A DNA stretch of 64,000 nucleotides from Oscillospiraceae bacterium (GTDB taxonomy: Bacteria; Bacillota; Clostridia; Oscillospirales; Oscillospiraceae): NCBI GenBank assembly GCA_017458335.1, contig JAFTFT010000036.1, positions 34,789 to 98,788 on the forward strand, given 5' to 3'. The translations under genes and the position numbers were made by a program. Below, in pieces: positions 1-64,000 of this stretch (the first letter of the stretch is position 1; each line of letters begins with the position of its first letter). The notes below the pieces were generated by a model. It saw nothing but the letters and a program-made list of their open reading frames with translations. It made no database searches and was not told the DNA's origin.

Positions 1-1
1 C

Positions 2-1723
2 CATCAGAAGGAATACCAGGACATTTATAAGGAATCTGCCATCAAGAAGCAGCTGGAGTATCTGCAGCGGGAGCTGGATGAGATGCATCCGGAACAGGTT
101 TCCGACATCCGGAAGTTCGAGATGAAGATCGAGGAATCCGGCATGAACGAGACGGCCAGGGCGGAGGCAACCAAGGTGCTCAACCGCCTGAAGCAGGAGG
201 GAAACAAGTCCCCGGAGTACGGCATGCTCTATGATTATCTGGACTTTGTCACCTCACTGAACTGGAAGAAGACGGAGCCCGAGATCATCGACCTGGACGA
301 GGCACGGGAAGTCCTGGAAGCGGACCACTACGGCCTGAAGAAGGTCAAGCGCCGTGTGATCGAACAGATCGCGGTGATGAACCTCAAGCGGGAACAGTCG
401 GGTTCGATCCTGCTGTTTGTGGGCGCGCCGGGCACCGGCAAGACAAGCATCGGGCGCAGCATCGCCAAAGCGCTGAAACGCGAATACGTCCGTGTGAGTC
501 TGGGCGGCGTCCGGGACGAAGCGGATATCCGCGGCCACCGGAGAACCTACATCGGCGCGATGCCGGGCAGAATCATGGACGGGATCCAGAAGAGCGGTGC
601 TTCGAACCCGGTCGTGGTGCTGGACGAAGTGGACAAGCTCTCCGCGTCTTACAACGGCGATCCGGCCAGCGCCCTGCTGGAGGTTCTGGATCCGGAGCAG
701 AACGACACCTTTACGGATCACTACATGAACGTCCCCTACGACCTGTCGGATGTGCTGTTCATCTGCACGGCAAACACGACGGACACGATTCCCGAGCCGC
801 TGCTGAACCGGATGGAGGTCATTCAGTTTGACGGATATACGCCTATCGAAAAGCTCTCCATCGCAAGAGAGCACCTGCTGCCCTCGGCGATGAAGGCCAT
901 GGGCATCGGGCCGGGACAGATCGAGATCTCCGACGAGGTGATCAACACCCTGATCTCCGACTACACCCGGGAGGCCGGCGTGCGCGGACTGCGCAAGCGG
1001 ATCGATACCCTCTGCCGCAGTGCGGCGGTGGCCCTGGCCGGAAAGGAGCAGACGGTCTTCTCGGTGACGCCGGAGCAGCTCCGTGACGATCTGGATATGC
1101 GGCCGGTCCGGCACAGCCATGTCCCGGAAAAGCAGAAGCCGGGTGTGGTGACGGGTCTCGCCTGGACCAGCGTCGGCGGAGAGATCCTGTATATCGAATC
1201 CCTGTTCACCAAAGGCGGCGGACACGTGCAGACCACGGGCAAGCTGGGCGATGTCATGAAGGAATCCGCCCAGATCGCCGTGAGCCTGGTGAAGAGTCTC
1301 TTCCCGGAGAAGGCGAAACTCTTCAAGGAAAACGATCTGCATATCCACGTCCCGGAGGGGGCGGTTCCCAAGGACGGTCCGTCCGCGGGCGTCACCATGA
1401 CGACAGCCATCGCCTCACTGGTGAGCGGCGTTGCGTTCCCGGCCGACTGGGCCATGACGGGCGAAGTATCGCTGCGCGGCGCCGTGACGGCCATCGGCGG
1501 ACTTCCGGAAAAGCTGCTGGCGGCACACCGGGCCGGCGTGAAGAAGGTCTTCATCCCTGCGGAGAATGTGGAAGACCTGCGGGATGTCCCGGACGAAGTC
1601 AAAAACGCGATTGAGATCGTTCCGGTCTCCGACGTGACGGAACTGCTGACCCTGGCGGGGATCCTGCCGAAGCACAGGACAAAAAAAGCGGAGACGGAGC
1701 AGCCGGAACTGGTGGCGGTCTGA
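2..1723 (+). CDS. lon: ATP-dependent protease Lon (5'-truncated by window edge)
   Basis: This is an ATP-dependent serine protease that degrades misfolded and regulatory proteins in the cytoplasm. The frame is open from base 2, so the N-terminal substrate-binding domain lies outside the window; what remains starts in the coiled-coil stretch (AIKKQLEYLQRELDE) before the AAA+ module. Walker A GAPGTGKTS is encoded at 422-448, followed by Walker B VVVLDEVDK. The C-terminal protease domain carries the catalytic Ser in KDGPSAG (codon 1382-1384) and the catalytic Lys in PEKLLAAHR (codon 1511-1513). An internal ATG at 83 is not the start, because Lon homology continues upstream of it. The C-terminus has a short charged tail. 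Confidence 0.97.
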   Translation, partial: HQKEYQDIYKESAIKKQLEYLQRELDEMHPEQVSDIRKFEMKIEESGMNETARAEATKVLNRLKQEGNKSPEYGMLYDYLDFVTSLNWKKTEPEIIDLDEAREVLEADHYGLKKVKRRVIEQIAVMNLKREQSGSILLFVGAPGTGKTSIGRSIAKALKREYVRVSLGGVRDEADIRGHRRTYIGAMPGRIMDGIQKSGASNPVVVLDEVDKLSASYNGDPASALLEVLDPEQNDTFTDHYMNVPYDLSDVLFICTANTTDTIPEPLLNRMEVIQFDGYTPIEKLSIAREHLLPSAMKAMGIGPGQIEISDEVINTLISDYTREAGVRGLRKRIDTLCRSAAVALAGKEQTVFSVTPEQLRDDLDMRPVRHSHVPEKQKPGVVTGLAWTSVGGEILYIESLFTKGGGHVQTTGKLGDVMKESAQIAVSLVKSLFPEKAKLFKENDLHIHVPEGAVPKDGPSAGVTMTTAIASLVSGVAFPADWAMTGEVSLRGAVTAIGGLPEKLLAAHRAGVKKVFIPAENVEDLRDVPDEVKNAIEIVPVSDVTELLTLAGILPKHRTKKAETEQPELVAV

Positions 1724-1787
1724 ACACGGCGAAGATCATCCGGCATTCATCTGAATGAATATAAGCGGAAAAGACAAGATGGATTCA

Positions 1788-1825
1788 AGCGGGAAGATGT
1801 GCTCCGAAGAGCGCATCTTCCCGCT
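1788..1825 (+). terminator. Hairpin downstream of lon
   Basis: A 17-bp stem (1788-1804 with 1809-1825, one mismatch) closes a CGAA loop 65 bp after the lon stop. There is no T-run after it, so it may act as an mRNA-stabilising or rho-assisted end rather than a classic intrinsic terminator. Confidence 0.6.
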
Positions 1826-1895
1826 GCTTCAGGGAGAACGCCGGGACAGCGTCAGAGCGGGAAAGGAAAAAACTGAAATAAGTGTGAACTTTTTA

Positions 1896-1923
1896 TTGAT
1901 TTTTTATGAAGGCTTGGTATAAT
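1896..1923 (+). promoter_or_regulatory. Sigma-A promoter of the NSS transporter gene
   Basis: -35 TTGATT (1896-1901) and a perfect -10 TATAAT (1918-1923) are separated by 16 bp. The ATG at 1906 lies inside this promoter, so the coding start must be downstream. Confidence 0.75.
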
Positions 1924-1965
1924 AAAACCAATCTGATCATAACGGTCAAAGGAAAGGATGTGCAG

Positions 1966-3309
1966 ATGATGAATCAGGAAAGAGAAAAGCTCGGCAGCCG
2001 TCTCGGCTTCCTGCTGCTCAGCGCCGGCTGTGCGATCGGCTGCGGAAACGTCTGGAAGTTCCCGTGGATGACCGGTCAGTACGGCGGCGGCGGCTTCGTG
2101 CTGGTCTATGTGCTGTGTCTGCTGCTGCTCGGTCTGCCGGCGATGACCATGGAGTTCGCCATGGGCAGAGCGTCCCAGGCAAGCCCGGTCCGCATGTATC
2201 ACAAACTGGAAAAGCCCGGTCAGAAGTGGCATATCCACGGATATCTGGCGCTGGTCGGAAACCTCGCGCTGATGGCGTTCTACACGGTTGTGACCGGCTG
2301 GATGATGTATTACTTTGTGCAGTTTCTCACCGGCAGAAGCGCGGATCTCGGCTTCGTGGGCATGATTACGAATCCCGGGGTCAACGTGACCTATCTGGCC
2401 ATCGCGGTGGTGCTCGGCTTCGGCGTACTGAGCTTTGACCTGCAGGGCGGCCTGGAGCGCGTGACCAAGTACATGATGGTGGCGCTCTTCGCGCTGATGC
2501 TGATTCTGGCGGTCCACAGCGGCATGCTGTCCGGCGCAAAAGAGGGCCTGAAGTTCTATCTGGTGCCTGACTTTTCAAAGATTACGGGGTCGGTGATTGT
2601 GGCGGCGATGAACCAGGCGTTCTTCACCCTGAGTATCGGCATCGGCTCCATGGCGATCTTCGGCAGCTACATCGGTAAGGACCACTCCCTGATGGGCGAG
2701 TCGGTCAACGTGATTATCCTCGACACCTTTGTGGCGATCATGGCGGGCTTCATCATGTTCCCGGCCTGCTTCACCTACGGGATTGAAGTGAATGCCGGCC
2801 CGTCGCTGCTGTTTGACACGATGGCGACCGTCTTCAACAACATGGCCGGCGGACGCGTCTGGGGCAGCCTGTTCTTCCTGTTTATGGTCTTTGCGGCCTT
2901 CTCTACGGAGCTGGCCGTGTTTGAGAACATCCTCGCCTGTGTGCGCGAGCTCACCGGGTGGAGCCGCCCGAAGGGCTGCCTGGTCTGCGGCATCGGCATC
3001 TTCCTCCTGGCCCTGACGACGGCGCTGGGCTACAGCGTGTTCCACTTCCAGCCCTTTGCGGAGGGCTCCGCGTGGCTGGACTTCTGGGACTTCATCGTCA
3101 GCACCAACCTGCTGCCTCTGGGCGCGTTCATCTTCTCGATCTTCTGCTGCTACGGATTTGGCTGGGGCTGGGATAACTTTGTGGCCGAAGCCAACGCAGG
3201 CAAGGGCCTGAAGGTTCAGAACTGGATGAAGCCGATTTTCAAGTATTTTGTCCCGATCTGCGTGATCGTGCTGTACATCTACGGGCTTGCGACCTTCGGA
3301 TGGAAGTAA
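1966..3309 (+). CDS. Sodium-dependent transporter, NSS/SNF family
   Basis: This is a neurotransmitter:sodium symporter-family membrane protein, expected to import an amino acid or amine with Na+. The N-terminus reads LGSRLGFLLLSAGCAIGCGNVWKFPW when split over residues 8-33, with the family's conserved GNVWKFP segment in the first helix. About eleven to twelve hydrophobic segments follow in 447 residues, a length typical of bacterial members. The start at 1966 is chosen because AAAGGAAAGG (1948-1957) sits 8 bp upstream and the promoter precedes it; an ATG at 1906 is in frame but inside the promoter. A second ATG follows at once (1969). It is monocistronic, closed by a strong hairpin. The substrate cannot be read from the sequence. 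Confidence 0.93.
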   Translation: MMNQEREKLGSRLGFLLLSAGCAIGCGNVWKFPWMTGQYGGGGFVLVYVLCLLLLGLPAMTMEFAMGRASQASPVRMYHKLEKPGQKWHIHGYLALVGNLALMAFYTVVTGWMMYYFVQFLTGRSADLGFVGMITNPGVNVTYLAIAVVLGFGVLSFDLQGGLERVTKYMMVALFALMLILAVHSGMLSGAKEGLKFYLVPDFSKITGSVIVAAMNQAFFTLSIGIGSMAIFGSYIGKDHSLMGESVNVIILDTFVAIMAGFIMFPACFTYGIEVNAGPSLLFDTMATVFNNMAGGRVWGSLFFLFMVFAAFSTELAVFENILACVRELTGWSRPKGCLVCGIGIFLLALTTALGYSVFHFQPFAEGSAWLDFWDFIVSTNLLPLGAFIFSIFCCYGFGWGWDNFVAEANAGKGLKVQNWMKPIFKYFVPICVIVLYIYGLATFGWK

Positions 3310-3331
3310 AACACATTGTAAAGAGCTAAGA

Positions 3332-3360
3332 GAAGCGCCCCGCCTTCGGCGGGGCGCTTC
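3332..3360 (+). terminator. Strong GC hairpin after the NSS transporter
   Basis: A perfect 13-bp stem (3332-3344 with 3348-3360) has a TTC loop, 22 bp after the stop codon. It is followed by GTAAAAAAG rather than a T-run on this strand. Its right arm is repeated at 3435-3448. Confidence 0.75.
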
Positions 3361-3424
3361 GTAAAAAAGAGGGCCTGCGACCTTCAAATGGGAGACACAG
3401 GCAGTCAGAGCATAAGGGAATAAC

Positions 3425-3441
3425 CCCCGCCTCCGGCGGGG
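3425..3441 (-). terminator. Short GC hairpin after rsmG
   Basis: A 7-bp stem CCCCGCC/GGCGGGG with a 3-base loop lies 11 bp beyond the rsmG stop. In the minus direction it is followed by GTTATTCCC, a weak tail. The sequence CGGCGGGGCGCTTCGT is shared with the terminator at 3332-3360, suggesting a local duplication of the terminator arm. Confidence 0.5.
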
Positions 3442-3451
3442 CGCTTCGTCA

Positions 3452-4165
3452 TTACAGAGGCTGCTTCTTCATCTGCGCAAAACGGCGGGGGTACTTTAAA
3501 GGCGTCGGATGGTTTTTTTCGGACACGACCAGGGTTCTGGAGGCGTCCAGGCCCGGAACAGCATAGTGCAGGACCCGGGGCTCCGACCCGCCGAGAAGGC
3601 GAATGGCGTTTTTCCCTTCGGCCACTTCTTCATCGGCCGCAGGGCCTTTCATCGCCAGAAAGCTGCCCCCCATGGCGACAAAGGGCAGGCAGAGTTCCGA
3701 AAGAATGCTCAGACGGGCGACCGCACGGGAGACGACGAGATCAAAGCTCTCACGCATCTCCGAGGGAGCTTCCTCCGCGCGGAGATGGAGACAGCTTACG
3801 TCCGTCAGGTTCAGCGCCGCACAGACTTCCTGCTGGAACTGTACCCGCTTCTGGGTGCTGTCCAGAAGCGTGAGGGAGAGATCGGGACAGAGCAGCTTCA
3901 GCACCAGACCGGGGAAGCCTGCGCCGCTGCCGACGTCCAGCACGCGTTTTCCGGCGAAGGCTACCTGGGGCAGAATCGCGGCGCAGTCGAGCATATGGAG
4001 CCTCGCGACATCTTCTTCTCCGCTGATGGCGGTGAGGTTCATCTGCTGACTGCGCTCGGAGAGCAGCGTATAGAAGAGACGGAACCGGCGCAGGGTGTCA
4101 TCCGTATAGGGAAGAGAAAGGGCATCAAGACCTTGAGAAAGAATCGCTTCGAGTTGTTCGGCCAT
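3452..4165 (-). CDS. rsmG: 16S rRNA (guanine-527-N7)-methyltransferase RsmG
   Basis: This SAM-dependent enzyme methylates G527 of 16S rRNA. The SAM-binding motif LDVGSGAGFPG is clear, as is the RsmG-specific VSRAVARL segment and a C-terminal KYPRRFAQMKKQPL tail. I place the start at 4165 (MAEQLEAILSQ) because GGAGG sits 5 bp upstream; a further in-frame ATG at 4180 overlaps that ribosome site. In many Bacillota rsmG lies near mnmE-mnmG; here mnmE is about 3.4 kb away on the other strand. It is transcribed alone from a divergent promoter shared with trmB's intergenic region. Confidence 0.95.
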   Translation of the reverse strand: MAEQLEAILSQGLDALSLPYTDDTLRRFRLFYTLLSERSQQMNLTAISGEEDVARLHMLDCAAILPQVAFAGKRVLDVGSGAGFPGLVLKLLCPDLSLTLLDSTQKRVQFQQEVCAALNLTDVSCLHLRAEEAPSEMRESFDLVVSRAVARLSILSELCLPFVAMGGSFLAMKGPAADEEVAEGKNAIRLLGGSEPRVLHYAVPGLDASRTLVVSEKNHPTPLKYPRRFAQMKKQPL

Positions 4166-4197
4166 GGCGACCTCCGGCATGTGATTACTTTGCGGGT

Positions 4198-4226
4198 ATC
4201 ATAGCACGTTTTCGGCCTTTTGTGAA
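4198..4226 (-). promoter_or_regulatory. rsmG promoter
   Basis: On the minus strand, TTCACA (4221-4226) and TATGAT (4198-4203) have exactly 17 bp between them and an extended -10 TG. The implied leader is short. Confidence 0.7.
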
Positions 4227-4233
4227 GTGAAGC

Positions 4234-4262
4234 TTGATGTTTTTCGAAAGCTGTGATATGCT
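4234..4262 (+). promoter_or_regulatory. trmB operon promoter
   Basis: TTGATG (4234-4239) and TATGCT (4257-4262) are spaced 17 bp. It lies back to back with the rsmG promoter, 8 bp apart. Its position rules out the in-frame ATG at 4234 as the trmB start. Confidence 0.65.
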
Positions 4263-4290
4263 TCGCGGGAAAGGTGTGAGAGGATTGAGA

Positions 4291-5007
4291 ATGCGAAAGC
4301 GCCATAATCTGGAACCGAGGATGGAGCGCTGCAAAGAATATCTTGTGACAGAACCGGAAGCCAGGAAAGGCGCCTGGCGGAAGCCGGGACGGGGCTTGAA
4401 TCTTGAGATCGGCTGCGGAAAGGGAAGCTTTACCTGCGCGCTGGCCGCGGCAGAGCCGGAGCAGGATCTCATCGCCATCGAGAAGGTGCCGGACGCGATG
4501 ATCCTGGCCATGGAGCGCGCACAGGCGGAGAAACTTCCGAACGTCTGCTTTCTGGACTATGACGCGGCGAAGCTGCGGGAGATTTTTCAACCCGAAGAAC
4601 TGGACCGGATCTATATCAACTTCTGCGATCCCTGGCCGAAGAGCCGGGACGCAAAGTTCCGCCTGACGGCGCCCTCGTTTCTGAGGATCTATGCGGATCT
4701 GCTACCACTCGGGGGAGAGATCCGGTTTAAGACAGACAACGCCGCGCTCTTTGACTGGTCGGTGCAGCAGATGGAGCAGGAGGGATGGATCCTTCGGGCA
4801 CTCACGCGGGATCTGCATGCGCAGGGCGTTCGGGGAATTCTGACCGACTATGAGCGCCGGTTCATGGAAGAAGGCGTCCCGATCAAAATGCTTGTCGCCG
4901 TTCGGGAAGAGAAGACCCTGGACGGACGGGCCGGAGAACCGCCGAGACTGCGCGATGCGGCACTGGCGGACGCGAGAGGGAACCGGGAAGGGGAAGAGAA
5001 GCAATGA
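4291..5007 (+). CDS. trmB: tRNA (guanine-46-N7)-methyltransferase TrmB
   Basis: This enzyme transfers methyl from SAM to N7 of G46 in tRNA variable loops. The 238-residue protein shows the SAM motif LEIGCGKGSF, the family signature INFCDPWPKSRDAKFRL, then FKTDN and LTDYERRF near the C-terminus. The start at 4291 follows AGAGG by about 8 bp; upstream in-frame ATGs are excluded by the promoter at 4234-4262. The C-terminus has an unusual charged tail of about 30 residues beyond the last conserved motif. The stop codon overlaps the next start (ATGA at 5004-5007), indicating translational coupling. Confidence 0.95.
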   Translation: MRKRHNLEPRMERCKEYLVTEPEARKGAWRKPGRGLNLEIGCGKGSFTCALAAAEPEQDLIAIEKVPDAMILAMERAQAEKLPNVCFLDYDAAKLREIFQPEELDRIYINFCDPWPKSRDAKFRLTAPSFLRIYADLLPLGGEIRFKTDNAALFDWSVQQMEQEGWILRALTRDLHAQGVRGILTDYERRFMEEGVPIKMLVAVREEKTLDGRAGEPPRLRDAALADARGNREGEEKQ

Positions 5008-5762
5008 CCAGATATATCTCATGGAATGTAAACGGCCTTCGCGCCGTGCAGAAAAAGGGCTTTGCGGAGAGCGTGCTGTCCCTTGATGCCGACTGCATCT
5101 GCCTGCAGGAGACCAAGCTGCAGGCGGGTCAGACGGATCTGACGCTGCCCGGCTACGAGAGCTACTGGAGTTATGCCGAGAAAAAGGGATACTCCGGTAC
5201 GGCAGTTTTCACCAGGAAGACGCCGCTGTCGGTCCGCTACAATCTCGGCATCCCGGCACATGACACGGAAGGACGTGCGGTGACACTGGAATTTGAGGAC
5301 CATTTTCTGGTCTGCGTCTATACGCCCAATGCCCAGGACGGGCTCAAACGCATCGACTATCGCATGCAGTGGGAGGACGATTTCCGGGCCTATCTCTGCG
5401 AGCTGGACCGCGTGAAACCGGTCATCGCCTGCGGGGACATGAACGTGGCGCATGAGGAGATTGACCTGAAGAACCCCAAGACCAACGTGGGCAATCCGGG
5501 CTTTTCGGATGAAGAGCGCGGGAAGTTCACGGAACTTCTGAACGCAGGGTTTACCGACAGTTTCCGCTGGCTGTATCCGGACCGCGAGGACGCCTACTCC
5601 TGGTGGAGTTATCGGGCCAGAGCCAGAGAGCGGAATGTAGGCTGGCGGATCGACTACTTTGTCATTTCCGACCGGCTGAGAGATAAGGTACGGGGGGCGT
5701 ATATCTTCCCGGAGATTCAGGGCTCGGATCACTGCCCGGTCGGCCTCGATCTGGATTCATGA
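5004..5762 (+). CDS. xth: Exodeoxyribonuclease III / AP endonuclease
   Basis: This is an exonuclease III-family (ExoA/Xth) DNA-repair enzyme that cleaves 5' of abasic sites and removes 3' blocking groups. Visible motifs are ISWNVNGLRA at the N-terminus, LQETKL (metal-binding Glu), the GDMNVAHEEIDL loop and the C-terminal GSDHCPV with the catalytic Asp-His. At 252 residues it has the normal family length. It overlaps trmB by 4 bp and dus by 4 bp (ATGA at 5759-5762), so the three are almost certainly one operon of RNA and DNA maintenance genes. Confidence 0.96.
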   Translation: MTRYISWNVNGLRAVQKKGFAESVLSLDADCICLQETKLQAGQTDLTLPGYESYWSYAEKKGYSGTAVFTRKTPLSVRYNLGIPAHDTEGRAVTLEFEDHFLVCVYTPNAQDGLKRIDYRMQWEDDFRAYLCELDRVKPVIACGDMNVAHEEIDLKNPKTNVGNPGFSDEERGKFTELLNAGFTDSFRWLYPDREDAYSWWSYRARARERNVGWRIDYFVISDRLRDKVRGAYIFPEIQGSDHCPVGLDLDS

Positions 5763-6727
5763 GGATCGGAACGGTTGAACTGACGGGGCGCGTCGTACTG
5801 GCACCGATGGCAGGCGTGACGGACTTTGCCTTCCGGGAACTCTGCAGACACTGCGGCGCCGCACTCACTACCACGGAGATGGTCAGTGCCCGGGCGCTGA
5901 CCTACGGGGACCTGAAGAGCAGAGAACTCCTCTGGCTTTCGGAAGGGGAGACTCCCGCGGCGGTTCAGATCTTCGGCCACGAGCCGACGGTAATGGCCGA
6001 GGCGGCGCAGATGGCGGCGGAACTCTCCGGTGCGGCGATCCTGGACATCAATATGGGCTGCCCTGTGGGGAAGATCGTAAAGAGCGGAGACGGATCGGCC
6101 TTGATGAAGGATCCAGAGTTGGCGTCCCGGATCGTGGAAGCAGTGGCCGGAGCTGTGTCGATCCCGGTGACGGTCAAGTTCCGCAAGGGCTGGGACAACG
6201 GAAACGTGAACGCGGTGGAGTTTGCTCGTTGCTGCGAACAGGCGGGGGCCGCCGGAATCACGGTTCACGGAAGAACAAGGGCCCAACTCTATGCCGGGAG
6301 AGCGGACTGGGACATCATCCGCGAGGTCAAGAAGGCGGTGACGATCCCGGTGACGGCCAATGGAGATGTGTTCAGCGGCGGGGATGCGGCGCATCTGCTG
6401 CGCTATACCGGCTGTGACGCGGTGATGATCGGCAGAGGCTGTTTCGGGGATCCGTGGCTGTTTTCACGGGCGAACGCGGCCGTCAACGGCGAACCGGAAC
6501 CGGAGAAGCCACCTCTGGGAGAGCGGATGGATGCGGCGCTGCGCCAGGTCGAACGGCTGGCCGAACGGCGGGGAGAGCGCTCGGCCTGTATGGAGGCACG
6601 GCATCAGCTCCCCTGGTATCTGCATGGTGTGCCATATTCCGGAAGCTACCGGCAACAGATGGTGCATGTGGAGAACCTGGCAGAGATCCGGACGATCGTT
6701 TCGCGGATCAAACGGGAGCTTTCTTAA
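5759..6727 (+). CDS. dusB: tRNA-dihydrouridine synthase (DusB-like)
   Basis: This FMN- and NADPH-dependent enzyme reduces uridine to dihydrouridine in tRNA D-loops. The TIM-barrel starts with VVLAPMAGVTDFAFR; the catalytic Cys is in INMGCPVGKI (about residue 101), followed by the VKFRKGW, VHGRTR and ANGDV FMN/phosphate segments and MIGRGCFGDPW. The C-terminal helical RNA-binding part is complete (322 residues). It is the third gene of the trmB operon. Assignment to the DusB subgroup rests on overall resemblance. Confidence 0.95.
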   Translation: MRIGTVELTGRVVLAPMAGVTDFAFRELCRHCGAALTTTEMVSARALTYGDLKSRELLWLSEGETPAAVQIFGHEPTVMAEAAQMAAELSGAAILDINMGCPVGKIVKSGDGSALMKDPELASRIVEAVAGAVSIPVTVKFRKGWDNGNVNAVEFARCCEQAGAAGITVHGRTRAQLYAGRADWDIIREVKKAVTIPVTANGDVFSGGDAAHLLRYTGCDAVMIGRGCFGDPWLFSRANAAVNGEPEPEKPPLGERMDAALRQVERLAERRGERSACMEARHQLPWYLHGVPYSGSYRQQMVHVENLAEIRTIVSRIKRELS

Positions 6728-6769
6728 CAGAAAAGACGGGAAAATGAACCATTTTCTGTTGATTGGCGC

Positions 6770-6798
6770 TTGAACAGGCCTTTTTGTTATGCTATAAT
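6770..6798 (+). promoter_or_regulatory. rex promoter
   Basis: TTGAAC (6770-6775) and TATAAT (6793-6798) are spaced 17 bp. An imperfectly centred palindrome TGTTAT...ATAACA (6785-6790 and 6800-6805) straddles the -10, a position suited to repressor control, though the arm spacing is wider than a canonical Rex box. Confidence 0.75.
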
Positions 6799-6835
6799 AA
6801 TAACATCTTTTATTTTTAAGACAGACAGAGGAGAT

Positions 6836-7510
6836 ATGACAGTGAAACGGGTTAAGGTTTCGAACAACGTAATCAGGCGCCTGCCGCGTTACCTTCGGAA
6901 ACTGGATGAATTGCAGGAGAACGGAATCAACAGAATTTCTTCCTTTGAGCTGGGACAGCAGCTTGGTCTGACCCCGTCGCAGATTCGGCAGGATTTCAGC
7001 TGCTTCGGTGAATTCGGCCAGCAGGGATATGGATACAATGTTTCCGGACTGCGGGAGCAGATTGCGTCCATTCTCGGCATGGACAGAGGCTACCGGGCGA
7101 TCCTGGTCGGCGTGGGCAACATCGGCCACGCCCTGATGGACAACTTCAGCTTCGCCGACTGCGGTGTGGAGCTGGCAGCGGCTTTCGACATCAAGGAAAG
7201 CCTGATCGGGACGGAATTCAAGGGCGTCCCCATCCTGGCCGAAGCAGAGCTGGAAGGCTATCTGAAGAACAATGACATTGCGCTGGCGGTGCTCTGCGTT
7301 CCGAAAGAGGTCGCAGTCAATGTGACGAAGATCCTGACCGAGAACGGGATTGAAGCGATCTGGAACTTCACCAATATGGAGCTCACAGAACCGAACAGCC
7401 CCATTATTGTTGAAAATGTTCATTTTTCCGACAGTCTGCTGTCTCTCAGCTATTTTGTGTCGGAACGGATGGATGAGCGCACGGCGGAGGCTTCCCGGAA
7501 CGAGAAGTGA
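6836..7510 (+). CDS. rex: Redox-sensing transcriptional repressor Rex
   Basis: Rex is a dimeric NADH/NAD+-responsive repressor of fermentation and anaerobic energy genes. The N-terminal winged helix covers about residues 10-65 (VIRRLPRYLRKLDEL, SSFELGQQLGLTPSQIRQD). The Rossmann domain follows, with the dinucleotide loop GVGNIG at 92-97. The C-terminal helix for domain swapping ends in SLLSLSYFV. Start choice: AGAGGAG at 6827-6833 is only 2 bp from the ATG at 6836 but 8 bp from a GTG at 6842 (third codon), so GTG may be the true start, giving MKRVKVSNN. It is monocistronic, closed by an intrinsic terminator. Confidence 0.95.
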   Translation: MTVKRVKVSNNVIRRLPRYLRKLDELQENGINRISSFELGQQLGLTPSQIRQDFSCFGEFGQQGYGYNVSGLREQIASILGMDRGYRAILVGVGNIGHALMDNFSFADCGVELAAAFDIKESLIGTEFKGVPILAEAELEGYLKNNDIALAVLCVPKEVAVNVTKILTENGIEAIWNFTNMELTEPNSPIIVENVHFSDSLLSLSYFVSERMDERTAEASRNEK

Positions 7511-7555
7511 TCTGCCCGGGACAGAACCGACATTGTTAAAACCGGAAAGGAAAAG

Positions 7556-7582
7556 CCCCCGCCAGTGCGGGGGTGTTTTTTT
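7556..7582 (+). terminator. Intrinsic terminator after rex
   Basis: Stem CCCCCGC/GCGGGGG (7556-7562, 7567-7573) with CAGT loop is followed by TGTTTTTTT. It lies just ahead of the mnmE ribosome site, so read-through from rex into mnmE would be attenuated. Confidence 0.9.
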
Positions 7583-7597
7583 GAGAAAGGAGCCGTT

Positions 7598-8956
7598 ATG
7601 GCAGACACCATTGCCGCCATTGCCACAGGGCAGCAGGTTGCCGCGATCGGCATCGTGCGTATGTCCGGAGAGCGCAGCATCGAAATTGCAGACCGCCTGT
7701 TTCGCCCATACGCAGGAGGACGCCTGAAGGACGCAAAGGACCGGAAGCTGCTCTATGGAGAGCTGAGGAACGGAAACGAGGAACTGCTGGATCTCTGCAT
7801 GTGCACGATCAGCCGGGGACCGCAGAGCTACACCGGAGAGGACACGGCGGAGTTTCAGTGCCACGGATCCCCGATGCTCCTGCAGGTGCTGCTACGGGAG
7901 CTTTTTGCTCTGGGTGCGAGACAGGCGGGGCCTGGAGAGTTTACAAAACGGGCTTTTCTGAACGGGCGGATGGACCTCAGCTCCGCCGAGGCGGTGATCG
8001 ACCTGATCGACGCGGAGACGGCCGAGGCGGTTCGCAACGCCGCCGGACAGCTCTCCGGCGCGATCCACCGCAAAGCGTCGGCAATTTATGACGAGCTCGT
8101 CGGGATGAGCGCCCATTTTCACGCGGTCTTGGATTATCCGGACGAGGACATCGCGGACTTTGAAATTCAGAATTATCGCGAGGCCCTGACGGAAGGACGG
8201 AGAAGCCTCGAACGGCTGCTGACCACCTTCGACAGGGGACAGCTGATGAACAGCGGAATCCCTACGGCGATTATCGGCCTCCCCAATGCCGGAAAAAGCT
8301 CCCTGCTGAATGCGCTGCTGGGATATGACAGGGCGATTGTGACGGATGTGCCGGGGACAACGCGGGACACCGTGGAAGAGCGGGTACAGCTGGGCGGGGT
8401 CAGCCTGCGCCTGATCGACACGGCGGGGATCCGCGAGACGGACGACAGGGTAGAGCAGCTCGGTGTCCAGAGGAGCCTCGCGGCCGCAGCCACTGCGAAG
8501 CTGGTCCTCGCGGTTATCGACGGAAACAGTGATTCCGGAGCGGATGTGGAGCAGATTCTCCGCACGGCAGAACAGGCGGAGCATGGAATCGTGGTGATCT
8601 CCAAAACGGATCTGCCACAGCGCTTCCGGATCCCGGAGACGAAGCTTCCGCTGATTTCGGTAAGCAGTGTGACCGGAGAAGGCCTGGAGCTTCTGGAGGA
8701 GAAGATCAGCGCGCTGTTCCCGCTGCCGCAGGTTCCGGCAGGAGAAATCCTGACCAATGTCCGGCAGGCGGATGCGGTACGCCGTGCGGCGGAAAACATG
8801 GAGGCTGCCTGTGAAGCGCTGGAAGCGGGAATGACACCGGACATCATCCTGACAGAGACCGAGAACGCCATGCAGGCCCTGGGCGAACTGACCGGAGCCA
8901 GCATCCGGGAAGACGTCACCAATCAGATCTTTGCCCGTTTCTGTGTGGGCAAGTAA
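7598..8956 (+). CDS. mnmE: tRNA uridine-5-carboxymethylaminomethyl modification GTPase MnmE
   Basis: With MnmG this GTPase makes the cmnm5 modification on wobble uridine of tRNAs. The N-terminal tetrahydrofolate-binding domain begins ADTIAAIATGQQVAAIGIVR; helical segments flank an inserted G domain with G1 GLPNAGKSS (about 227-235), G3 DTAGIRETDD and G4 SKTD. The protein ends in the invariant-type FCVGK motif containing the Cys. The start at 7598 is set by AAAGGAG 6 bp upstream; an in-frame ATG at 7565 is part of the terminator. MnmG is not in the window, unlike the common mnmE-mnmG pairing. Confidence 0.97.
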   Translation: MADTIAAIATGQQVAAIGIVRMSGERSIEIADRLFRPYAGGRLKDAKDRKLLYGELRNGNEELLDLCMCTISRGPQSYTGEDTAEFQCHGSPMLLQVLLRELFALGARQAGPGEFTKRAFLNGRMDLSSAEAVIDLIDAETAEAVRNAAGQLSGAIHRKASAIYDELVGMSAHFHAVLDYPDEDIADFEIQNYREALTEGRRSLERLLTTFDRGQLMNSGIPTAIIGLPNAGKSSLLNALLGYDRAIVTDVPGTTRDTVEERVQLGGVSLRLIDTAGIRETDDRVEQLGVQRSLAAAATAKLVLAVIDGNSDSGADVEQILRTAEQAEHGIVVISKTDLPQRFRIPETKLPLISVSSVTGEGLELLEEKISALFPLPQVPAGEILTNVRQADAVRRAAENMEAACEALEAGMTPDIILTETENAMQALGELTGASIREDVTNQIFARFCVGK

Positions 8957-8959
8957 CAA

Positions 8960-8987
8960 AACACCCCTGCCTTGAGGCGGGGGTGTT
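8960..8987 (+). terminator. Hairpin after mnmE
   Basis: A 12-bp stem AACACCCCTGCC/GGCGGGGGTGTT (one G-T pair) with TTGA loop lies 3 bp after the mnmE stop, followed by CTTGCC. It probably serves as a bidirectional barrier to the convergent NlpC/P60 gene. Confidence 0.7.
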
Positions 8988-9009
8988 CTTGCCGGAGCTG
9001 CAGAAAGGC

Positions 9010-9040
9010 GAACACCTCTGTCCATACGGCAGAGGTGTTC
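9010..9040. terminator. Second hairpin between convergent genes
   Basis: A perfect 11-bp stem GAACACCTCTG/CAGAGGTGTTC has a 9-base loop. It sits 23 bp beyond the stop of the minus-strand NlpC/P60 gene and is its likely 3' end. Confidence 0.65.
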
Positions 9041-9062
9041 ACGGAACTGAAAGTGGTCCGGA

Positions 9063-10928
9063 TCAGATAATTCTGCGGATCTCATAACCGCGGGAGGCGT
9101 AGTAGCCGGTGGTCAGAGAAGTTGTGACGACGCCGGTGACGGAGTTTGCCGCATGGACAAAAAGATCGTCCCCGACATAAATGCCCAGATGGCCGACATA
9201 ACTGTTCCCGGAATAGAAACAGAGCAGATCGCCCGGCTGAAGATCTGACGGATCCACATGGGTGCCGTCAGAGAGCGCGTCATTGGCCACACGGCTGGTC
9301 TGGTAGCCGAACTGCCCGAAGACGTACTGAACAAAGCCGGAGCAGTCAAAACCGGTTTCAGGGGACTTGCCGCCCCACTTGTACGGGGTGCCCACATACT
9401 GCAGAGCATAGGCGGCGATCTCCTTTCCGAGCACGGTGCCGGTCGCGCTGCTGAGCCTGGTTTCCGGCGCATAGGTCCCTTCCGCGACAAAGGAAGCGGC
9501 GACATACCCGTCCCTGCCGTTGGCAATCACGCGGACCCAGTCTTCGGAAACGCCTGTGATCCTGACCGCGGTGCCGACATTCAGCTCATCCAGAATCTTC
9601 GCGGACATGGAGGGCGATTCACGCAGACGCACGCCGGTGCCGGTGATATAACCGTCCCGGATCTGATCGGATGCAGGGGCGAAATTTCCGGTGGCGGAAT
9701 TGCTGGTCAGTGATCCGCCGGGATCGGTGGAGCTGCCGGGAGCCTTTTCTTCGATGAAATCGGAGTGCATGAACCCGCTGACGTGCTCCACAGGGAGCGT
9801 GACAGCGGTCCACTCTCCGGAAACGCCGGAGATAGCAACCTCAGTGCCCTTGTCATAAGTCCCGATAATGGAGTAGCTCGAACCGGGGCCGGTACGGAGC
9901 CGAACGGCATTGCCCGTCACCTGACCAAGCTTCAGACGCGCCGTGGAATCCACGGCGGCATCCGACTCCTCCGCTGCATCCTCAGAGCTTTCTGCGGAGA
10001 CATCCGCAAGGAGAGCCTCCTCTGCAGCTACGGTTTCGCCTGCTGCTTCGTCGAATATCGGCTCCGATTCAGCAGAAGCAGGAGAGTCTTCAGGCAGCAC
10101 GGAGGGCATCGGTGTGGAAACCGTCTCGGTTACAACCCGGCGTTCCGTAACAGTGATCAGAGTACCGGATGCGTCGGGTTCTGCAGATTCGTCACTTGCC
10201 GGCGATGTGCTTTCTGGCGTGGGAGGAGGCAGAATGGGAACCGCCATATGGACCGTCCCATCCGTGGGTACATAGACAATCTGGTCAGGCGGCAGGGTTT
10301 CCACCGGCGCAGTTGTCACCGGTTCCTGAAGAACAAAAACCGTAGGGGTGCCGGAGGATGCCGCGGAAGGGCCGTCCTGCAGGACAAGCGTGCCGCTTCC
10401 GGAAGCGGCGGAATCCACCATGAGAGAATCGGCGCCGGAACCGGCCTCCGTGACAAAGTCGCGGAAGACATATCCGTCTGTACCGTCGATCCGTACCGCG
10501 ATCCAGTCGCCCGATGTACCGGTGATGGTGAGTTCTTTTCCGGTGCTGTATGTCCCGAGAACGGCAGAGGATGTGCTGGGGGCGGCGCGCAGATACACAT
10601 GCATACCGTTGATGCTGCCGGAAGAGGTTTCCCTGTCTACCGTAACCTCGGCGGAGGAGGCGCCCTCCGTGAGGGACAGAAACTGGGAAGAGACATAGCC
10701 GCTCTTTCCGTCCCAACTGATCTGGTACCAGTCGGGATCAGAGCGGTCAAGAACCTCTACTGTCGTATCACGGCTGACGCTTGCAGAAATGCCGTAGACG
10801 GTTCCGGGACCGTTTCGGACATTGACCTCACTGCCGGTGACGACCGCCTGCTCGGCACAGGCCGACACAGAAACAAGGGACGACAGACAGGCAGACAGAA
10901 CAAGCGCACAGATGTGTTTCTTTCGCAT
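9063..10928 (-). CDS. Secreted SH3-repeat NlpC/P60 peptidoglycan hydrolase
   Basis: A 621-residue exported cell-wall hydrolase, probably a gamma-D-glutamyl-meso-DAP endopeptidase. Residues 1-25 are a signal peptide (RKKHICALVLSACLSS). Four bacterial SH3 domains are seen at about 27-87, 98-160, 335-392 and 428-483, each with a VNVR/VYLR/VRLR opening. Between the second and third lies a long Ser/Pro/Glu/Ala-rich linker (about 165-330), probably a wall-spanning spacer. The C-terminal NlpC/P60 domain has catalytic C529 (FDCSGF), H580 (VGHLGIYVG) and H592. It is downstream of a 93-residue conserved gene (21-bp gap) and faces mnmE. AAGAAGG precedes the ATG by 8 bp. Confidence 0.93.
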   Translation of the reverse strand: MRKKHICALVLSACLSSLVSVSACAEQAVVTGSEVNVRNGPGTVYGISASVSRDTTVEVLDRSDPDWYQISWDGKSGYVSSQFLSLTEGASSAEVTVDRETSSGSINGMHVYLRAAPSTSSAVLGTYSTGKELTITGTSGDWIAVRIDGTDGYVFRDFVTEAGSGADSLMVDSAASGSGTLVLQDGPSAASSGTPTVFVLQEPVTTAPVETLPPDQIVYVPTDGTVHMAVPILPPPTPESTSPASDESAEPDASGTLITVTERRVVTETVSTPMPSVLPEDSPASAESEPIFDEAAGETVAAEEALLADVSAESSEDAAEESDAAVDSTARLKLGQVTGNAVRLRTGPGSSYSIIGTYDKGTEVAISGVSGEWTAVTLPVEHVSGFMHSDFIEEKAPGSSTDPGGSLTSNSATGNFAPASDQIRDGYITGTGVRLRESPSMSAKILDELNVGTAVRITGVSEDWVRVIANGRDGYVAASFVAEGTYAPETRLSSATGTVLGKEIAAYALQYVGTPYKWGGKSPETGFDCSGFVQYVFGQFGYQTSRVANDALSDGTHVDPSDLQPGDLLCFYSGNSYVGHLGIYVGDDLFVHAANSVTGVVTTSLTTGYYASRGYEIRRII

Positions 10929-10949
10929 GAAAAATACCTTCTTCAGACC

Positions 10950-11231
10950 TCAGCGGGCCGCAAGGGCACGCTCCAGCCAGACAGCCGCAACGTCAATGGC
11001 GGAATACAGGCTGTCTTTTTCCGTTTTCTTTACAATACGGTCACGGGACTTCACCGAGGCATCCGTCAGCTGAAGCTGAACGGAGACCTTCGTCGCGACG
11101 TCCAGATCCTTGACCTTTTTGGTGTCGAGAATCTGCATCATGATCACATACTTGTCCGCAAAGCTGCCGTAGTAGATAAAATTATCCTTCCGCTGGAGAG
11201 GATGACCCTTATACTCCAAAGCTTTTGCCAA
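10950..11231 (-). CDS. Small conserved protein of unknown function, TTG start
   Basis: A 93-residue cytoplasmic protein, no signal peptide or membrane segment. I recognise no named domain. It has a beta-rich N-terminal half (DNFIYYGSFADKYVIMMQIL) and a Lys-rich middle (SVKSRDRIVKKTEKDSLY), ending in AAVWLERALAAR. The start is a TTG at 11231 with GGAGG 8 bp upstream; a further TTG at 11246 overlaps that ribosome site. It is the first gene of a two-gene unit with the NlpC/P60 hydrolase, driven by the promoter at 11258-11286. The regular composition and good ribosome site argue that it is real. Confidence 0.8.
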   Translation of the reverse strand: MAKALEYKGHPLQRKDNFIYYGSFADKYVIMMQILDTKKVKDLDVATKVSVQLQLTDASVKSRDRIVKKTEKDSLYSAIDVAAVWLERALAAR

Positions 11232-11257
11232 ATGAAACACCTCCAATCATGTTATGA

Positions 11258-11286
11258 ACGTTAACATACCGCAATCAGCCTGTCAA
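11258..11286 (-). promoter_or_regulatory. Promoter of the small gene-NlpC/P60 operon
   Basis: Minus-strand perfect -35 TTGACA (11281-11286), 17-bp spacer, weak -10 TAACGT (11258-11263) with an upstream TG. It overlaps the 3' edge of the PBP gene by none but only 5 bp separate them. Confidence 0.6.
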
Positions 11287-11290
11287 GGCG

Positions 11291-13507
11291 TCAGCCGCCG
11301 ATAATCACGACGCTGTCGTTGCTCTGCCAGGGGTTGCTGTCAGAATAGTTGTCCCAGTAATAGGAACTGTCAAAATCGTCGCTGGTGATGCCGTCCTGGA
11401 TCAGATCCTGATCGGTTCTGGCAACCTGTGTGGGAGCCTCGATAAACACATGGGTATCCGGCGCGAGATAGGGATAGGTGAAGTCTGCCCAGGGGAGACC
11501 GGCGTGAACCTTGCTCATGACCTGACGCCAGACGCGGGCAGCTGGATTCCCGTTGGAATTGATCCGTTCGGGGATGTCAAAACCGGTCCAGACTACGGCG
11601 ACATAATAAGGCGTCACACCAGCAAACCAGCGATCCTTGTATTCGCCCGAGGTACCGGTTTTTCCGGCGACGGGGACATTGTTGAGCCGGGCTTCGGTAC
11701 CGGTGCCCTCGTTGACGGCGTTTTTCATCATCCAGGTCAGGCAGTAGGCGGTATTCGGATCAAAAGCCGCGATGGTCTGCGGGACATTGTCCAGGACGAT
11801 GTTCCCGCGGCTGTCGGTCACCATGGAATAGGTACGGCTGTAGGTGAAGACGCCGTCGTTCACCAGCGAGCAGTAGGCCTGCGCCATCTCGCGCACGGAA
11901 ATACCGTTGGTGAGCTGGCCGAGCGCCATGGGAGCATAGGACGCGTCGTCCGGAACCAGACTGGTGAAGCCGAGGCGCTGCGTCAGATAGTCATAGGAGG
12001 TCTGCGGCCCGTTGGGCAGCTTGTCCACGATCTGGGCCGCAACCGTATTCAGAGACCACTTGAGCGCCTGGTAGATCGAGAGTACACCGTAGTTTTCATA
12101 GTTGTCGTTGTGGGGGTACCAGCTCGTCCCGGAGAGCACAATGTAGTTCGCGTCGTTGACCAGCGTGTCCGGCGTGATGATCCCCTCGTTCAGAGCGGGA
12201 CCGTAGCTGGCCAGGGGTTTGATGGAGGAACCGGGCGAACGGGTGGCTCCGCCGTAGTTCACGCCGCCGGAACTGATCGGGACAGCGCGGTTGAGACCAA
12301 AGTTAATCTCCTTTTCCCCGACACCCCCGCAGAGGGCGAGAATGCGTCCGTCATAGGGGTTCATCACCACGATGGCGCTCTGGAACTGCTGCTCATAGCG
12401 GCCGCCCTTCGGCATCTTCTCAGGATCGGAATAGAGATCGTCGACGATATCCTGAATCCGCGTGTCGATGCAGCTGTAGATCTGATAACCGCCGCTGTAA
12501 AGCAACTTCTGGGCGGCTTCAAAATTGATGCCCTTGGCGCTCATCAGATCCCGGATCACATCACGGATGACGACTTCTTCGTAGTAGGTGTAGATCTCCT
12601 GGTGGTATTCCTGATTCGGGGTCCGCTTGAACACCAGCGGCTCCTTCACCGCGCTTTGCCAGGTGTCATAGTCGATATAGCCCTGTTCATACATCTCGCG
12701 GAGAATAACTTCCTGACGGTCCTTGTTGTTCTCCTCATTGTAGAACGGGTCATAATAAGTGGGCTTGTTGGTGATGCCGATGATGGAGGCACACTCCGCC
12801 AGACTCAGATCCTTGACGTCCTTGCCGAAATATGTATGGGAGGCAATCCCCACACCCCAGCAGCCTTCGCCGAAATAGACCGCATTGAGGTACCACTCCA
12901 GGATTTCCTGCTTGTCGTATTTCTTTTCCAGCTCCAGGGCGCCGAAGATCTCGGTCAGTTTTCGGGAGACCGTGATCTGGTCCTTTCCGGTGAGGTTTTT
13001 CAGCAGCTGCTGGGTGATGGTAGAGCCGCCGTAACTGGTCTCCATACGGGCGAACATCTGGATAAAAGCGCCCGCAGTGCGGTACCAGTCGACCCCCTTA
13101 TGCTCATAGAAGCGCTTGTCCTCAATGGCGATCAGGGCCTGCTCCATATACTTCGGGATTTCTTCATACTCGACCCAGATGCGGCGCTGATCTCCGCCGA
13201 TGGTAATGCCCTCCTGCCATTCTCCCGCCAGATCCTGTTTCCAGATGGTACTGGCCTCACTCAACTGATAGTCCTCCAGAGAGATGTCCAGTTCCGGTGT
13301 GAGGCAGGTTTTGACATAGTAGGCAAAGATGCAGGTAAAGAGTGTGCCCGTCACCAGCAGAATCAAAAGGAGAGTGCCGATGACGCGGAGGATCGCGACG
13401 AGGACGGAGGAGAGCGTGTCGATGGTATACCCGCCTGCCCGCAGAAGACCCCGGGCTGCACTGCGCTTTTTCAGTTGTTCTTCCGAGGCAGGATTTCTCG
13501 AAGCCAT
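11291..13507 (-). CDS. Class A penicillin-binding protein (PBP1A-type)
   Basis: This bifunctional peptidoglycan synthase polymerises glycan strands and cross-links stems. A cytoplasmic N-terminus and one membrane segment (about 35-63) precede the GT51 domain, with catalytic E129 in AIEDKRFYEHKGVD, GGSTITQQLLKN, and ALELEKKYDKQEILEWYLN. The transpeptidase domain has S427-S-I-K430 (SPGSSIKP), S485-L-N487, and K616-T-G-T. The tail is Asp/Ser/Tyr-rich. At 738 residues it has the usual length. The ATG at 13507 lacks a well-spaced ribosome site (GGAAGTG is 15 bp upstream), so translation may be weak. Transcribed from the promoter at 13567-13594. Confidence 0.95.
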   Translation of the reverse strand: MASRNPASEEQLKKRSAARGLLRAGGYTIDTLSSVLVAILRVIGTLLLILLVTGTLFTCIFAYYVKTCLTPELDISLEDYQLSEASTIWKQDLAGEWQEGITIGGDQRRIWVEYEEIPKYMEQALIAIEDKRFYEHKGVDWYRTAGAFIQMFARMETSYGGSTITQQLLKNLTGKDQITVSRKLTEIFGALELEKKYDKQEILEWYLNAVYFGEGCWGVGIASHTYFGKDVKDLSLAECASIIGITNKPTYYDPFYNEENNKDRQEVILREMYEQGYIDYDTWQSAVKEPLVFKRTPNQEYHQEIYTYYEEVVIRDVIRDLMSAKGINFEAAQKLLYSGGYQIYSCIDTRIQDIVDDLYSDPEKMPKGGRYEQQFQSAIVVMNPYDGRILALCGGVGEKEINFGLNRAVPISSGGVNYGGATRSPGSSIKPLASYGPALNEGIITPDTLVNDANYIVLSGTSWYPHNDNYENYGVLSIYQALKWSLNTVAAQIVDKLPNGPQTSYDYLTQRLGFTSLVPDDASYAPMALGQLTNGISVREMAQAYCSLVNDGVFTYSRTYSMVTDSRGNIVLDNVPQTIAAFDPNTAYCLTWMMKNAVNEGTGTEARLNNVPVAGKTGTSGEYKDRWFAGVTPYYVAVVWTGFDIPERINSNGNPAARVWRQVMSKVHAGLPWADFTYPYLAPDTHVFIEAPTQVARTDQDLIQDGITSDDFDSSYYWDNYSDSNPWQSNDSVVIIGG

Positions 13508-13566
13508 CGCGTATCACGTCACTTCCGTTGTTCATCCGGGGATGAGATTAGAGAAAAGATAACATC

Positions 13567-13594
13567 ATTATAACACAGATTTTTAAATTCGCAA
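13567..13594 (-). promoter_or_regulatory. PBP promoter
   Basis: Minus-strand TTGCGA (13589-13594), 16-bp spacer and perfect TATAAT (13567-13572) preceded by TGT (extended -10). The 5' leader is about 53 bases. Confidence 0.7.
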
Positions 13595-13638
13595 AGTGGC
13601 GGGGCAAGGATTCAGAGATAATTAAGAAAAAGCCGGCC

Positions 13639-13667
13639 TTGCGGTGCCTTTTCGGATATGGTATGAT
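13639..13667 (+). promoter_or_regulatory. Promoter of the large lipoprotein gene
   Basis: TTGCGG (13639-13644), 17-bp spacer, TATGAT (13662-13667) with extended TG at 13659-13660. It overlaps the in-frame ATG at 13644, which therefore is not the start. Confidence 0.65.
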
Positions 13668-13703
13668 GATCAAAACGGACGATCATTTCATTGGGAGCAG
13701 ACT

Positions 13704-15929
13704 ATGAAAAGTGTGCGAAACTGGCTGGCGGCGGGGATCGCGGCGGCAATGTGCGCGGTTTTACTGAGCGGCTGCGGCCCTGCGGTGCGGCAGGAAACCG
13801 AAATCATCGAAGAGCAGACAGAAGCACCGCAGGAAGAAGCGGGTTATGAGACCTGGCTTCAGCGGTATACGGTGCGCTCTTCGTCGATTACGCTCACGGA
13901 CCGGAAGGAAGCGGTTGTCTTTCAGCAGGAATGTGAAAGCGGCTTTCTCGCGTATATCAACCGGAGGGTAGCCGTAGAGATTCCGTCGGGATACGAAGAA
14001 GAGACAGAGTTTGTCAACGACGGACGCTATGACGTATACGGAAACAATCTTTTCATTATAACAGAGAGCGGCAAACGAAATATGATCCGCCGCTACCGGC
14101 CGCTGCCGGCACCGGAGAACACAGAACAGCTGGAGCGTTTTTTTTCGGAGATGAGGCCGCGCGCCTTCCGCATGCGTCCGGACGGGAGTATCGTGGTCCT
14201 TGAATCCAGCTATGAGTCCTGGCTGACAACACAGGGAACGCAGACCAGAGACCGATACTATGTCCGGCTGCTGAAAGAAAACGGCACAGCGATCAGCAGC
14301 AGTGAAATAGAAATCCAGCCGGGCGCCGGACTGAACTGCTCAGAGGCAGTGCTCCTTGAACATGACATCGTGGCAGTTCCGCAGGGGCAGGAGATCCTTT
14401 TTATCGGTCTGGACGGAAAAAAACAGTTCTCTGTCACGGCGCCTTTTTCGATCCGGGAAATCTGCGCGACACGGGACGGAAGGCTTGCCGTCATTCTGCA
14501 GGATGACAAGCTCCTCTGGGTCAGTGTGATCAATCCGGGCGACCGCACGGCGGGTGTTCCGCAGCGGCTCCCGGAAGAGGCGCATGGATTCTGCGCGGGA
14601 CAGACGGGGGATCAGCTTTTATACCTGCGAAACAGCGATATTCTTTGCTTGAGCCTGCAGAATGGGACGAGTGAGAAGCTGGTTTCGCTTCTGGATGTAG
14701 AGGCGGTGCCGAGTTCCATAGGAGCCTTCTTTGCAGGAGAGGACGGAAGCCTGCACTTCCTGCTCCGCGGCGAAAATGAAACAGGTGCGTCGGACAATCT
14801 GTATCTGATCGCTTCACCCTGTGAGATTCCGACGGAGCGCCGGCTGCTCCGGATCGGCTTTGAGGAGATCTCCGACCGCCTGATGCGGGAGATTGTGGCA
14901 TTCAACCGGGAGGAGCATGACTTTTTTCTTGAGGCGGTGGATTATCGGAACCTCGAAGCAGAGCTGACAGGTGATGAACCCGCCACATTGCTGGTGATGA
15001 ACGAGAGCCTCTATGAACGACTGGAGACGGAGGAGCGGCTTGCGGATCTGAGCACGCTGCTGCGGGAGGATGAAAGCGGCGGACAGGAGAAAATATTCCC
15101 GAGCGTGATGAACGCGCTCTCGGAAAAGAGCGGGGCACTATACAGGATTGCAGCCTCGTTCCGGATCCGGACAATGGCCTGCGATCACAATACCGTGGAA
15201 GGGAAAACACGGCTGAGTTTCGCGGACCTGAGAAACATACTGAACAATATGCCGGCCGGAAGTCTCCTCTATGAGCCCTATTACACCTCTGAGAGACTGA
15301 TGGAGGACCTCCGAAGCGTCAACAGGAAAGAGCTGGACCTGGGGGACGGCTTTGATGCAGGACTCCATGCGGAGCTGCAGAGCTTTGCAAATCTGCAGCC
15401 GGCGGACTATACCTATGACAGATTTGCCGCGGACTCCGCCAGTATGGAGAGCCGCATCTACAGCGGGAGACTGCTGATGATGCAGGCTTATATTGAAACA
15501 CTGGATGATCTCAAATGGTATGACGCGTTCTTTCACAGCGGCGCATGCTTCGTCGGATGGCCGACGGAAGAGGGATCACGGTCCAGACTGGTTTTCGACG
15601 AGTGCATCGGAATTGCGGCGGACTCTCCGGAAGATACGCGGCTTGCAGCCTGGAAGTTTGTGAGAAATCTCCTTTCGGAAGCGTATCAGGAGAGCAGCCC
15701 GGGATTTCCCGTTTACCGGAGCGTGCTGGAACGGCAGATGGCGGCGGATGCCGCGGCTGTGGTCTACCGCGTGGATGAGAAAGGAAAATTCGAGACAGAC
15801 AAAAACGGGAAGAGGATCGAAATAGCCCGGGACAGCTGGTATTCTCCCGAATGGCGCAGACACTACGTCTACGCCCTGACGCAGCGGCAGAAAGAAATGC
15901 TTCTGACTCTCATTGAAAACTGCGTATAA
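13704..15929 (+). CDS. Large lipoprotein, propeller-like N-terminus with solute-binding-like C-terminus
   Basis: A 741-residue surface lipoprotein. The signal peptide ends in lipobox LLSGC with lipidated C24, followed by an acidic linker. Residues about 50-390 form repeated short beta-strand blocks (AFRMRPDGSIVVLESS, IREICATRDGRLAVI), which look like a beta-propeller. From about 395 (RLLRIGFEEISDRLMREIVAFNREE) the pattern resembles an ABC-transporter extracellular solute-binding protein, with WKFVRNLLSEAYQ near the end. No permease or ATPase genes are adjacent, so import is not supported; sensing or binding is equally possible. Start fixed by GGGAG 6 bp upstream. Transcribed alone. Confidence 0.75.
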   Translation: MKSVRNWLAAGIAAAMCAVLLSGCGPAVRQETEIIEEQTEAPQEEAGYETWLQRYTVRSSSITLTDRKEAVVFQQECESGFLAYINRRVAVEIPSGYEEETEFVNDGRYDVYGNNLFIITESGKRNMIRRYRPLPAPENTEQLERFFSEMRPRAFRMRPDGSIVVLESSYESWLTTQGTQTRDRYYVRLLKENGTAISSSEIEIQPGAGLNCSEAVLLEHDIVAVPQGQEILFIGLDGKKQFSVTAPFSIREICATRDGRLAVILQDDKLLWVSVINPGDRTAGVPQRLPEEAHGFCAGQTGDQLLYLRNSDILCLSLQNGTSEKLVSLLDVEAVPSSIGAFFAGEDGSLHFLLRGENETGASDNLYLIASPCEIPTERRLLRIGFEEISDRLMREIVAFNREEHDFFLEAVDYRNLEAELTGDEPATLLVMNESLYERLETEERLADLSTLLREDESGGQEKIFPSVMNALSEKSGALYRIAASFRIRTMACDHNTVEGKTRLSFADLRNILNNMPAGSLLYEPYYTSERLMEDLRSVNRKELDLGDGFDAGLHAELQSFANLQPADYTYDRFAADSASMESRIYSGRLLMMQAYIETLDDLKWYDAFFHSGACFVGWPTEEGSRSRLVFDECIGIAADSPEDTRLAAWKFVRNLLSEAYQESSPGFPVYRSVLERQMAADAAAVVYRVDEKGKFETDKNGKRIEIARDSWYSPEWRRHYVYALTQRQKEMLLTLIENCV

Positions 15930-15949
15930 GAAAATTCACAGAAAGCTTC

Positions 15950-15978
15950 TTTACAAGAGAGCGGGACTATGGTAATTT
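15950..15978 (+). promoter_or_regulatory. Rubrerythrin promoter
   Basis: TTTACA (15950-15955), 17-bp spacer, TAATTT (15973-15978) with extended TG. No PerR-type palindrome was recognised nearby. Confidence 0.55.
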
Positions 15979-16051
15979 AAAAGACAGAGAATGAGAACCC
16001 GATCATTTGAGGAACCATTTCAATTTCATCATAACACAGGAGGTAGAAATC

Positions 16052-16618
16052 ATGAAAAAATGGGTATGTCCGGTTTGCGGCTACGTCCATGAGGGGGATA
16101 CGCCCCCTGAGAAGTGCCCGGTTTGCAAAGTCCCCGGTGAGCGTTTCACGCTGCAGGCGGAGGAGCTGACCTGGGCGGCGGAGCATGTTGTCGGCGTCGG
16201 CAAGGTGTTCGGAGCAGATGTTCCGGAGGAAGTGAAGGAAGAGATCATTGCGGGGCTGCGCTCCAACTTTGAGGGGGAGTGCTCCGAAGTCGGCATGTAT
16301 CTGGCGATGGCCCGTGTCGCCTATCGCGAGGGCTATCCCGAAGTCGGCATGTATTGGGAAAAGGCCGGCCTGGAGGAGGCAGAGCACGCCGCAAAGTTTG
16401 CGGAGCTCCTGGGCGAGGTGCTGACCGACAGCACAAAGAAGAATCTTCAGATGCGCGTCGATGCCGAAAACGGCGCGACCGCGGGCAAGACGGAACTGGC
16501 CAAGCTCTGCAAGAAGTACAACCTTGACGCACTGCATGACACCATCCATGAGATGGCCCGCGATGAGGCCCGCCACGGCAAGGCATTCAAGGGGCTTCTG
16601 GAGAGATATTTCAAGTAA
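16052..16618 (+). CDS. rbr: Reverse rubrerythrin (N-terminal rubredoxin domain)
   Basis: This non-haem di-iron protein reduces hydrogen peroxide in anaerobes. Unlike classical rubrerythrin, the rubredoxin-like iron site is at the N-terminus (C6, C9, C22, C25: CPVCGY and CPVCK), followed by the ferritin-like four-helix domain with carboxylate/His ligands in [19 protein letters not shown] and [14 protein letters not shown]. Length 188 residues. AGGAGG lies 8 bp before the ATG at 16052, excluding the in-frame upstream start. The short rubredoxin gene 92 bp downstream is a plausible electron donor. Confidence 0.95.
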
Positions 16619-16628
16619 TGCATGACAG

Positions 16629-16677
16629 GACCGCAGCCTTCGCGGTCTGACCTTCTGCGTTCCCGCCGCCGGCGGGA
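16629..16677 (+). other. Two hairpins between rubrerythrin and rubredoxin
   Basis: GACCGC/GCGGTC (16629-16634, 16642-16647) and TCCCGCC/GGCGGGA (16661-16667, 16671-16677) lie in the gap, neither followed by T-run. They could set the ratio of the two mRNAs by processing or partial termination. Confidence 0.5.
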
Positions 16678-16710
16678 AGCAGCCAAGACTAAGGAAAGGA
16701 GAACAGGATC

Positions 16711-16845
16711 ATGAAGTATGTCTGCAATCTTTGCGGCTGGGTCTATGATGAGGAAGAGGCCGGCGTGAAGTGGGAAGATCTTCCCGATGATTTTGCCTGC
16801 GAACTCTGCGGCGCAGGTAAGGATGAGTTCACTGCCGAAGAGTAA
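16711..16845 (+). CDS. Short rubredoxin-like protein
   Basis: A 44-residue iron-binding electron-transfer protein with both rubredoxin knuckles: C5-N-L-C8-G-W-V-Y-D and C30-E-L-C33-G, plus the [10 protein letters not shown] segment. Typical rubredoxins have 52-54 residues; this one lacks part of the loop between the knuckles and is at the short end of the family. AGGAG precedes the ATG by about 11 bp. It follows rubrerythrin on the same strand and is closed by a strong hairpin, so the pair probably forms an oxidative-stress unit. Confidence 0.9.
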
Positions 16846-16891
16846 GCATTACGGAAAATCCCGGCTTCGGGTACAAAAGAACAAAAGCATG

Positions 16892-16917
16892 AAAAGCGGG
16901 CCGGAAGGCCCGCTTTT
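16892..16917 (+). terminator. Intrinsic terminator after rubredoxin
   Basis: Perfect 11-bp stem AAAAGCGGGCC/GGCCCGCTTTT with GGAA loop; the right arm supplies the T-run. Confidence 0.85.
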
Positions 16918-16920
16918 CGC

Positions 16921-16949
16921 TTGCGCAGAAAGCACCGGTATGCTATAAT
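16921..16949 (+). promoter_or_regulatory. Promoter of the membrane protein-LRR operon
   Basis: TTGCGC (16921-16926), 17-bp spacer, perfect TATAAT (16944-16949) with extended TG. It begins 3 bp after the preceding terminator. Confidence 0.75.
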
Positions 16950-16989
16950 CAGTCAGGTTTATGTAAACTGTGCGCAACGGAGCGGTGCT

Positions 16990-17721
16990 ATGAAGACAGA
17001 AAGAGTCAGATTCTATACCGAACGAAACAGCTTCGGAGTTCAGGCGATGATCATCCTGATGGCATTGTCCATCGCGTTTCGGCTGATCGGATGCTGGGGA
17101 CTCTGGAATGACCGGTCCTTTGCAGCTGCGCAGATTGCGCTGCCCATCGGCAGCGCACTGCTGCTGATGGTACTTGTGTGGCTGCTCGGCCGAAGAGCAC
17201 TTTGGCTGTCGTTCATCCCGGTAATCCTGGGGGCGGTTTTTTTCATCATCAAATCGCTGGGTTTTGAGAGCACGGTGCACACCGTACTCTGCATCCTGCT
17301 CTATTCGGCGGTGATTGCCCTGTATACCGGAACGGTGTTCGGGGTGATCCGGACCAAATGGATTCTTGTGCTGCTGTTCGGCCTGCCGTTTCTGTATCAC
17401 ATATTCATTGAGGACCTCCCCGCTCTGAGGGATACGGTGAACCCGGTGAGCTTCTCCGGCGGAATGCAGGAGATGAGCGTACTGTGTATCATGCTTGGGC
17501 TTTTCTGTCTCTCCCTTTCCATGAAAAAGATCATTGTGGAGCCGATGATACACCTGCCCGGATTCAGAAAACCAAAGGTTTCTGACAGACAGGAAGAGAC
17601 GGCGGAAGAAGTATCTGCGGTTCCGGAAGAGCCCGGCGAAGCGGCGGCAACGGATATACCGCCTGAGACGCAGCCGACGGAGCGGGAGCCCCTGGAAAAC
17701 GACATATCCTCACGGACATGA
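16990..17721 (+). CDS. Polytopic membrane protein with acidic cytoplasmic tail, unknown function
   Basis: A 244-residue protein with about six hydrophobic segments between residues 18 and 180 and a hydrophilic tail rich in Glu and Pro (from about 190). I recognise no family motif. The start at 16990 follows GGAG by 7 bp; the in-frame ATG-like start at 16921 lies in the promoter. Its stop overlaps the start of the leucine-rich-repeat gene (ATGA, 17718-17721), so the two are translationally coupled and may function together at the membrane. Confidence 0.8.
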   Translation: MKTERVRFYTERNSFGVQAMIILMALSIAFRLIGCWGLWNDRSFAAAQIALPIGSALLLMVLVWLLGRRALWLSFIPVILGAVFFIIKSLGFESTVHTVLCILLYSAVIALYTGTVFGVIRTKWILVLLFGLPFLYHIFIEDLPALRDTVNPVSFSGGMQEMSVLCIMLGLFCLSLSMKKIIVEPMIHLPGFRKPKVSDRQEETAEEVSAVPEEPGEAAATDIPPETQPTEREPLENDISSRT

Positions 17722-19475
17722 CGGCGATGCATAGGAAGCTTCTTCATACGGGGAAAACCCGAGGAAAAAAGAAAACTTATCTTGCGATCACAGCCGTGAT
17801 GCTCCTGATGCTGGCTACAGCCGCCGTTCTGCTTCTGCATCAGGCAACCGAGAGACGGGCAGAAGAGTATACACGAAAAGCACGGGAGAGCTACAGCGCG
17901 GGGGATTATGAGAACGCGCTGCTCTACCTGCGGCGGATCAAGGATGAGGACAGAAATACGGAGATTCTGCTCCTGACAGCAGACTGCTATGAGGCACTGG
18001 AAAACTATCCGCGCGCACTGGAGACCCTGCGAAAGTTGAATACGGCAGATCCGGCAATCTCAAACAGGATTCAGTCCATTGAGCAGAGAAAGCTTCAGAA
18101 AACTCAGGCACAGAAAGTGACAATTGCCGGGGTCGAGCTGGATATGAATGAGCAGAGCGCGACGCTGGACGGACTCGGACTGAATGACGCGCAGCTTCAA
18201 CAGCTGACGGCTCTGTATGCGCTGGACCGCCTGTCGCTGAAGAATAACCAGATTTCGGACATCACGGCGCTCGGCGAACTCAAAGGCCTGGATGAGTTGG
18301 ATCTCGCTGGAAATCAAATCCGAAATATCCAGGCACTGACGAAACTGGACAGCCTGCGATCGTTGAATCTGGACCAAAATCCACTGACGGACTGTACTGA
18401 GCTGCGATCCCTCCGCTTCCTCGCCAGCCTGAGCATTGTCGATACCGGAGTAGAAGAGGGAACGGTATATGCACTGGCGGAGAGTCTCCCGGACTGCGCC
18501 ATCCGCTTCGGAATAAGCGGGGAGGAAAAGCTGTTTTTTGCGGGGGAGAATTTCCCGCTGAACGCGGAAGAACTCTCACTCAACGGGAAGAATCTTACGG
18601 ATATCAGCATGCTGCAGGGCTTTAAGGAGCTGAAAATTCTGAACGTCAGCGACAACGAAATCACGGATATACGCGCGTTGATGGAATTGTCCAAACTGGA
18701 AAAACTGAATATCAATGACAATGCCGTGAGTGATCTGAGACCGCTGATCGGTCTTCCGAATCTTGTGAAACTGGAAGCGGAGAACAATCGGATCACGGAA
18801 ACGACTTCAGCCGGTTCCATGGGGCAGCTGACGGAACTTGATCTCAGAGGAAATCCGATCAGGGATTATTCGGGATTGGGGCGACTGAGCAGGCTGAAGA
18901 TTCTGGACCTGAGAGATACGTCCGTTACAGATGCGGATCTGGCGGAACTATACGGGCTGAAGAATATTGTCAGCATCGACCTGAGGGACAACAGAGGGCT
19001 GAGCGACATCGCTGTTGGGGCGCTCAAATCAGCACTGCCCGGATGCAGCATCGCATTGCCGGAGCTGGTTTATGAAATCGAGTTTTCCGGACATCGTCTG
19101 CGAAGCGATGAAAAACAGCTTGTATTCCCAGCTGCGGAAATCTCGGATCTGAGCGGTATCATCAAAATGACTGCACTGGAAGAGCTGGACCTGAGAGACA
19201 ATGAAATTACGAACCTGTACCCATTTGAAATAACGGCATCCAAGGAGTCCATCCGGAAACTGAATCTTTCCGGGAATCAGATCAGAGATGTGCTTTCCCT
19301 GTATGCTCTTTCCGCTCTGGAGGAACTGGATTTGAGCGGTAATCAGATAGAATCGGTTGCAAACCTCCGAAAACTCACGAGTCTGAAGAAATTGACGCTT
19401 ACAGGGAACCCCCTGTCGGAAGAAGCCGTTTATGAGCTGCGAAGCTTGATGCCGGACTGTACCATTGTGTTTTAA
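17718..19475 (+). CDS. Membrane-anchored leucine-rich-repeat protein with TPR-like segment
   Basis: A 585-residue protein with a basic N-terminus, one membrane anchor (about 20-40) and the rest presumably outside. Residues about 45-110 resemble tetratricopeptide repeats (ARESYSAGDYENALLYLRRI, ADCYEALENYPRALETL). From about 145 a long series of SDS22/internalin-like leucine-rich repeats follows (LDRLSLKNNQISDITALGEL, LDELDLAGNQIRNIQAL, through LEELDLSGNQIESVANL), with two islands that interrupt the ladder around 235-275 and 430-470. There is no sortase motif. Likely a protein-interaction scaffold; partner probably the coupled upstream membrane protein. Confidence 0.88.
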   Translation: MTAMHRKLLHTGKTRGKKKTYLAITAVMLLMLATAAVLLLHQATERRAEEYTRKARESYSAGDYENALLYLRRIKDEDRNTEILLLTADCYEALENYPRALETLRKLNTADPAISNRIQSIEQRKLQKTQAQKVTIAGVELDMNEQSATLDGLGLNDAQLQQLTALYALDRLSLKNNQISDITALGELKGLDELDLAGNQIRNIQALTKLDSLRSLNLDQNPLTDCTELRSLRFLASLSIVDTGVEEGTVYALAESLPDCAIRFGISGEEKLFFAGENFPLNAEELSLNGKNLTDISMLQGFKELKILNVSDNEITDIRALMELSKLEKLNINDNAVSDLRPLIGLPNLVKLEAENNRITETTSAGSMGQLTELDLRGNPIRDYSGLGRLSRLKILDLRDTSVTDADLAELYGLKNIVSIDLRDNRGLSDIAVGALKSALPGCSIALPELVYEIEFSGHRLRSDEKQLVFPAAEISDLSGIIKMTALEELDLRDNEITNLYPFEITASKESIRKLNLSGNQIRDVLSLYALSALEELDLSGNQIESVANLRKLTSLKKLTLTGNPLSEEAVYELRSLMPDCTIVF

Positions 19476-19531
19476 TATGGCAGGATGGCAGGGCATGACA
19501 GAAAACGGATAAGAAAGAAACGGAGCAGAAT

Positions 19532-19771
19532 ATGAGACTGGATAAATACCTGAAGGTATCACGCCTCATCAAGAGACGGACCGTTGCCAATGAGGCCTGT
19601 GACAGCGAAAGAGTTACGGTAAACGGCCGGGAGGCGAAGGCAGGCTATCAGGTCAAAATCGGAGACGTAATCGAGATTGCCTTCGGCAACCGCAGTCTGC
19701 GGGTCGAGGTTACGGATATCAGCGAGAATGCAAAAAAAGCCGATGCGGCGGCCATGTACCGGGAATTATAA
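19532..19771 (+). CDS. rqcP: S4-domain ribosome quality-control protein RqcP (YabO/Hsp15 family)
   Basis: A 79-residue S4 RNA-binding protein (RLDKYLKVSRLIKRRTVA, VTVNGREAKAGYQVKIGD). In Bacillota this family binds stalled 50S subunits and helps RqcH add C-terminal Ala tails. The full protein is one S4 domain with a short tail, the normal length. It lies 56 bp after the LRR gene, probably on the same transcript, and its stop codon is inside a perfect terminator stem. Confidence 0.93.
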   Translation: MRLDKYLKVSRLIKRRTVANEACDSERVTVNGREAKAGYQVKIGDVIEIAFGNRSLRVEVTDISENAKKADAAAMYREL

Positions 19772-19810
19772 TACTTCACCCGCTCCGAAAGGAGCGGGTG
19801 AAGTATTATA
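19767..19810. terminator. Perfect 20-bp bidirectional terminator
   Basis: Arms 19767-19786 and 19791-19810 are exact complements around a GAAA loop. The left arm begins inside the last codons of rqcP. AT-rich outer ends give T-rich tails in both directions, fitting the convergent gene ending at 19822. Confidence 0.9.
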
Positions 19811-19821
19811 CGGAATAGAGA

Positions 19822-20235
19822 TCAGATGATATATTTCTTCAGAGGCTCCGGGACAGTCTCCGGATCAGACGTGATGGAGAGAACAAAGCTGATATGCTCA
19901 TTCTCAGAGAACTTTTCAAGCCAGCTGATGAATGTAATAAGAGATTCCGGATCTTTGTCATTGACCAACTTATAGAAATTATCCACAAAGAAGTGGGTGA
20001 TGTCATAGTTGCCGGCGTGAACACCGCAAATCAGCCCCTTCAGAAACTCATAGCTGCCGATATCATATGCACCGGCTTCGATCAAACGGGCCTGATAGGG
20101 AATATCATACGTGAGCTTCCGCTCCTTTTCGATACAAACGACGTCACCGGTTTCTTCCTTTACCGCTTCGCGAACCATTTCTACGAGGCGCTTTGTCTTG
20201 CCGCTTCCCTTCAGACCCATGAGAATGCTGACCAT
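19822..20235 (-). CDS. Small P-loop ATP-binding protein, unknown function
   Basis: A 137-residue cytoplasmic protein with a Walker A GLKGSGKT (residues 7-14) near the N-terminus. Hydrophobic strand THFFVDNFYKL may be a Walker B-like element, and HISFVLSITSD another core strand. It is too short for a full ABC or AAA+ domain, and I cannot name a family with confidence. The start at 20235 is set by GGAGG 7 bp upstream. It faces the dehydratase operon across a 205-bp intergenic region. Confidence 0.8.
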   Translation of the reverse strand: MVSILMGLKGSGKTKRLVEMVREAVKEETGDVVCIEKERKLTYDIPYQARLIEAGAYDIGSYEFLKGLICGVHAGNYDITHFFVDNFYKLVNDKDPESLITFISWLEKFSENEHISFVLSITSDPETVPEPLKKYII

Positions 20236-20252
20236 AGCAATCCCTCCTTCAT

Positions 20253-20294
20253 ATGATAAGGTTTTGGTATCCAAACCTGAATACAGCTTATCAT
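20253..20294. promoter_or_regulatory. Nested inverted repeat in divergent region
   Basis: ATGATAAG/CTTATCAT (20253-20260, 20287-20294) encloses a second near-palindrome GGTTTTGG.TAT.CCAAACC (20261-20278). It lies in the leader of the P-loop gene, so it may be an operator or a leader hairpin. Confidence 0.5.
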
Positions 20295-20364
20295 GTTTTC
20301 TTCCGGGGTGCAAGTGCATAAATGTAAATTAAACGTTTTTTATACAGACTTCGGAAAGTGTATA

Positions 20365-20393
20365 TTGATGGGAGTAATCTGGTATAGTAAAAT
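20365..20393 (+). promoter_or_regulatory. Dehydratase operon promoter
   Basis: TTGATG (20365-20370) and TAAAAT (20388-20393) are spaced exactly 17 bp; the leader to the TTG start at 20441 is about 40 bases. Confidence 0.65.
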
Positions 20394-20440
20394 TATATAA
20401 CCAGTTACAGATAAAAATCCATGAAAAAGAGGTGTATTGC

Positions 20441-21628
20441 TTGAAAGACCTGAAGCATCTGATCTTTTTTGAGAATCTGCTGCAGGACGCACAGAATGAA
20501 CTGGTGGAAAAAGCCAAAAGCGAAGGACAGCTTGCCCTGGGATATAACTGCTACTATATTCCCGAGGTTTTGCTGAATCTTCCCGGCTGCTTCTCCAGCA
20601 GGCTGCGCGCACCGCGCTGCACATCCACGGACATTGCCGGATATTATATGACCAACCGGTCATGTCCCTATGCGCGATCCATTCTGGAACGCGCGATCGA
20701 AGGAGGGTATAATTATCTCGACGCACTCTTCGGGGCGGAGAGCTGCGCGACAATGGACCGCATGGAGACCCACTTCACCCTGCTCCATCCGGTGAAAAAC
20801 GACAGGTTTTTCGTGACGCATATTGACCCGCCGATGAAGGGTGACAAGACCAACCTGGACTACTACAAGGTCCAACTCGCTGTAAAGGTTCTCCAGCCTC
20901 TGAAGGAGAAGCTCGGCGTTGACACATCGGAGGAGGCTCTGCGCAGTGCAGTCGAGAAGCACAACCGCCTCTGCCGTGTGATTACGGAAATCGGGGCCTT
21001 CCGCAGGCTTCCGAACCCGCCGATCACCGGATATGAATTCCATGTGATGCAGCTGGTCAGCCAGGTCTGTCCGCAGGATCTGATCCTGCCGTATCTGGAA
21101 GAGACGCTGGAAGAGCTGAAGACGCGCGAGCCGGAGCCAACGTTCCCGTTCCGTACCAGAGTGGTGCTGGTGGGCAGCGAGGTTGACGATCCGGAGTTTA
21201 CGAAACTGATTGAGACCTGCGGAGCAATGGTAGTTGCAGACCGATACTGCTTCGGAAGCTTCCCGAGCCGCGAAGAGATCGAAATCCTGGAGGGAGAATC
21301 CGCGTTTGATGCGATCTGCCGCACCTATCTGCACTGGAACCAGTGCGCGCGGTTCATGGACGGAATGAAGATCGACCAGCGCCATGACGAAGTAGAACGC
21401 CTGGTGAAGGAATTCGGCGCGGAAGGCATCATCTACGAGAATATGAAATTCTGTGAATTCTGGAGCTATGAAAAGGTTTTGGCCTCCAACATCTTTATCA
21501 ACGAGCGGCATATTCCGACCTGTACGATCGAGAAGGAATACGCGCTCGGCGCGGTTGGACAGCTGCGGACGAGATTCCAGGCCTTTATTGAGTCTCTTGA
21601 AATCAAACAGATCCAGGGAGGAAAGTAA
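20441..21628 (+). CDS. 2-hydroxyacyl-CoA dehydratase-family subunit (HgdB/BcrC-like)
   Basis: A 395-residue member of the family of [4Fe-4S] radical dehydratase and benzoyl-CoA-reductase subunits. The N-terminal signature GYNCYYIPEVLL with a following SCPYARS segment is typical of cluster-binding subunits; candidate cluster cysteines include those in GYNC, APRC, SCPY and later DRYC and NQCA. The start is TTG at 20441, 8 bp after AAAGAGG; an in-frame GTG at 20432 overlaps the ribosome site. It lies 1 bp upstream of a second subunit gene, so the two form a heterodimer in all likelihood. The substrate is not readable from sequence. Confidence 0.85.
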   Translation: MKDLKHLIFFENLLQDAQNELVEKAKSEGQLALGYNCYYIPEVLLNLPGCFSSRLRAPRCTSTDIAGYYMTNRSCPYARSILERAIEGGYNYLDALFGAESCATMDRMETHFTLLHPVKNDRFFVTHIDPPMKGDKTNLDYYKVQLAVKVLQPLKEKLGVDTSEEALRSAVEKHNRLCRVITEIGAFRRLPNPPITGYEFHVMQLVSQVCPQDLILPYLEETLEELKTREPEPTFPFRTRVVLVGSEVDDPEFTKLIETCGAMVVADRYCFGSFPSREEIEILEGESAFDAICRTYLHWNQCARFMDGMKIDQRHDEVERLVKEFGAEGIIYENMKFCEFWSYEKVLASNIFINERHIPTCTIEKEYALGAVGQLRTRFQAFIESLEIKQIQGGK

Positions 21629-21629
21629 C

Positions 21630-23237
21630 ATGAAGCTTCTGGACAAGATGGTCGCACCCCTGGACAAAGCGCTGGAGCGCTTCGATCCGCTGAAGAAGGC
21701 GGAGAAGGGCACAGGCGGACAGCGCGACCGCTATTATGACAAGACCGGCGTGGCCAAGTGGCGTGAATGGCGCGGTGTAAAGGACACCATGGTGGACTAC
21801 GGTGCCTGGCTCAACAATATCCTCAGCATGGTGCAGATGGTGGCCTCGGCGCCCGTGCCGATTCTGAAGGGGTTCTGGGAATACCGCTGGATGGGCTCCT
21901 ATCTGGGAACCTTCATGTTCATCGATCGGCTTTTTGAAGGCTACCGCGGACCGGAGCTGCAGATCGCACATATGAATATGCACGCGATTGTACAGAGTCT
22001 GACCAAGAGAATCGCATTTGCGCTGAAGAACGACGCGCGCTTCGGCGGCGGTCCGGACACGATGAACATTATCCCGCATGACGAGACGATCACACCGCTC
22101 TTCCTGAAGGGCTTCAAGGGGCTATATCCCTTCCCGCTGCAGACATTGCCGGAGTTCATCATCTGCGACATTGACCAGCATATCGAGCCCTATTACATCG
22201 ATGTGGCGGAATCCTACGGACTGCCGGCGGACGTATGTTCCAGATGTGCCGCCGAGACCGGCGTTGCCATCGACGACGCCTTTCCGCTCTTCGGACGGGT
22301 TCTGCTCTCGACGAACATGCCCTGCAACGCTTCGGAGGCAACCTCCATGTTCCAGCGCCGCCGCTATGCGAAACCGGACTTCCCGATTACGCTTGCAATG
22401 CAGCACAATAACCCCGAGGCACTGCCCTATTCAAGAGAGACCCTGCAGAACGCGATGGCTTTTGTTGAGGAGCACTACGGGGTCAAATACGACTGGAACG
22501 AGTTCTTCAAATATGCACGGCTGATGAATGAGCAGAACACCATTGAGCTGGAGAAGTGGGATCTCTTTAAGACGCCCTATTCGCCCCTTTCCGGCATTGC
22601 GGAATCTCTGTACCGTCTGTATTCCTGGCAGTCCGTGAACGGCCAGGAGGAGTATTTCAACAAGGTTGACCGCAAAGTGATTCAAATCATGCGCAGGTGC
22701 TATGAGAAGAAGTATCTCCCCTTCGGCGGAAAGACCCGGCACAGAGCGTTCCTCTGGGGACCTTCAGCTGTGTATTATACGGATTTCCCGACCTGGACGC
22801 AGAACTGCTGGGGCATCACCATCGTCCTCAACATGGACTCCACCATGGGCTACAACATCATCAACACCGAGGATCCGGAGATCGCCATGGACGACATCAC
22901 ACGCTTCACTGAGAAGGCCTGCATGCGTCACCACGCCGTCGGCGGATGGGAGAACATCAACGCCGTCTGGGACTGGGCCAAGAACTTCAACTGCGACATG
23001 GTCCTGATGAACGACAACATCGCCTGCAACGGCATGCTCGGCGTACACGGAATGATGGAGGAGCAGGCGAGGGACCTGGGATTCCACTTTATCTTCATTG
23101 AGCACGATCTACAGGACAGCCGCACGGTTTCCCGTCAGGACATGCGCAACTGCGTCAACAAGTATATGTCTGTTGTCCTGAATGAGAAGCCGCTTGACCC
23201 GACGATTGTCGAGTTCGATGATGCGGAAGCATATTGA
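21630..23237 (+). CDS. 2-hydroxyacyl-CoA dehydratase-family subunit, large
   Basis: A 535-residue partner of the preceding subunit, belonging to the same dehydratase superfamily but longer at the N-terminus (about 130 residues with basic and aromatic segments). Cysteines in DVCSRCAAETG, NMPCNASE, RRCYEKK and NFNCD are candidate cluster ligands. The start at 21630 follows GGGAGGAAAG by 5-6 bp; an in-frame upstream ATG at 21453 lies inside the previous gene. The ATP-dependent activator (HgdC type) that such enzymes need is not encoded nearby. Downstream is a 60-residue membrane protein. Confidence 0.83.
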   Translation: MKLLDKMVAPLDKALERFDPLKKAEKGTGGQRDRYYDKTGVAKWREWRGVKDTMVDYGAWLNNILSMVQMVASAPVPILKGFWEYRWMGSYLGTFMFIDRLFEGYRGPELQIAHMNMHAIVQSLTKRIAFALKNDARFGGGPDTMNIIPHDETITPLFLKGFKGLYPFPLQTLPEFIICDIDQHIEPYYIDVAESYGLPADVCSRCAAETGVAIDDAFPLFGRVLLSTNMPCNASEATSMFQRRRYAKPDFPITLAMQHNNPEALPYSRETLQNAMAFVEEHYGVKYDWNEFFKYARLMNEQNTIELEKWDLFKTPYSPLSGIAESLYRLYSWQSVNGQEEYFNKVDRKVIQIMRRCYEKKYLPFGGKTRHRAFLWGPSAVYYTDFPTWTQNCWGITIVLNMDSTMGYNIINTEDPEIAMDDITRFTEKACMRHHAVGGWENINAVWDWAKNFNCDMVLMNDNIACNGMLGVHGMMEEQARDLGFHFIFIEHDLQDSRTVSRQDMRNCVNKYMSVVLNEKPLDPTIVEFDDAEAY

Positions 23238-23254
23238 CCGGGAGGTAGATGGAG

Positions 23255-23437
23255 ATGAAAAAAATTCTGAAGATGATCCTGAAGGTGCTCGGAAAATTTC
23301 TGCTGATCGGCTTGATCGGGTTTGTTGCAACCTTTACCCTGTACATCACGAATGGAGAGAACAAGCTGATCTACTATGTCATCAGACCGTTTTTAAACAA
23401 GCATTATGATTCACAGGTAAGAGATCGGAAAATCTGA
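23255..23437 (+). CDS. Small single-pass membrane protein in the dehydratase operon
   Basis: A 60-residue protein with a basic N-terminus and one hydrophobic helix (KFLLIGLIGFVATFTLYI, about 15-33), then a short tail (IRPFLNKHYDSQ). No family recognised. The start at 23255 lies 9 bp after GGAGG; an ATG at 23249 is only 3 bp away from it. It follows the large subunit by 17 bp and precedes a terminator, so it is the last gene of the operon. Confidence 0.72.
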   Translation: MKKILKMILKVLGKFLLIGLIGFVATFTLYITNGENKLIYYVIRPFLNKHYDSQVRDRKI

Positions 23438-23447
23438 TACATTCTGG

Positions 23448-23475
23448 GCAGGGGGAGCCGAAAGGCTCCCCCTGC
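23448..23475 (+). terminator. Terminator of the dehydratase operon
   Basis: Perfect 12-bp stem GCAGGGGGAGCC/GGCTCCCCCTGC with GAAA loop, followed by TAAAATT. Confidence 0.85.
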
Positions 23476-23486
23476 TAAAATTAAAC

Positions 23487-23515
23487 TTGTCAAGAATGTC
23501 GCCATGGTGTAAAAT
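23487..23515 (+). promoter_or_regulatory. Promoter heading the surface-glycan gene run
   Basis: TTGTCA (23487-23492), 17-bp spacer, TAAAAT (23510-23515). It is the only clear promoter I found for the same-strand gene run that begins here. Confidence 0.7.
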
Positions 23516-23529
23516 AAACTGATACCCTT

Positions 23530-25845
23530 ATGGGCAGAAAGAGCAGGAGACTTCCGTTTTATAAAAATGGGATGATCAAAACGGGCTGGGATGAAATGAC
23601 GCACAGAGGGAACGAATTGACAAAACGGAAATCCGCAGAGATGATCGAATGGCTGTTTCTTCTTGTGACGGGATTCTATCTGATCTGTCAGTGTATTTAT
23701 AATTCCACATATGTCCTTCCGGCCTACACATTCCCGGACCGGCCGGTATTTCTGGTGATCCTGTGTGCGGCGGCGCTTCCGGCACTGGGAAAGATCCTGG
23801 CCGGGCTTCGAAACATTAGAACCGTATTGATTGCAGTGACTGCGGCGGTCTTCTTTTTCGCATACCGGACCGGAAGAGAGCTGTTCCTCCTGATGATCCC
23901 TGTACTGGCCGCCGGGGCATCCGGAATGGAATACAGAAAAGTCCTGAAACTTTACGCAGCGTCGGTAGGGAGCTTTCTTGCGGTTACGATTCTCTGCTCC
24001 TTTACGGGCGTGATCCCCAATATCGTTTATTCAGGCGGCGGGCGTTTCCGAAGCAGCTGGGGGATCGCTTATCCAACCGACTTTGCCTCTCTGGTGCTGT
24101 TCTTCGTGATGACGCTCTGGCTCTCCTGGGAGCGAATGCCGACTGCCCTCGCGATACTCAGTGCACTTCTGTCGCTCTGGATTTCTCTGATGATCGCGGG
24201 AAGCCGGACTTCGGCCCTGTGCAGCCTTCTGTTTTTGGTTTTTATCCTGTATAATATGATGCGGCGGCGGATGCAGGGCAGAAAAAGCGGGATATCAAAG
24301 CTCGGCAGAAGTGTTCAGCTTCTGATGGTTTTCTCTTTCCTGCTCTTCGCGGCAGCTTATTTTCTCGCAGTTCTGCTTTATGCTCAGGGAACGAAAGTTG
24401 GAACCGCCTTTGACCGGCTGTTTTCTTACCGCCTGTATATGACGTTGATGATTCTGCGTGATCAGGGGATTTCCGCTTTCGGCAGCAACTATCCGCAGGT
24501 CGGCCTCGGCGGCATCACCATTGAGTCAGAGGCTTATTATTTCCTTGACAGCTCCTACGCAATGCTGTTGATTCGTTACGGATGGGTTCCGTTTTTAACC
24601 GTGGCGGCGCTCTGGACAGGCATGGGCTTTCGCGCCTATCGGGCTGGAGATCAGAAGCTTCTCTGCATTATGACGGTGATTGCTTTTCATGCGGTGAGTG
24701 AGCATCACTTTCCGGAAGTTCAGTACAACATGCTTCTGGCACTTCCGTTTGCATCGATAACACAGCAGAAGGATCCGCTTCCGGACAACAGCAAATTCAA
24801 GGAGAGACTTTGGAAGAACCGGGCTGCTGTCTGCTGTGCGGCTGTGCTCCTGGTGACAGCTTTCCTGGCGGCTCCACCTGTGCTTGACAGACTTCGAACC
24901 GTGTTTGATCTCCGAGGGACGGATTCGGCCCAGGGAGAGATCCGGGCAGTCCTGTGGTGCGCGGTTCTGCTGCTTGCAGCAGGAACTTCCGGATGGCTGC
25001 TGTGCCTGCAGGCCGGGCGGCTTCAGAAGCGGCAGGGATGGAACGGCAAAACTCTGGCAGGAATTGCCCTGGGATTCACCGTGCTGTTCGGAATGATGCT
25101 GGCGGATTCCCATGTAATCCGGCAGGCGGATGAATCGGGACAGATCAATCACCAAAAAGCAGAGGCTATCATGCAGATGCTTGAGGCTGCAAGCGGGCAA
25201 GTCATTGCCAATAAAGAACCGGAACTGATGCACCGCCGTTTTCCGGGGATCAGCCGGAGTATCTGGTACGGGAAGGATCTGGCAAGGCTGGAAAACATCT
25301 CCGTTGTGGTGGATCTGAAAGAAGATTATCATGTTTTTCAGGGAAAGGGTTTCCGGTTTACACAGATTTCACCCGATGATGCGGTATACTCGAATGATCC
25401 ATCGGTCATCGAAGGATTGACGGAAGCCGGGTACCGATGGACGACATATGATGCGGCGGTCAGAGAAGTAGATCTGGGCGCGTTTGCAGAACTCAATGAA
25501 CTCAGTCTGACCGAAGAGGGCAGCGTTGTTCTGGAGGACGGGAAGAGACTGAATCATGGCCCGTATCTGGATTTCTATGCCGGAACCTACCGGATCACGT
25601 TTGAACTGAAAGCAGATGGCATTGGCGAACAGGATAAGCCCGTGTGCTCACTATATGTTGCGACACTGGACGGTCACAGCCTGGCGGAGAAAACCGTGGA
25701 GCCTGAGGACCTGAAACCGGACGGAACATGTACCGCGGAGCTGGTTTTTGAGACATCCGATATCCGCTATCTCCAGTTCCCGGTCTTCCCGGCTGCGGGA
25801 CAGAGCGTAGAAGTGACGGATATTCATTACCAGAGAATAGGGTAA
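23530..25845 (+). CDS. Polytopic membrane protein, O-antigen polymerase/ligase-like, with C-terminal extracellular domain
   Basis: About ten to twelve membrane segments lie between residues 38 and 420, with a periplasm-type loop (SGGGRFRSSWGIAYPTDFASL) and the SRTS stretch that resemble Wzy/WaaL-type O-antigen polymerases. Two more helices follow near 435-545. The last 200 residues are soluble and beta-rich (TYRITFELKADGIGEQDK, LEDGKRLNHGPYLDFYAG), like a carbohydrate-binding sandwich. The start is unsure: the ATG at 23530 lies about 8 bases from the expected transcript start and has no ribosome site; ATGs at 23572, 23596 or 23641 are alternatives. Candidate polymerase for the glycans made downstream. 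Confidence 0.7.
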   Translation: MGRKSRRLPFYKNGMIKTGWDEMTHRGNELTKRKSAEMIEWLFLLVTGFYLICQCIYNSTYVLPAYTFPDRPVFLVILCAAALPALGKILAGLRNIRTVLIAVTAAVFFFAYRTGRELFLLMIPVLAAGASGMEYRKVLKLYAASVGSFLAVTILCSFTGVIPNIVYSGGGRFRSSWGIAYPTDFASLVLFFVMTLWLSWERMPTALAILSALLSLWISLMIAGSRTSALCSLLFLVFILYNMMRRRMQGRKSGISKLGRSVQLLMVFSFLLFAAAYFLAVLLYAQGTKVGTAFDRLFSYRLYMTLMILRDQGISAFGSNYPQVGLGGITIESEAYYFLDSSYAMLLIRYGWVPFLTVAALWTGMGFRAYRAGDQKLLCIMTVIAFHAVSEHHFPEVQYNMLLALPFASITQQKDPLPDNSKFKERLWKNRAAVCCAAVLLVTAFLAAPPVLDRLRTVFDLRGTDSAQGEIRAVLWCAVLLLAAGTSGWLLCLQAGRLQKRQGWNGKTLAGIALGFTVLFGMMLADSHVIRQADESGQINHQKAEAIMQMLEAASGQVIANKEPELMHRRFPGISRSIWYGKDLARLENISVVVDLKEDYHVFQGKGFRFTQISPDDAVYSNDPSVIEGLTEAGYRWTTYDAAVREVDLGAFAELNELSLTEEGSVVLEDGKRLNHGPYLDFYAGTYRITFELKADGIGEQDKPVCSLYVATLDGHSLAEKTVEPEDLKPDGTCTAELVFETSDIRYLQFPVFPAAGQSVEVTDIHYQRIG

Positions 25846-25921
25846 GCATCCTGCCCGTCCGGCAGGTGAAAGAAAACGGAATGATCGCCGGAATCGGTGC
25901 GAAGACGGAGGACAGAATCAG

Positions 25922-27490
25922 GTGAATCTATACGGCAGCAATCTGTTTTTCGGGATGATGTTTGTCGCATTATTTGCGCTGCAGTTTCTGTGGCTTCGAA
26001 TCCCAGAAAAGTCCGGGGAGGGGAGCAAAATACCGAACCGGCGGTTTATGGATTGCCTGTTCTGCCTCTGTACGGCGTTTGCGGCAGCGAGTCTGCTTCG
26101 GCTCTATCCGGGAAATGCCCGGCCCCCGATTCAGGATTCTTCGGCGTTCCTGTATATCGGGAAGAGAATGGCGGAAGGAAAGCTGCCGTACCGGGATCTG
26201 TTTGATCATAAGGGGCCGCTTCTGTATCTGATTCAGAGAATCGGGATCGGGCTGACACCGGGCAGTTATACCGGGGTTTGGCTGCTGGAGCTGCTGGGCA
26301 TGGCGCTGTCCGCCGCGTATATGCTGGAGCTGGCAGGGCTTGTGACAGAAAACAGAGAGAGCACATACCTCGCTGTTCTCGCGGTACTCGGCGCCTGCGG
26401 CTGGATGGTATGGCAGGGAGGAAATTTCACGGAGGAATTTGCTCTGCCGTGGATTGCCTGTGCCGCATCGATCTGCTGCATCTTCTTTGAAAAAGGGACG
26501 TACCGGCCTCGGGACATTCTCCTGCTGGGAGCGAGTTTTGCAGCCGTGCTGATGCTTCGGGCGAATATGGTCGCTGTATGGGCCTGTTACGTTCCGATTG
26601 TCCTGATACTCTTGGTGAAAGAGAAGCGCTTTTCCGACCTGGGCAGATGCACGCTCCTGTTCCTGGGCGGAGTGCTTCTGCTGACGCTTCCGTTCGTAAT
26701 CTGGGCAGCGAAAGCGGGATTTCTCCGGGAACTCTGGGAGGACTACATCCTGTTCAATTTCCGTTATACGGGCAGCGTGGCGGTGGGATTGAGAGAACGC
26801 ATCATCCTGTTTCTGCTCTTTGTGAAAGTTCTGTGGCCGGCTGCGGTGGCGCTGGTGATCAGCCTGATCCTGATGCCGCACAGAAAGCTGCTTTGGTACA
26901 ATCTGCTGTTCTATGCAGTCTCTGTTGCTTCGGCATCGATGAGCGGCAGACTTTACTATCACTACGCGATTGTTATGCTCCCGGCGGTCGTCCTGCCGTT
27001 CGCCTGCTGTTTCGACCGTTCTTCGAGGCTGTTTCGAAACAGAAACAGGAGCGGAACAGTGAACCCGGCGGCAGTGCTTGGAACCAGTGTCCTGATCGTG
27101 GCAGGCGCGCTGTCCTACCGGATCATGTTCTCCTATTCTGCAGAGGACGACCATCTGACGGCCTATCTGAAAGAGAACACGAACGCAGAAGACGATGTGC
27201 TGATCATCGGAAACAGCTCCTGGTACTATCTGCTGAGCGACCGGAAAACGGAAAACCGCTTTTTCTACCAGCTCCCTCCCATGGAGATCAGCGACGGGCT
27301 CAGAGATGATTTTTATGAGGAACTTCGGCGGAAACCGTCAGACTGGATCGCACTGCCCGGAACTCCGGAGGACAGAGACCGGATAGACGACGCACTCGGC
27401 GGACTCAGAAGCTTTCTGGAGTCGGATGAAGGATATCAGAGAGAAGAATATGAGGATTTCGAAATATATATCGGATCATCACTCAGATAA
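25922..27490 (+). CDS. GT-C-type membrane glycosyltransferase (copy 1 of a paralogous pair)
   Basis: A 522-residue polytopic protein with about ten helices and a soluble C-terminal domain (from about 410). The first outer loop holds QDSSAFLYIGKRM and DLFDHKGP, a conserved acidic motif typical of ArnT/PMT-like GT-C enzymes that take sugars from polyprenyl-phosphate. The C-terminal domain has DDVLIIGN and an Asp/Arg-rich stretch. GTG start at 25922, GGAGG 10 bp upstream. The gene at 28244 is a clear paralogue, and a GT2 gene stands between them. Confidence 0.8.
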   Translation: MNLYGSNLFFGMMFVALFALQFLWLRIPEKSGEGSKIPNRRFMDCLFCLCTAFAAASLLRLYPGNARPPIQDSSAFLYIGKRMAEGKLPYRDLFDHKGPLLYLIQRIGIGLTPGSYTGVWLLELLGMALSAAYMLELAGLVTENRESTYLAVLAVLGACGWMVWQGGNFTEEFALPWIACAASICCIFFEKGTYRPRDILLLGASFAAVLMLRANMVAVWACYVPIVLILLVKEKRFSDLGRCTLLFLGGVLLLTLPFVIWAAKAGFLRELWEDYILFNFRYTGSVAVGLRERIILFLLFVKVLWPAAVALVISLILMPHRKLLWYNLLFYAVSVASASMSGRLYYHYAIVMLPAVVLPFACCFDRSSRLFRNRNRSGTVNPAAVLGTSVLIVAGALSYRIMFSYSAEDDHLTAYLKENTNAEDDVLIIGNSSWYYLLSDRKTENRFFYQLPPMEISDGLRDDFYEELRRKPSDWIALPGTPEDRDRIDDALGGLRSFLESDEGYQREEYEDFEIYIGSSLR

Positions 27491-27501
27491 CAGGAGGAAA
27501 T

Positions 27502-28212
27502 ATGGATAAGCTGTTTATTGTGATCCCCGCCTACAACGAGGAAGAGAATATCCGTCAGGTTGTGGAGGACTGGTACCCCGTCGTGGAGAAACACAACGGC
27601 GGGGGAGAATCCCGCCTGGTTATCATTGATGACGGAAGCAAGGACAGTACTTATGACATACTGAAAAGCTGTGCGGAAGAAAAGCCTCTGCTGCTCCCGC
27701 TGACAAAGCCGAACGGGGGACACGGCGCTACGGTTCTGTTCGGGTATCATTATGCGCTGGACCATGATGCGGATTATATCTTTCAAACCGACTCTGACGG
27801 ACAGACGTTGCCGGAGGAGTTCGAGCCGTTCTGGGAAGAGAGAGAAAACTATGATCTGGTGATCGGCTGGCGAAGAGGCCGTCAGGACGGTGGTTCACGA
27901 GTGTTCGTGACCAAGACGCTGAAGGCGGTCATCAAGGTCTGTTTCGGGGTGACCGTGACCGATGCAAACACGCCGTATCGACTGATGAAAGCGGAGACCC
28001 TGAGCCGGTATATCGACCTGATCCCGAAAGATTTTAACCTTTCCAATGTGCTGCTGACAGTGGTTTATACCAAGAAAGGTTGTGCGATCAAGTATATCCC
28101 GATTACCTTCCGACCGCGGCAGGGTGGCGTGAACTCAATCAACATGAAGAAAATCTTCAAGATCGGACGGCAGGCACTCTCCGACTTCCGGGATATCAAC
28201 AAAGCCCTGTAA
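27502..28212 (+). CDS. Family 2 glycosyltransferase (polyprenyl-phosphate sugar synthase-like)
   Basis: A 236-residue cytosolic GT2 enzyme. The N-terminus KLFIVIPAYNEEENI, the nucleotide-sugar site IIDDGSKDST, and the metal-binding QTDSDGQ (DXD-like) are all present; the C-terminal part has ITFRPRQGG and lacks membrane segments. This compact form resembles dolichol-phosphate-mannose synthase-like enzymes that make polyprenyl-phosphate sugars. AGGAGG is 6 bp upstream. Its place between two GT-C paralogues suggests that it makes their donor. Confidence 0.88.
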   Translation: MDKLFIVIPAYNEEENIRQVVEDWYPVVEKHNGGGESRLVIIDDGSKDSTYDILKSCAEEKPLLLPLTKPNGGHGATVLFGYHYALDHDADYIFQTDSDGQTLPEEFEPFWEERENYDLVIGWRRGRQDGGSRVFVTKTLKAVIKVCFGVTVTDANTPYRLMKAETLSRYIDLIPKDFNLSNVLLTVVYTKKGCAIKYIPITFRPRQGGVNSINMKKIFKIGRQALSDFRDINKAL

Positions 28213-28243
28213 CCGGAAGCATACCTGAGGAGGTCTTAACGGA

Positions 28244-29809
28244 GTGGAAATATTTTACGGAAGAGACATTCTGCTGCTGGCGCCGTTGCTGCTGCTGTGC
28301 GGGATGCAGCTGCTCTGGCTGCTGATTCCGGCGGGGCGAATCCGTGTACCGGATCGCGCCCTGGATCTTCTGGTCTGCGGCTGTGTCACCCTTGCGGTTG
28401 GAACACTGCTGCGGCAGTATCCCTGGACAACTATGCCGACACAGACGGATTCTTCCGTGTTCTTGTATATCGGCAAGCAGATGCACTCGGGGAAGATCCC
28501 TTATATTGATCTGTTTGACCATAAGGGCCCGGCACTGTACTTCATCCAGTACCTCGGATATGCGATCTGGCCGGGATCGGTAGCGGGCGGTGTGTGGATC
28601 CTGGAGATGGTCAGCTTCTTCCTTCTGACGCTGCTGATGCTGAAGATTGCCGATTTCGCTACGGAAGACCGCAGAAATGCTTATCTCGCAAGCATTTTGG
28701 TTCTGCTTGTCTGCGCCTTCAAGCTGTACCAGGGGGGAAACTATACCGAAGAGCACGCACTGCTCTGGATCACGCTTTCGGCATATATCTTCTTCTCATT
28801 CTTCCGGACAGGAAACTACACAGGCAGACAGCTTTTCATGCTTGGGTTTTCCTGTATGGTGGTACTGCTGCAGCAGGCCAATCTGGTCACGGTATGGGTC
28901 GCTTTTGTCCCGCTGGTGGTCGTCCGACTGGTCAGGGAGAAGCGCTGGCGGGAGATCTGGGCCTGTATTCTCCTCTTCCTCCTTGGAATGCTGGCGGCAT
29001 TTCTTCCGGTGCTGATCTGGGCTGTCCGGAAGGGCTGTCTGGAGGAGATGTGGCATTATTATATCGTGTTTAACCTTACATATTCCGAAAATATGGCACC
29101 GGGACTAGCAGGTTATCTGCAGCTGACCAAAAACAATCTAATGAGAATATGGCCGGGAATCCTGGCAATAGCGGTCAGCCTTTTGCATGATAGGAAGAAC
29201 AAGCTTCAATGGCTCAATCTGTGGTTCTTTGTCGTCTCCCTGATCCTTATGCAGCTCAGCGGGCGGGATTCGCTGTATTATCTGCTCATTCTCCTTCCGG
29301 CATTGATCCTGCCGGCTTCAGGACTGTTCGACGCGCTGCAGCATCTTCTCTATCGAAGAGTAGAGCGGGAGAAGAATTCAACGGTGATCGTACTTTGCTG
29401 TCTTCTCCTCGCATCTGCAGCGGTGGCCCATCGGGCGGTGAGTAATCTCCGACCGAGGTATAACGACGGTGTGGTTCCTTATCTGACCGAGCAGACGGAA
29501 GAAGGCGATGATGTCCTGATTATCGGGAATTATGCCTGGCCTTATCTGGCTGCGGACAGAACAACGCAAAACAGGTTCTTCTTTCAGTGGCCGCCGATCC
29601 AGGTCAGCGACGAACTGTATCAGGAGTTTCTGGCGGAACTGAATCAGCATCCCTCTGATTATGTCATCCTGGCGGAGCATGAGAATGCGGAACTCAAGAT
29701 CCCGGGAGAGGGAAAGATCGACAATATGCTGGAGATGCTGACCAGGCAGGGCTATCAGAAGGAACAGCACGAAGGCTTCAGCGCCTATATCGCGCCCTGG
29801 AAACAGTAA
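28244..29809 (+). CDS. GT-C-type membrane glycosyltransferase (copy 2 of a paralogous pair)
   Basis: A 521-residue paralogue of the 25922 gene with the same layout: outer-loop DSSVFLYIGKQM and DLFDHKGP, about ten helices, QGGNYTEE matching QGGNFTEE, and a C-terminal domain with DDVLIIGN, RTTQNRFFFQWPP and HPSDYVIL. GTG start at 28244, GGAGG about 11 bp upstream. Conservation of the same short motifs in both copies with drift elsewhere suggests an old tandem duplication that captured or spans the GT2 gene. Confidence 0.8.
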   Translation: MEIFYGRDILLLAPLLLLCGMQLLWLLIPAGRIRVPDRALDLLVCGCVTLAVGTLLRQYPWTTMPTQTDSSVFLYIGKQMHSGKIPYIDLFDHKGPALYFIQYLGYAIWPGSVAGGVWILEMVSFFLLTLLMLKIADFATEDRRNAYLASILVLLVCAFKLYQGGNYTEEHALLWITLSAYIFFSFFRTGNYTGRQLFMLGFSCMVVLLQQANLVTVWVAFVPLVVVRLVREKRWREIWACILLFLLGMLAAFLPVLIWAVRKGCLEEMWHYYIVFNLTYSENMAPGLAGYLQLTKNNLMRIWPGILAIAVSLLHDRKNKLQWLNLWFFVVSLILMQLSGRDSLYYLLILLPALILPASGLFDALQHLLYRRVEREKNSTVIVLCCLLLASAAVAHRAVSNLRPRYNDGVVPYLTEQTEEGDDVLIIGNYAWPYLAADRTTQNRFFFQWPPIQVSDELYQEFLAELNQHPSDYVILAEHENAELKIPGEGKIDNMLEMLTRQGYQKEQHEGFSAYIAPWKQ

Positions 29810-29842
29810 AAAGCGGAGGGCAGCGAATCAGAGGAGTTGTCA

Positions 29843-30547
29843 ATGACCATACAATGGCTGGGACATGCGGGCTTTCGCATCACACATGCGGGCTACAGCA
29901 TCGTTATCGATCCCTATAACAGTGATTATATCAACGGCTATCCGAAGCTGAGCGTCATGGCCGACCGGGTTCTGGTAAGTCATGAGCATTTCGGACACAA
30001 CTATCGGGAAGGCGTGATCCTGTCCGGGAGACCGGAAACGGAATGCCCGTTCGAGATTGAAACGATCCGGGTGCCGCATGACTTCAAGATGGGCAACTGG
30101 AGAGGCTTCTGCCTGATTCACATCCTGAAAGCGGACGGCATGAAAATCGTTCACATGGGCGATCTTGGGACGCAGCTGTCCGGCGGCGAGATCAGCAGAC
30201 TCTTTGGTGCGGACGTCATGATGATCTGTGCCGGATCGTGTACGGCGCTGCCTGCCCAGGAAGCGAAAAGGGCGACGGATGAAGTGATGCCGAATGTGAT
30301 CATCCCCATGCACTACCGGGACGGAAACAGGGGCGGACACCGTCTTGAGAACATAGAAGATTTCAAAAACTATTTTGAATCCGATGCCCTGTTTCACTAT
30401 TATGACAGCGATACCATCGAAATCACGCCGGGAATGGAACCACAGGTTGCGGTCCTGAAGTTCGTGGGGGTAAACGAGCAGCCGGATACAGCCGGTGAGA
30501 GAAAAAACAAGGGGAGCGGGCTTCTTCGAAAGCTATGGAAGCACTGA
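29843..30547 (+). CDS. Metallo-beta-lactamase-fold protein with altered metal motif
   Basis: A 234-residue UlaG/L-ascorbate-6-P-lactonase-like MBL-fold protein: TIQWLGHAGFRI, IVIDPYNSDY, and HMGDLG in order. The usual HxHxDH metal signature reads H47-E-H49-F-G51-H52, with Gly where Asp should bind the second metal. Later IIPMHYRDG supplies a His. It may bind one metal or be non-catalytic. GAGGAG is 6 bp before the ATG; the upstream TTG is not needed. Why an MBL protein stands among GT-C genes is unclear; it could hydrolyse or sense a glycan intermediate. Confidence 0.82.
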   Translation: MTIQWLGHAGFRITHAGYSIVIDPYNSDYINGYPKLSVMADRVLVSHEHFGHNYREGVILSGRPETECPFEIETIRVPHDFKMGNWRGFCLIHILKADGMKIVHMGDLGTQLSGGEISRLFGADVMMICAGSCTALPAQEAKRATDEVMPNVIIPMHYRDGNRGGHRLENIEDFKNYFESDALFHYYDSDTIEITPGMEPQVAVLKFVGVNEQPDTAGERKNKGSGLLRKLWKH

Positions 30548-30550
30548 GAG

Positions 30551-32059
30551 ATGCAGTCGGAGAAACAGAGAAAAATCAATATCGGACGTGCGGCTCTGTT
30601 TGCGGCTGTCTTCGGAGTGATGTTTCTGTTCAGCCTCTGGACGCCGCTGATCGCGGATGACTACAATTATGCTTTCGGATATTCAACCGGGACACGCATC
30701 GGGAGTCTGCGGGAGATCTGGATCTCCATGGCCTGGCACCGGAAACTTCTGAATCCCAGGGTGTTTTCACACGGCTGGCTCAGCCTGGTCCTGATGTTTC
30801 CCAGATGGTTCTTTGCCGTGTTGAACGGCCTGGCAGCGGTTTTCTTTTCCTGGACGACAGAATCCTTCCTGAGAGAACAGGGGGGCAAACAGACCGTATG
30901 GATGACAGCGGCGGTCTGGATGCTGCTTTGGATCTGTATGCCGGTATTCGGTCAGATTTTTTTCTGGACGGCCGGCGCATGCAATTACTTCTGGAGTATC
31001 GCTTTTTCCTGGTTTATCATCTGGAGAGTGGGACATCTGGAACAGCAGCGGGAAAACCGTGCGCGCAGCGTCCTTTTGCTTCTGCTTCCGGCATTTGCGG
31101 CAGGGGCCTGGTCGGAGCATATTTCCTTTGCCATGTTGATGATTCTGTTCCTCCTTCTTGTCAGAAACTGGATTCGTACAACCCGGTTTCCTTGGGGAGA
31201 GGCTGTACTGCTTCTCAGCGGAGGATTCGGATATCTCTTCCTGATGCTGGCTCCTTCCGCAAAACTTTTTCAGCGCCTGCACGACGCCGGTGACCCGACG
31301 GAGCAGGGGGTTCTGACCCGCATTCTGTCGGCTCTGCCGAAAATGGCAATTCCGGCCTTCGGGACCGGGCTGCTCCTGATCATGGGAATCCTTTTTCTGA
31401 TCACAAAAAAGAGAGGAAAGAGAGCGGCACTGTTAACGGTATCTGCAGCAGGAGTGATCCTGAGTGGAACAGGCTTTCTGGTGTTCGCCATTCGTGGATA
31501 CGAATACAGAAGATTCTGCGGAATGATTTCTTCCGCACCCGCGGGATTATTCCTGTCATTGATGATTTTCTGCGCAGCATTGACAATCTCCCTGATGATG
31601 CGAGGGGATAAGGAGAGAATCCTGTCGGCACTGATTCTTGCATTCAGTGGGATCTCAGGCTGTTCCCTCTTCCTTTTTGGAGAATACTTCCCGGTTCGCG
31701 GTTTCTGCGCTCCGGTGACACTGCTGATTCTGGGAGCAGTCTGCCTCGCGGAACCGGAATGGAACAGAGCGGGTCGGAACCTGAAAATCGCGATATCCTG
31801 CCTTCTTGCTGCATGTTTTGTGCTTTGTTTTTCCCTTGGAGGAGCAGATATTTACCGGGTCCATCAGGCGGCTAGCGAGAGAGAAGCGGCATTTGCGGAA
31901 GCGGCGGCGGGAGAAAAAAGAGTCGTCCTGACGCCTTTACCCTGTAAGACCAAGTATTCCGCGCAATTTGGAAACCAGGATCTGATGCCTGATGCGGGGT
32001 GGCCGAACGGTGTGATGGCAGACTATTATGATGTAATCCGAATCATCGTGGTAGAATAG
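30551..32059 (+). CDS. Polytopic membrane protein (DUF6056-like, GT-C-type)
   Basis: A 502-residue protein with about eleven helices. The first outer loop has TPLIADDYNY (D36, D37) and later FWTAGACNYFWS, a combination I associate with DUF6056-like Bacillota membrane proteins. The double Asp in loop one is in the position of the catalytic Asp/Glu of GT-C transferases. The C-terminal soluble part is short (about 60 residues, AAAGEKRVVLTPLP). It starts 3 bp after the MBL gene's stop. Family name from memory, so moderate trust. Confidence 0.72.
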   Translation: MQSEKQRKINIGRAALFAAVFGVMFLFSLWTPLIADDYNYAFGYSTGTRIGSLREIWISMAWHRKLLNPRVFSHGWLSLVLMFPRWFFAVLNGLAAVFFSWTTESFLREQGGKQTVWMTAAVWMLLWICMPVFGQIFFWTAGACNYFWSIAFSWFIIWRVGHLEQQRENRARSVLLLLLPAFAAGAWSEHISFAMLMILFLLLVRNWIRTTRFPWGEAVLLLSGGFGYLFLMLAPSAKLFQRLHDAGDPTEQGVLTRILSALPKMAIPAFGTGLLLIMGILFLITKKRGKRAALLTVSAAGVILSGTGFLVFAIRGYEYRRFCGMISSAPAGLFLSLMIFCAALTISLMMRGDKERILSALILAFSGISGCSLFLFGEYFPVRGFCAPVTLLILGAVCLAEPEWNRAGRNLKIAISCLLAACFVLCFSLGGADIYRVHQAASEREAAFAEAAAGEKRVVLTPLPCKTKYSAQFGNQDLMPDAGWPNGVMADYYDVIRIIVVE

Positions 32060-32081
32060 GGTAGACAAGCGGCAGAGCGGA

Positions 32082-33251
32082 ATGAAAACGATTCGAGGAA
32101 ACAAATACATAACGATCATTCGTCTGGTTGCTTTTGCGGTTCCGACGACCCTGCTCCTGCTGTATGAATATTTCCGCATGGGGAAAATCGGAAACCTGAC
32201 GGCCGACGGCAAGCTGTATCTGAGTGTTGCGGACTGCTTTCTCACCACTGGACACTTTATTCAGTACATTCGCTGGTTCCCGGGGTTCGTGGTACCGCCG
32301 GGGCTTCCGCTGGTGCTGCTCCTTCTCAGAGCGCTGAGGTTTACGGAACCAATGATCACGGGCTTTCAGGCAGCTCTTTTTGGATGCTCATGCCTGATGC
32401 TTGCTGAATCGGAACGCGCGCTTTTCGATCGATATGCGCTGAGCCCGCTGTTCTATATGCTGGGATACATGCGCTGCAGACTTCTTCTCGGCAATATCAT
32501 GGTGGAACACTATTATCTCTTCCTGTTGTGTTTGATTCTCTGGCTGATCCTATGTACGAATAGCAGGCGGAAGCTTCTGTGGCTGAACCTGGCGGGACTG
32601 TTTCTTTTTCTGACGCGACCGGTATTGTTTCCGGTTTATGCGGCCATCCTTGGATACACCCTGGTCGCTGCCGGACAGAAGAGAAAACTTCTCGGCGCAT
32701 TTGCTGCGGTACTTCTGCCGATTCTGGTGCTGAGTGCGAACCTGGCGGTCAACTACCGGGAAACCGGGGAACTGATTCTCCTGGAAAGTTACTCCGGCGC
32801 GGATCTCTATATCACGGCGTCTCCAGACGCCCCGGTGACGATTGAAGAGGGAGAGAGCTACCTGGATGAGACCAGAGACGCGATCTACTATGATGAGAAC
32901 ATGACAATGGCGGAGAAGAGCAGATTGTTGGGGAATATGGCAAAAGCGTTTGTCCGGGAACATCCGGGAGAGTATCTCTGGAAAACCATACGCCGATTCG
33001 GTGTTCTCTTCCTGAAAAGCTACGGATATCTGACGTTGCTGCCGGCTGCCGGTGCTGTCCTGATGATTATCCGGAAAGATAATCGACAGAGACGAATGCT
33101 CCTAATCAGCCTTCTGACCATGAACATTCTGCTGGCGATACTGACATCCTTCGGCATTCCGGAGATCCGATATACGGCGGTCATCTGGCCGCTTGCCGCA
33201 CTGCATGCTGCAGCACTGCCGCACTGCCTGGCGGAGAGGCGGAAGATGTAA
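32082..33251 (+). CDS. Membrane protein, GT-C-like
   Basis: A 389-residue polytopic protein with about nine helices. Loop one holds LTADGKLYLSVAD (D42), and a large outer loop (about 225-300) has ESYSGADLYITASPD and YDENMTMAEKSR. The layout agrees with a shorter GT-C enzyme, but I recognise no diagnostic family motif. ATG start at 32082, weak ribosome site (GAGCGGA). It stands 22 bp after the previous gene. Confidence 0.65.
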   Translation: MKTIRGNKYITIIRLVAFAVPTTLLLLYEYFRMGKIGNLTADGKLYLSVADCFLTTGHFIQYIRWFPGFVVPPGLPLVLLLLRALRFTEPMITGFQAALFGCSCLMLAESERALFDRYALSPLFYMLGYMRCRLLLGNIMVEHYYLFLLCLILWLILCTNSRRKLLWLNLAGLFLFLTRPVLFPVYAAILGYTLVAAGQKRKLLGAFAAVLLPILVLSANLAVNYRETGELILLESYSGADLYITASPDAPVTIEEGESYLDETRDAIYYDENMTMAEKSRLLGNMAKAFVREHPGEYLWKTIRRFGVLFLKSYGYLTLLPAAGAVLMIIRKDNRQRRMLLISLLTMNILLAILTSFGIPEIRYTAVIWPLAALHAAALPHCLAERRKM

Positions 33252-33264
33252 TCAGGGGGACACT

Positions 33265-34203
33265 ATGGACAAAGTAGCGGTTTTAATCCCATGCTACAAT
33301 GAGGCACAGACAATCGAAAAGGTTGTACGGGACTTTCAGGCTGTTCTCCCTGAAAACAGCCGGGTCTATGTCTACGACAACAACTCCACGGACGGGACTG
33401 CCGAAATAGCAGCGAAGGCCGGCGCGACGGTTCGCCGTGAATATCGACAGGGAAAAGGCAACGTGATCCGGAGAATGTTCCGTGAGATCGATGCAGAATG
33501 CTACCTGATGGTTGACGGAGACGATACCTACCCTGCCGACAGTGCGCCGAAGATGATCGAAGCGGTTCTGGAACGCCAATGCGATATGGTGGTAGGAGAC
33601 AGACTCTCGTCCACGTATTTCGAGGAGAATAAACGCCCGTTTCATAATCTCGGAAACCTCCTGGTGAGGAAGAGCATCAATTTTCTGTTTCAAAGCAGTA
33701 TTAAGGACATTATGACCGGATACAGAGCGTTCAGCTTTCAGTTTGTCAAGACATTTCCGGTTTTGTCCAGAGGCTTTGAGATCGAGACGGAAATGAGCAT
33801 TCACGCGATTGATAAGAACCTCGCGGTGGAGAACGTGGTCATCGAGTACCGGGATCGACCGGAAAACAGCGTTTCCAAACTCAACACCTATTCGGACGGA
33901 ATGAAGGTCCTGCATACGATCTGGAAACTGTTTCGCACCTATAAACCCATGGTGTTTTTCGGAATCATTGCTCTTCTGCTGGCGATCCTGGCGCTTGTGA
34001 TGTTTCTGCCGGTCTTCACCGAGTACTTTCGAACGGGGCTGGTACCGCGGTTTCCGACCCTGATTGTAAGCGGATTTGTAATGATCGCAGCGATTCAGGC
34101 CTTCTTTTCAGGAATGGTTCTGGAAACCATCAACCGCAAGAACCGCCAGGACTTTGAACTGGAACTGATCCGGGCCAATAAAACAGCGCAGCGGCAATCG
34201 TAA
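33265..34203 (+). CDS. Family 2 glycosyltransferase with two C-terminal membrane helices
   Basis: A 312-residue GT2: VAVLIPCYNEAQTIEKVV, DNNSTDGTAE, MVDGDDTYP (DXD), and GDRLSSTY, followed by two helices (about 235-255 and 272-292). The layout is that of polyprenyl-phosphate glycosyltransferases, such as ArnC/GtrB or dolichol-phosphate-mannose synthase types. GGGGG precedes the ATG at 33265. It is followed by two GT-C genes with a shared LHPDE motif and probably supplies their lipid-linked donor. Confidence 0.9.
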   Translation: MDKVAVLIPCYNEAQTIEKVVRDFQAVLPENSRVYVYDNNSTDGTAEIAAKAGATVRREYRQGKGNVIRRMFREIDAECYLMVDGDDTYPADSAPKMIEAVLERQCDMVVGDRLSSTYFEENKRPFHNLGNLLVRKSINFLFQSSIKDIMTGYRAFSFQFVKTFPVLSRGFEIETEMSIHAIDKNLAVENVVIEYRDRPENSVSKLNTYSDGMKVLHTIWKLFRTYKPMVFFGIIALLLAILALVMFLPVFTEYFRTGLVPRFPTLIVSGFVMIAAIQAFFSGMVLETINRKNRQDFELELIRANKTAQRQS

Positions 34204-34223
34204 ATCGGGAGACAGAGCAAAGA

Positions 34224-36212
34224 ATGACAGAATGCAGCCGGAAAAAAAGAACAGCCATCTTGATCCTTGCCCTGATCACATTGGGGGGAATGGTGCTTCG
34301 TCTCGCTTCCTGCTTCTGGGGGTATCCGATGGCGCTGCACCCGGACGAGTTCACGATTGTGGACAATGCAATCGATATGCTGCGCAGGCATTCCTGGCTG
34401 GCTTTTGTCTACAATCGACCGGATCAGTTTGAGATCAAGTGCAATGCGGCACTGTTTGCCGTGGCATCTCGCATCCTCTTCGGGGTACCCGCCTATGAGG
34501 CTTTTGAGACCCATTATATGGCCTTTTACGTGATCGCAAGGGGCTTTACGGCAATTTTCGGTACCGCAATGATCCCTTTGGCAGCGATTCTGGCCGGACG
34601 AATGGTGAAAAAAGAGAATCGCCTGCTTACACAGCTGATCACGGCCTTTGTTTTCGCGTTCTCGCCGGTCCTGGTGGAACACTCCGCCTATGCCACACCG
34701 GATATCGTACTCACCTTCTTCGTGCTGCTGTTTGCGCTGATTTCACAGAAGTACCTGGAGAGCGGAAAAACCATGTGGCTATGGCTTTCCGTGGTTGTCA
34801 CCGGGGTAGGGATCAGCATCAAATATCCGGCGGGGATTCTCTGCCTGGTGATTGCGGCGTCGGTGATCTATCGCTGTATCAGGGAAAAAACGTACGGAAA
34901 GATTGTGCTCTACGGGCTTCTGAGCATCGGACTGCTGCTGCTGACCCTGTTCGTGATTGCCCCGAATCTGTTTACGGATTTCCGCTCGGTCTATGACACG
35001 CTCGTTTTTGAAGCGAGACCGAATCATCTTGGCGCGGACGGACTCGGTTGGTTCGGGAATCTCCGTTTTTATCTGAATACTATGATCCGGGACATGGAGC
35101 CGTTCTCCCTGCTGGGAGCGGCTGCGGGACTCATCTGGATTCTGCGGAACCGTTCAGAGCGTACAGCCGTGCTTCTGATCGCGCCGGTCTATCTGGCATG
35201 CATCAGTGTGCTGTCCCTGCACTGGATTCAGTGGGGAATTCCGGTTTATGTGTTTTACGATCTGCTGACAGCGATCGGCTTCTCTGCTTTATTATACTGG
35301 ATTCGAATGGCGGATTCAGTACAATTCATCAAGAAGCCTGTGACAGCTATATACCTGGTTTTTACCGGTGTACTGGGACTTAATCTGCTTCTCTCTGCCG
35401 TGGGACTGACGAAAAACAAGCTGGTGGAAGATACACGCAGTGTGTCACTCCGCTATTGCCTTGAGAACGGGGTGAATACGGCAAACTCGCTGTTTGAGGG
35501 CTATACGCCTCTGTCACCGAACGGTGCGGCGGGATACCGGTATTACGCATTTCACATAACAGACGGTAAAGCCTGTGTGAACGAGCCGTATGCAACCAAG
35601 CGATACTTCATCACCAGCGGCGCCTACAGCGGACGCTTTCTCGAGGAAAGTGAGCAGTATCCTGACGAAGCGGAGATCTACCGCGCCATTCCGGATTCAT
35701 TTGAGGAAATCTATCGTGTCGAGGGCGCGGGAAGCTACAGCCCGAAGAGATACGCATACGAGAATATCCTGTACACGCTGCGTTTCCTGAGAGAGCAGTA
35801 CCCCTGCACCGGAGCGACGATCTATTTCTATGATCTGAATCCGCAGTGTGTCACCATTGAAAAAACCGGAGAGACGGGAATCGGACTCGTGGTTGATGAA
35901 GGAAAGATCGGTGCGGGAAAGACGCTTCAGAACTGGGTGGTCTACAACAGAGATGACGGGAAAATTGTCCTCCTCTGTGCAGAGAACAATCTGGCGATGG
36001 GCTGGTCCGCGGATGGAAGTCTGATTACGGTTGAACCGGAGGCCGAAAATGAATGCAGATTCGATGTAATACAGCGAAGTGCCGGGATTACACTCCTTTC
36101 TGAAGAAGGAGCCCTGACACTGGAAAATGGGAAACCTGTACTCCGGCCTGCAGAGGATGGAAATACAGCGCAGGAATGGACAATTGCATCGGTAAAGGAT
36201 TCAGGAGCATGA
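34224..36212 (+). CDS. GT-C glycosyltransferase (PMT/ArnT-like) with C-terminal ricin-like domain
   Basis: A 662-residue protein. Membrane part: about eleven helices up to residue 400, with loop-one ALHPDEFTIVDN (D41, E42) as the likely catalytic acids. A soluble middle domain (about 410-560) follows. Residues about 563-662 resemble a ricin-type beta-trefoil lectin, with QNW (569-571) and QEW (650-652) as QxW-type motifs and repeated short strands. A lectin fused to a GT-C enzyme would hold the acceptor glycan. Its stop overlaps the next start by 4 bp. Confidence 0.75.
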   Translation: MTECSRKKRTAILILALITLGGMVLRLASCFWGYPMALHPDEFTIVDNAIDMLRRHSWLAFVYNRPDQFEIKCNAALFAVASRILFGVPAYEAFETHYMAFYVIARGFTAIFGTAMIPLAAILAGRMVKKENRLLTQLITAFVFAFSPVLVEHSAYATPDIVLTFFVLLFALISQKYLESGKTMWLWLSVVVTGVGISIKYPAGILCLVIAASVIYRCIREKTYGKIVLYGLLSIGLLLLTLFVIAPNLFTDFRSVYDTLVFEARPNHLGADGLGWFGNLRFYLNTMIRDMEPFSLLGAAAGLIWILRNRSERTAVLLIAPVYLACISVLSLHWIQWGIPVYVFYDLLTAIGFSALLYWIRMADSVQFIKKPVTAIYLVFTGVLGLNLLLSAVGLTKNKLVEDTRSVSLRYCLENGVNTANSLFEGYTPLSPNGAAGYRYYAFHITDGKACVNEPYATKRYFITSGAYSGRFLEESEQYPDEAEIYRAIPDSFEEIYRVEGAGSYSPKRYAYENILYTLRFLREQYPCTGATIYFYDLNPQCVTIEKTGETGIGLVVDEGKIGAGKTLQNWVVYNRDDGKIVLLCAENNLAMGWSADGSLITVEPEAENECRFDVIQRSAGITLLSEEGALTLENGKPVLRPAEDGNTAQEWTIASVKDSGA

Positions 36213-37825
36213 AAAAACAGGTTGAGAACAGGCGTAGAGCATTCAGAATCGTTTGGCTGATGATCCTGCTGATTGCGGTGACAAGGGGAGTAACCTTAAC
36301 GCATAACATGGAGCTCCACCCGGATGAGAATGTGTTTGTAAGAGCTGCTGTAAGCTTGAAAGACAAGGTCATGGGGCTCGGAGACGTTTATGAGGAGGCA
36401 AAAGAGTATCCGGAGGGAGCATATGTTTTCCAGCTTCCTTTTCATATTGCGGCGCAGATCATCAAACAGGCAAGCGGCCATCCGATCAATGGATTTGTAA
36501 CCGGCAGAATTGCTTCAGTTGCTTATTTTTCAGCTGCCGCTGTTTTGGGGTTCTTTCTCCTGTACCGATATATAGACAGGAGGTATGTTACGCTGCTGGT
36601 CTATGCAGCTACGATGGTTTTCTCTTTGTTCCATATAGAACAGTCCCGCTACGGAACGGGGGATGCCATTTCCATTTTCCTCCTTGTTCTGGAGATCGTC
36701 TGTTGCGCTGCGGCAAGTGACGGAAAAAGAAAATTGCCGCTCCTTCTGGCAGCGGCTCTGATTTGTGGCTTCTTAGCTGCAGTCAAGTACCCTCTGTTTT
36801 TTTTCCTTTGTATCCCGGTTCCTATGCAGTGGAGACTGTACAGAAAGAAAACGGTAGTGAAAAGAATTGGACTTACGGTGATGCTGGGAGCTGCGGCACT
36901 TGCCGGATTCTTATTCTGTTCTCCGAAGGTTGTTCGAGATCCGCTTTATGTCGCACGTGTTATCCTGACAGAGTCCAGAGCATATTTGCGAGGAGGAAAC
37001 CTGTTCACACTCGGAGGCTGGTATAACCATGTGGCGTCTGTTGCAGTATACTCGCTTTGTTATTCCGGTTTTCCTCTTGCATCGGGCCTGATGTGCTATG
37101 CCATCATATCCCGTCTGAAAAAAAGAGCGATTCGGACAGATGTCGATTTCCTGTTTAATCTGGTAATCCCGATTGTGATACTTGTATTTTTCATCTATAA
37201 CATTTCGATTATTTCTCTCTTTATGCGCTCTTTTTACCCGTTTCTGTTCCTGACAGATCTCTATGCATCGACAGCTGTAGGGACGCTGTATGATAAGGGA
37301 GGAAAAAACCTTCGAACTGTTTTAGGGGTGCTGGCTGCGCTTATGATCTGCAGAGGGTGCTTTTTCCTGACGGCATTGTCGGAGAGAAACAGCGGGGAAC
37401 GGGTGAATCGGCTGATCGCGGCAGCTGCGGATGAAAACTGGAAAGAGACATCATTGATTGCCACCAGACCTCTTTCCGGACCGTATCTGGCCTTTGATAC
37501 AAACCTGTTACGAGACGCGAAAGAAATATATATTCAGGATGAACGGTTTCTGGAGCCTGATACTGCGAAGCTAAGACCGGGTGAAATGGTTATTACAGGT
37601 ACAGAAGACTATAGCAGGAGTAATCGCTATATCATTCCATTTGACAGTGAAATGGTACATGATCTGATCTACAACTGGGAGACTTTCCGGAATGTGAATA
37701 TGCAGTATCTGATCGGCCGTCCTTACCCGAAGTATTATTATTACCTTTTTGGCTACTGGATCAAAGGGACAACCGGGACGGATTATGAATTTCCTACAAA
37801 CTATGTTTATTATCGTTCCGAATAA
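36209..37825 (+). CDS. GT-C membrane glycosyltransferase (PMT-like)
   Basis: A 538-residue polytopic protein with loop-one MELHPDENVFVRA (HPDE, 37-40), the same motif as the preceding gene, then about ten helices and a soluble tail of about 130 residues (IATRPLSGPYLAFDTN, KYYYYLFGYW). AAGGA lies 9 bp before the ATG at 36209, which overlaps the previous stop (ATGA), showing coupling. The in-frame ATG at 36176 is inside the previous gene. Confidence 0.78.
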   Translation: MKKQVENRRRAFRIVWLMILLIAVTRGVTLTHNMELHPDENVFVRAAVSLKDKVMGLGDVYEEAKEYPEGAYVFQLPFHIAAQIIKQASGHPINGFVTGRIASVAYFSAAAVLGFFLLYRYIDRRYVTLLVYAATMVFSLFHIEQSRYGTGDAISIFLLVLEIVCCAAASDGKRKLPLLLAAALICGFLAAVKYPLFFFLCIPVPMQWRLYRKKTVVKRIGLTVMLGAAALAGFLFCSPKVVRDPLYVARVILTESRAYLRGGNLFTLGGWYNHVASVAVYSLCYSGFPLASGLMCYAIISRLKKRAIRTDVDFLFNLVIPIVILVFFIYNISIISLFMRSFYPFLFLTDLYASTAVGTLYDKGGKNLRTVLGVLAALMICRGCFFLTALSERNSGERVNRLIAAAADENWKETSLIATRPLSGPYLAFDTNLLRDAKEIYIQDERFLEPDTAKLRPGEMVITGTEDYSRSNRYIIPFDSEMVHDLIYNWETFRNVNMQYLIGRPYPKYYYYLFGYWIKGTTGTDYEFPTNYVYYRSE

Positions 37826-37834
37826 GGGAAAGCG

Positions 37835-39670
37835 ATGGACGAGCAAAAAATAACTGGAAAACGCACGGCATGCAGAGCAATTCTGCGAGGGGCAGTGTAT
37901 GGAACGCTGGCGTCCCTGGCTGTCTCGACATTCAAAGACAGCAATACTGCCACAACAATCGTGAGCATTATCGCGGCTGCGGCTGTAGGGGCCTGGAGCT
38001 TTGGAAAAACTGTTTCGGAAAGAGACCGCCGAAGAACCGTTTGCTGTCTGATTCCGGCTCTGCTTTTTGCCGCATTCTCCGTGATCGGGTTCTGCTTTGC
38101 GATGGATTCCACCCCGGAACGCCTTTATGCTTCGAAAACGAATCTGCTGAAAGCCGCCGCGGCGTTCTGCGGATATGTGATGATTTTCTATGCAGGATTG
38201 CAGGGCCTCTTCAGCCTCCTCTCAGAGCACAGGACTTATTCGAACGAAAGGCCTGACCGGGAGATTCGCGGTTACGGGAAACTGTTGGTCAGACGGCCGT
38301 TTCAGACCGCATTCCTTACCCTGCTGCTCGGATATCTGCCGTATATGATTGCCTCCTGGCCCGCTTTATTTATGGGAGACTGTCAGACAATCATTCCGCA
38401 GATGTTCGGCGCAGCGCCGCTTACTACACATCATCCGGTACCGTATACGCTTTTCCTGTGCGGTGTCCTGAAAGCAGGAAAGGAACTGCTGAATTCCTGG
38501 AACGCGGGGGCATTTGCCTTCGCTATGTTGCAGACGCTGGCTTTTCTTGCCGTGATGTCCTACAGTATTCAGGTACTGATCAGAAAAGCAAACTGCTCAT
38601 GGAAGTGGGCTGTGGTGCTGGAAGTGTATTATCTGGTCAGCCCGCGCGTTTCCAACTGCATGTTTGTAATAACAAAAGATGTCTGGTATGCCGCCTGTCT
38701 GCTGCTGTTCGGAATTGCTGTTTTTGGCGTGCTGAGAGAGGGCTGGACCAAGGAGAATACGGTTCAGATGGCATTAGCCGCGGCGGGAATCCTGATCTTC
38801 CGCAAAGACGGCTTCTATGTGCTGCTTCTTTCTTCTGTGACTTATCTGCTGTTCAACCGGAAATTGAGGAAAGGTATGCCGGCACTTCTGATTGCCGTGC
38901 TGGGGCTGCATCTTCTTTTCAACCAGGTGATTTATCCTGCGGCAGGAATCGAAAAAGGCAGCATCAAGGAAATGCTCAGTATTCCGCTGCAGCAGACAGC
39001 CAGGTGTACAAAATATCTGGGTGACAGCCTGACAGAGGAGGAAAAGAACGAGATCCTGGATTTGTTCTTTTTTGACTCCATAGAAGAGATGGGCGCAGCC
39101 TATGATCCGTCGCTGGTGGATTATATCAAATTCCGCTTCCCGGAACAGGTCGATGGAGAGACGCTAAACCGCTACCTGCATCTCTGGGCAAAGATGGGGA
39201 TGAAGTATCCGGCTACCTATCTCAATGCTTTCATCAACAACTATTTTGAATATGTCTATCCGGGCTGTATCTTCATGCAGTGCTCCTATGACTGGAGCGA
39301 GACATGCTTTGGCCGCGTGAATGAGAAAATCGGATCGGACTTCCATTATCCTGAGAAACTCAGAAGCTTTCGAAACGGGATGGAAAATGTCCGGGAGCGG
39401 GTTTTTGAAACCTATCCGTTCCGCCTGATCAATATGCCCGGTATGACGACGTGGTTTCTGCTGACCTGGGTATTCTGGCTGGTTTATTCCGGAAAGACGG
39501 AGTATCTGATGCTTGCGGTCCCACTGCTTATCGTGATGCTGGTTTGCTTCGCTTCTCCCTGCAACGGGTATTACTGCAGATATCAGTACCCGCTCCTTGC
39601 ATATCTGCCCTGGGCGATTCTGGCGGAACGAAACGGTAAAATAAGTGAGAATATGAGGAAAAAACTGTGA
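37835..39670 (+). CDS. Large polytopic membrane protein (DUF6020-like)
   Basis: A 611-residue protein with about thirteen helices. An outer loop has FMGDCQTIIPQM (D182) and TTHHPVPYTL, and a second has NNYFEYVYPG. These features recall the DUF6020-type proteins found in Bacillota glycan loci; the Asp in the first large loop fits a GT-C role. The family name is from memory and the function is inferred. ATG start 10 bp after the previous stop, preceded by AGGGAAAG. Confidence 0.7.
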   Translation: MDEQKITGKRTACRAILRGAVYGTLASLAVSTFKDSNTATTIVSIIAAAAVGAWSFGKTVSERDRRRTVCCLIPALLFAAFSVIGFCFAMDSTPERLYASKTNLLKAAAAFCGYVMIFYAGLQGLFSLLSEHRTYSNERPDREIRGYGKLLVRRPFQTAFLTLLLGYLPYMIASWPALFMGDCQTIIPQMFGAAPLTTHHPVPYTLFLCGVLKAGKELLNSWNAGAFAFAMLQTLAFLAVMSYSIQVLIRKANCSWKWAVVLEVYYLVSPRVSNCMFVITKDVWYAACLLLFGIAVFGVLREGWTKENTVQMALAAAGILIFRKDGFYVLLLSSVTYLLFNRKLRKGMPALLIAVLGLHLLFNQVIYPAAGIEKGSIKEMLSIPLQQTARCTKYLGDSLTEEEKNEILDLFFFDSIEEMGAAYDPSLVDYIKFRFPEQVDGETLNRYLHLWAKMGMKYPATYLNAFINNYFEYVYPGCIFMQCSYDWSETCFGRVNEKIGSDFHYPEKLRSFRNGMENVRERVFETYPFRLINMPGMTTWFLLTWVFWLVYSGKTEYLMLAVPLLIVMLVCFASPCNGYYCRYQYPLLAYLPWAILAERNGKISENMRKKL

Positions 39671-40737
39671 CGAAAAAACGCTATGACGGCATTGACTTAC
39701 TGAAATGCATTGCAATTATAATGGTGATTGCCCTCCATGTGCCGCTGCTGCATTTTTATATGAACGGGGTGGAAGGAAGCATTTTTCGCAAGGTTCAGTT
39801 TGCTCTGCGCATCATCATGCAGCCGGTCCCGTATTTTGTCGCAATCAATGGTTTCCTGATGCTGAAAAAACGGACATTTGATCTGAAAACGCATATCAGG
39901 AAGACGCTGACCATGATCCTGCTGTTTTTCATCTGGGCCACTATTCTGGTCATTCTGGCCAGAGTCATCGCCGGAGAGGAACTGACGCTGAAACAGTTTT
40001 TGATCTGGGTTTTTGAAACCGGTGACGGAACCGGCAATTACGCAGGAGTCCTCTGGTTCATGGAAGGCCTGATCAGCGTCTATCTGGTTTATCCGCTGCT
40101 TTGGAGAGCTTATCACGAGGACTTCCGCAGCTTCCGGTTTTTCTTTATCGCATTGAGTATTCTGGTTGCCGGCGTAAGCTGCCTGGAACTGATCCGGAAT
40201 GCAATACATTTTGATACGGACACCGAGGTGCTGGATCAGTTCATCGGATTATGTAAGCGCTTCCGTACCGAGATCGGAGGCTGGTTTCTGTTCTATTTCT
40301 GCCTGGGAGGCATGATCAGTCATGATCTTGACCGATTCCTGGAAAAAAGAAGATGGATGATCCTCACAGGACTTGCCGCGTGGGTCGTTTCATATGCATT
40401 TGCATACTATATGAGTGCAAGACAGGGAAGTATGTATGATCCTTCCTTCAATTATGAGTCTGTATTCACCGCGGCATTCATCATCAGCATGTTTGCCCTG
40501 GCTCTGCCTTATCAGGCGAGTGGAAAGCCTCTCTCAAAGCTCCTGATGGGGATCGGACAGAATACGTTCGGGATTTTTGTGATCCATAAGATTTTCATCT
40601 GGATCATTGACAGACATTTTGAAGTGTTCTCGTTCGGAGAGCGGCTTGCAACCTGCCTCGTCGTGCTTGCGGCCAGCTACCTTGTGACGATTCTCATGAA
40701 CCGGGTCCCCATCCTTAAAAAGATGGTTATGCAGTGA
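39667..40737 (+). CDS. Acyltransferase 3-family membrane protein
   Basis: A 356-residue integral membrane acyltransferase (OafA/YrhL-like) with about ten helices: YDGIDLLKCIAIIMVIALHV at the N-terminus with the conserved His, GVLWFMEGLISVYLV, and FGIFVIHKIFIW near the end. Such proteins O-acetylate or succinylate surface sugars. GTG start at 39667 overlaps the previous stop (GTGA) with GAGG 8 bp upstream. Confidence 0.88.
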   Translation: MTKKRYDGIDLLKCIAIIMVIALHVPLLHFYMNGVEGSIFRKVQFALRIIMQPVPYFVAINGFLMLKKRTFDLKTHIRKTLTMILLFFIWATILVILARVIAGEELTLKQFLIWVFETGDGTGNYAGVLWFMEGLISVYLVYPLLWRAYHEDFRSFRFFFIALSILVAGVSCLELIRNAIHFDTDTEVLDQFIGLCKRFRTEIGGWFLFYFCLGGMISHDLDRFLEKRRWMILTGLAAWVVSYAFAYYMSARQGSMYDPSFNYESVFTAAFIISMFALALPYQASGKPLSKLLMGIGQNTFGIFVIHKIFIWIIDRHFEVFSFGERLATCLVVLAASYLVTILMNRVPILKKMVMQ

Positions 40738-40789
40738 GAACGAACAATTATGCTAAAAGCCGGAATTGCTTGCAGATGGGGGAATTGGT

Positions 40790-42526
40790 TTGAGAAAATA
40801 CTTGCCATGTGCGATCATGACCCTGCTGCTGATTCTGGCGGTCGCGATATGTATTTCTGAAGAGACAAGGCTGGAATTGACAACACAGAACCGGCAGGCT
40901 GACTTAGCGTTCCTCGTCCCGGCGGGGGACAGGGAAGAAAAACTCTCCTGGTGGTCGGAAGATGCCGAGCATGCTTTTGTTTTTCTGCCGCCGTATGTGG
41001 AAATGAAGGATGTAAGCATCTCCCTGAAGAAAGGAATGGATGCTTCCATTGGAGATGTGATACTCTCTGATGGGATGGATTGCGGGATCTTTCATTTGGA
41101 TACAGACTATCAAATGAGCATACAGGACCGGAATCCGGTGTCAATTCGCTTTGTCCGCTCCGAAAACTTGCCGTCCATGTTTATTCACACCATAAGCGGC
41201 ACAGAAGACACGATCCATACACAGAGAAACGTGTGGGAATACACAAAGCTCTGTCTGGTAGACGCGGAGGGAAAGACCGATTATCAAGGAGAGCTGGATG
41301 AAATCAGCGGCCGCGGAAGCGGATCCTGGTACTATGAAAAAAAGTCATACAATTTAAAGCTGAATCAATCGGCAGACTTGCTGGGAATGGGTGCGGGGAA
41401 GCGATGGATTCTGCTGGCCAATGCACTTGATGAGTCCCATATGAGAAACAAACTTATCTATGATTTTGCCCGTGAAATCGAAAGTTACGCCGGTTTTGCG
41501 CCGGACTGCGAATATGTCGATCTCTATCTTAACGGAACCTATGTGGGACTGTACCTGCTGACAGAGAAAATCGAGATCGCAGAGAATCGGGTAGAGGCAG
41601 ACCCCAATGCCATGCTCTTTGAAGTTGATGCGATTTCTCGGTTCGACAGAATGAATCTGCCATTTATCCTCGATTGGGGAATTGCTGCCGGAATCAAATC
41701 ACCAAAGAGCAGTACAGAACAAGATCGGGATAAGCTCATGAATCGACTGTTCCTGTTCCAGGATACTCTCCAGGCAGAGTCCGGAGGTAAAGCCGCATTA
41801 CAGTATATCGATCTGGAATCGTGGACCAGAAGATATTTGATTGATGAAATATTCGAGAACTTTGACGGCGGCTGCCACAGCCAGTTCTTTTATTGGGACC
41901 CGAGAGAAGGAAAGGATAACAGAATATATGCCGGACCATGCTGGGATTTTGACAACTGTGCAGATAGCTGGAGTGAGGCAAAACAGAATCCACGATGCTT
42001 CCCGATGCTGAGAATATGGAAAAATGACAGCGAACATACTCCATGGTATGGGACATTGATGGAGCAGAGTGCTTTCAGGAACCGGGTGACGGAACTGTAT
42101 AGAACAGAACTGTCTGCAAAGCTGCACAGACTCCTGCAGGTTGATATTGAAGAAGAAACCGCGTTGATACAAACAGCCCTGAATCTGAATGCACTTCGAT
42201 GGAATCTTGCCGATCCCACAGAAGCAATCCGGCATTTTCATGACTTTATGGAGGAACGAATTGCTTTCCTGGATTCAGCATGGATCGATGGTATAGAGTA
42301 CAGGACAGTTACGGCAAAGAGCATCGGAGACTACCGATTTTATTGTACTACGCCGGGAGAAGTCTGTGAAGATATTCCAACACCTGAAGAACTGGGAATG
42401 GAAAGAGGAACGATTTGGATTCGGGAAGACAACGGTGAAACGTTTGACAGAAAGATGCCGATCTGGGAAGACTTAACGATTATAGCTGTTCCGGGAGATG
42501 GACAGGTGAAATCATCTGACAATTGA
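40790..42526 (+). CDS. CotH kinase-family protein, exported
   Basis: A 578-residue protein with an N-terminal signal or anchor (YLPCAIMTLLLILAVAICI). The CotH core is clear: GRGSGSWYYEKKSYNLKL, KRWILLANALDESHMRNKL, YLNGTYVGLYLLTEKIEI, and GPCWDFDNC. CotH-family proteins are atypical secretory-type kinases; in spores CotH phosphorylates coat proteins. TTG start at 40790 with GGGGGA 7 bp upstream. Presence within a glycan cluster suggests a cell-surface target, possibly a sugar or a surface protein, which is inference. Confidence 0.88.
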   Translation: MRKYLPCAIMTLLLILAVAICISEETRLELTTQNRQADLAFLVPAGDREEKLSWWSEDAEHAFVFLPPYVEMKDVSISLKKGMDASIGDVILSDGMDCGIFHLDTDYQMSIQDRNPVSIRFVRSENLPSMFIHTISGTEDTIHTQRNVWEYTKLCLVDAEGKTDYQGELDEISGRGSGSWYYEKKSYNLKLNQSADLLGMGAGKRWILLANALDESHMRNKLIYDFAREIESYAGFAPDCEYVDLYLNGTYVGLYLLTEKIEIAENRVEADPNAMLFEVDAISRFDRMNLPFILDWGIAAGIKSPKSSTEQDRDKLMNRLFLFQDTLQAESGGKAALQYIDLESWTRRYLIDEIFENFDGGCHSQFFYWDPREGKDNRIYAGPCWDFDNCADSWSEAKQNPRCFPMLRIWKNDSEHTPWYGTLMEQSAFRNRVTELYRTELSAKLHRLLQVDIEEETALIQTALNLNALRWNLADPTEAIRHFHDFMEERIAFLDSAWIDGIEYRTVTAKSIGDYRFYCTTPGEVCEDIPTPEELGMERGTIWIREDNGETFDRKMPIWEDLTIIAVPGDGQVKSSDN

Positions 42527-42560
42527 CAGCAAAGTGCAGTTTCAAGGAGGAACCATCAAA

Positions 42561-43832
42561 GTGGTAATACAGCCGTTTCAGAAAAAAGTCTGGCTCTCTA
42601 CGCCAACCATGCACGGAGAAGAGCAAAAATGGGTGGATGAGGCCATCCGTACGAACTGGGTCAGTACGGTCGGAGAAAATATCAACGAGGTGGAACGTCT
42701 GGCGGCCGAGAAGATCGGACGCCGGTACGCGGTTGGACTTGCGACCGGCACCGCATCGCTGCATCTTGCCGTGAAGCTGGCAGGAGAAAAGCTCTACGGT
42801 CAGCCCAAAGTGGGGCATGGCGTGCTGGAGGGAAAGAAGGTTTTCTGCAGCGATATGACCTTTGATGCCACCGTAAACCCAGTCGCGTATGAGGGCGGTG
42901 AAGCCGTTTTCATCGATACGGAATATGAAACCTGGAACATGGATCCTGCTGCATTGGAACGGGCGTTTGAACTCTACCCGGAGGTCAGACTGATTGTAAT
43001 CGCACATCTCTACGGAACTCCCGGGAAGATCAAAGAACTCCGGGAAATCGCGGATGCGCATGGAGCACTGATCGTCGAAGATGCGGCGGAATCCTTTGGT
43101 GCGACCTACAGAGGGATACAGACCGGTAACTTCGGCGATGTCGGGGTTCTGTCCTTCAACGGCAACAAGATCATCACCGGCAGCGCGGGAGGGATTCTGC
43201 TCTGCGACAGCCAGGAGGATGCGAACAAGGTTCGAAAATGGTCGACTCAAAGCAGAGAGGATGCCGCGTGGTATCAACATGAAGAAATGGGATATAACTA
43301 CCGCATGAGCAATATCATCGCCGGCATCATCCGAGGACAGTTCCCTTATCTGGAGGAACACATTGCTCAGAAGAAGGCTGTTTATGAGAGATACCGGGAG
43401 GGGCTGGCCGACCTCCCGGTGGATTTGAACCCGTATAGCGCGGAATATTCCGAGCCGAATTTCTGGCTCAGCTGCATGCTGATCCGGCCGGAAGCCATGT
43501 GCCGACAGGTACGGGGAGACAAGGACGCGCTTTATGTCAGCGAATCAGGAAAAAGCTGCCCGACAGAGATCCTGGAGATCCTGGCACGAAATAACGCTGA
43601 AGGGCGACCAATCTGGAAACCGATGCATCTGCAGCCGATTTACAGGATGAACGCGTTTATCACCCGGAACGGAAACGGACGTGCGAGAAGCAACGCGTAT
43701 ATCCGGGAAACCGGATTCCGGGATGTGGGAGACGATATTTTTAACCGAGGCCTCTGCCTGCCTAGCGACAACAAGATGACGGCAGAGCAGCAGAACGGTG
43801 TGATTGAGCTGATTCACCGGTGCTTTGAATGA
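42561..43832 (+). CDS. DegT/DnrJ/EryC1-family sugar aminotransferase
   Basis: A 424-residue PLP-dependent aminotransferase acting on a nucleotide-linked keto-sugar. The PLP Lys is in SFNGNKIITGSAGG; GTASLHLAVKLA, EDAAESFGATY and the C-terminal WKPMHLQPIY also match the family, the last recalling the PglE/LegC group. GTG start at 42561 after AAGGAGG by 11 bp. It directly precedes the initiating sugar transferase gene, so its amino sugar could be the first sugar of the repeat unit. The exact substrate is inferred. Confidence 0.9.
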   Translation: MVIQPFQKKVWLSTPTMHGEEQKWVDEAIRTNWVSTVGENINEVERLAAEKIGRRYAVGLATGTASLHLAVKLAGEKLYGQPKVGHGVLEGKKVFCSDMTFDATVNPVAYEGGEAVFIDTEYETWNMDPAALERAFELYPEVRLIVIAHLYGTPGKIKELREIADAHGALIVEDAAESFGATYRGIQTGNFGDVGVLSFNGNKIITGSAGGILLCDSQEDANKVRKWSTQSREDAAWYQHEEMGYNYRMSNIIAGIIRGQFPYLEEHIAQKKAVYERYREGLADLPVDLNPYSAEYSEPNFWLSCMLIRPEAMCRQVRGDKDALYVSESGKSCPTEILEILARNNAEGRPIWKPMHLQPIYRMNAFITRNGNGRARSNAYIRETGFRDVGDDIFNRGLCLPSDNKMTAEQQNGVIELIHRCFE

Positions 43833-43911
43833 CAGAGCATTCCGGTAACCAGGAGAAATCAGAGAAATGACTTCGCAGAATACCTGAGAAGCAGGAGTAT
43901 AAAACTGAGGC

Positions 43912-45417
43912 ATGTATAAACGCAGCAGCGAAAACTGGACCAAGCACCTGGACTTCATCCTTTTGGATGCAGTGTGCCTTGTGCTGTCCCTTTTCCTGGC
44001 GTATTATTCATATTACTATTATACATATCATAAACTGTTCGACCTGTTTGCAGATGATCTCTATCGGAATATCATGATCCTGCTGATCTTGATCGATGTG
44101 TTCGTCGCCGTACTTCTGAATACGATGCATCGTGTCATGCATCGAGGTTATTTCATCGAATTCAGCCAGACTGTCAAACAGGTGCTTGCGGTCTTTGGAG
44201 TAGAAATCCTGCTTCTCTTCGTGATGAAATGGTCCGACACTTACAGCCGTGTGATCCTTTCTCTGACGGCATTGTTCCACCTGATCCTCTCCTATTCTAC
44301 ACGGATTCTATGGAAGAAGGCGGTGCGTCTTTACAGCGGGCAGAGAGATAAACGCAGCATGATTCTTGTCTGTGCAGAGAGAGACGTGATAACTGTCCTT
44401 GCTAGAACCAACACGGAAGATGAGGCGGGGTTTGCCGGAGTGGTTCTTACAGATCGTGATGCAGCAGGGGAGAGCGTCTGCGGACTGCCGGTTGTTGCAG
44501 CACTCTCTGATGCAGCGCAGTATATCTGCCGCGAATGGGTAGATGAAGTCTTTTTCTACACAGATATGGCAGGGCTGGATGCGGTTCAGGAGATGGAAAC
44601 AGAGTCCGGGGATGAGCCGGAGACGGGGACAGTAGCTTCGCTGGTGGATGCATGCCGCCAGATGGCGGTTCCAATCCATATCCGGGTACCGCTCGGCGGA
44701 CACAAAGGCCGCAGCTTCGTTGAAAATGTAAATGGATTTAATGTGGTTACTGTGGCGGCAAATTATGCTTCTCCGCTGCAGCTGTTCCTGAAACGGCTGA
44801 TGGATCTTATAGGAGGTCTTGTCGGCAGCGTGTTTGCCCTTCTGATCATATTGATATTCGGACCGGTGATTCGCAGGAAATCTCCCGGACCGGTGCTGTT
44901 TATGCAGGAGCGAATCGGTCGAAACGGCAAGCACTTTAAAATCTATAAACTCCGCACGATGTATCTGGATGCCGAAGAGCAAAAGAAAGAGTTCCTTGAT
45001 CAGAACCGGGTAGAGGACGGCATGATGTTCAAGCTGGATTTTGACCCGCGTATCATAGGGAATGAAATTCTGCCGGACGGTACAAAGAAAGCTGGAATCG
45101 GAGAATGGCTGAGGGAGCACTCCCTGGATGAGTTTCCGCAGTTCTGGAATGTCCTGATCGGAAACATGAGTCTGGTAGGAACCAGACCGCCTACGGTGGA
45201 TGAATGGGAGAAGTATGCATACCACCATCGTGCCAGGCTTTCATTCAAACCTGGGATTACGGGGATGTGGCAGGTCAGCGGCCGCAGTAAGATTACGGAT
45301 TTTGAAGAGGTTGTGCGCCTGGACACGGAATACATCGAACACTGGGATCTGGGACTCGATCTGCGGATTTTGCTGAAAACCGTTATCGCTGTGCTTCACC
45401 GGGATGGAGCAATGTAA
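43912..45417 (+). CDS. Undecaprenyl-phosphate sugar-1-phosphate transferase (initiating enzyme)
   Basis: A 501-residue polyprenyl glycosylphosphotransferase that starts the repeat unit on undecaprenyl phosphate. Four to five N-terminal helices precede a soluble Rossmann-like domain, then the C-terminal bacterial sugar-transferase domain with a helix at about 290-315, KIYKLRTMYLDAEE, NMSLVGTRPPTVDEWEKY and KPGITGMWQVSGRSKIT. This is the long WbaP/CpsE/EpsL form. It sits between the aminotransferase and gmd. Confidence 0.93.
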   Translation: MYKRSSENWTKHLDFILLDAVCLVLSLFLAYYSYYYYTYHKLFDLFADDLYRNIMILLILIDVFVAVLLNTMHRVMHRGYFIEFSQTVKQVLAVFGVEILLLFVMKWSDTYSRVILSLTALFHLILSYSTRILWKKAVRLYSGQRDKRSMILVCAERDVITVLARTNTEDEAGFAGVVLTDRDAAGESVCGLPVVAALSDAAQYICREWVDEVFFYTDMAGLDAVQEMETESGDEPETGTVASLVDACRQMAVPIHIRVPLGGHKGRSFVENVNGFNVVTVAANYASPLQLFLKRLMDLIGGLVGSVFALLIILIFGPVIRRKSPGPVLFMQERIGRNGKHFKIYKLRTMYLDAEEQKKEFLDQNRVEDGMMFKLDFDPRIIGNEILPDGTKKAGIGEWLREHSLDEFPQFWNVLIGNMSLVGTRPPTVDEWEKYAYHHRARLSFKPGITGMWQVSGRSKITDFEEVVRLDTEYIEHWDLGLDLRILLKTVIAVLHRDGAM

Positions 45418-45450
45418 CAATATTCAGAATTTATCAGTAGGAGTATGATG

Positions 45451-46515
45451 ATGAAGAAAGCGTTGATCACCGGAGTGACCGGGCAGGATGGATCGTATCT
45501 TTCCGAGTTTCTGCTGGAGAAAGGCTATGAGGTTCACGGGATTATCCGCCGCTCTTCGGTGGACTTCCGTGAGAGAATTGCGCATCTGGAGGGGAACGGG
45601 CATTTCCGCCTGCACTATGGGGATCTGACAGATTCGATGAGTCTGGTTAAGATCATTGCGGCGGTGCAGCCGGATGAAATCTACAACCTGGCAGCGCAGA
45701 GCCATGTACAGGTCAGCTTTGATGTACCGGAGTATACCGCTGATGTGGATGCAACCGGTGTGCTGCGGGTACTGGAGGCGGTGCGGGTCTGTGGCCTCGG
45801 AGATAGCTGCCGGATTTATCAGGCTTCGACCAGCGAACTATACGGAAAAGTGGAAGAGGTGCCTCAGAACGAGAAGACGCCGTTTCATCCCTACTCACCC
45901 TATGCGGTGGCAAAACTGTACGGATACTGGATCATCAGGGAATACCGGGAAGCGTATCATATGTTCTGCTGCTCGGGAATCCTGTTTAACCATGAATCAG
46001 AGCGAAGAGGGGAGACCTTCGTCACGCGAAAAATCACGCTGGCCGCGGCGCGTATTGCCCAGGGCCTGCAGGACAAGCTTTATCTGGGAAATCTGTCTTC
46101 ACTGCGTGACTGGGGTTATGCCAAAGACTATGTGGAATGCATGTGGCTGATTCTGCAGAATGAAAAACCGGAGGACTATGTGATCGCAACGGGCGTACAG
46201 CACAGTGTCCGGGAGTTTGCTTCTCTGGCGTTCCATTACGCCGGTATCGAACTGGAATGGCAGGGCGAGGGCATGAATGAAAGAGGCATCGATCAGGTGA
46301 CAGGCAGGGTGCTGGTGGAAGTCTCACCGGACTTTTACCGGCCGACGGATGTGGTGAATCTCTTGGGGGACCCATCCAAGGCCAGAAAGGAACTTGGCTG
46401 GAACCCGACCAAGACAGGTTTTGAGGAACTGGTGCGGCTGATGGTGGAACATGACATGGAAAAGGTTGCAGCAGAACGGAAGAGCGATTCAACAATCGCA
46501 AACAACGGAAAATGA
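45451..46515 (+). CDS. gmd: GDP-mannose 4,6-dehydratase
   Basis: This NADP-dependent SDR makes GDP-4-keto-6-deoxymannose, the first step to GDP-L-fucose. The N-terminus has [18 protein letters not shown]; the active site has STSELYGK and [14 protein letters not shown] (YxxxK). Also [15 protein letters not shown] is diagnostic of Gmd. Three ATGs stand in a row (45445, 45448, 45451); TAGGAG best fits the third. Followed by fcl, manC and manA. Confidence 0.96.
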
Positions 46516-46537
46516 AGAAAAGAGTCGGTATTGTATT

Positions 46538-47482
46538 ATGATGGAAAAAAACGCAAAAATCTATGTCGCCGGTCATCGGGGAATGGTCGGCAGCGCAATC
46601 AAAAGAGAACTGGAGCGGCAGGGATATACGAATCTTGTGACAAGAACCCACAAAGAACTGGATCTGATGCGGCAGGATCAGGTGGAAGAATTCTTCGCTC
46701 AGGAGAAACCGGACTATGTCGTGCTCGCTGCGGCTAAAGTGGGGGGCATTGTGGCAAACCAGAATGCGCTGGCCGACTTCATGTATGACAATATGATGTT
46801 GGAAATGAATGTGATTCATGCAGCATGGAAAAACAACTGCAAAAAGCTGCTGTTCCTCGGGTCCAGTTGTATCTATCCGAGGCTTGCTCCACAGCCGATG
46901 AAGGAGTCCTGCCTCCTGACCGGAGAGCTGGAAAAGACCAACGAGGCCTATGCGCTGGCGAAGATCAGCGGCCTTAAGTACTGTGAATTCCTGAACCGCC
47001 AGTATGGAACCGACTTCATCTCGGTGATGCCGACCAATCTCTATGGCCCGAATGATAATTACCACCCATTGCACAGTCATGTGCTGCCGGCCCTGATTCG
47101 CCGCTTCCATGAGGCGAAGGAATCCGACGCGGAATCTGTCACCTGCTGGGGAGACGGCACGCCGCTGCGAGAATTCCTGTATGTGGATGATCTGGCCAAT
47201 CTCTGTGTCTTCCTGCTGAACCATTACAGCGGGAATGAGACCGTTAATGCCGGAACGGGAAAAGAACTCACCATCAAGGAACTGACAGAACTGGTGGCCA
47301 GAGTGGTTGGATATTCCGGAAAGATCGAGTGGGATACCACGAAACCGAACGGGACACCGAGAAAGCTCCTGGATGTCAGTAAAGCGACTGCATTGGGATG
47401 GACCTACAAAACAGAGCTGGAGGACGGTATCCGCCTGGCTTACGAGGATTTCCTGCACAACCCGGTACGGGCGGAGAGATAA
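46538..47482 (+). CDS. fcl: GDP-L-fucose synthase
   Basis: This epimerase-reductase converts GDP-4-keto-6-deoxymannose to GDP-L-fucose. [19 protein letters not shown] at the N-terminus, [15 protein letters not shown], and [13 protein letters not shown] (YxxxK) are the WcaG/Fcl hallmarks. 314 residues. The start is chosen at 46538 (a second ATG follows); the longer in-frame ORF begins inside gmd. No clear ribosome site; coupling to gmd is possible. Confidence 0.95.
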
Positions 47483-47484
47483 GT

Positions 47485-48801
47485 ATGAATATCATTCTTC
47501 TCAGCGGAGGCTCCGGTAAAAGGCTTTGGCCGCTGTCCAATGACATCCGGTCCAAGCAGTTTATCAAAATTTTCAAAACACCGGATGGACAATATGAGTC
47601 CATGGTTCAGAGGGTCTATCGGCAGATCCTTGCAGTGGATCCGGAAGCGACGGTGACCATTGCTACCGGCAAATCACAGATTTCTGCGCTCCATAACCAG
47701 CTTGGGGAGCAGATTGATATCAGCGTGGAACCCTGCCGGAGGGATACTTTCCCGGCGATTGCACTGGCGGCAGCATATCTGCATGATGTGAAAGGTGTTC
47801 CGGAAGAAGAGGCCGCGGTTATCTGCCCGGTTGATCCGTATGTGAATGAGGACTACTTTGAGGCACTTCAGGAGCTCTGGACGCTGGCACAGCAGGGGAC
47901 AACGAATCTTACCCTCATGGGGATTGATCCCACATATCCCTCCGAAAAGTACGGCTATATTCTGCCGGTCGACCACAAACGCAGGTCCAAAGTGTCCGGA
48001 TTCAAGGAGAAACCGGATGCGGCAACGGCTCAGCAATACATTGAGGACGGAGGCCTGTGGAACGGCGGCGTATTTGCGTGCCGGCTTTGCTATGTCCTTG
48101 ATCGTGCCAGAGATTTGCTGGCCTACACAGATTACACAGACCTGTATGATCGTTATGACACGTTACCTAAAATATCTTTTGACTATGCAGTTGTAGAACA
48201 TGAGCCGGATATCGAGGTGCTGCGCTTCGGCGGACAGTGGAAAGATATCGGAACCTGGAATACCCTCAGCGAAGCGATGGAAGAAGCTTTGGTGGGGGAT
48301 GTTCGCCTGGATGGCACCTGTGCCAATGTCCATGCAATCAATGAACTCGGGGTCCCGATCTTGGCGATGGGGCTCAGAAATGCTGTGATCACAGCCTCTC
48401 CGGAAGGCATCCTTGTCACGGATAAGGCACAGAGCAGCTATATCAAGCCCTATGTGGACGCCATCAACCAGCAGGTGATGTTTGCGGAGAAAAGCTGGGG
48501 CTCCTACCTCGTCCTGGACGTGGAAGATAGCAGCATGACCGTCAAGGTGACACTGAATCCCGGGCACCGGATGAATTACCACAGCCACGATCATCGGGAT
48601 GAGGTCTGGACCGTGATCAGCGGAACCGGACGGACAATTGTGGACGGTATGGAACAGCCGGTGCGGGCCGGCGATGTGATCACGATGGCGGCCGGCTGCA
48701 GACATACCGTAATCGCCGAGACAAAGCTGCAGATGATCGAAGTACAGCTGGGCAGGGATATTTCGGCTGCGGACAAGCATAAATATGAGCTCGATGAATA
48801 G
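47485..48801 (+). CDS. manC: Mannose-1-phosphate guanylyltransferase with C-terminal cupin
   Basis: This enzyme makes GDP-mannose from mannose-1-P and GTP. The N-terminal pyrophosphorylase has ILLSGGSGKRLWPLSNDIR and KQFIKIF, then GFKEKPD; the C-terminal type II mannose-phosphate-isomerase-like cupin has KSWGSYLVLDV and NYHSHDHRDEVW (metal-binding His). In the first motif K and ND replace the more common T and RE. GGAGAG precedes the ATG at 47485, 2 bp after fcl. Confidence 0.94.
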   Translation: MNIILLSGGSGKRLWPLSNDIRSKQFIKIFKTPDGQYESMVQRVYRQILAVDPEATVTIATGKSQISALHNQLGEQIDISVEPCRRDTFPAIALAAAYLHDVKGVPEEEAAVICPVDPYVNEDYFEALQELWTLAQQGTTNLTLMGIDPTYPSEKYGYILPVDHKRRSKVSGFKEKPDAATAQQYIEDGGLWNGGVFACRLCYVLDRARDLLAYTDYTDLYDRYDTLPKISFDYAVVEHEPDIEVLRFGGQWKDIGTWNTLSEAMEEALVGDVRLDGTCANVHAINELGVPILAMGLRNAVITASPEGILVTDKAQSSYIKPYVDAINQQVMFAEKSWGSYLVLDVEDSSMTVKVTLNPGHRMNYHSHDHRDEVWTVISGTGRTIVDGMEQPVRAGDVITMAAGCRHTVIAETKLQMIEVQLGRDISAADKHKYELDE

Positions 48802-49774
48802 ACCTTTCCTGCTCAAACCGGCGGCAAAAGATTATCTTTGGGGCGGCAGCAGACTGAATGACGACTTCGGGAAAGCAATCCCGCTTTCCCCGCTGGCGGA
48901 AACCTGGGAATGCAGTACGCACCCGGACGGTCAGAGTATGGTTACAGAGACGGGAGAGCCTTTGGGTACGTTGCTGTCGCATTGCCCCGGCTATCTCGGA
49001 AGTCATGCACTGAGACTTGCCGGGGGAAAAGCGGAGCTTCCCATTCTGATCAAGCTGATTGATGCGAAACAGGATCTTTCCATACAGGTGCATCCCGATG
49101 ACGACTATGCGCTGGAGCACGAAAACAGCCGAGGGAAGACGGAGATGTGGTATATTCTGGCGGCGAAGCGAAACGCTGAACTGATCTACGGATTCCGGCA
49201 GGAGCTGAGCAGGGAACAGCTGGCCCGAGTACTGGATGAAAAAAGAGTGGAATCTGTTCTGAACCATGTTCCGGTCCGCCAGAACGATGTTTTTTTCGTC
49301 GAAGCGGGCATCGTTCATGCGATCGGAGCAGGAGTCCTTTTGGCGGAGATCCAGGAAAGCAGTAATGTGACCTACCGACTCTATGATTATGAAAGAACAG
49401 ACAAAGCCGGAAGAAAAAGAAACCTGCATATCCAGAAAGCGCTTGATGTGGCGAAGTTAACGGCTTCTGTTTCCCCACGTCAGCCTATGCGGGTGCTGAA
49501 GTATCGAAATGGCTGTGCGGAAGAACTGCTGGGCCGATGCAAATACTTCCAGGTTGGGCGGATTCTCCTGAATACGGAAATCCAACGAAATTTTGCCGAG
49601 TATCAGACAGACGGCAACAGCTTTCATGTTTTGCTCTGTATTGAAGGCTGCGGCGTACTGTTTGGAGAGCATGTCATGATCCCGTTTTTTAAAGGGGACT
49701 GTATATTTGTTCCGGCGGAATCAATTCCGTTGAAACTTCATGGTAAAGCGCAGTTGCTGAATATCAGCTGCTGA
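48785..49774 (+). CDS. manA: Mannose-6-phosphate isomerase, class I
   Basis: This zinc enzyme interconverts fructose-6-P and mannose-6-P and feeds the GDP-mannose branch. SIQVHPDDDYALEHE (Zn ligands Gln/His), GKTEMWYIL and HAIGAGVLLAEIQESSN are characteristic. 329 residues, or 326 if the ATG at 48794 is used. It overlaps manC by 8-17 bp. A phosphomannomutase to link the two is not found in the window. Confidence 0.94.
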   Translation: MSSMNRPFLLKPAAKDYLWGGSRLNDDFGKAIPLSPLAETWECSTHPDGQSMVTETGEPLGTLLSHCPGYLGSHALRLAGGKAELPILIKLIDAKQDLSIQVHPDDDYALEHENSRGKTEMWYILAAKRNAELIYGFRQELSREQLARVLDEKRVESVLNHVPVRQNDVFFVEAGIVHAIGAGVLLAEIQESSNVTYRLYDYERTDKAGRKRNLHIQKALDVAKLTASVSPRQPMRVLKYRNGCAEELLGRCKYFQVGRILLNTEIQRNFAEYQTDGNSFHVLLCIEGCGVLFGEHVMIPFFKGDCIFVPAESIPLKLHGKAQLLNISC

Positions 49775-49809
49775 GCGCAGATATTGAATTCTTCTTTGGG
49801 GGCTGAATT

Positions 49810-51069
49810 GTGAAAAAGAAAATCCTGATCTATGCGCATTATTATGCCCCCGATGTGGCTTCGACCGGCCAGATCCTGCAGGACCTGGCTGAAGGAATGA
49901 GAGACGAACTCGACGTAACGGTCATATGCACCGTTCCGAGCTATACGGGAAAGATTGCCGAAGAGTATAAAGAGAATAAGTTCTTTCGGGAAGAGATTAA
50001 TGGGGTGAATGTCCTTCGGGTCCCGGTACCGGAATTTACAAAAAGCAGCAAAAAGAGCAGAGTCCGAAACCTTCTGGCCTATTATCATGGGGCGCGGAAA
50101 GCAACAGAAATTGTTGAAAAACAGGATTATGTGCTTACCATAAGTCAGCCACCGATCATGGGGGGCATGCTCGGCGTATACGGAAAGAAAAAGCTGGGGG
50201 CAAAACTCATTTACTGCATTCAGGATTTTAACCCGGAACAGATCATGGCAATCGGCTATTTCAGAATCAAGGCCGTTTTGAAGGCGGCTATGCGGCTGGA
50301 CAAGAGAAGCTGTCGAAAATCGGATCTTGTTGTGACGGTCGGACGAGATCTTTGCAAAACGCTGGAACACCGTTTTCGGGGAGAACCAGTCCCAAACTAT
50401 GTCATGATTAACAACTGGATTGATGAGAACCAGATCAAGCCTCTCCCGGAAGATGACCCGGACGTGACCGCCTTTCGAAAACAATTCAACCTTGACGGAA
50501 AATTCGTGATCATGTATAGTGGTAATATTGGGCTCTACTATGATTTGGAAGGACTGTTCCGAGTAATTGAATCCGTTCAGAATTTGAAAACGCCCGATGG
50601 CCGGGAGGTGGTCTTTGCATTTGTCGGCGAAGGATCCATGCTTGGAAAACTGAGGGATTATCAGCAGACTCATCAGATGGAGAATGTTGTTTTTATTCCA
50701 TACCAGGAAAAAGATCGGCTGATTTACAGTCTTAACGCCGCAGATGTCCACTGGTGTGTGAATGCGAAGGGCATCAAAGGCGTCAGCTGCCCGAGTAAGT
50801 TTTACGGTATTGCCGCGGCTGGAAAACCTGTCCTTGCGGTATTGGAGAGAGGAACCGAGATTCGCATGCTGATTGAGGAGATCGGTTGCGGCAAATGCAC
50901 TGAACCAGGAGAATATGAAGAGATAAGAAAGATAATTCTATGGTTTGCAGAGCATGCAGGGGAAAAAGAAGTTCAGGATATGGGAAAACGGGCAAATGAA
51001 CATCTCAGAATGCACCTTACAAAAGAGATTTCGGTAAAAAAATATATTGGGGCTATAAACAGATTATGA
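49810..51069 (+). CDS. Family 4 glycosyltransferase (WbuB-like)
   Basis: A 419-residue GT-B-fold transferase: KILIYAHYYAPDVASTGQ, ISQPPIMGG, then C-terminal FVIMYSGNIGLYYDLEGL and SCPSKFYGIAAAGKPVLAV (donor phosphate site). The layout fits WbuB/WcaI-type transferases that use amino- or fucose-type donors. GTG start at 49810, GGGGG about 7 bp upstream. Stop overlaps the acyltransferase start. Confidence 0.92.
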   Translation: MKKKILIYAHYYAPDVASTGQILQDLAEGMRDELDVTVICTVPSYTGKIAEEYKENKFFREEINGVNVLRVPVPEFTKSSKKSRVRNLLAYYHGARKATEIVEKQDYVLTISQPPIMGGMLGVYGKKKLGAKLIYCIQDFNPEQIMAIGYFRIKAVLKAAMRLDKRSCRKSDLVVTVGRDLCKTLEHRFRGEPVPNYVMINNWIDENQIKPLPEDDPDVTAFRKQFNLDGKFVIMYSGNIGLYYDLEGLFRVIESVQNLKTPDGREVVFAFVGEGSMLGKLRDYQQTHQMENVVFIPYQEKDRLIYSLNAADVHWCVNAKGIKGVSCPSKFYGIAAAGKPVLAVLERGTEIRMLIEEIGCGKCTEPGEYEEIRKIILWFAEHAGEKEVQDMGKRANEHLRMHLTKEISVKKYIGAINRL

Positions 51070-52085
51070 AATACTTTCTGTTGTTCTCCGGCATTGAGCT
51101 GACAGCTGTGCTTTTGGGCTACCTAAAGCGTCCATTCGGCCAGATCAGATGGATGAGCCGTGATTACACTACAGCTCTAAAGGGTTTTTCTATACTTCTG
51201 GTTCTTTGGGTTCATGTAGGAGCATGTTACAGGGTCGAGGGAATTCAATTTATAGGGACCGTTGGTGTGTCGCTGTTTATCATCTTTTCCGGATATGGGT
51301 TACAGCTGTCTGTAGAAGCAAACAGTCTCAAAGGTTATTGGAAGAAAAGATTCTTTCATATTATGTTGCCTTTCTGGATAGTTGAAGGCATAGGGCTTGC
51401 AGCAAGTGGTCGACTGACTTTCAAAGTTTTTATGATGGACTGCCTGTTTCTGAAACCGGCAACCGGACCTGGGTGGTATATGCCATACATCATGATCTGT
51501 TATCTGCTTTTCTTTGTTGTTAAACTTTTAGTTAAAAGAATGAACCCAGATGAACCGGAGAGATTTGAAAGTATTACATTATATGGAGCGTTTCTGATCT
51601 GGTTTGTAATTGACAGTATGTTTTTTGCAATACCTGATATGCCTTTCCTGAGAGCAAGACAGATGCTTTGTTTTCCGTTCGGTGTCTCGGTAGCAAAGAA
51701 CAGAGAAGTGTTTGAAAACGCGGCTGGCAGGCCAGAGCCTTTTTTCCTGGGAGGTTTTATAGGACTTCTGTTCATGGGGATTACCCAACTTCCGGCGGTG
51801 AAAGAATTGCCCTATATATTTCAGAATATGCTGTCTCTGCTTACGGTATTTCCATTGGCAATTGCAGTATTGACCATTACAAAACGGCATCTTTGGCTGG
51901 TTAATAATTGGGTTTTAGAGAAGCTCGGGCTGGTGTCTTTTGAAATCTACCTTGTTCATGCTTTCACGATGAAGACCATTCAAGCATCTCTGTGTTCTCT
52001 TGTCGGCTTTATTGGCATGACGGCACTGGGAGCGTGGCTGCTTCATATGTTGATCCGAAAGGGTAATCAGGTATGGTCGATTTAA
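51066..52085 (+). CDS. Acyltransferase 3-family membrane protein
   Basis: A 339-residue polytopic protein with about nine to ten helices: TTALKGFSILLVLWVHVG (conserved His), SLFIIFSGYGLQL, and LGLVSFEIYLVHAF. Probably O-acetylates a glycan sugar. It is coupled on both sides: the ATG at 51066 overlaps the GT4 stop by 4 bp, and the next GT2 gene starts 13 bp before its own stop. Confidence 0.85.
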   Translation: MKYFLLFSGIELTAVLLGYLKRPFGQIRWMSRDYTTALKGFSILLVLWVHVGACYRVEGIQFIGTVGVSLFIIFSGYGLQLSVEANSLKGYWKKRFFHIMLPFWIVEGIGLAASGRLTFKVFMMDCLFLKPATGPGWYMPYIMICYLLFFVVKLLVKRMNPDEPERFESITLYGAFLIWFVIDSMFFAIPDMPFLRARQMLCFPFGVSVAKNREVFENAAGRPEPFFLGGFIGLLFMGITQLPAVKELPYIFQNMLSLLTVFPLAIAVLTITKRHLWLVNNWVLEKLGLVSFEIYLVHAFTMKTIQASLCSLVGFIGMTALGAWLLHMLIRKGNQVWSI

Positions 52086-52969
52086 CAGTGGTAATTCTTA
52101 CGAAAAATGAAGAGAAGAACCTGAGAAAATGTATTGAGTCATTCCACGGTATTGTAAAGCGTTTTGTGATCGTTGACAGCGGTTCAACAGACGGGACCGA
52201 GATGCTTTGCGGGCAAATGGATGAGGAGTTACATGCTGTTGGCTCTCAGCTGGATTTCTACGCTCATCCCTGGGTGTCGTATGCGGATCAGCTCAACTGG
52301 GGACTGGAGCATACCGATATCACGACAGAATGGTCCATGAGAATGGATGCCGATGAAGAATTGCTTGAGGATCTGGCGCAAGAAATTGATGAGAAACTGG
52401 ACGGCCTGCAGGAGCCAGTGAATGGAGTCGTACTTCGCCGCCGTACAATCTTTATGGGAAAATGGATTAAACATGGCGGACGTTATCCGGAGCTCCTTTT
52501 ACGTATTTTCCGCACCGGCAAAGCCAGATGCGAGAGCAAAATCATGGATGAGCATATGATCCTGTCTGAGGGCACAATGGTGACCTTTGAGCACGATCTG
52601 ATGGACAACAATCAGAAGGATCTGAACTGGTGGACGGCAAAGCACAACTGGTACAGCAACCGCGAAGTGCTGGATCATCAAATGAGCCTGGAGGGAGATG
52701 CCCTGCAAGACGAGGGAGGCTCCAGCAGGCAGGCGAGAGTCAAGCGAATTGTGAAGAATGGCGGTTATTACAAACTGCCGAAATTCTTTCGGGCACATTT
52801 GTATTTTCTGTACCGCTATTGGATCCGCCTCGGATTCCTGGACGGAACAGAGGGGAGAATCTACCACTTTCTGCAGGCCTACTGGTACCGCTTCCTGGTA
52901 GACGCCAAGATGTATCAGTGCGAGAAAAACGGCGTGAAGATAAAACCGCAGGGAGATCTGAAAGCGTAA
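52073..52969 (+). CDS. Family 2 glycosyltransferase (WaaE-like)
   Basis: A 298-residue GT2: LTVVILTKNEEKNL, IVDSGSTDGTE, and MRMDADEELLEDL (DXD). C-terminal half has RRTIFMGKWIKHGGRYPE and FYRYW-type aromatic segments (LYFLYRYWIRLG) typical of the WaaE/KdtX-like group. Start ATG at 52073 lies inside the acyltransferase gene end, with a weak ribosome site. A 137-bp gap follows, in which I see only a TTGACA with a too-wide (20 bp) spacer to TATTAA. Confidence 0.92.
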   Translation: MVDLTVVILTKNEEKNLRKCIESFHGIVKRFVIVDSGSTDGTEMLCGQMDEELHAVGSQLDFYAHPWVSYADQLNWGLEHTDITTEWSMRMDADEELLEDLAQEIDEKLDGLQEPVNGVVLRRRTIFMGKWIKHGGRYPELLLRIFRTGKARCESKIMDEHMILSEGTMVTFEHDLMDNNQKDLNWWTAKHNWYSNREVLDHQMSLEGDALQDEGGSSRQARVKRIVKNGGYYKLPKFFRAHLYFLYRYWIRLGFLDGTEGRIYHFLQAYWYRFLVDAKMYQCEKNGVKIKPQGDLKA

Positions 52970-53106
52970 CGGAGTGAGACTCAGTGCGAGAATTCTGGAT
53001 TATGCGATAAAACCAGATTAAAGAGCAATTGACAGCAAATAAAAAAAAGGTCAGTATTAACAGGACTCTTTCGGTTCTTCTACAAAGCTGAGCGGAGGGA
53101 ATCAAA

Positions 53107-53895
53107 ATGCTATATGTTGTGACGGCTTCGCATAACAGAAAGGCAATCACAGCGGAGTTTGCCAAGAGATTGACGAAATCCAGTTGCCAGGACTATAAAT
53201 TGCTGCTTGTCGATGACGGATCAACAGACGGAACAGCCGAAGCAGTACAGAAGATTCTTCAGAAACGGGCAATCATCCTGTATGGGAATGGCAACCTGTG
53301 GTGGGGCGGAGCTCTTCATAAGGCTTATAAGTGGCTCTGTGAAAATGCAGATTCGGATGACTTTGTTTTGTTTTCCAATGATGACGTGATCTATGCCTCG
53401 GATTATCTCAGTAAAGGGATTGATCTGCTTTCCGGGCAAAAGAAGAAGCTACTTCTTGGCCTGGCTTACAGTGACAGAACGGGACAGCTTTTTGATGCGC
53501 CGATTGAATGGGACTGTTCCATTGCAGAAGGGAAAAAAAGAACCTGTCCGCCATGGCGTGGTAACTGCGCATCTACAAGAAGTTTATTCTTTCGAGTAGA
53601 AGATATGAAGCAGATTGGTGGATTTCATCCGATCCTTTTGCCGCATTATCTTTCAGACTATGAATGGACAATCAGAGCCTGTAAAAAGGGGTACGAGGTT
53701 ATCTCATCTGAGAAATTATATTATACTATGCTTGAAGCAGAAACAGGCAACCGTGATCGAAAGCAACTAAGTCTGAGACAGTTATTTAGTAAGAAATCTA
53801 ATATGAATCCAATCTATCGACTGTCTTTCCTTTGCCTTACTGTGCCCATTTGGAACTGGGGGAAAGCTTTTAAACGCCAGTTGCAAAGATTATGA
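53107..53895 (+). CDS. Family 2 glycosyltransferase
   Basis: A 262-residue GT2: VVTASHNRKAITAEFAKR, LVDDGSTDGTAEA, and LFSNDDVIYA (DXD). NGNLWWGGALHKAY is typical of the rhamnosyl-/galactofuranosyl-like GT2 group. GGAGGG is 6 bp before the ATG. The stop overlaps the start of a 58-residue Cys-rich ORF (ATGA, 53892-53895). Confidence 0.92.
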   Translation: MLYVVTASHNRKAITAEFAKRLTKSSCQDYKLLLVDDGSTDGTAEAVQKILQKRAIILYGNGNLWWGGALHKAYKWLCENADSDDFVLFSNDDVIYASDYLSKGIDLLSGQKKKLLLGLAYSDRTGQLFDAPIEWDCSIAEGKKRTCPPWRGNCASTRSLFFRVEDMKQIGGFHPILLPHYLSDYEWTIRACKKGYEVISSEKLYYTMLEAETGNRDRKQLSLRQLFSKKSNMNPIYRLSFLCLTVPIWNWGKAFKRQLQRL

Positions 53896-54068
53896 ATCTA
53901 TTGCAAGGAACAATACGAATTCAATGTGATGCATTGTTTGTCACCACAAACTTGCCGATACTGAATAATCAATATCGCTGTAAAAAATCTTATAAATATG
54001 AGCATGAAGACTGTGCTATGTACAATGATGCACAGATGACACACGGATGTTGCGGGAAGTGTATATGA
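53892..54068 (+). CDS. Cysteine-rich 58-residue ORF between two glycosyltransferase genes
   Basis: The 58-codon ORF runs from an ATG that overlaps the previous gene's stop (ATGA) to a TGA that overlaps the next gene's ATG (ATGA at 54065-54068). Six Cys stand at residues 12, 30, 41, 53, 54 and 57, with HGCCGKC at the C-terminus, as in metal-binding small proteins. No signal peptide or membrane helix; no ribosome site, so it depends on coupling. I recognise no family. It might also be chance, filling the gap at a composition break. Confidence 0.5.
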   Translation: MNLLQGTIRIQCDALFVTTNLPILNNQYRCKKSYKYEHEDCAMYNDAQMTHGCCGKCI

Positions 54069-55225
54069 AGAAAATGATCAGAATAATGTATGTTCATCAT
54101 GGAAGAAGTAGTGGAGGTGCAGCTAGAAGCCTTGCCTTTCTGATTGATAAACTCGACAAAGAAAAATATGATCCATATGTGATTTGTCATCTTGACTTTG
54201 AAAAGAATAGACAACTATTTAGCTCTGTAGGAGCTCATGTAATCCACGGGAAGTATTTGGGGGGGTGGCATGGCAGTACAGTTGCCCCGATCAATAAAAG
54301 TACATTGAAGTTTAATGTAGTTCATCTGCTACCAACCTATTTCGGAATAAAGTCACTTGTAAGAAAGATTCACCCAGATATTATCCATTTAAATAGCACA
54401 TGTCTCTGTTTTGCAGCGAGATCGATTAGAAATTCGTTTCCGACCATTCCAATAGTCTGCCATGTGAGGGAACCTTTATTAGATGGTTTCTGGGGGGATA
54501 TTCTGCGAAAAAACTGTGAAGTAGCAGTGGATAGATTTATTGCAATTGAGCAATTTGATGCAGATTCTTTGCATACCTCTAAAAAAGTCGATATCATTTA
54601 TAATTTCGTGGATTTTGATATCTATAATGATCAAGTGAAATCAGATTGCTTGCGGAAAGAATTAAATCTGGATAATAATCACAAGATTCTTCTTTATCTG
54701 GCGAGAGTATGCCCATCTAATGGTGCACTGGAACTAGCGACCGCGATCATACCTTTCCTGCAACAGAGGAAAGACATCCATTTATGTATTGTTGGAGTCC
54801 AGCCGGAAGACCATTCAAATTATCTGCATAAGTTGCAATTGCTGAACACACAAAACAGTAATCTTCACTTAATTTGTTTTAGAAATGATGTACCACAATT
54901 AATTGCTTCTTCTGATCTAATGGTAGTACCATTTCAGACTCCTCATTTTGCAAGAAGCATTATTGAAGCAGCTGCTATGGGGGTGCCTACAATTGCGTCT
55001 GATATAGAAGGGCCTAGAGAACTCATTATACATAATGAAACAGGTTATCTGATTGATCCTGCAACCTTCAGTGGATTTGAAGCATACTGTAAAAATCTGC
55101 TTGACGAAGCAGAAAATTATAATAGAATATCTGAAAATGCGATCAAATTCGCTCATAAAAATTTTGACGCGAGGATTAATTCTAGAAGGACAATGGAGAT
55201 TTATCAGGAATTATTAGATCATTGA
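54065..55225 (+). CDS. Family 4 glycosyltransferase
   Basis: A 386-residue GT-B-fold enzyme: IMYVHHGRSSGGAARSLAFL at the N-terminus and ARSIIEAAAMGVPTIASDIEGP (donor site with Glu) plus GYLIDPATF at the C-terminus. The start at 54065 overlaps the preceding small ORF; an in-frame ATG at 54047 lies further upstream. From here on the DNA is markedly AT-richer than before. The IS630 remnant follows. Confidence 0.9.
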   Translation: MKKMIRIMYVHHGRSSGGAARSLAFLIDKLDKEKYDPYVICHLDFEKNRQLFSSVGAHVIHGKYLGGWHGSTVAPINKSTLKFNVVHLLPTYFGIKSLVRKIHPDIIHLNSTCLCFAARSIRNSFPTIPIVCHVREPLLDGFWGDILRKNCEVAVDRFIAIEQFDADSLHTSKKVDIIYNFVDFDIYNDQVKSDCLRKELNLDNNHKILLYLARVCPSNGALELATAIIPFLQQRKDIHLCIVGVQPEDHSNYLHKLQLLNTQNSNLHLICFRNDVPQLIASSDLMVVPFQTPHFARSIIEAAAMGVPTIASDIEGPRELIIHNETGYLIDPATFSGFEAYCKNLLDEAENYNRISENAIKFAHKNFDARINSRRTMEIYQELLDH

Positions 55226-55232
55226 GGAGAAA

Positions 55233-55261
55233 TTGTGTCAATACCTGCTGCATTGACACAA
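55233..55261. repeat. Perfect 10-bp inverted repeat next to the IS630 remnant
   Basis: TTGTGTCAAT (55233-55242) and ATTGACACAA (55252-55261) with 9-base spacer. Could end the GT4 transcript, but no T-run follows; the inner arm shares GACAC with the inferred transposon end. Confidence 0.6.
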
Positions 55262-56406
55262 TGAAATTTAGAAATATAATCAGTCACACTGTTGGAAGGT
55301 CGGATGAGAGATAAGCCATGTTCTCGCGTCTACGGTCTTGAACTGCCACTTGATCTTAGAGTATTTACCGTTGTGTTGACATTCTCAGGCATTCAGTTGA
55401 GTCCGGAGTTCTTCAATCGTTTTAATACGACGTGGAAGACATTGACGAGTCATTCAATTTCTGCAATATCCAGCCAGATGCTGTGCTCTGGCGTATAGTG
55501 AATTCCCAAGTATCGCAATAATCTCCGAGCCTCTTCAGGATGGAATCTCCTACAAAGGGAAGCAGGCTTATGAGTGTTCAGATTATCCATTACCAGAATA
55601 ATCTTTTCTGCTTCTGTGAACATGACGTCGCAAAGGTACTTGATCTGCTCTGCCCAATCTAACGCAGTACGGTGCTCCAGAACAGATACGTGGCGAATTC
55701 CTTCCATGGGGGCTGTAAAGACAAAGATACTGCAGGTAACGTTCCTCACATACTCAGAGTCAATCTTAACTGTATCGCTTGGACGCATCGGCAAGGGCGT
55801 GCGTACTTCGCCAGGCAACTGGCTGGGTTTCTCATCCATACATATAAGTGGATGGTCAGGGTTACGAGGCATCTCGTAAATATCTAGAACATCCTCCATG
55901 CATGCTATGAATTCTGGATCTTCTCTGTTCGGGATACACCAGCATTCCGAGAGATGAGGTCGAATTCCATTTTTTTTAGAGCACGGCGGATAGCTTCTCG
56001 ACTTACCGGAGTATCAAGCTCTACCTTTGCTGTGTCTTCCAACAGCCTGAGTGTCCATCTGCTATGACCGTCCGGAACAGGTCCGCAGGCAATCTCAATG
56101 ATCTTTGCTTCTGCACGCCCGTCAACTTTGCGCCTGGCACTATCTGAATTGACATTTCTTTCCAGAACAAGCAATTTCTCCAAACCATCTGTGCAAAATG
56201 ATTTATCCGTATTGCTGACAGTTGCGGCACACGAACCTGGTACCGTCGCGCACTCTTCATAGTCATAGGGTTGTCTGTGCGCGAGATCGAGAAGGAGCAA
56301 TATTTGGCAACGGCATCTGATTGTTTGAGGGGGCTTTACATTGCGGATCAGTTTTTTAATCATTGAACATCTTCATCGGATAAATGCACGGTATTTTTTC
56401 AGTGTC
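55255..56406 (-). mobile_element. IS630-family insertion sequence remnant
   Basis: The element contains a decayed IS630-family transposase. Candidate end repeats are GACACAATGAAA (55255-55266) and its imperfect complement TTTCAGTGTC (56397-56406). Boundaries are approximate; a flanking TA target duplication could not be fixed by eye. It separates the GT4 gene from the flippase gene. Confidence 0.5.
55280..56363 (-). pseudogene. IS630-family transposase, frameshifted and degraded
   Basis: On the minus strand, residues from ATG at 56363 give the N-terminal helix-turn-helix part (DLAHRQPYDYEECATVPG, KVDGRAEAKIIEIACG, RWTLRLLEDTAKVELDTP). At the A8 run (CTAAAAAAAATGG, 55970-55977) the frame must shift -1 to read KKNGIRPHLSECWCIPNRED and continue into the DDE part (ICMDEKPSQL, ILVMDNLNTHKPASL, HYTPEHSIWLDIAEIE). 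After EIE a small deletion and shift remove the next residues, TRQCLPRRIKTIEELRTQLNA follows in another frame, and a TGA stands where Trp is expected. The tail runs to 55280. The last two defects argue for a pseudogene. Confidence 0.85.
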
Positions 56407-56511
56407 GAGGCATTTTATCACCACCACTTTTTGTGATGGCAATTTAGTCCACCAAAGTAAGAGCAAAATCAATATAATTCTAAATATCAACGAGACACTA
56501 CGCTAGATGAG

Positions 56512-58065
56512 ATGAAAATTGAACGGACAAAGAATACATTACGTAATGCAAAATGGGGAGTAGTGCAAAGGTTTGTCCATATCCTGTTCCCTTTTGCTGT
56601 CAGAACGATTCTTATTCATACATTAAATGCTGAATATGCAGGGATCAGCAGCTTGTTCACATCGATCCTTTCTATTCTCAGCTTGACTGAGCTCGGTTTT
56701 TCCGATGCGATTGTCTACAGCATGTACAAACCCGTTGCGGAAGATGACAAAGAAAAGATCCAGGCACTCCTCTGTGTCTACAGAAAAGCTTACAGAGTGA
56801 TCGGTACTATCATTTTGTCATTGGGATTATCATTGCTGCCTTTCTTACGCCATATGATTCACGGGACTGTTCCCCCTGATACGAACCTTTACATCTTATA
56901 CTGTATTTATTTGTTCAATACGGTAATCAGTTATTTCCTCTTTGCATATAAATCGAGCCTGCTATCTGCTTATCAGAGAGTTGATGTGATCAGTAAAAAT
57001 ACACTAATCGCAAATATCTTTTTATACACTACTCAATGTATGGTTCTGCTTATATTTCAGAACTATTATGTTTATGCGGTTATCATTCCGCTATCGACTG
57101 TACTTCAGAATCTTCTGACAAACCATGCGGTCACCAAATTGTTTCCAGGATACTTACCGAGGGGAAGCATAAGACCTGAGGAAAAAGCGGAACTGAAGAA
57201 GAATGTGACAGGCCTGATGATCTGGAAGATTGGTGGAGCTACTCGCAATACATTGGACAGTATTGTCATTTCTTCTTTTATTGGACTTGTCTCTGTGGCG
57301 ATGTATAACAATTATTTTTACATCATAAACGGGGTAAACTCTTTCCTGGCGGTCCTGACTACATCAATGCTGGCAGGTGTTGGAAATAAAATAGCTACGG
57401 AAACGCCGGAAAAAAACTATGAAGATTTCAAGAAATTCCATTTTCTTTATATGTGGATTGCAAGCTGGTGTACAGTGTGCATGATGTGTATGTATCAACC
57501 ATTCATGAAGATATGGATGGGAGAGGATCTGTTGTTTCCAAACAGCATTATGTTCCTGTTTTGCTATTATTTTATTATGATGAAACAAGGTGACATCAAT
57601 TCGGTGTACTATCAGGCAGCTGGACTCTGGTGGCATGGGAAATTGCGTTCTATTGTGGAAGCTGTTCTTAATCTGACTTTAAATATTATTCTGGGTAAGA
57701 TGCTCGGTGTGACAGGAATCATTCTTGCGACAATTATCTCCTATACCTGCGTTTACTTTTATGGTTCAAAATTTGTATTCACAGAGTATTTTAAGAATGG
57801 AAAGCTTGGTTCATTCTATATAGATAATTTGTTTTACCTTCTCTGTACTGGTATTGTAGGCTATGGATCTTTTGGCCTGCTAAAGTGGCTGGTGGGAGAT
57901 CGGCAAAACAGCTTGTTTGTATTGGCTATAAGTCTGTTGACATGTATTACTCTTCCTAATTTGTGTTTTGGCATCATATATAGCTTACGGAAGCAAAATC
58001 GGATTTATATGAAACAGTTCGCCGGAGAGCTTAATAAAAGGATCATATTATCAAGGAGCAAATAG
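56512..58065 (+). CDS. Polysaccharide flippase (Wzx/MATE-MOP family)
   Basis: A 517-residue protein with about twelve to fourteen helices that would flip lipid-linked repeat units across the membrane. The N-terminal WGVVQRFVHILFPFAVRTIL and SSLFTSILSILSLTELGFSDAI segment is typical of MOP-family oligosaccharide flippases. Inner helices include a Lys/Glu-rich loop after residue 220. Its start is 148 bp after the transposase remnant; weak ribosome site. A downstream GT2 begins 2 bp after the stop. Confidence 0.88.
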   Translation: MKIERTKNTLRNAKWGVVQRFVHILFPFAVRTILIHTLNAEYAGISSLFTSILSILSLTELGFSDAIVYSMYKPVAEDDKEKIQALLCVYRKAYRVIGTIILSLGLSLLPFLRHMIHGTVPPDTNLYILYCIYLFNTVISYFLFAYKSSLLSAYQRVDVISKNTLIANIFLYTTQCMVLLIFQNYYVYAVIIPLSTVLQNLLTNHAVTKLFPGYLPRGSIRPEEKAELKKNVTGLMIWKIGGATRNTLDSIVISSFIGLVSVAMYNNYFYIINGVNSFLAVLTTSMLAGVGNKIATETPEKNYEDFKKFHFLYMWIASWCTVCMMCMYQPFMKIWMGEDLLFPNSIMFLFCYYFIMMKQGDINSVYYQAAGLWWHGKLRSIVEAVLNLTLNIILGKMLGVTGIILATIISYTCVYFYGSKFVFTEYFKNGKLGSFYIDNLFYLLCTGIVGYGSFGLLKWLVGDRQNSLFVLAISLLTCITLPNLCFGIIYSLRKQNRIYMKQFAGELNKRIILSRSK

Positions 58066-58067
58066 GT

Positions 58068-59018
58068 TTGAAAATCTGTGCAATAATTGTTACATACAAC
58101 AGAAAAGAGCTTGTAAAGGAATGCTTATCTGCAGTCCTGAACCAGACATATCCGATTCATGATATTCTGCTCTTTGATAATGGCAGTACTGATGGGACAC
58201 ATGACTTTTTAGATGGTATTGGTCTGCTTTGTGATAGCCGTATTCATTATACTTACGTTGAAAATAACATAGGGGCTGCAGGTGCATATTCTGAAGCATT
58301 CAATATTGCGAAAAGTATCGAGTGCGACTGGATCTGGGAAATGGACGATGATACTATCCCAAACCCAGATTGTTTAGAGAGATTATTGGGGGCACTTGAT
58401 GTCTTATCTGAGGAAAAAAGCATTTCCTTTTTGGCAAGTACAGTTTTTGGGGAAAATGGCGAATTCATGAATGTACCTGCTATAGATGCCAGACCTTCAG
58501 AAAATGGGTATCCCTCTTGGTACAAATACTTAAATAGAGGGATTGTCAAAATTGGGTGTGCCACATTTATCTCATTGCTGTTCAATAAAAAAGCAGTAGA
58601 TCAGATTGGGATACCGATTAGAGAATTCTCTATGTGGGGTTTTGATACCGAATATACCAGACGCTTAACTAAGTATTTTGGAGATGCATATTTTGTAGGC
58701 GACAGCGTTGCAATTCATAAGCGAAAAAATGCGATAGCCCTTAATATTGAAAAAGAAACAGAGCCCGACCGCATTAAGTTGTATAGAACTTTATATGAAA
58801 GCTCGTTAATCAATTCGTATCTATATGCATGGAATCGTTCCAATTCTAAACTATATCTATATGCGATGTGTAAAATTTTAAAATCTTTGAAGTATCTAAG
58901 AAAGGAAAATGGAGAAATAATCTTCAGGGAACACATGATAGGTGCATTAAAAGCGTTGAAAGATAGAAAAATGTTTGAAGTAATGGTTGATGCTGAAATA
59001 GAGCGTAAAAATGAATAG
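58068..59018 (+). CDS. Family 2 glycosyltransferase
   Basis: A 316-residue GT2 of the rhamnosyl/galactofuranosyl-transferase-like group: ICAIIVTYNRKELVKECLSA, LLFDNGSTDGTHDF, and WIWEMDDDTIPNPDCLERLL (DDD). SMWGFDTEYTRRLTKYF is the catalytic W..D.E element typical of GlfT2-like enzymes. TTG start at 58068 with AAGGAG 9 bp upstream, 2 bp after the flippase stop. Confidence 0.9.
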   Translation: MKICAIIVTYNRKELVKECLSAVLNQTYPIHDILLFDNGSTDGTHDFLDGIGLLCDSRIHYTYVENNIGAAGAYSEAFNIAKSIECDWIWEMDDDTIPNPDCLERLLGALDVLSEEKSISFLASTVFGENGEFMNVPAIDARPSENGYPSWYKYLNRGIVKIGCATFISLLFNKKAVDQIGIPIREFSMWGFDTEYTRRLTKYFGDAYFVGDSVAIHKRKNAIALNIEKETEPDRIKLYRTLYESSLINSYLYAWNRSNSKLYLYAMCKILKSLKYLRKENGEIIFREHMIGALKALKDRKMFEVMVDAEIERKNE

Positions 59019-59093
59019 TTCTATATTGAATGAAAACAATGAAACGCGTTGCTTGTGGCAGAACTAAGATAGCAGGGGGATCGTCTGGCTAAT

Positions 59094-59876
59094 ATGAAGG
59101 TTGTAATTCTTGCAGGAGGATTTGGTACTCGAATTTCTGAAGAGTCCGAGTTCAAACCTAAACCTATGATTGAAATCGGCGGAATGCCTATATTATGGCA
59201 TATCATGAAGATATATGCGCATCATGGGTTCAATGAGTTTATAATATGTGCCGGCTATAAGCAACATATTATCAAGGAATGGTTTGCGGATTATTTTCTC
59301 CACACATCTGACATTACGTTTGACTACACATCAGGTAATAATGAAATAATAGTCCACAATAAAAAAGTGGAACCTTGGAAAGTTACGATTGTGGATACCG
59401 GACTGCATACGCAGACTGGCGGACGTGTGAAGAGAATTAGAGATTATGTTGGTAATGATTCCTTCATGCTTACTTACGGAGATGCAGTGGGTGATATTAA
59501 TATACCGCAGCTCCTGCGCTTTCATGAACAGCATGGAAAGATAGGCACAATGTCTATGTATAACTTCGGACAGAATAAAGGCGTAGTTGAAGTGGGGAAA
59601 GAAGGAATTATTGAAGCTTTCCGTGAAAAGTCAGATATTGACGGAGATCTTATTAATATTGGCTTCATGGTCTTTAAACCTCAGCTGTTTGATTATATTG
59701 AGGGAGATACAACGATATTCGAGAAGGGGCCACTTGCGGAGTTAGTCAGAGATAAAGAACTTGTTGGTTATACACACAGAGGCTATTGGCAGTGCATGGA
59801 CACAATGAGAGAAAAACAGCAACTTGAGAAACTATGGGATACAGGTAAGGCTCCTTGGAAACTTTGGGAGGATTAA
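59094..59876 (+). CDS. rfbF: Glucose-1-phosphate cytidylyltransferase
   Basis: This enzyme makes CDP-D-glucose, the first step of the CDP-3,6-dideoxyhexose route. Motifs: VVILAGGFGTRISEES, KPKPMIEIGGMPILWHIM, LTYGDAVGDIN, and FWQCMDT-type HRGYWQCMDTMREK. 260 residues, the normal length. Followed directly by rfbG (stop then ATG). Ribosome site GGGGGA is rather far (about 14 bp). Confidence 0.96.
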   Translation: MKVVILAGGFGTRISEESEFKPKPMIEIGGMPILWHIMKIYAHHGFNEFIICAGYKQHIIKEWFADYFLHTSDITFDYTSGNNEIIVHNKKVEPWKVTIVDTGLHTQTGGRVKRIRDYVGNDSFMLTYGDAVGDINIPQLLRFHEQHGKIGTMSMYNFGQNKGVVEVGKEGIIEAFREKSDIDGDLINIGFMVFKPQLFDYIEGDTTIFEKGPLAELVRDKELVGYTHRGYWQCMDTMREKQQLEKLWDTGKAPWKLWED

Positions 59877-60938
59877 ATGACGTTCGATCTGTCTTTCTAT
59901 AAAGGGAAAAAGATACTACTCACTGGGCATACTGGGTTTAAGGGGTCTTGGATGTCAGTTGTGCTTGTGAATGCGGGAGCAGAGGTTATAGGATATTCAT
60001 CTTGCTCTAAATCTGAGACACGACTCTTTGATTTGTGCAAGATCAAGAACCAAATCACTCATATCAAAGGGGATGTTCGTGATTTGGATCATCTCCTTTC
60101 GGCGTTCAATGAGTACAAACCGGAAATCGTGATTCATATGGCTGCTCAACCGATTGTACGTGACAGTTATCAGGATCCGGTTGGAACATATTCTACGAAT
60201 GTTATGGGCACAGTGAACGTACTTGAGGCTGTTCGGCATACTCCGTCTGTAAAGTCTTTTTTGAATGTGACAACCGATAAGGTATATGAGAACAAAGAGT
60301 GGGAATGGGGCTATCGGGAGAGTGAGCCGCTGGACGGTTATGATCCGTATTCAAATTCAAAATCCTGCTCGGAGCTTGTTACGCATTCATATAAAAACTC
60401 TTTCTTTGCAGATGGTCATACTGCAATTTCCACAGCTCGTGCCGGCAACGTGATCGGCGGTGGTGATTTTGCGAAGGACCGAATCATTCCTGATTGCGTC
60501 AGGGCAGCGCTAAGAAATGAGAACCTTGTAGTACGGAACCCGTATTCGACTCGGCCATATCAGCATGTTTTGGAACCTGTTTGCGCTTATCTTATGATTG
60601 CGGCAAAACAGTATGAGGATAGCAAATACGCAGGCTATTATAATGTTGGCCCGGATGATAGAGACTGCTTTGTAACCGGAAAGCTTGTAGATACTTTTGT
60701 AAAGCACTGGGGAGAAGAGCTGAAGTGGATTGATACGTATGATGGTGGTCCGCATGAAGCTAACTTCCTAAAGCTCGATTGTTCTAAACTAAAGACAACC
60801 TTTGGCTGGCAGCCAAGATGGGATCTTGAAACAGCAATTGCGAAAGTAGTTGAGTGGACGAAATGCTGGAGTGACGGCGGAGACGTTCGGGCCTGTATGA
60901 ATAAACAAATTGAAGAATTTCTTGGAGGGGACAGATGA
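59877..60938 (+). CDS. rfbG: CDP-glucose 4,6-dehydratase
   Basis: NAD-dependent SDR that turns CDP-glucose into CDP-4-keto-6-deoxyglucose. ILLTGHTGFKGSWMSVVL (dinucleotide loop), VTTDKVYENKEW and YDPYSNSKSCSELVTHSY (YxxxK) identify it, together with GNVIGGGDFAKDRIIPD. 353 residues. GGGAGG lies 6 bp upstream. Its stop overlaps the next ATG by 4 bp. Confidence 0.96.
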   Translation: MTFDLSFYKGKKILLTGHTGFKGSWMSVVLVNAGAEVIGYSSCSKSETRLFDLCKIKNQITHIKGDVRDLDHLLSAFNEYKPEIVIHMAAQPIVRDSYQDPVGTYSTNVMGTVNVLEAVRHTPSVKSFLNVTTDKVYENKEWEWGYRESEPLDGYDPYSNSKSCSELVTHSYKNSFFADGHTAISTARAGNVIGGGDFAKDRIIPDCVRAALRNENLVVRNPYSTRPYQHVLEPVCAYLMIAAKQYEDSKYAGYYNVGPDDRDCFVTGKLVDTFVKHWGEELKWIDTYDGGPHEANFLKLDCSKLKTTFGWQPRWDLETAIAKVVEWTKCWSDGGDVRACMNKQIEEFLGGDR

Positions 60939-62287
60939 TGTCTACTTGGAGTAACGAAGCAGAAGCCCGAGAACAGATAAAGGAGATTGTTGCAGAATAC
61001 TATCATGACTTTAAAGAAAAGAAAGACGCTTTCAAGCCGGGGGATCGCATCAGCTACGCTTCCCGTGTCTTCGATGAGAAGGAGATGCAGGCGCTGACAG
61101 ATGCGATGCTGGACTTTTGGTTGACTACAGGCAGACTTTCCGATCAGTTTGAAAAAGAGTTCGCTTCCTGGATCGGAGTAAAATATGCTCATTTGGTTAA
61201 CAGCGGTTCTTCTGCGAACTTGATCGCTTTTATGGCGCTGACTGCCCCGGAACTCGGAGAGAGACAGATTCGACCCGGGGATGAAGTTATTACAGTAGCT
61301 TGCGGATTCCCGACAACGGTCACTCCGATTTTAAATTACGGAGCAGTTCCTGTTTTTGTGGATGTAACGGTTCCGCTATATAATATTGATGTGACCAGAC
61401 TGGAAGATGCACTGAGTGAGAAAACGAAAGCTGTCATGATTGCCCATACGTTGGGTAATCCGTTTGATTTGAAGGCGGTCAAAGCATTCTGCAATAAGCA
61501 TAATCTATGGCTTGTGGAAGATAATTGTGACGCCCTTGGTACAAAGTATACCATTGATGGTGTAACAAAGTTCACAGGGACTTGGGGCGACATCGGCACC
61601 AGCAGTTTTTATCCACCTCATCATATGACAATGGGGGAAGGTGGCTGCGTTTACACAAACAATCCCTTGCTTCACAGGCTGATTCTCTCTTTTCGGGACT
61701 GGGGACGTGACTGCATTTGTCCTTCTGGACGAGATAATTTCTGTGGTCATCGATTTGATGGCCAGCACGGTGAATTGCCTGCCGGCTATGATCACAAGTA
61801 TGTGTATAGTCATTTTGGATACAATCTGAAAGTTACGGACATGCAGGCGGCTATAGGATGCGAACAGTTAAAAAAATTCCCATCTTTTATTGAACGTAGA
61901 AGACACAACTGGGCTCGACTTCACCAGGCTCTGGAATGTGTCAATGATAACCTGATCCTTCCGGAACCTGCTGAGAATAGTGAACCCTCCTGGTTCGGCT
62001 TCCTGATTTCGGTAAGACCGGAAAGTGGCCTGGATAGAAATAGGATCACCAGATTTATCGAGGATCATAATGTTCAAACAAGGCTTCTGTTTTCCGGTAA
62101 TCTGATTCGACACCCATGCTTTAATCAGATTAGAGAGACTGATAAGTATCGAGTAGCCGGAAGTCTTGAATGTACTGATTTTATCATGAACAATACGTTC
62201 TGGATTGGCGTATATCCGGGGATGACCGATGAAATGATCGATTACATGGCTGAAACTATCATTGAAGCAGTGAACATGCAGCTATGA
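60935..62287 (+). CDS. rfbH: CDP-4-keto-6-deoxyglucose 3-dehydrase (E1, PMP and Fe-S enzyme)
   Basis: This is E1 of the 3-deoxygenation step, a pyridoxamine-phosphate [2Fe-2S] enzyme. Instead of the aminotransferase Lys it has FYPPHHMTMGEGG with His (229-230), the hallmark of RfbH. Fe-S cysteines are visible in EDNCDALG and CICPSGRDNFC. SGSSANLIAFMAL binds the cofactor phosphate. 450 residues. GGAGG is 6 bp before the ATG. No E3 reductase (AscD/DdhD) gene is seen nearby. Confidence 0.96.
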   Translation: MMSTWSNEAEAREQIKEIVAEYYHDFKEKKDAFKPGDRISYASRVFDEKEMQALTDAMLDFWLTTGRLSDQFEKEFASWIGVKYAHLVNSGSSANLIAFMALTAPELGERQIRPGDEVITVACGFPTTVTPILNYGAVPVFVDVTVPLYNIDVTRLEDALSEKTKAVMIAHTLGNPFDLKAVKAFCNKHNLWLVEDNCDALGTKYTIDGVTKFTGTWGDIGTSSFYPPHHMTMGEGGCVYTNNPLLHRLILSFRDWGRDCICPSGRDNFCGHRFDGQHGELPAGYDHKYVYSHFGYNLKVTDMQAAIGCEQLKKFPSFIERRRHNWARLHQALECVNDNLILPEPAENSEPSWFGFLISVRPESGLDRNRITRFIEDHNVQTRLLFSGNLIRHPCFNQIRETDKYRVAGSLECTDFIMNNTFWIGVYPGMTDEMIDYMAETIIEAVNMQL

Positions 62288-63201
62288 AGAAAGCGATTGT
62301 TACTGGCGCGAATGGATTTGTAGGAACTGCTGTTTGTAAAGAGCTGTCGACACAGGGAGTAGAAGTTATTGCAGTTATCCGGCGTCCTGATGAGGTTTTT
62401 GGAAAGATTGCAGAGAATAATGGCATCAGGATAGTCTATAGTGACCTCACAAATTACAGGAATCTTGCGGAAGTAATTTCAGATCGTGATGCCGAAGCTC
62501 TGTTCCATTTCGCTTGGACAGGTAGTGCCGGCACACTTCGCGGTGATGCGGATGTTCAGCTGAGTAATGTTAAGTATACCTGCGATACTGTAAAAACATG
62601 TGCAGATCTGGGATGTAAGCGGTTTGTTTTTGCCTCCAGTATTATGGAATATGAAATTGAAGCGACAATGGCTACCGATGCAACTCCTGGAATTAATACA
62701 CTATATAGTACTGCTAAAGTTGCTGCAGATTATATGGCGAGAACAATTGCCGGCAGCTTGGAAATTGATTATATTCGCGCGGTTATTTCTAATATTTATG
62801 GTCCGGGTGAAATGAGTCAACGCCTTGTTAACACGAGTCTGAGAAAAATGTTGAATGGAGAATACTGCGCTTTTTCTGCCGGAGAACAAATGTATGATTT
62901 CATATATATAACTGACGCGGCAAAATCTTTCGCAGCAATTGGGGAAAAAGGGAAAAATAACAAGACTTATTATATCGGCAGTCAGGAACCGAAACCTCTC
63001 AAAGAATTCATATTAACAATGAGAGACCGTGTGGATCCAAATATCATGATTGGTCTTGGCGAGATTCCGTTTAATGGAGTGTCCCTAAGCTATAAAGAGT
63101 TCGATATTTACGCTGTGAAAGATGATACAGGGTTCGTGCCGCAGATCAGTTTCAAAGAAGGTATTGATAATACAATTGCATGGTTGCGGGAGGTTGGGTG
63201 A
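62284..63201 (+). CDS. NAD-dependent epimerase/dehydratase-family sugar reductase (AscF/RfbJ-like)
   Basis: A 305-residue extended SDR: KKAIVTGANGFVGTAVC, FASSIMEYE, and LYSTAKVAADYMAR (YxxxK). In the CDP-3,6-dideoxyhexose pathway an SDR of this kind reduces the C4 keto group (abequose, paratose or ascarylose). It overlaps rfbH by 4 bp and is followed by an RmlC-like epimerase, which fits AscF plus AscE. Other nucleotide-sugar reductases are possible. Confidence 0.88.
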   Translation: MKKAIVTGANGFVGTAVCKELSTQGVEVIAVIRRPDEVFGKIAENNGIRIVYSDLTNYRNLAEVISDRDAEALFHFAWTGSAGTLRGDADVQLSNVKYTCDTVKTCADLGCKRFVFASSIMEYEIEATMATDATPGINTLYSTAKVAADYMARTIAGSLEIDYIRAVISNIYGPGEMSQRLVNTSLRKMLNGEYCAFSAGEQMYDFIYITDAAKSFAAIGEKGKNNKTYYIGSQEPKPLKEFILTMRDRVDPNIMIGLGEIPFNGVSLSYKEFDIYAVKDDTGFVPQISFKEGIDNTIAWLREVG

Positions 63202-63764
63202 TGTCAGGGTTTAGTTTTCAAGAATTGGACCTGAAAGGTGCGTACTTGATCAGCAACTTCTATATTGGAGATAACCGTGGGGGATTTACAAAAATCTTTG
63301 AAAAAGATCTATATAAAGAAGTGGGAATTGACTTTCAACTGAATGAGACTTTTGTTTCTCGCTCTATGAGAAATGTTATTCGAGGCCTTCATTTTCAGAC
63401 CAATAATCCTCAAGCGAAACTGATTTCGGTTGTGGCAGGGGCGGTTTGGGACGTCATGATTGATTTAAGACCAAATAGCCCGACGTTTAAGCAATGGATT
63501 GCGTATGAACTAAGTGCAGAAAATCATTTGTGCTTTTATATTCCTCGTGGATTCGCACATGGTTTTGCAAGTCTTGAGGATAACACGGTTATGTTATATC
63601 AGTGCGACGGTAAGTACGATAGGGAAACAGATACGGGAATTAGATTTGATGATCCCGAGATCGGGATTGAATGGCCGGGTGACAAAAGTGTGGCTATACA
63701 TAGCGAAAGAGATTTGGCACTTGGCAGCTTGAAAGAGTATATGATGCATCCAATGGAGCTATAG
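63201..63764 (+). CDS. RmlC-like nucleotide-sugar 5-epimerase (AscE/RfbC-like)
   Basis: A 187-residue cupin epimerase: NRGGFTKIFEKDLYKEVG, NVIRGLHFQTNNPQAKLI (catalytic His), VWDVMIDLRPNSPTFKQW, and YIPRGFAHGFASLEDN. It matches dTDP-4-keto-rhamnose 3,5-epimerase, but its location after rfbFGH suggests the CDP-3,6-dideoxy-4-hexulose 5-epimerase (AscE). The ATG at 63201 overlaps the previous stop by one base (TGATG). Confidence 0.9.
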   Translation: MSGFSFQELDLKGAYLISNFYIGDNRGGFTKIFEKDLYKEVGIDFQLNETFVSRSMRNVIRGLHFQTNNPQAKLISVVAGAVWDVMIDLRPNSPTFKQWIAYELSAENHLCFYIPRGFAHGFASLEDNTVMLYQCDGKYDRETDTGIRFDDPEIGIEWPGDKSVAIHSERDLALGSLKEYMMHPMEL

Positions 63765-63796
63765 TATCGTTCGGAATAATGAATATTCAGCTGCAG

Positions 63797-63884
63797 ATTG
63801 AACGCCTGCACCACACAAGCTGAACACCTACTCCGGCATAATTGAACGGTAGCACCACTGGGATTGAACACCAGGATATTTGCA
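63797..63884. repeat. Four 22-bp-periodic iterons, IS21-end-like
   Basis: ATTGAAC (or GCTGAAC) occurs at 63797, 63819, 63841 and 63863, exactly 22 bp apart, with partial conservation of the next bases (CCTGCACCAC, CCTACTCCGG, GGTAGCACCAC). They lie 32 bp after the last gene. Such multiple short terminal repeats occur at the ends of IS21-family elements, so an element may begin here. Confidence 0.7.
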
Positions 63885-64000
63885 GTAGCATATTGGTGTG
63901 TGCTCAGGCACGACATCAAAATAAGAGTTATCATGACTAACATTCATAATTAACAGCACAGAGCCCATGAGAAAGCGTTACCGTCTTGACGCTTAAAGGA

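What the first reader, a model, noticed from the sequence alone, without database searches (positions are those of the whole stretch)
59094..63764. Complete CDP-3,6-dideoxyhexose pathway, probably L-ascarylose, in a Gram-positive glycan locus
Five overlapping genes encode RfbF, RfbG, RfbH (His in place of the PLP Lys, Fe-S cysteines visible), an SDR with YxxxK, and an RmlC-like epimerase. CDP-abequose or paratose needs no 5-epimerase; CDP-L-ascarylose does (AscE and AscF in Yersinia pseudotuberculosis O:V). The epimerase-plus-reductase order therefore points to ascarylose. 3,6-dideoxyhexoses are best known from Gram-negative O-antigens. The E3 reductase is not in the window.
Basis: partly seen in the sequence, partly recalled or inferred. 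Interest (0 to 1): 0.72.

Follow-up and report, generated by a model that had tools for sequence, protein, structure and literature searches.

The report
E3-less CDP-ascarylose-type operon in gut Clostridia
A probably gut-dwelling Clostridia bacterium carries a five-gene operon that most likely makes an activated form of the rare sugar L-ascarylose (or a very close relative), apparently without the dedicated electron-donating enzyme known from the textbook pathway.

Summary
The five genes are real, intact and coupled at the stated coordinates. RfbF, RfbG and RfbH pass curated cut-offs; RfbH keeps its active-site His and four Fe-S cysteines. The epimerase passes the rmlC cut-off too, but it lies in a supported clade of RfbH-linked epimerases, has other residues at two probable nucleobase-contact positions, is the only member of its family found in the draft genome, and no RmlD reaches cut-off. 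RfbH-reductase-epimerase is contiguous in 33 of 80 named relatives, 23 of them Lachnospiraceae or Oscillospiraceae. A sister cassette without RfbH has the core gene content of the characterised CDP-6-deoxy-L-altrose pathway; RfbH added to it should give a CDP-3,6-dideoxy-L-hexose, most simply L-ascarylose. 'Complete' is not supported: no full-length match to Salmonella RfbI (E3) was found in 43 RfbH-bearing genomes searched, against 8 of 10 gammaproteobacterial ones. Electrons may therefore come from a general ferredoxin/flavodoxin system, as reported for SpnQ. The reductase's lineage seems to differ from that in the analogous gammaproteobacterial cluster, though tests are mixed. Product stereochemistry is inference: no authenticated AscE/AscF sequence was available, and no chemistry was tested.

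The parts
59094..59876 (+). RfbF: glucose-1-phosphate cytidylyltransferase (CTP + Glc-1-P to CDP-glucose)
   Evidence: TIGR02623 359.4 bits, cut-off 300.25
59877..60938 (+). RfbG: CDP-glucose 4,6-dehydratase
   Evidence: TIGR02622 452.5 bits, cut-off 278.45
60935..62287 (+). RfbH/E1: PMP- and [2Fe-2S]-dependent CDP-4-keto-6-deoxyglucose 3-dehydrase; Cys198, 260, 262, 270; His229-His230
   Evidence: NF011936 724.1 bits; PDB 3bcx 514.7 bits; ligands conserved in 81 of 81
62284..63201 (+). SDR, putative C4 reductase (AscF-like role, own lineage), Y141xxxK145
   Evidence: PF01370 132.4 bits; alignment A1; tree
63201..63764 (+). RmlC-fold sugar C5 epimerase, probably CDP-type (AscE-like role); His64, Lys73, Tyr133, Asp171; K31/E49/F51 where dTDP-type enzymes have E/Q/N
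   Evidence: PF00908 194.7 bits; tree; residue counts; AU tests
58068..59018 (+). GT2 glycosyltransferase just upstream; candidate user of the sugar (inferred from position only)
   Evidence: PF00535 84.9 bits
56512..58065 (+). weakly Wzx/flippase-like protein of the glycan locus
   Evidence: NF041503 23.8 bits, far under its cut-off of 300; no Pfam match
43912..45417 (+). initiating polyprenyl glycosylphosphotransferase of the glycan locus
   Evidence: TIGR03025 326.8 bits, cut-off 295.55

Best explanation
The operon makes CDP-L-ascarylose (CDP-3,6-dideoxy-L-arabino-hexose), or less likely its C4 epimer, for a surface glycan. Steps: RfbF makes CDP-glucose; RfbG makes CDP-4-keto-6-deoxyglucose; RfbH/E1 removes the 3-OH by PMP and [2Fe-2S] chemistry; the RmlC-fold enzyme inverts C5 (C3 no longer bears an OH); the SDR reduces the 4-keto group. 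Electrons for E1 come not from a dedicated E3 (AscD/RfbI) but from a general ferredoxin or flavodoxin system, as reported for SpnQ. Shown here: gene identity, intactness, conserved ligands, an RfbH-linked epimerase subfamily apart from dTDP RmlC, conserved linkage, no RfbI-like E3 in the assemblies searched. Inferred: CDP specificity of the epimerase, order of the last two steps, C4 stereochemistry, electron donor, use in the neighbouring glycan.
For: Family cut-offs; E1 ligands. Epimerase in a clade (SH-aLRT 99) of 34 rows: 29 labelled RfbH-linked, 5 with no intact RfbH or RfbG within about 4 kb, none with RfbG but no RfbH. Its place in the RfbH-less group is rejected (AU p 1.7e-5) and with dTDP-type RmlC too (p 0.015). 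Position 31: Lys in 75 of 75 non-dTDP-type epimerases, Glu in 5 of 6 dTDP-type; position 51: Phe in 72 of 75, Asn in 6 of 6. By residue spacing these match Thr33 and Lys54, which bind the guanine in DdahB/MlghB (PMC7949155 passages). RfbH-SDR-epimerase contiguous in 33 of 80 named loci; one in-frame SDR-epimerase fusion. RfbF-RfbG-SDR-epimerase runs in 21 of 80, one of which (L129) also has RfbH, match the core of the characterised CDP-6-deoxy-L-altrose pathway (PMC12369002); ascarylose is 3-deoxy-6-deoxy-L-altrose (recalled stereochemistry). E3: full-length match in 0 of 43 RfbH-bearing genomes against 8 of 10 gammaproteobacterial ones.
Against: The epimerase passes the curated rmlC cut-off (174.8 against 155.75). 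No authenticated AscE/AscF sequence was compared. In a gammaproteobacterial cluster of order RfbH-epimerase-SDR (L188) the SDR falls in the RfbS group; AU rejects window SDR + L188 SDR (p 0.018) but not window SDR with the whole RfbS group (p 0.127). SDRs of RfbH-positive and RfbH-negative cassettes intermix on the tree, so the SDR does not tell which substrate it uses. E3 is next to RfbH in only 1 of 10 gammaproteobacterial neighbourhoods and has no full-length match in 2 of 10 of those genomes, so its lack is not peculiar to Clostridia. The genome is 83.7% complete and the contig ends 236 bases after the operon.
Confidence: 0.66

Rival explanations
1. The SDR and epimerase act mainly on CDP-4-keto-6-deoxyglucose itself and the operon makes CDP-6-deoxy-L-altrose (or a mixture), RfbH being idle for want of E3 or serving another branch.
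For: Sister cassettes without RfbH use homologous SDR and epimerase and match the core of the CDP-6-deoxy-L-altrose pathway (PMC12369002); SDRs of both kinds intermix; no E3 found.
Against: Window epimerase is excluded from the RfbH-less group (AU p 1.7e-5) and differs at positions 53 (Ser in 41 of 43 RfbH-linked, Thr in 25 of 25 RfbH-less) and 139 (Tyr in 39 of 43, one gap; Phe in 24 of 25). RfbH lies inside the coupled run between RfbG and SDR, with all ligands kept in 81 of 81.
Confidence: 0.14
2. The product is the C4 epimer, CDP-3,6-dideoxy-L-lyxo-hexose, a sugar I do not recall from nature.
For: C5 inversion followed by reduction allows two C4 outcomes (textbook stereochemistry, recalled); the SDR appears to be of another lineage than in the gammaproteobacterial RfbH-epimerase-SDR cluster, so its facial selectivity is unknown.
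Against: Ascarylose is known from Y. pseudotuberculosis O5a (PMC8533242 passages); the corresponding step in the RfbH-less pathway of C. jejuni gives the L-altro configuration, which matches ascarylose at C4 (PMC12369002); that HS41.18 is akin to the window's SDR was not tested.
Confidence: 0.09
3. The epimerase is the RmlC of a dTDP-L-rhamnose pathway and merely sits next to an abequose/paratose-type operon.
For: Passes TIGR01221 cut-off; its best solved relatives are annotated as dTDP RmlC.
Against: Only PF00908 gene found in the genome and no RmlD over cut-off, though about 16% of the genome may be missing; tree and AU; K31/E49/F51; linkage conserved in 33 of 80.
Confidence: 0.04
4. The pathway is cryptic: with no E3 the E1 step does not run and the operon is decaying.
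For: No E3 found.
Against: All five genes intact and coupled; Fe-S ligands kept in 81 of 81 RfbH, which would be expected to erode without use; the same gene run recurs in many genera.
Confidence: 0.07

Closest known systems
CDP-L-ascarylose pathway of Yersinia pseudotuberculosis O5a (E1/E3, AscE, AscF; gene names recalled)
   Same: RfbF, RfbG, E1 (514.7 bits to 3bcx), an RmlC-fold epimerase and an SDR
   Different: No RfbI/AscD-type E3 found in the draft genome; host with Clostridia relatives; order SDR-epimerase; epimerase and SDR could not be compared with AscE/AscF themselves
CDP-6-deoxy-L-altrose pathway of Campylobacter jejuni HS:41 (PMC12369002)
   Same: CDP-glucose route with a CDP 3,5-epimerase and a C4 reductase; RfbH-less sister cassettes have this core gene content
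   Different: No E1; has a pyranose/furanose mutase; the window's operon has RfbH in the run; sequences not compared
Yersiniose-type branched CDP-3,6-dideoxyhexose pathways (YerE-type thiamine enzyme)
   Same: RfbF-G-H core; 12 of 27 other RfbH loci of the order hold an acetolactate-synthase-family, YerE-like gene
   Different: None in the window's operon; SDR of another clade
SpnQ of spinosyn biosynthesis
   Same: E1-like 3-dehydrase said to use ferredoxin or flavodoxin pairs instead of E3 (PMC8987622 passages)
   Different: dTDP substrate, antibiotic pathway
dTDP-L-rhamnose RmlC
   Same: Family, fold and catalytic residues
   Different: Probable nucleobase-contact positions, phylogeny and gene context

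Membership tests
CDP-3,6-dideoxyhexose pathway (RfbF-RfbG-RfbH core) | All three enzymes over curated cut-offs, intact | tested here: met
CDP-3,6-dideoxyhexose pathway (RfbF-RfbG-RfbH core) | E1 with His for Lys and four [2Fe-2S] cysteines | tested here: met
CDP-3,6-dideoxyhexose pathway (RfbF-RfbG-RfbH core) | E3 reductase (N-terminal Fer2, then FAD and NAD domains) | tested here: not met
   the three Fer2 + NAD_binding_1 reductases found have Fer2 at the C-terminus; RfbI matches them at most 30% over the FAD/NAD part. Genome 83.7% complete, so absence is not proof
CDP-L-ascarylose pathway (AscE, AscF) | CDP-specific C5 epimerase of RmlC fold | tested here: inconclusive
   family, catalytic residues, RfbH linkage and non-dTDP residues met; CDP specificity not assayed
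CDP-L-ascarylose pathway (AscE, AscF) | Epimerase and SDR orthologous to AscE and AscF | not tested
   no authenticated AscE/AscF sequence was reached by any search
CDP-L-ascarylose pathway (AscE, AscF) | L-ascarylose in the glycan | not testable with these tools
   needs composition analysis
dTDP-L-rhamnose pathway | RmlC equivalog score | tested here: met
   174.8 against 155.75
dTDP-L-rhamnose pathway | Clusters with dTDP-type RmlC | tested here: not met
   AU p 0.015 against 5 such rows
dTDP-L-rhamnose pathway | RmlD in the genome | tested here: not met
   0 of 8 matches over cut-off in an 83.7%-complete genome
CDP-6-deoxy-L-altrose pathway | RmlC-fold epimerase + SDR on the RfbG product, no RfbH | tested here: not met
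   RfbH inside the run; epimerase outside the RfbH-less group

The most novel reading that the evidence does not exclude
Anaerobic Clostridia run an E3-independent lineage of E1: a Fe-S/PMP 3-dehydrase fed from the general ferredoxin or flavodoxin pool, in a modular CDP-6-deoxy-L-hexose system where one related epimerase-reductase module makes 6-deoxy-L-altrose without RfbH and L-ascarylose with it, so that gain or loss of a single gene switches the surface sugar between 3-hydroxy and 3-deoxy forms.
Probability: 0.45. Interest if true: 0.66.

Novelty: new variant of a known kind. Interest (0 to 1): 0.5.

Why it matters
I recall ascarylose only from Yersinia lipopolysaccharide and nematode ascarosides; the listings of ten full-text searches of open-licence papers showed no report of its route in Gram-positive bacteria. 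If right, ascarylose-type sugars are likely surface antigens of Lachnospiraceae and Oscillospiraceae. The E3-less E1s make an old biochemical question testable: whether E1 needs a dedicated reductase. The paired RfbH-plus and RfbH-minus cassettes offer a natural comparison of how one gene may switch a surface sugar.

Tried and rejected
dTDP-rhamnose reading: disfavoured by tree, residues and missing RmlD. Yersiniose or transketolase-type branched sugar: no such enzyme in the operon; SDR in another clade. Colitose: from CDP-glucose it would need an extra C2 inversion (recalled stereochemistry). Own-genome Fer2 reductases as E3: three proteins with Fer2 at the C-terminus; two sit beside genes that look FAD-dependent by their N-terminal sequence only (no NCBIfam family at 1e-40). 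Plasmid search with the SDR: 7 records, all under 32% identity. Paper searches without useful hits: no paper; nothing opened. PMC9095892 passages gave no nucleotide-contact residues. No structure prediction or fold search was run; rmlA and rmlB were not searched for in the genome.

Dropped rows and labels: for both trees I left out L092, L094, L101 and L139, taken as the same contigs as L056, L046, L059 and L052 (equal contig lengths); they stay in the counts over 80 loci. SDR rows under 240 or over 420 residues were left out, which removes the L087 fusion; that fusion is not in the epimerase tree either. AU tests left out 3 more epimerase rows (L114, L095, L156) and 6 SDR rows, for long branches or partial length; with L156 left in, the six dTDP-type rows are not one side of a branch. 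The dTDP label was given by best BLAST match to Salmonella RmlC, not by context; L156 has the mixed residues K/E/N. 'RfbH-linked' means RfbH within 4 kb, 'RfbH-less' means RfbG within 4.5 kb and no RfbH; 7 epimerases met neither (two of them, L105 and L127, have RfbG farther off; L083 has a broken RfbH piece nearby). The reading of positions 31, 51 and 53 rests on residue spacing to conserved arginines, not on superposition.
Full report
OBSERVATION. The window is G000 contig C23, bases 34789-98788 of a 98788-base contig, so the finding lies at a contig end. The genome is a 2.95-Mb draft in 44 contigs, 83.7% complete. Five same-strand ORFs abut or overlap by 1-4 bases. RfbF, RfbG and RfbH exceed curated cut-offs; the fifth exceeds the rmlC cut-off; the SDR reaches none of those shown. 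RfbH matches the E1 structure 3bcx at 514.7 bits over query residues 8-441. Four Fe-S cysteines and two histidines are present in 81 of 81 RfbH sequences compared, four duplicate loci having been dropped from 85.

HOST. One genome that one search puts in its family (G036) and three in its order (G136, G181, G328) have contigs of the same length as named records: uncultured Oscillospiraceae, Ruminiclostridium (twice) and Clostridia. A Clostridia host is therefore inferred.

CONTEXT. Upstream lie a GT2 glycosyltransferase (58068-59018), a weak Wzx-like match (56512-58065), a GT4 (54047-55225), an initiating sugar transferase and a probable GDP-L-fucose gene set. GC is 50-61% over the first 36 kb, 47-53% over the next 14 kb and 38-46% over the last 14 kb, which suggests but does not prove lateral acquisition.

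DISTRIBUTION. In the window's order 28 of 394 genomes, its own included, carry RfbH over cut-off. Among the other 27 neighbourhoods, four have the contiguous F-G-H-SDR-epimerase run (L046, L056, L059, L066), 12 hold an acetolactate-synthase-family, YerE-like gene and two a transketolase pair; several stretches are cut by contig ends, and some of the 12 genes lie kilobases from RfbH. A scan of genome contigs with the six cassette SDRs found 210 relatives and kept the best 80: 25 Lachnospiraceae, 24 Oscillospiraceae, 19 other Clostridia, 4 Treponema, 8 others. Of the 80, 40 have RfbH and an epimerase, 27 an epimerase with RfbF or RfbG but no RfbH on the stretch held, 13 neither pattern. RfbH-SDR-epimerase is contiguous in 33, the full five-gene run in 16, RfbF-RfbG-SDR-epimerase in 21, of which L129 also has RfbH. 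Isolates with RfbH at the locus include Faecalicatena contorta, Desulfosporosinus, Eubacterium callanderi and Clostridium CF012. In L087 SDR and epimerase are one 494-residue frame: a single draft case, which a sequencing slip could also give.

THE EPIMERASE. In a quick maximum-likelihood tree of 81 epimerases the window's lies in a clade with SH-aLRT 99 of 34 rows: 29 RfbH-linked, 5 with no intact RfbH or RfbG within about 4 kb. RfbH-less cassette epimerases form another clade (support 100; 27 rows: 24 RfbH-less, 2 unlabelled, 1 Treponema locus with both kinds). Further RfbH-linked rows, such as Desulfosporosinus, E. callanderi and L066, lie outside both, so RfbH-linked epimerases as a whole are not one clade. 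AU tests on 78 rows reject the window's epimerase with dTDP-type RmlC (p 0.015) and inside the RfbH-less group (p 1.7e-5). His64, Lys73, Tyr133 and Asp171 are kept. Three positions separate the 75 non-dTDP-type rows from the 6 dTDP-type: 31 (Lys 75 of 75; Glu 5 of 6), 49 (Glu or Asp 75 of 75; Gln 5 of 6), 51 (Phe 72 of 75; Asn 6 of 6). The solved RmlCs whose alignments I printed show the dTDP pattern. PMC7949155 (passages) says that in DdahB/MlghB the guanine bonds to Asn22, Thr33 and Lys54, and that Ser65 of S. suis RmlC, which bonds to the substrate's O6, is Ile56 there. Counting from the conserved arginines, Thr33 falls on window position 31, Lys54 on 51 and Ser65/Ile56 on 53; so 31 and 51 are probably nucleobase contacts. 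Position 53 is Ser in 41 of 43 RfbH-linked and Thr in 25 of 25 RfbH-less epimerases. The genome has one PF00908 gene and no RmlD over cut-off (0 of 8 matches).

THE REDUCTASE. In a tree of 113 SDRs, those of RfbH-plus and RfbH-less cassettes form one group (support 100, 88 rows), apart from RfbS-like SDRs and from all 6 SDRs beside thiamine enzymes and both beside transketolases. Within it the two kinds intermix. A cluster with the order RfbH-epimerase-SDR (L188, class of the genome of L135, which is titled gamma proteobacterium) has an epimerase with the same residues at 31, 49 and 51 but an SDR in the RfbS group. AU rejects window SDR with L188's SDR (p 0.018) but not with the whole RfbS group (p 0.127), so separate lineage is likely, not firm. 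I recall the order ascE-ascF from Yersinia but no call supplied those sequences.

E3. The query was Salmonella RfbI (N-terminal Fer2, then FAD and NAD domains). In the own genome it matches at most 30% over the FAD/NAD part and 38-42% over short Fer2 pieces, all in three reductases whose Fer2 is C-terminal. No match spanning both parts was found in the 27 other RfbH genomes of the order, in the 5 genomes with RfbH at the locus (of 9 records searched), or in the 10 such genomes (of 11): with the own genome, 0 of 43, one of them a Treponema. The positive control returned RfbI itself at 9.9e-228. Of 10 gammaproteobacterial genomes with RfbH over cut-off (10 of 369 drawn), 8 have a full-length match and 6 one of at least 38% identity; in only 1 of 10 is it next to RfbH. 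Thresholds were 1e-3 and 1e-6. Gammaproteobacteria carry other reductases of this build, so 6 of 10 is the safer figure. Many of the genomes are drafts.

MECHANISM. PMC8987622 (passages) states that E1 is reduced by E3 through Fe-S clusters, and that SpnQ uses ferredoxin/ferredoxin reductase or flavodoxin/flavodoxin reductase pairs instead. PMC12369002 (abstract, passages and part 1 of 2 of the results) shows that a cytidylyltransferase, 4,6-dehydratase, 3,5-epimerase and C4 reductase make CDP-6-deoxy-L-altrose in C. jejuni HS:41, followed by a mutase. The RfbH-less cassette has the four-gene core. RfbH between dehydratase and epimerase would remove the 3-OH: 3-deoxy-6-deoxy-L-altrose is L-ascarylose (stereochemistry recalled). 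PMC8533242 (passages) lists ascarylose in Y. pseudotuberculosis O5a and 6-deoxy-L-altrose in O5b and O11, the same pair of sugars.

VERDICT. The finding is real and mostly well read; 'complete' is the weak word. The main new points are the residue pattern that sets these epimerases apart, the paired RfbH-plus and RfbH-minus cassettes, and the absence of an RfbI-like E3. The listings, open-licence papers only, showed no report of this.

Noticed in passing
window 55450-56363, minus strand: IS630-like transposase remnant split over two ORFs (DDE_3 over cut-off, HTH_32 under it) between two glycan genes.
   Followed up: partly
window 42534-49774: PglE-like aminotransferase (nearest solved relative 1o61; the PglE name is recalled), initiating sugar transferase, Gmd (530 bits, over cut-off), Fcl-like (485 of 500 bits), GMP/PMI-like and PMI genes: a probable GDP-L-fucose set beside the CDP operon.
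   Followed up: partly
L114, L115, L117, L118, L121 and 16 other loci: RfbF-RfbG-SDR-epimerase runs without RfbH between them, matching the core of the CDP-6-deoxy-L-altrose pathway, in Clostridia, Erysipelotrichia, Paenibacillus, Treponema and one gammaproteobacterial MAG; one of the 21, L129, has RfbH further on.
   Followed up: partly
L087 7992-9476: In-frame fusion of the SDR and the epimerase in one record titled uncultured Clostridiales RUG055.
   Followed up: partly
L129 (Treponema MAG): Carries an SDR with an RfbH-less-type epimerase and, next to RfbH, a second epimerase akin to that of gammaproteobacterial L188.
   Followed up: no
L043, L060, L069, L071, L191: RfbH next to a split transketolase pair, perhaps a branched-sugar route, in the window's order, Desulfobaculum, Methylovirgula and a gammaproteobacterial genome.
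   Followed up: no
window 63765-64000: 236 bases after the operon without a convincing gene; the assembly breaks there, possibly at a repeat (not tested).
   Followed up: no
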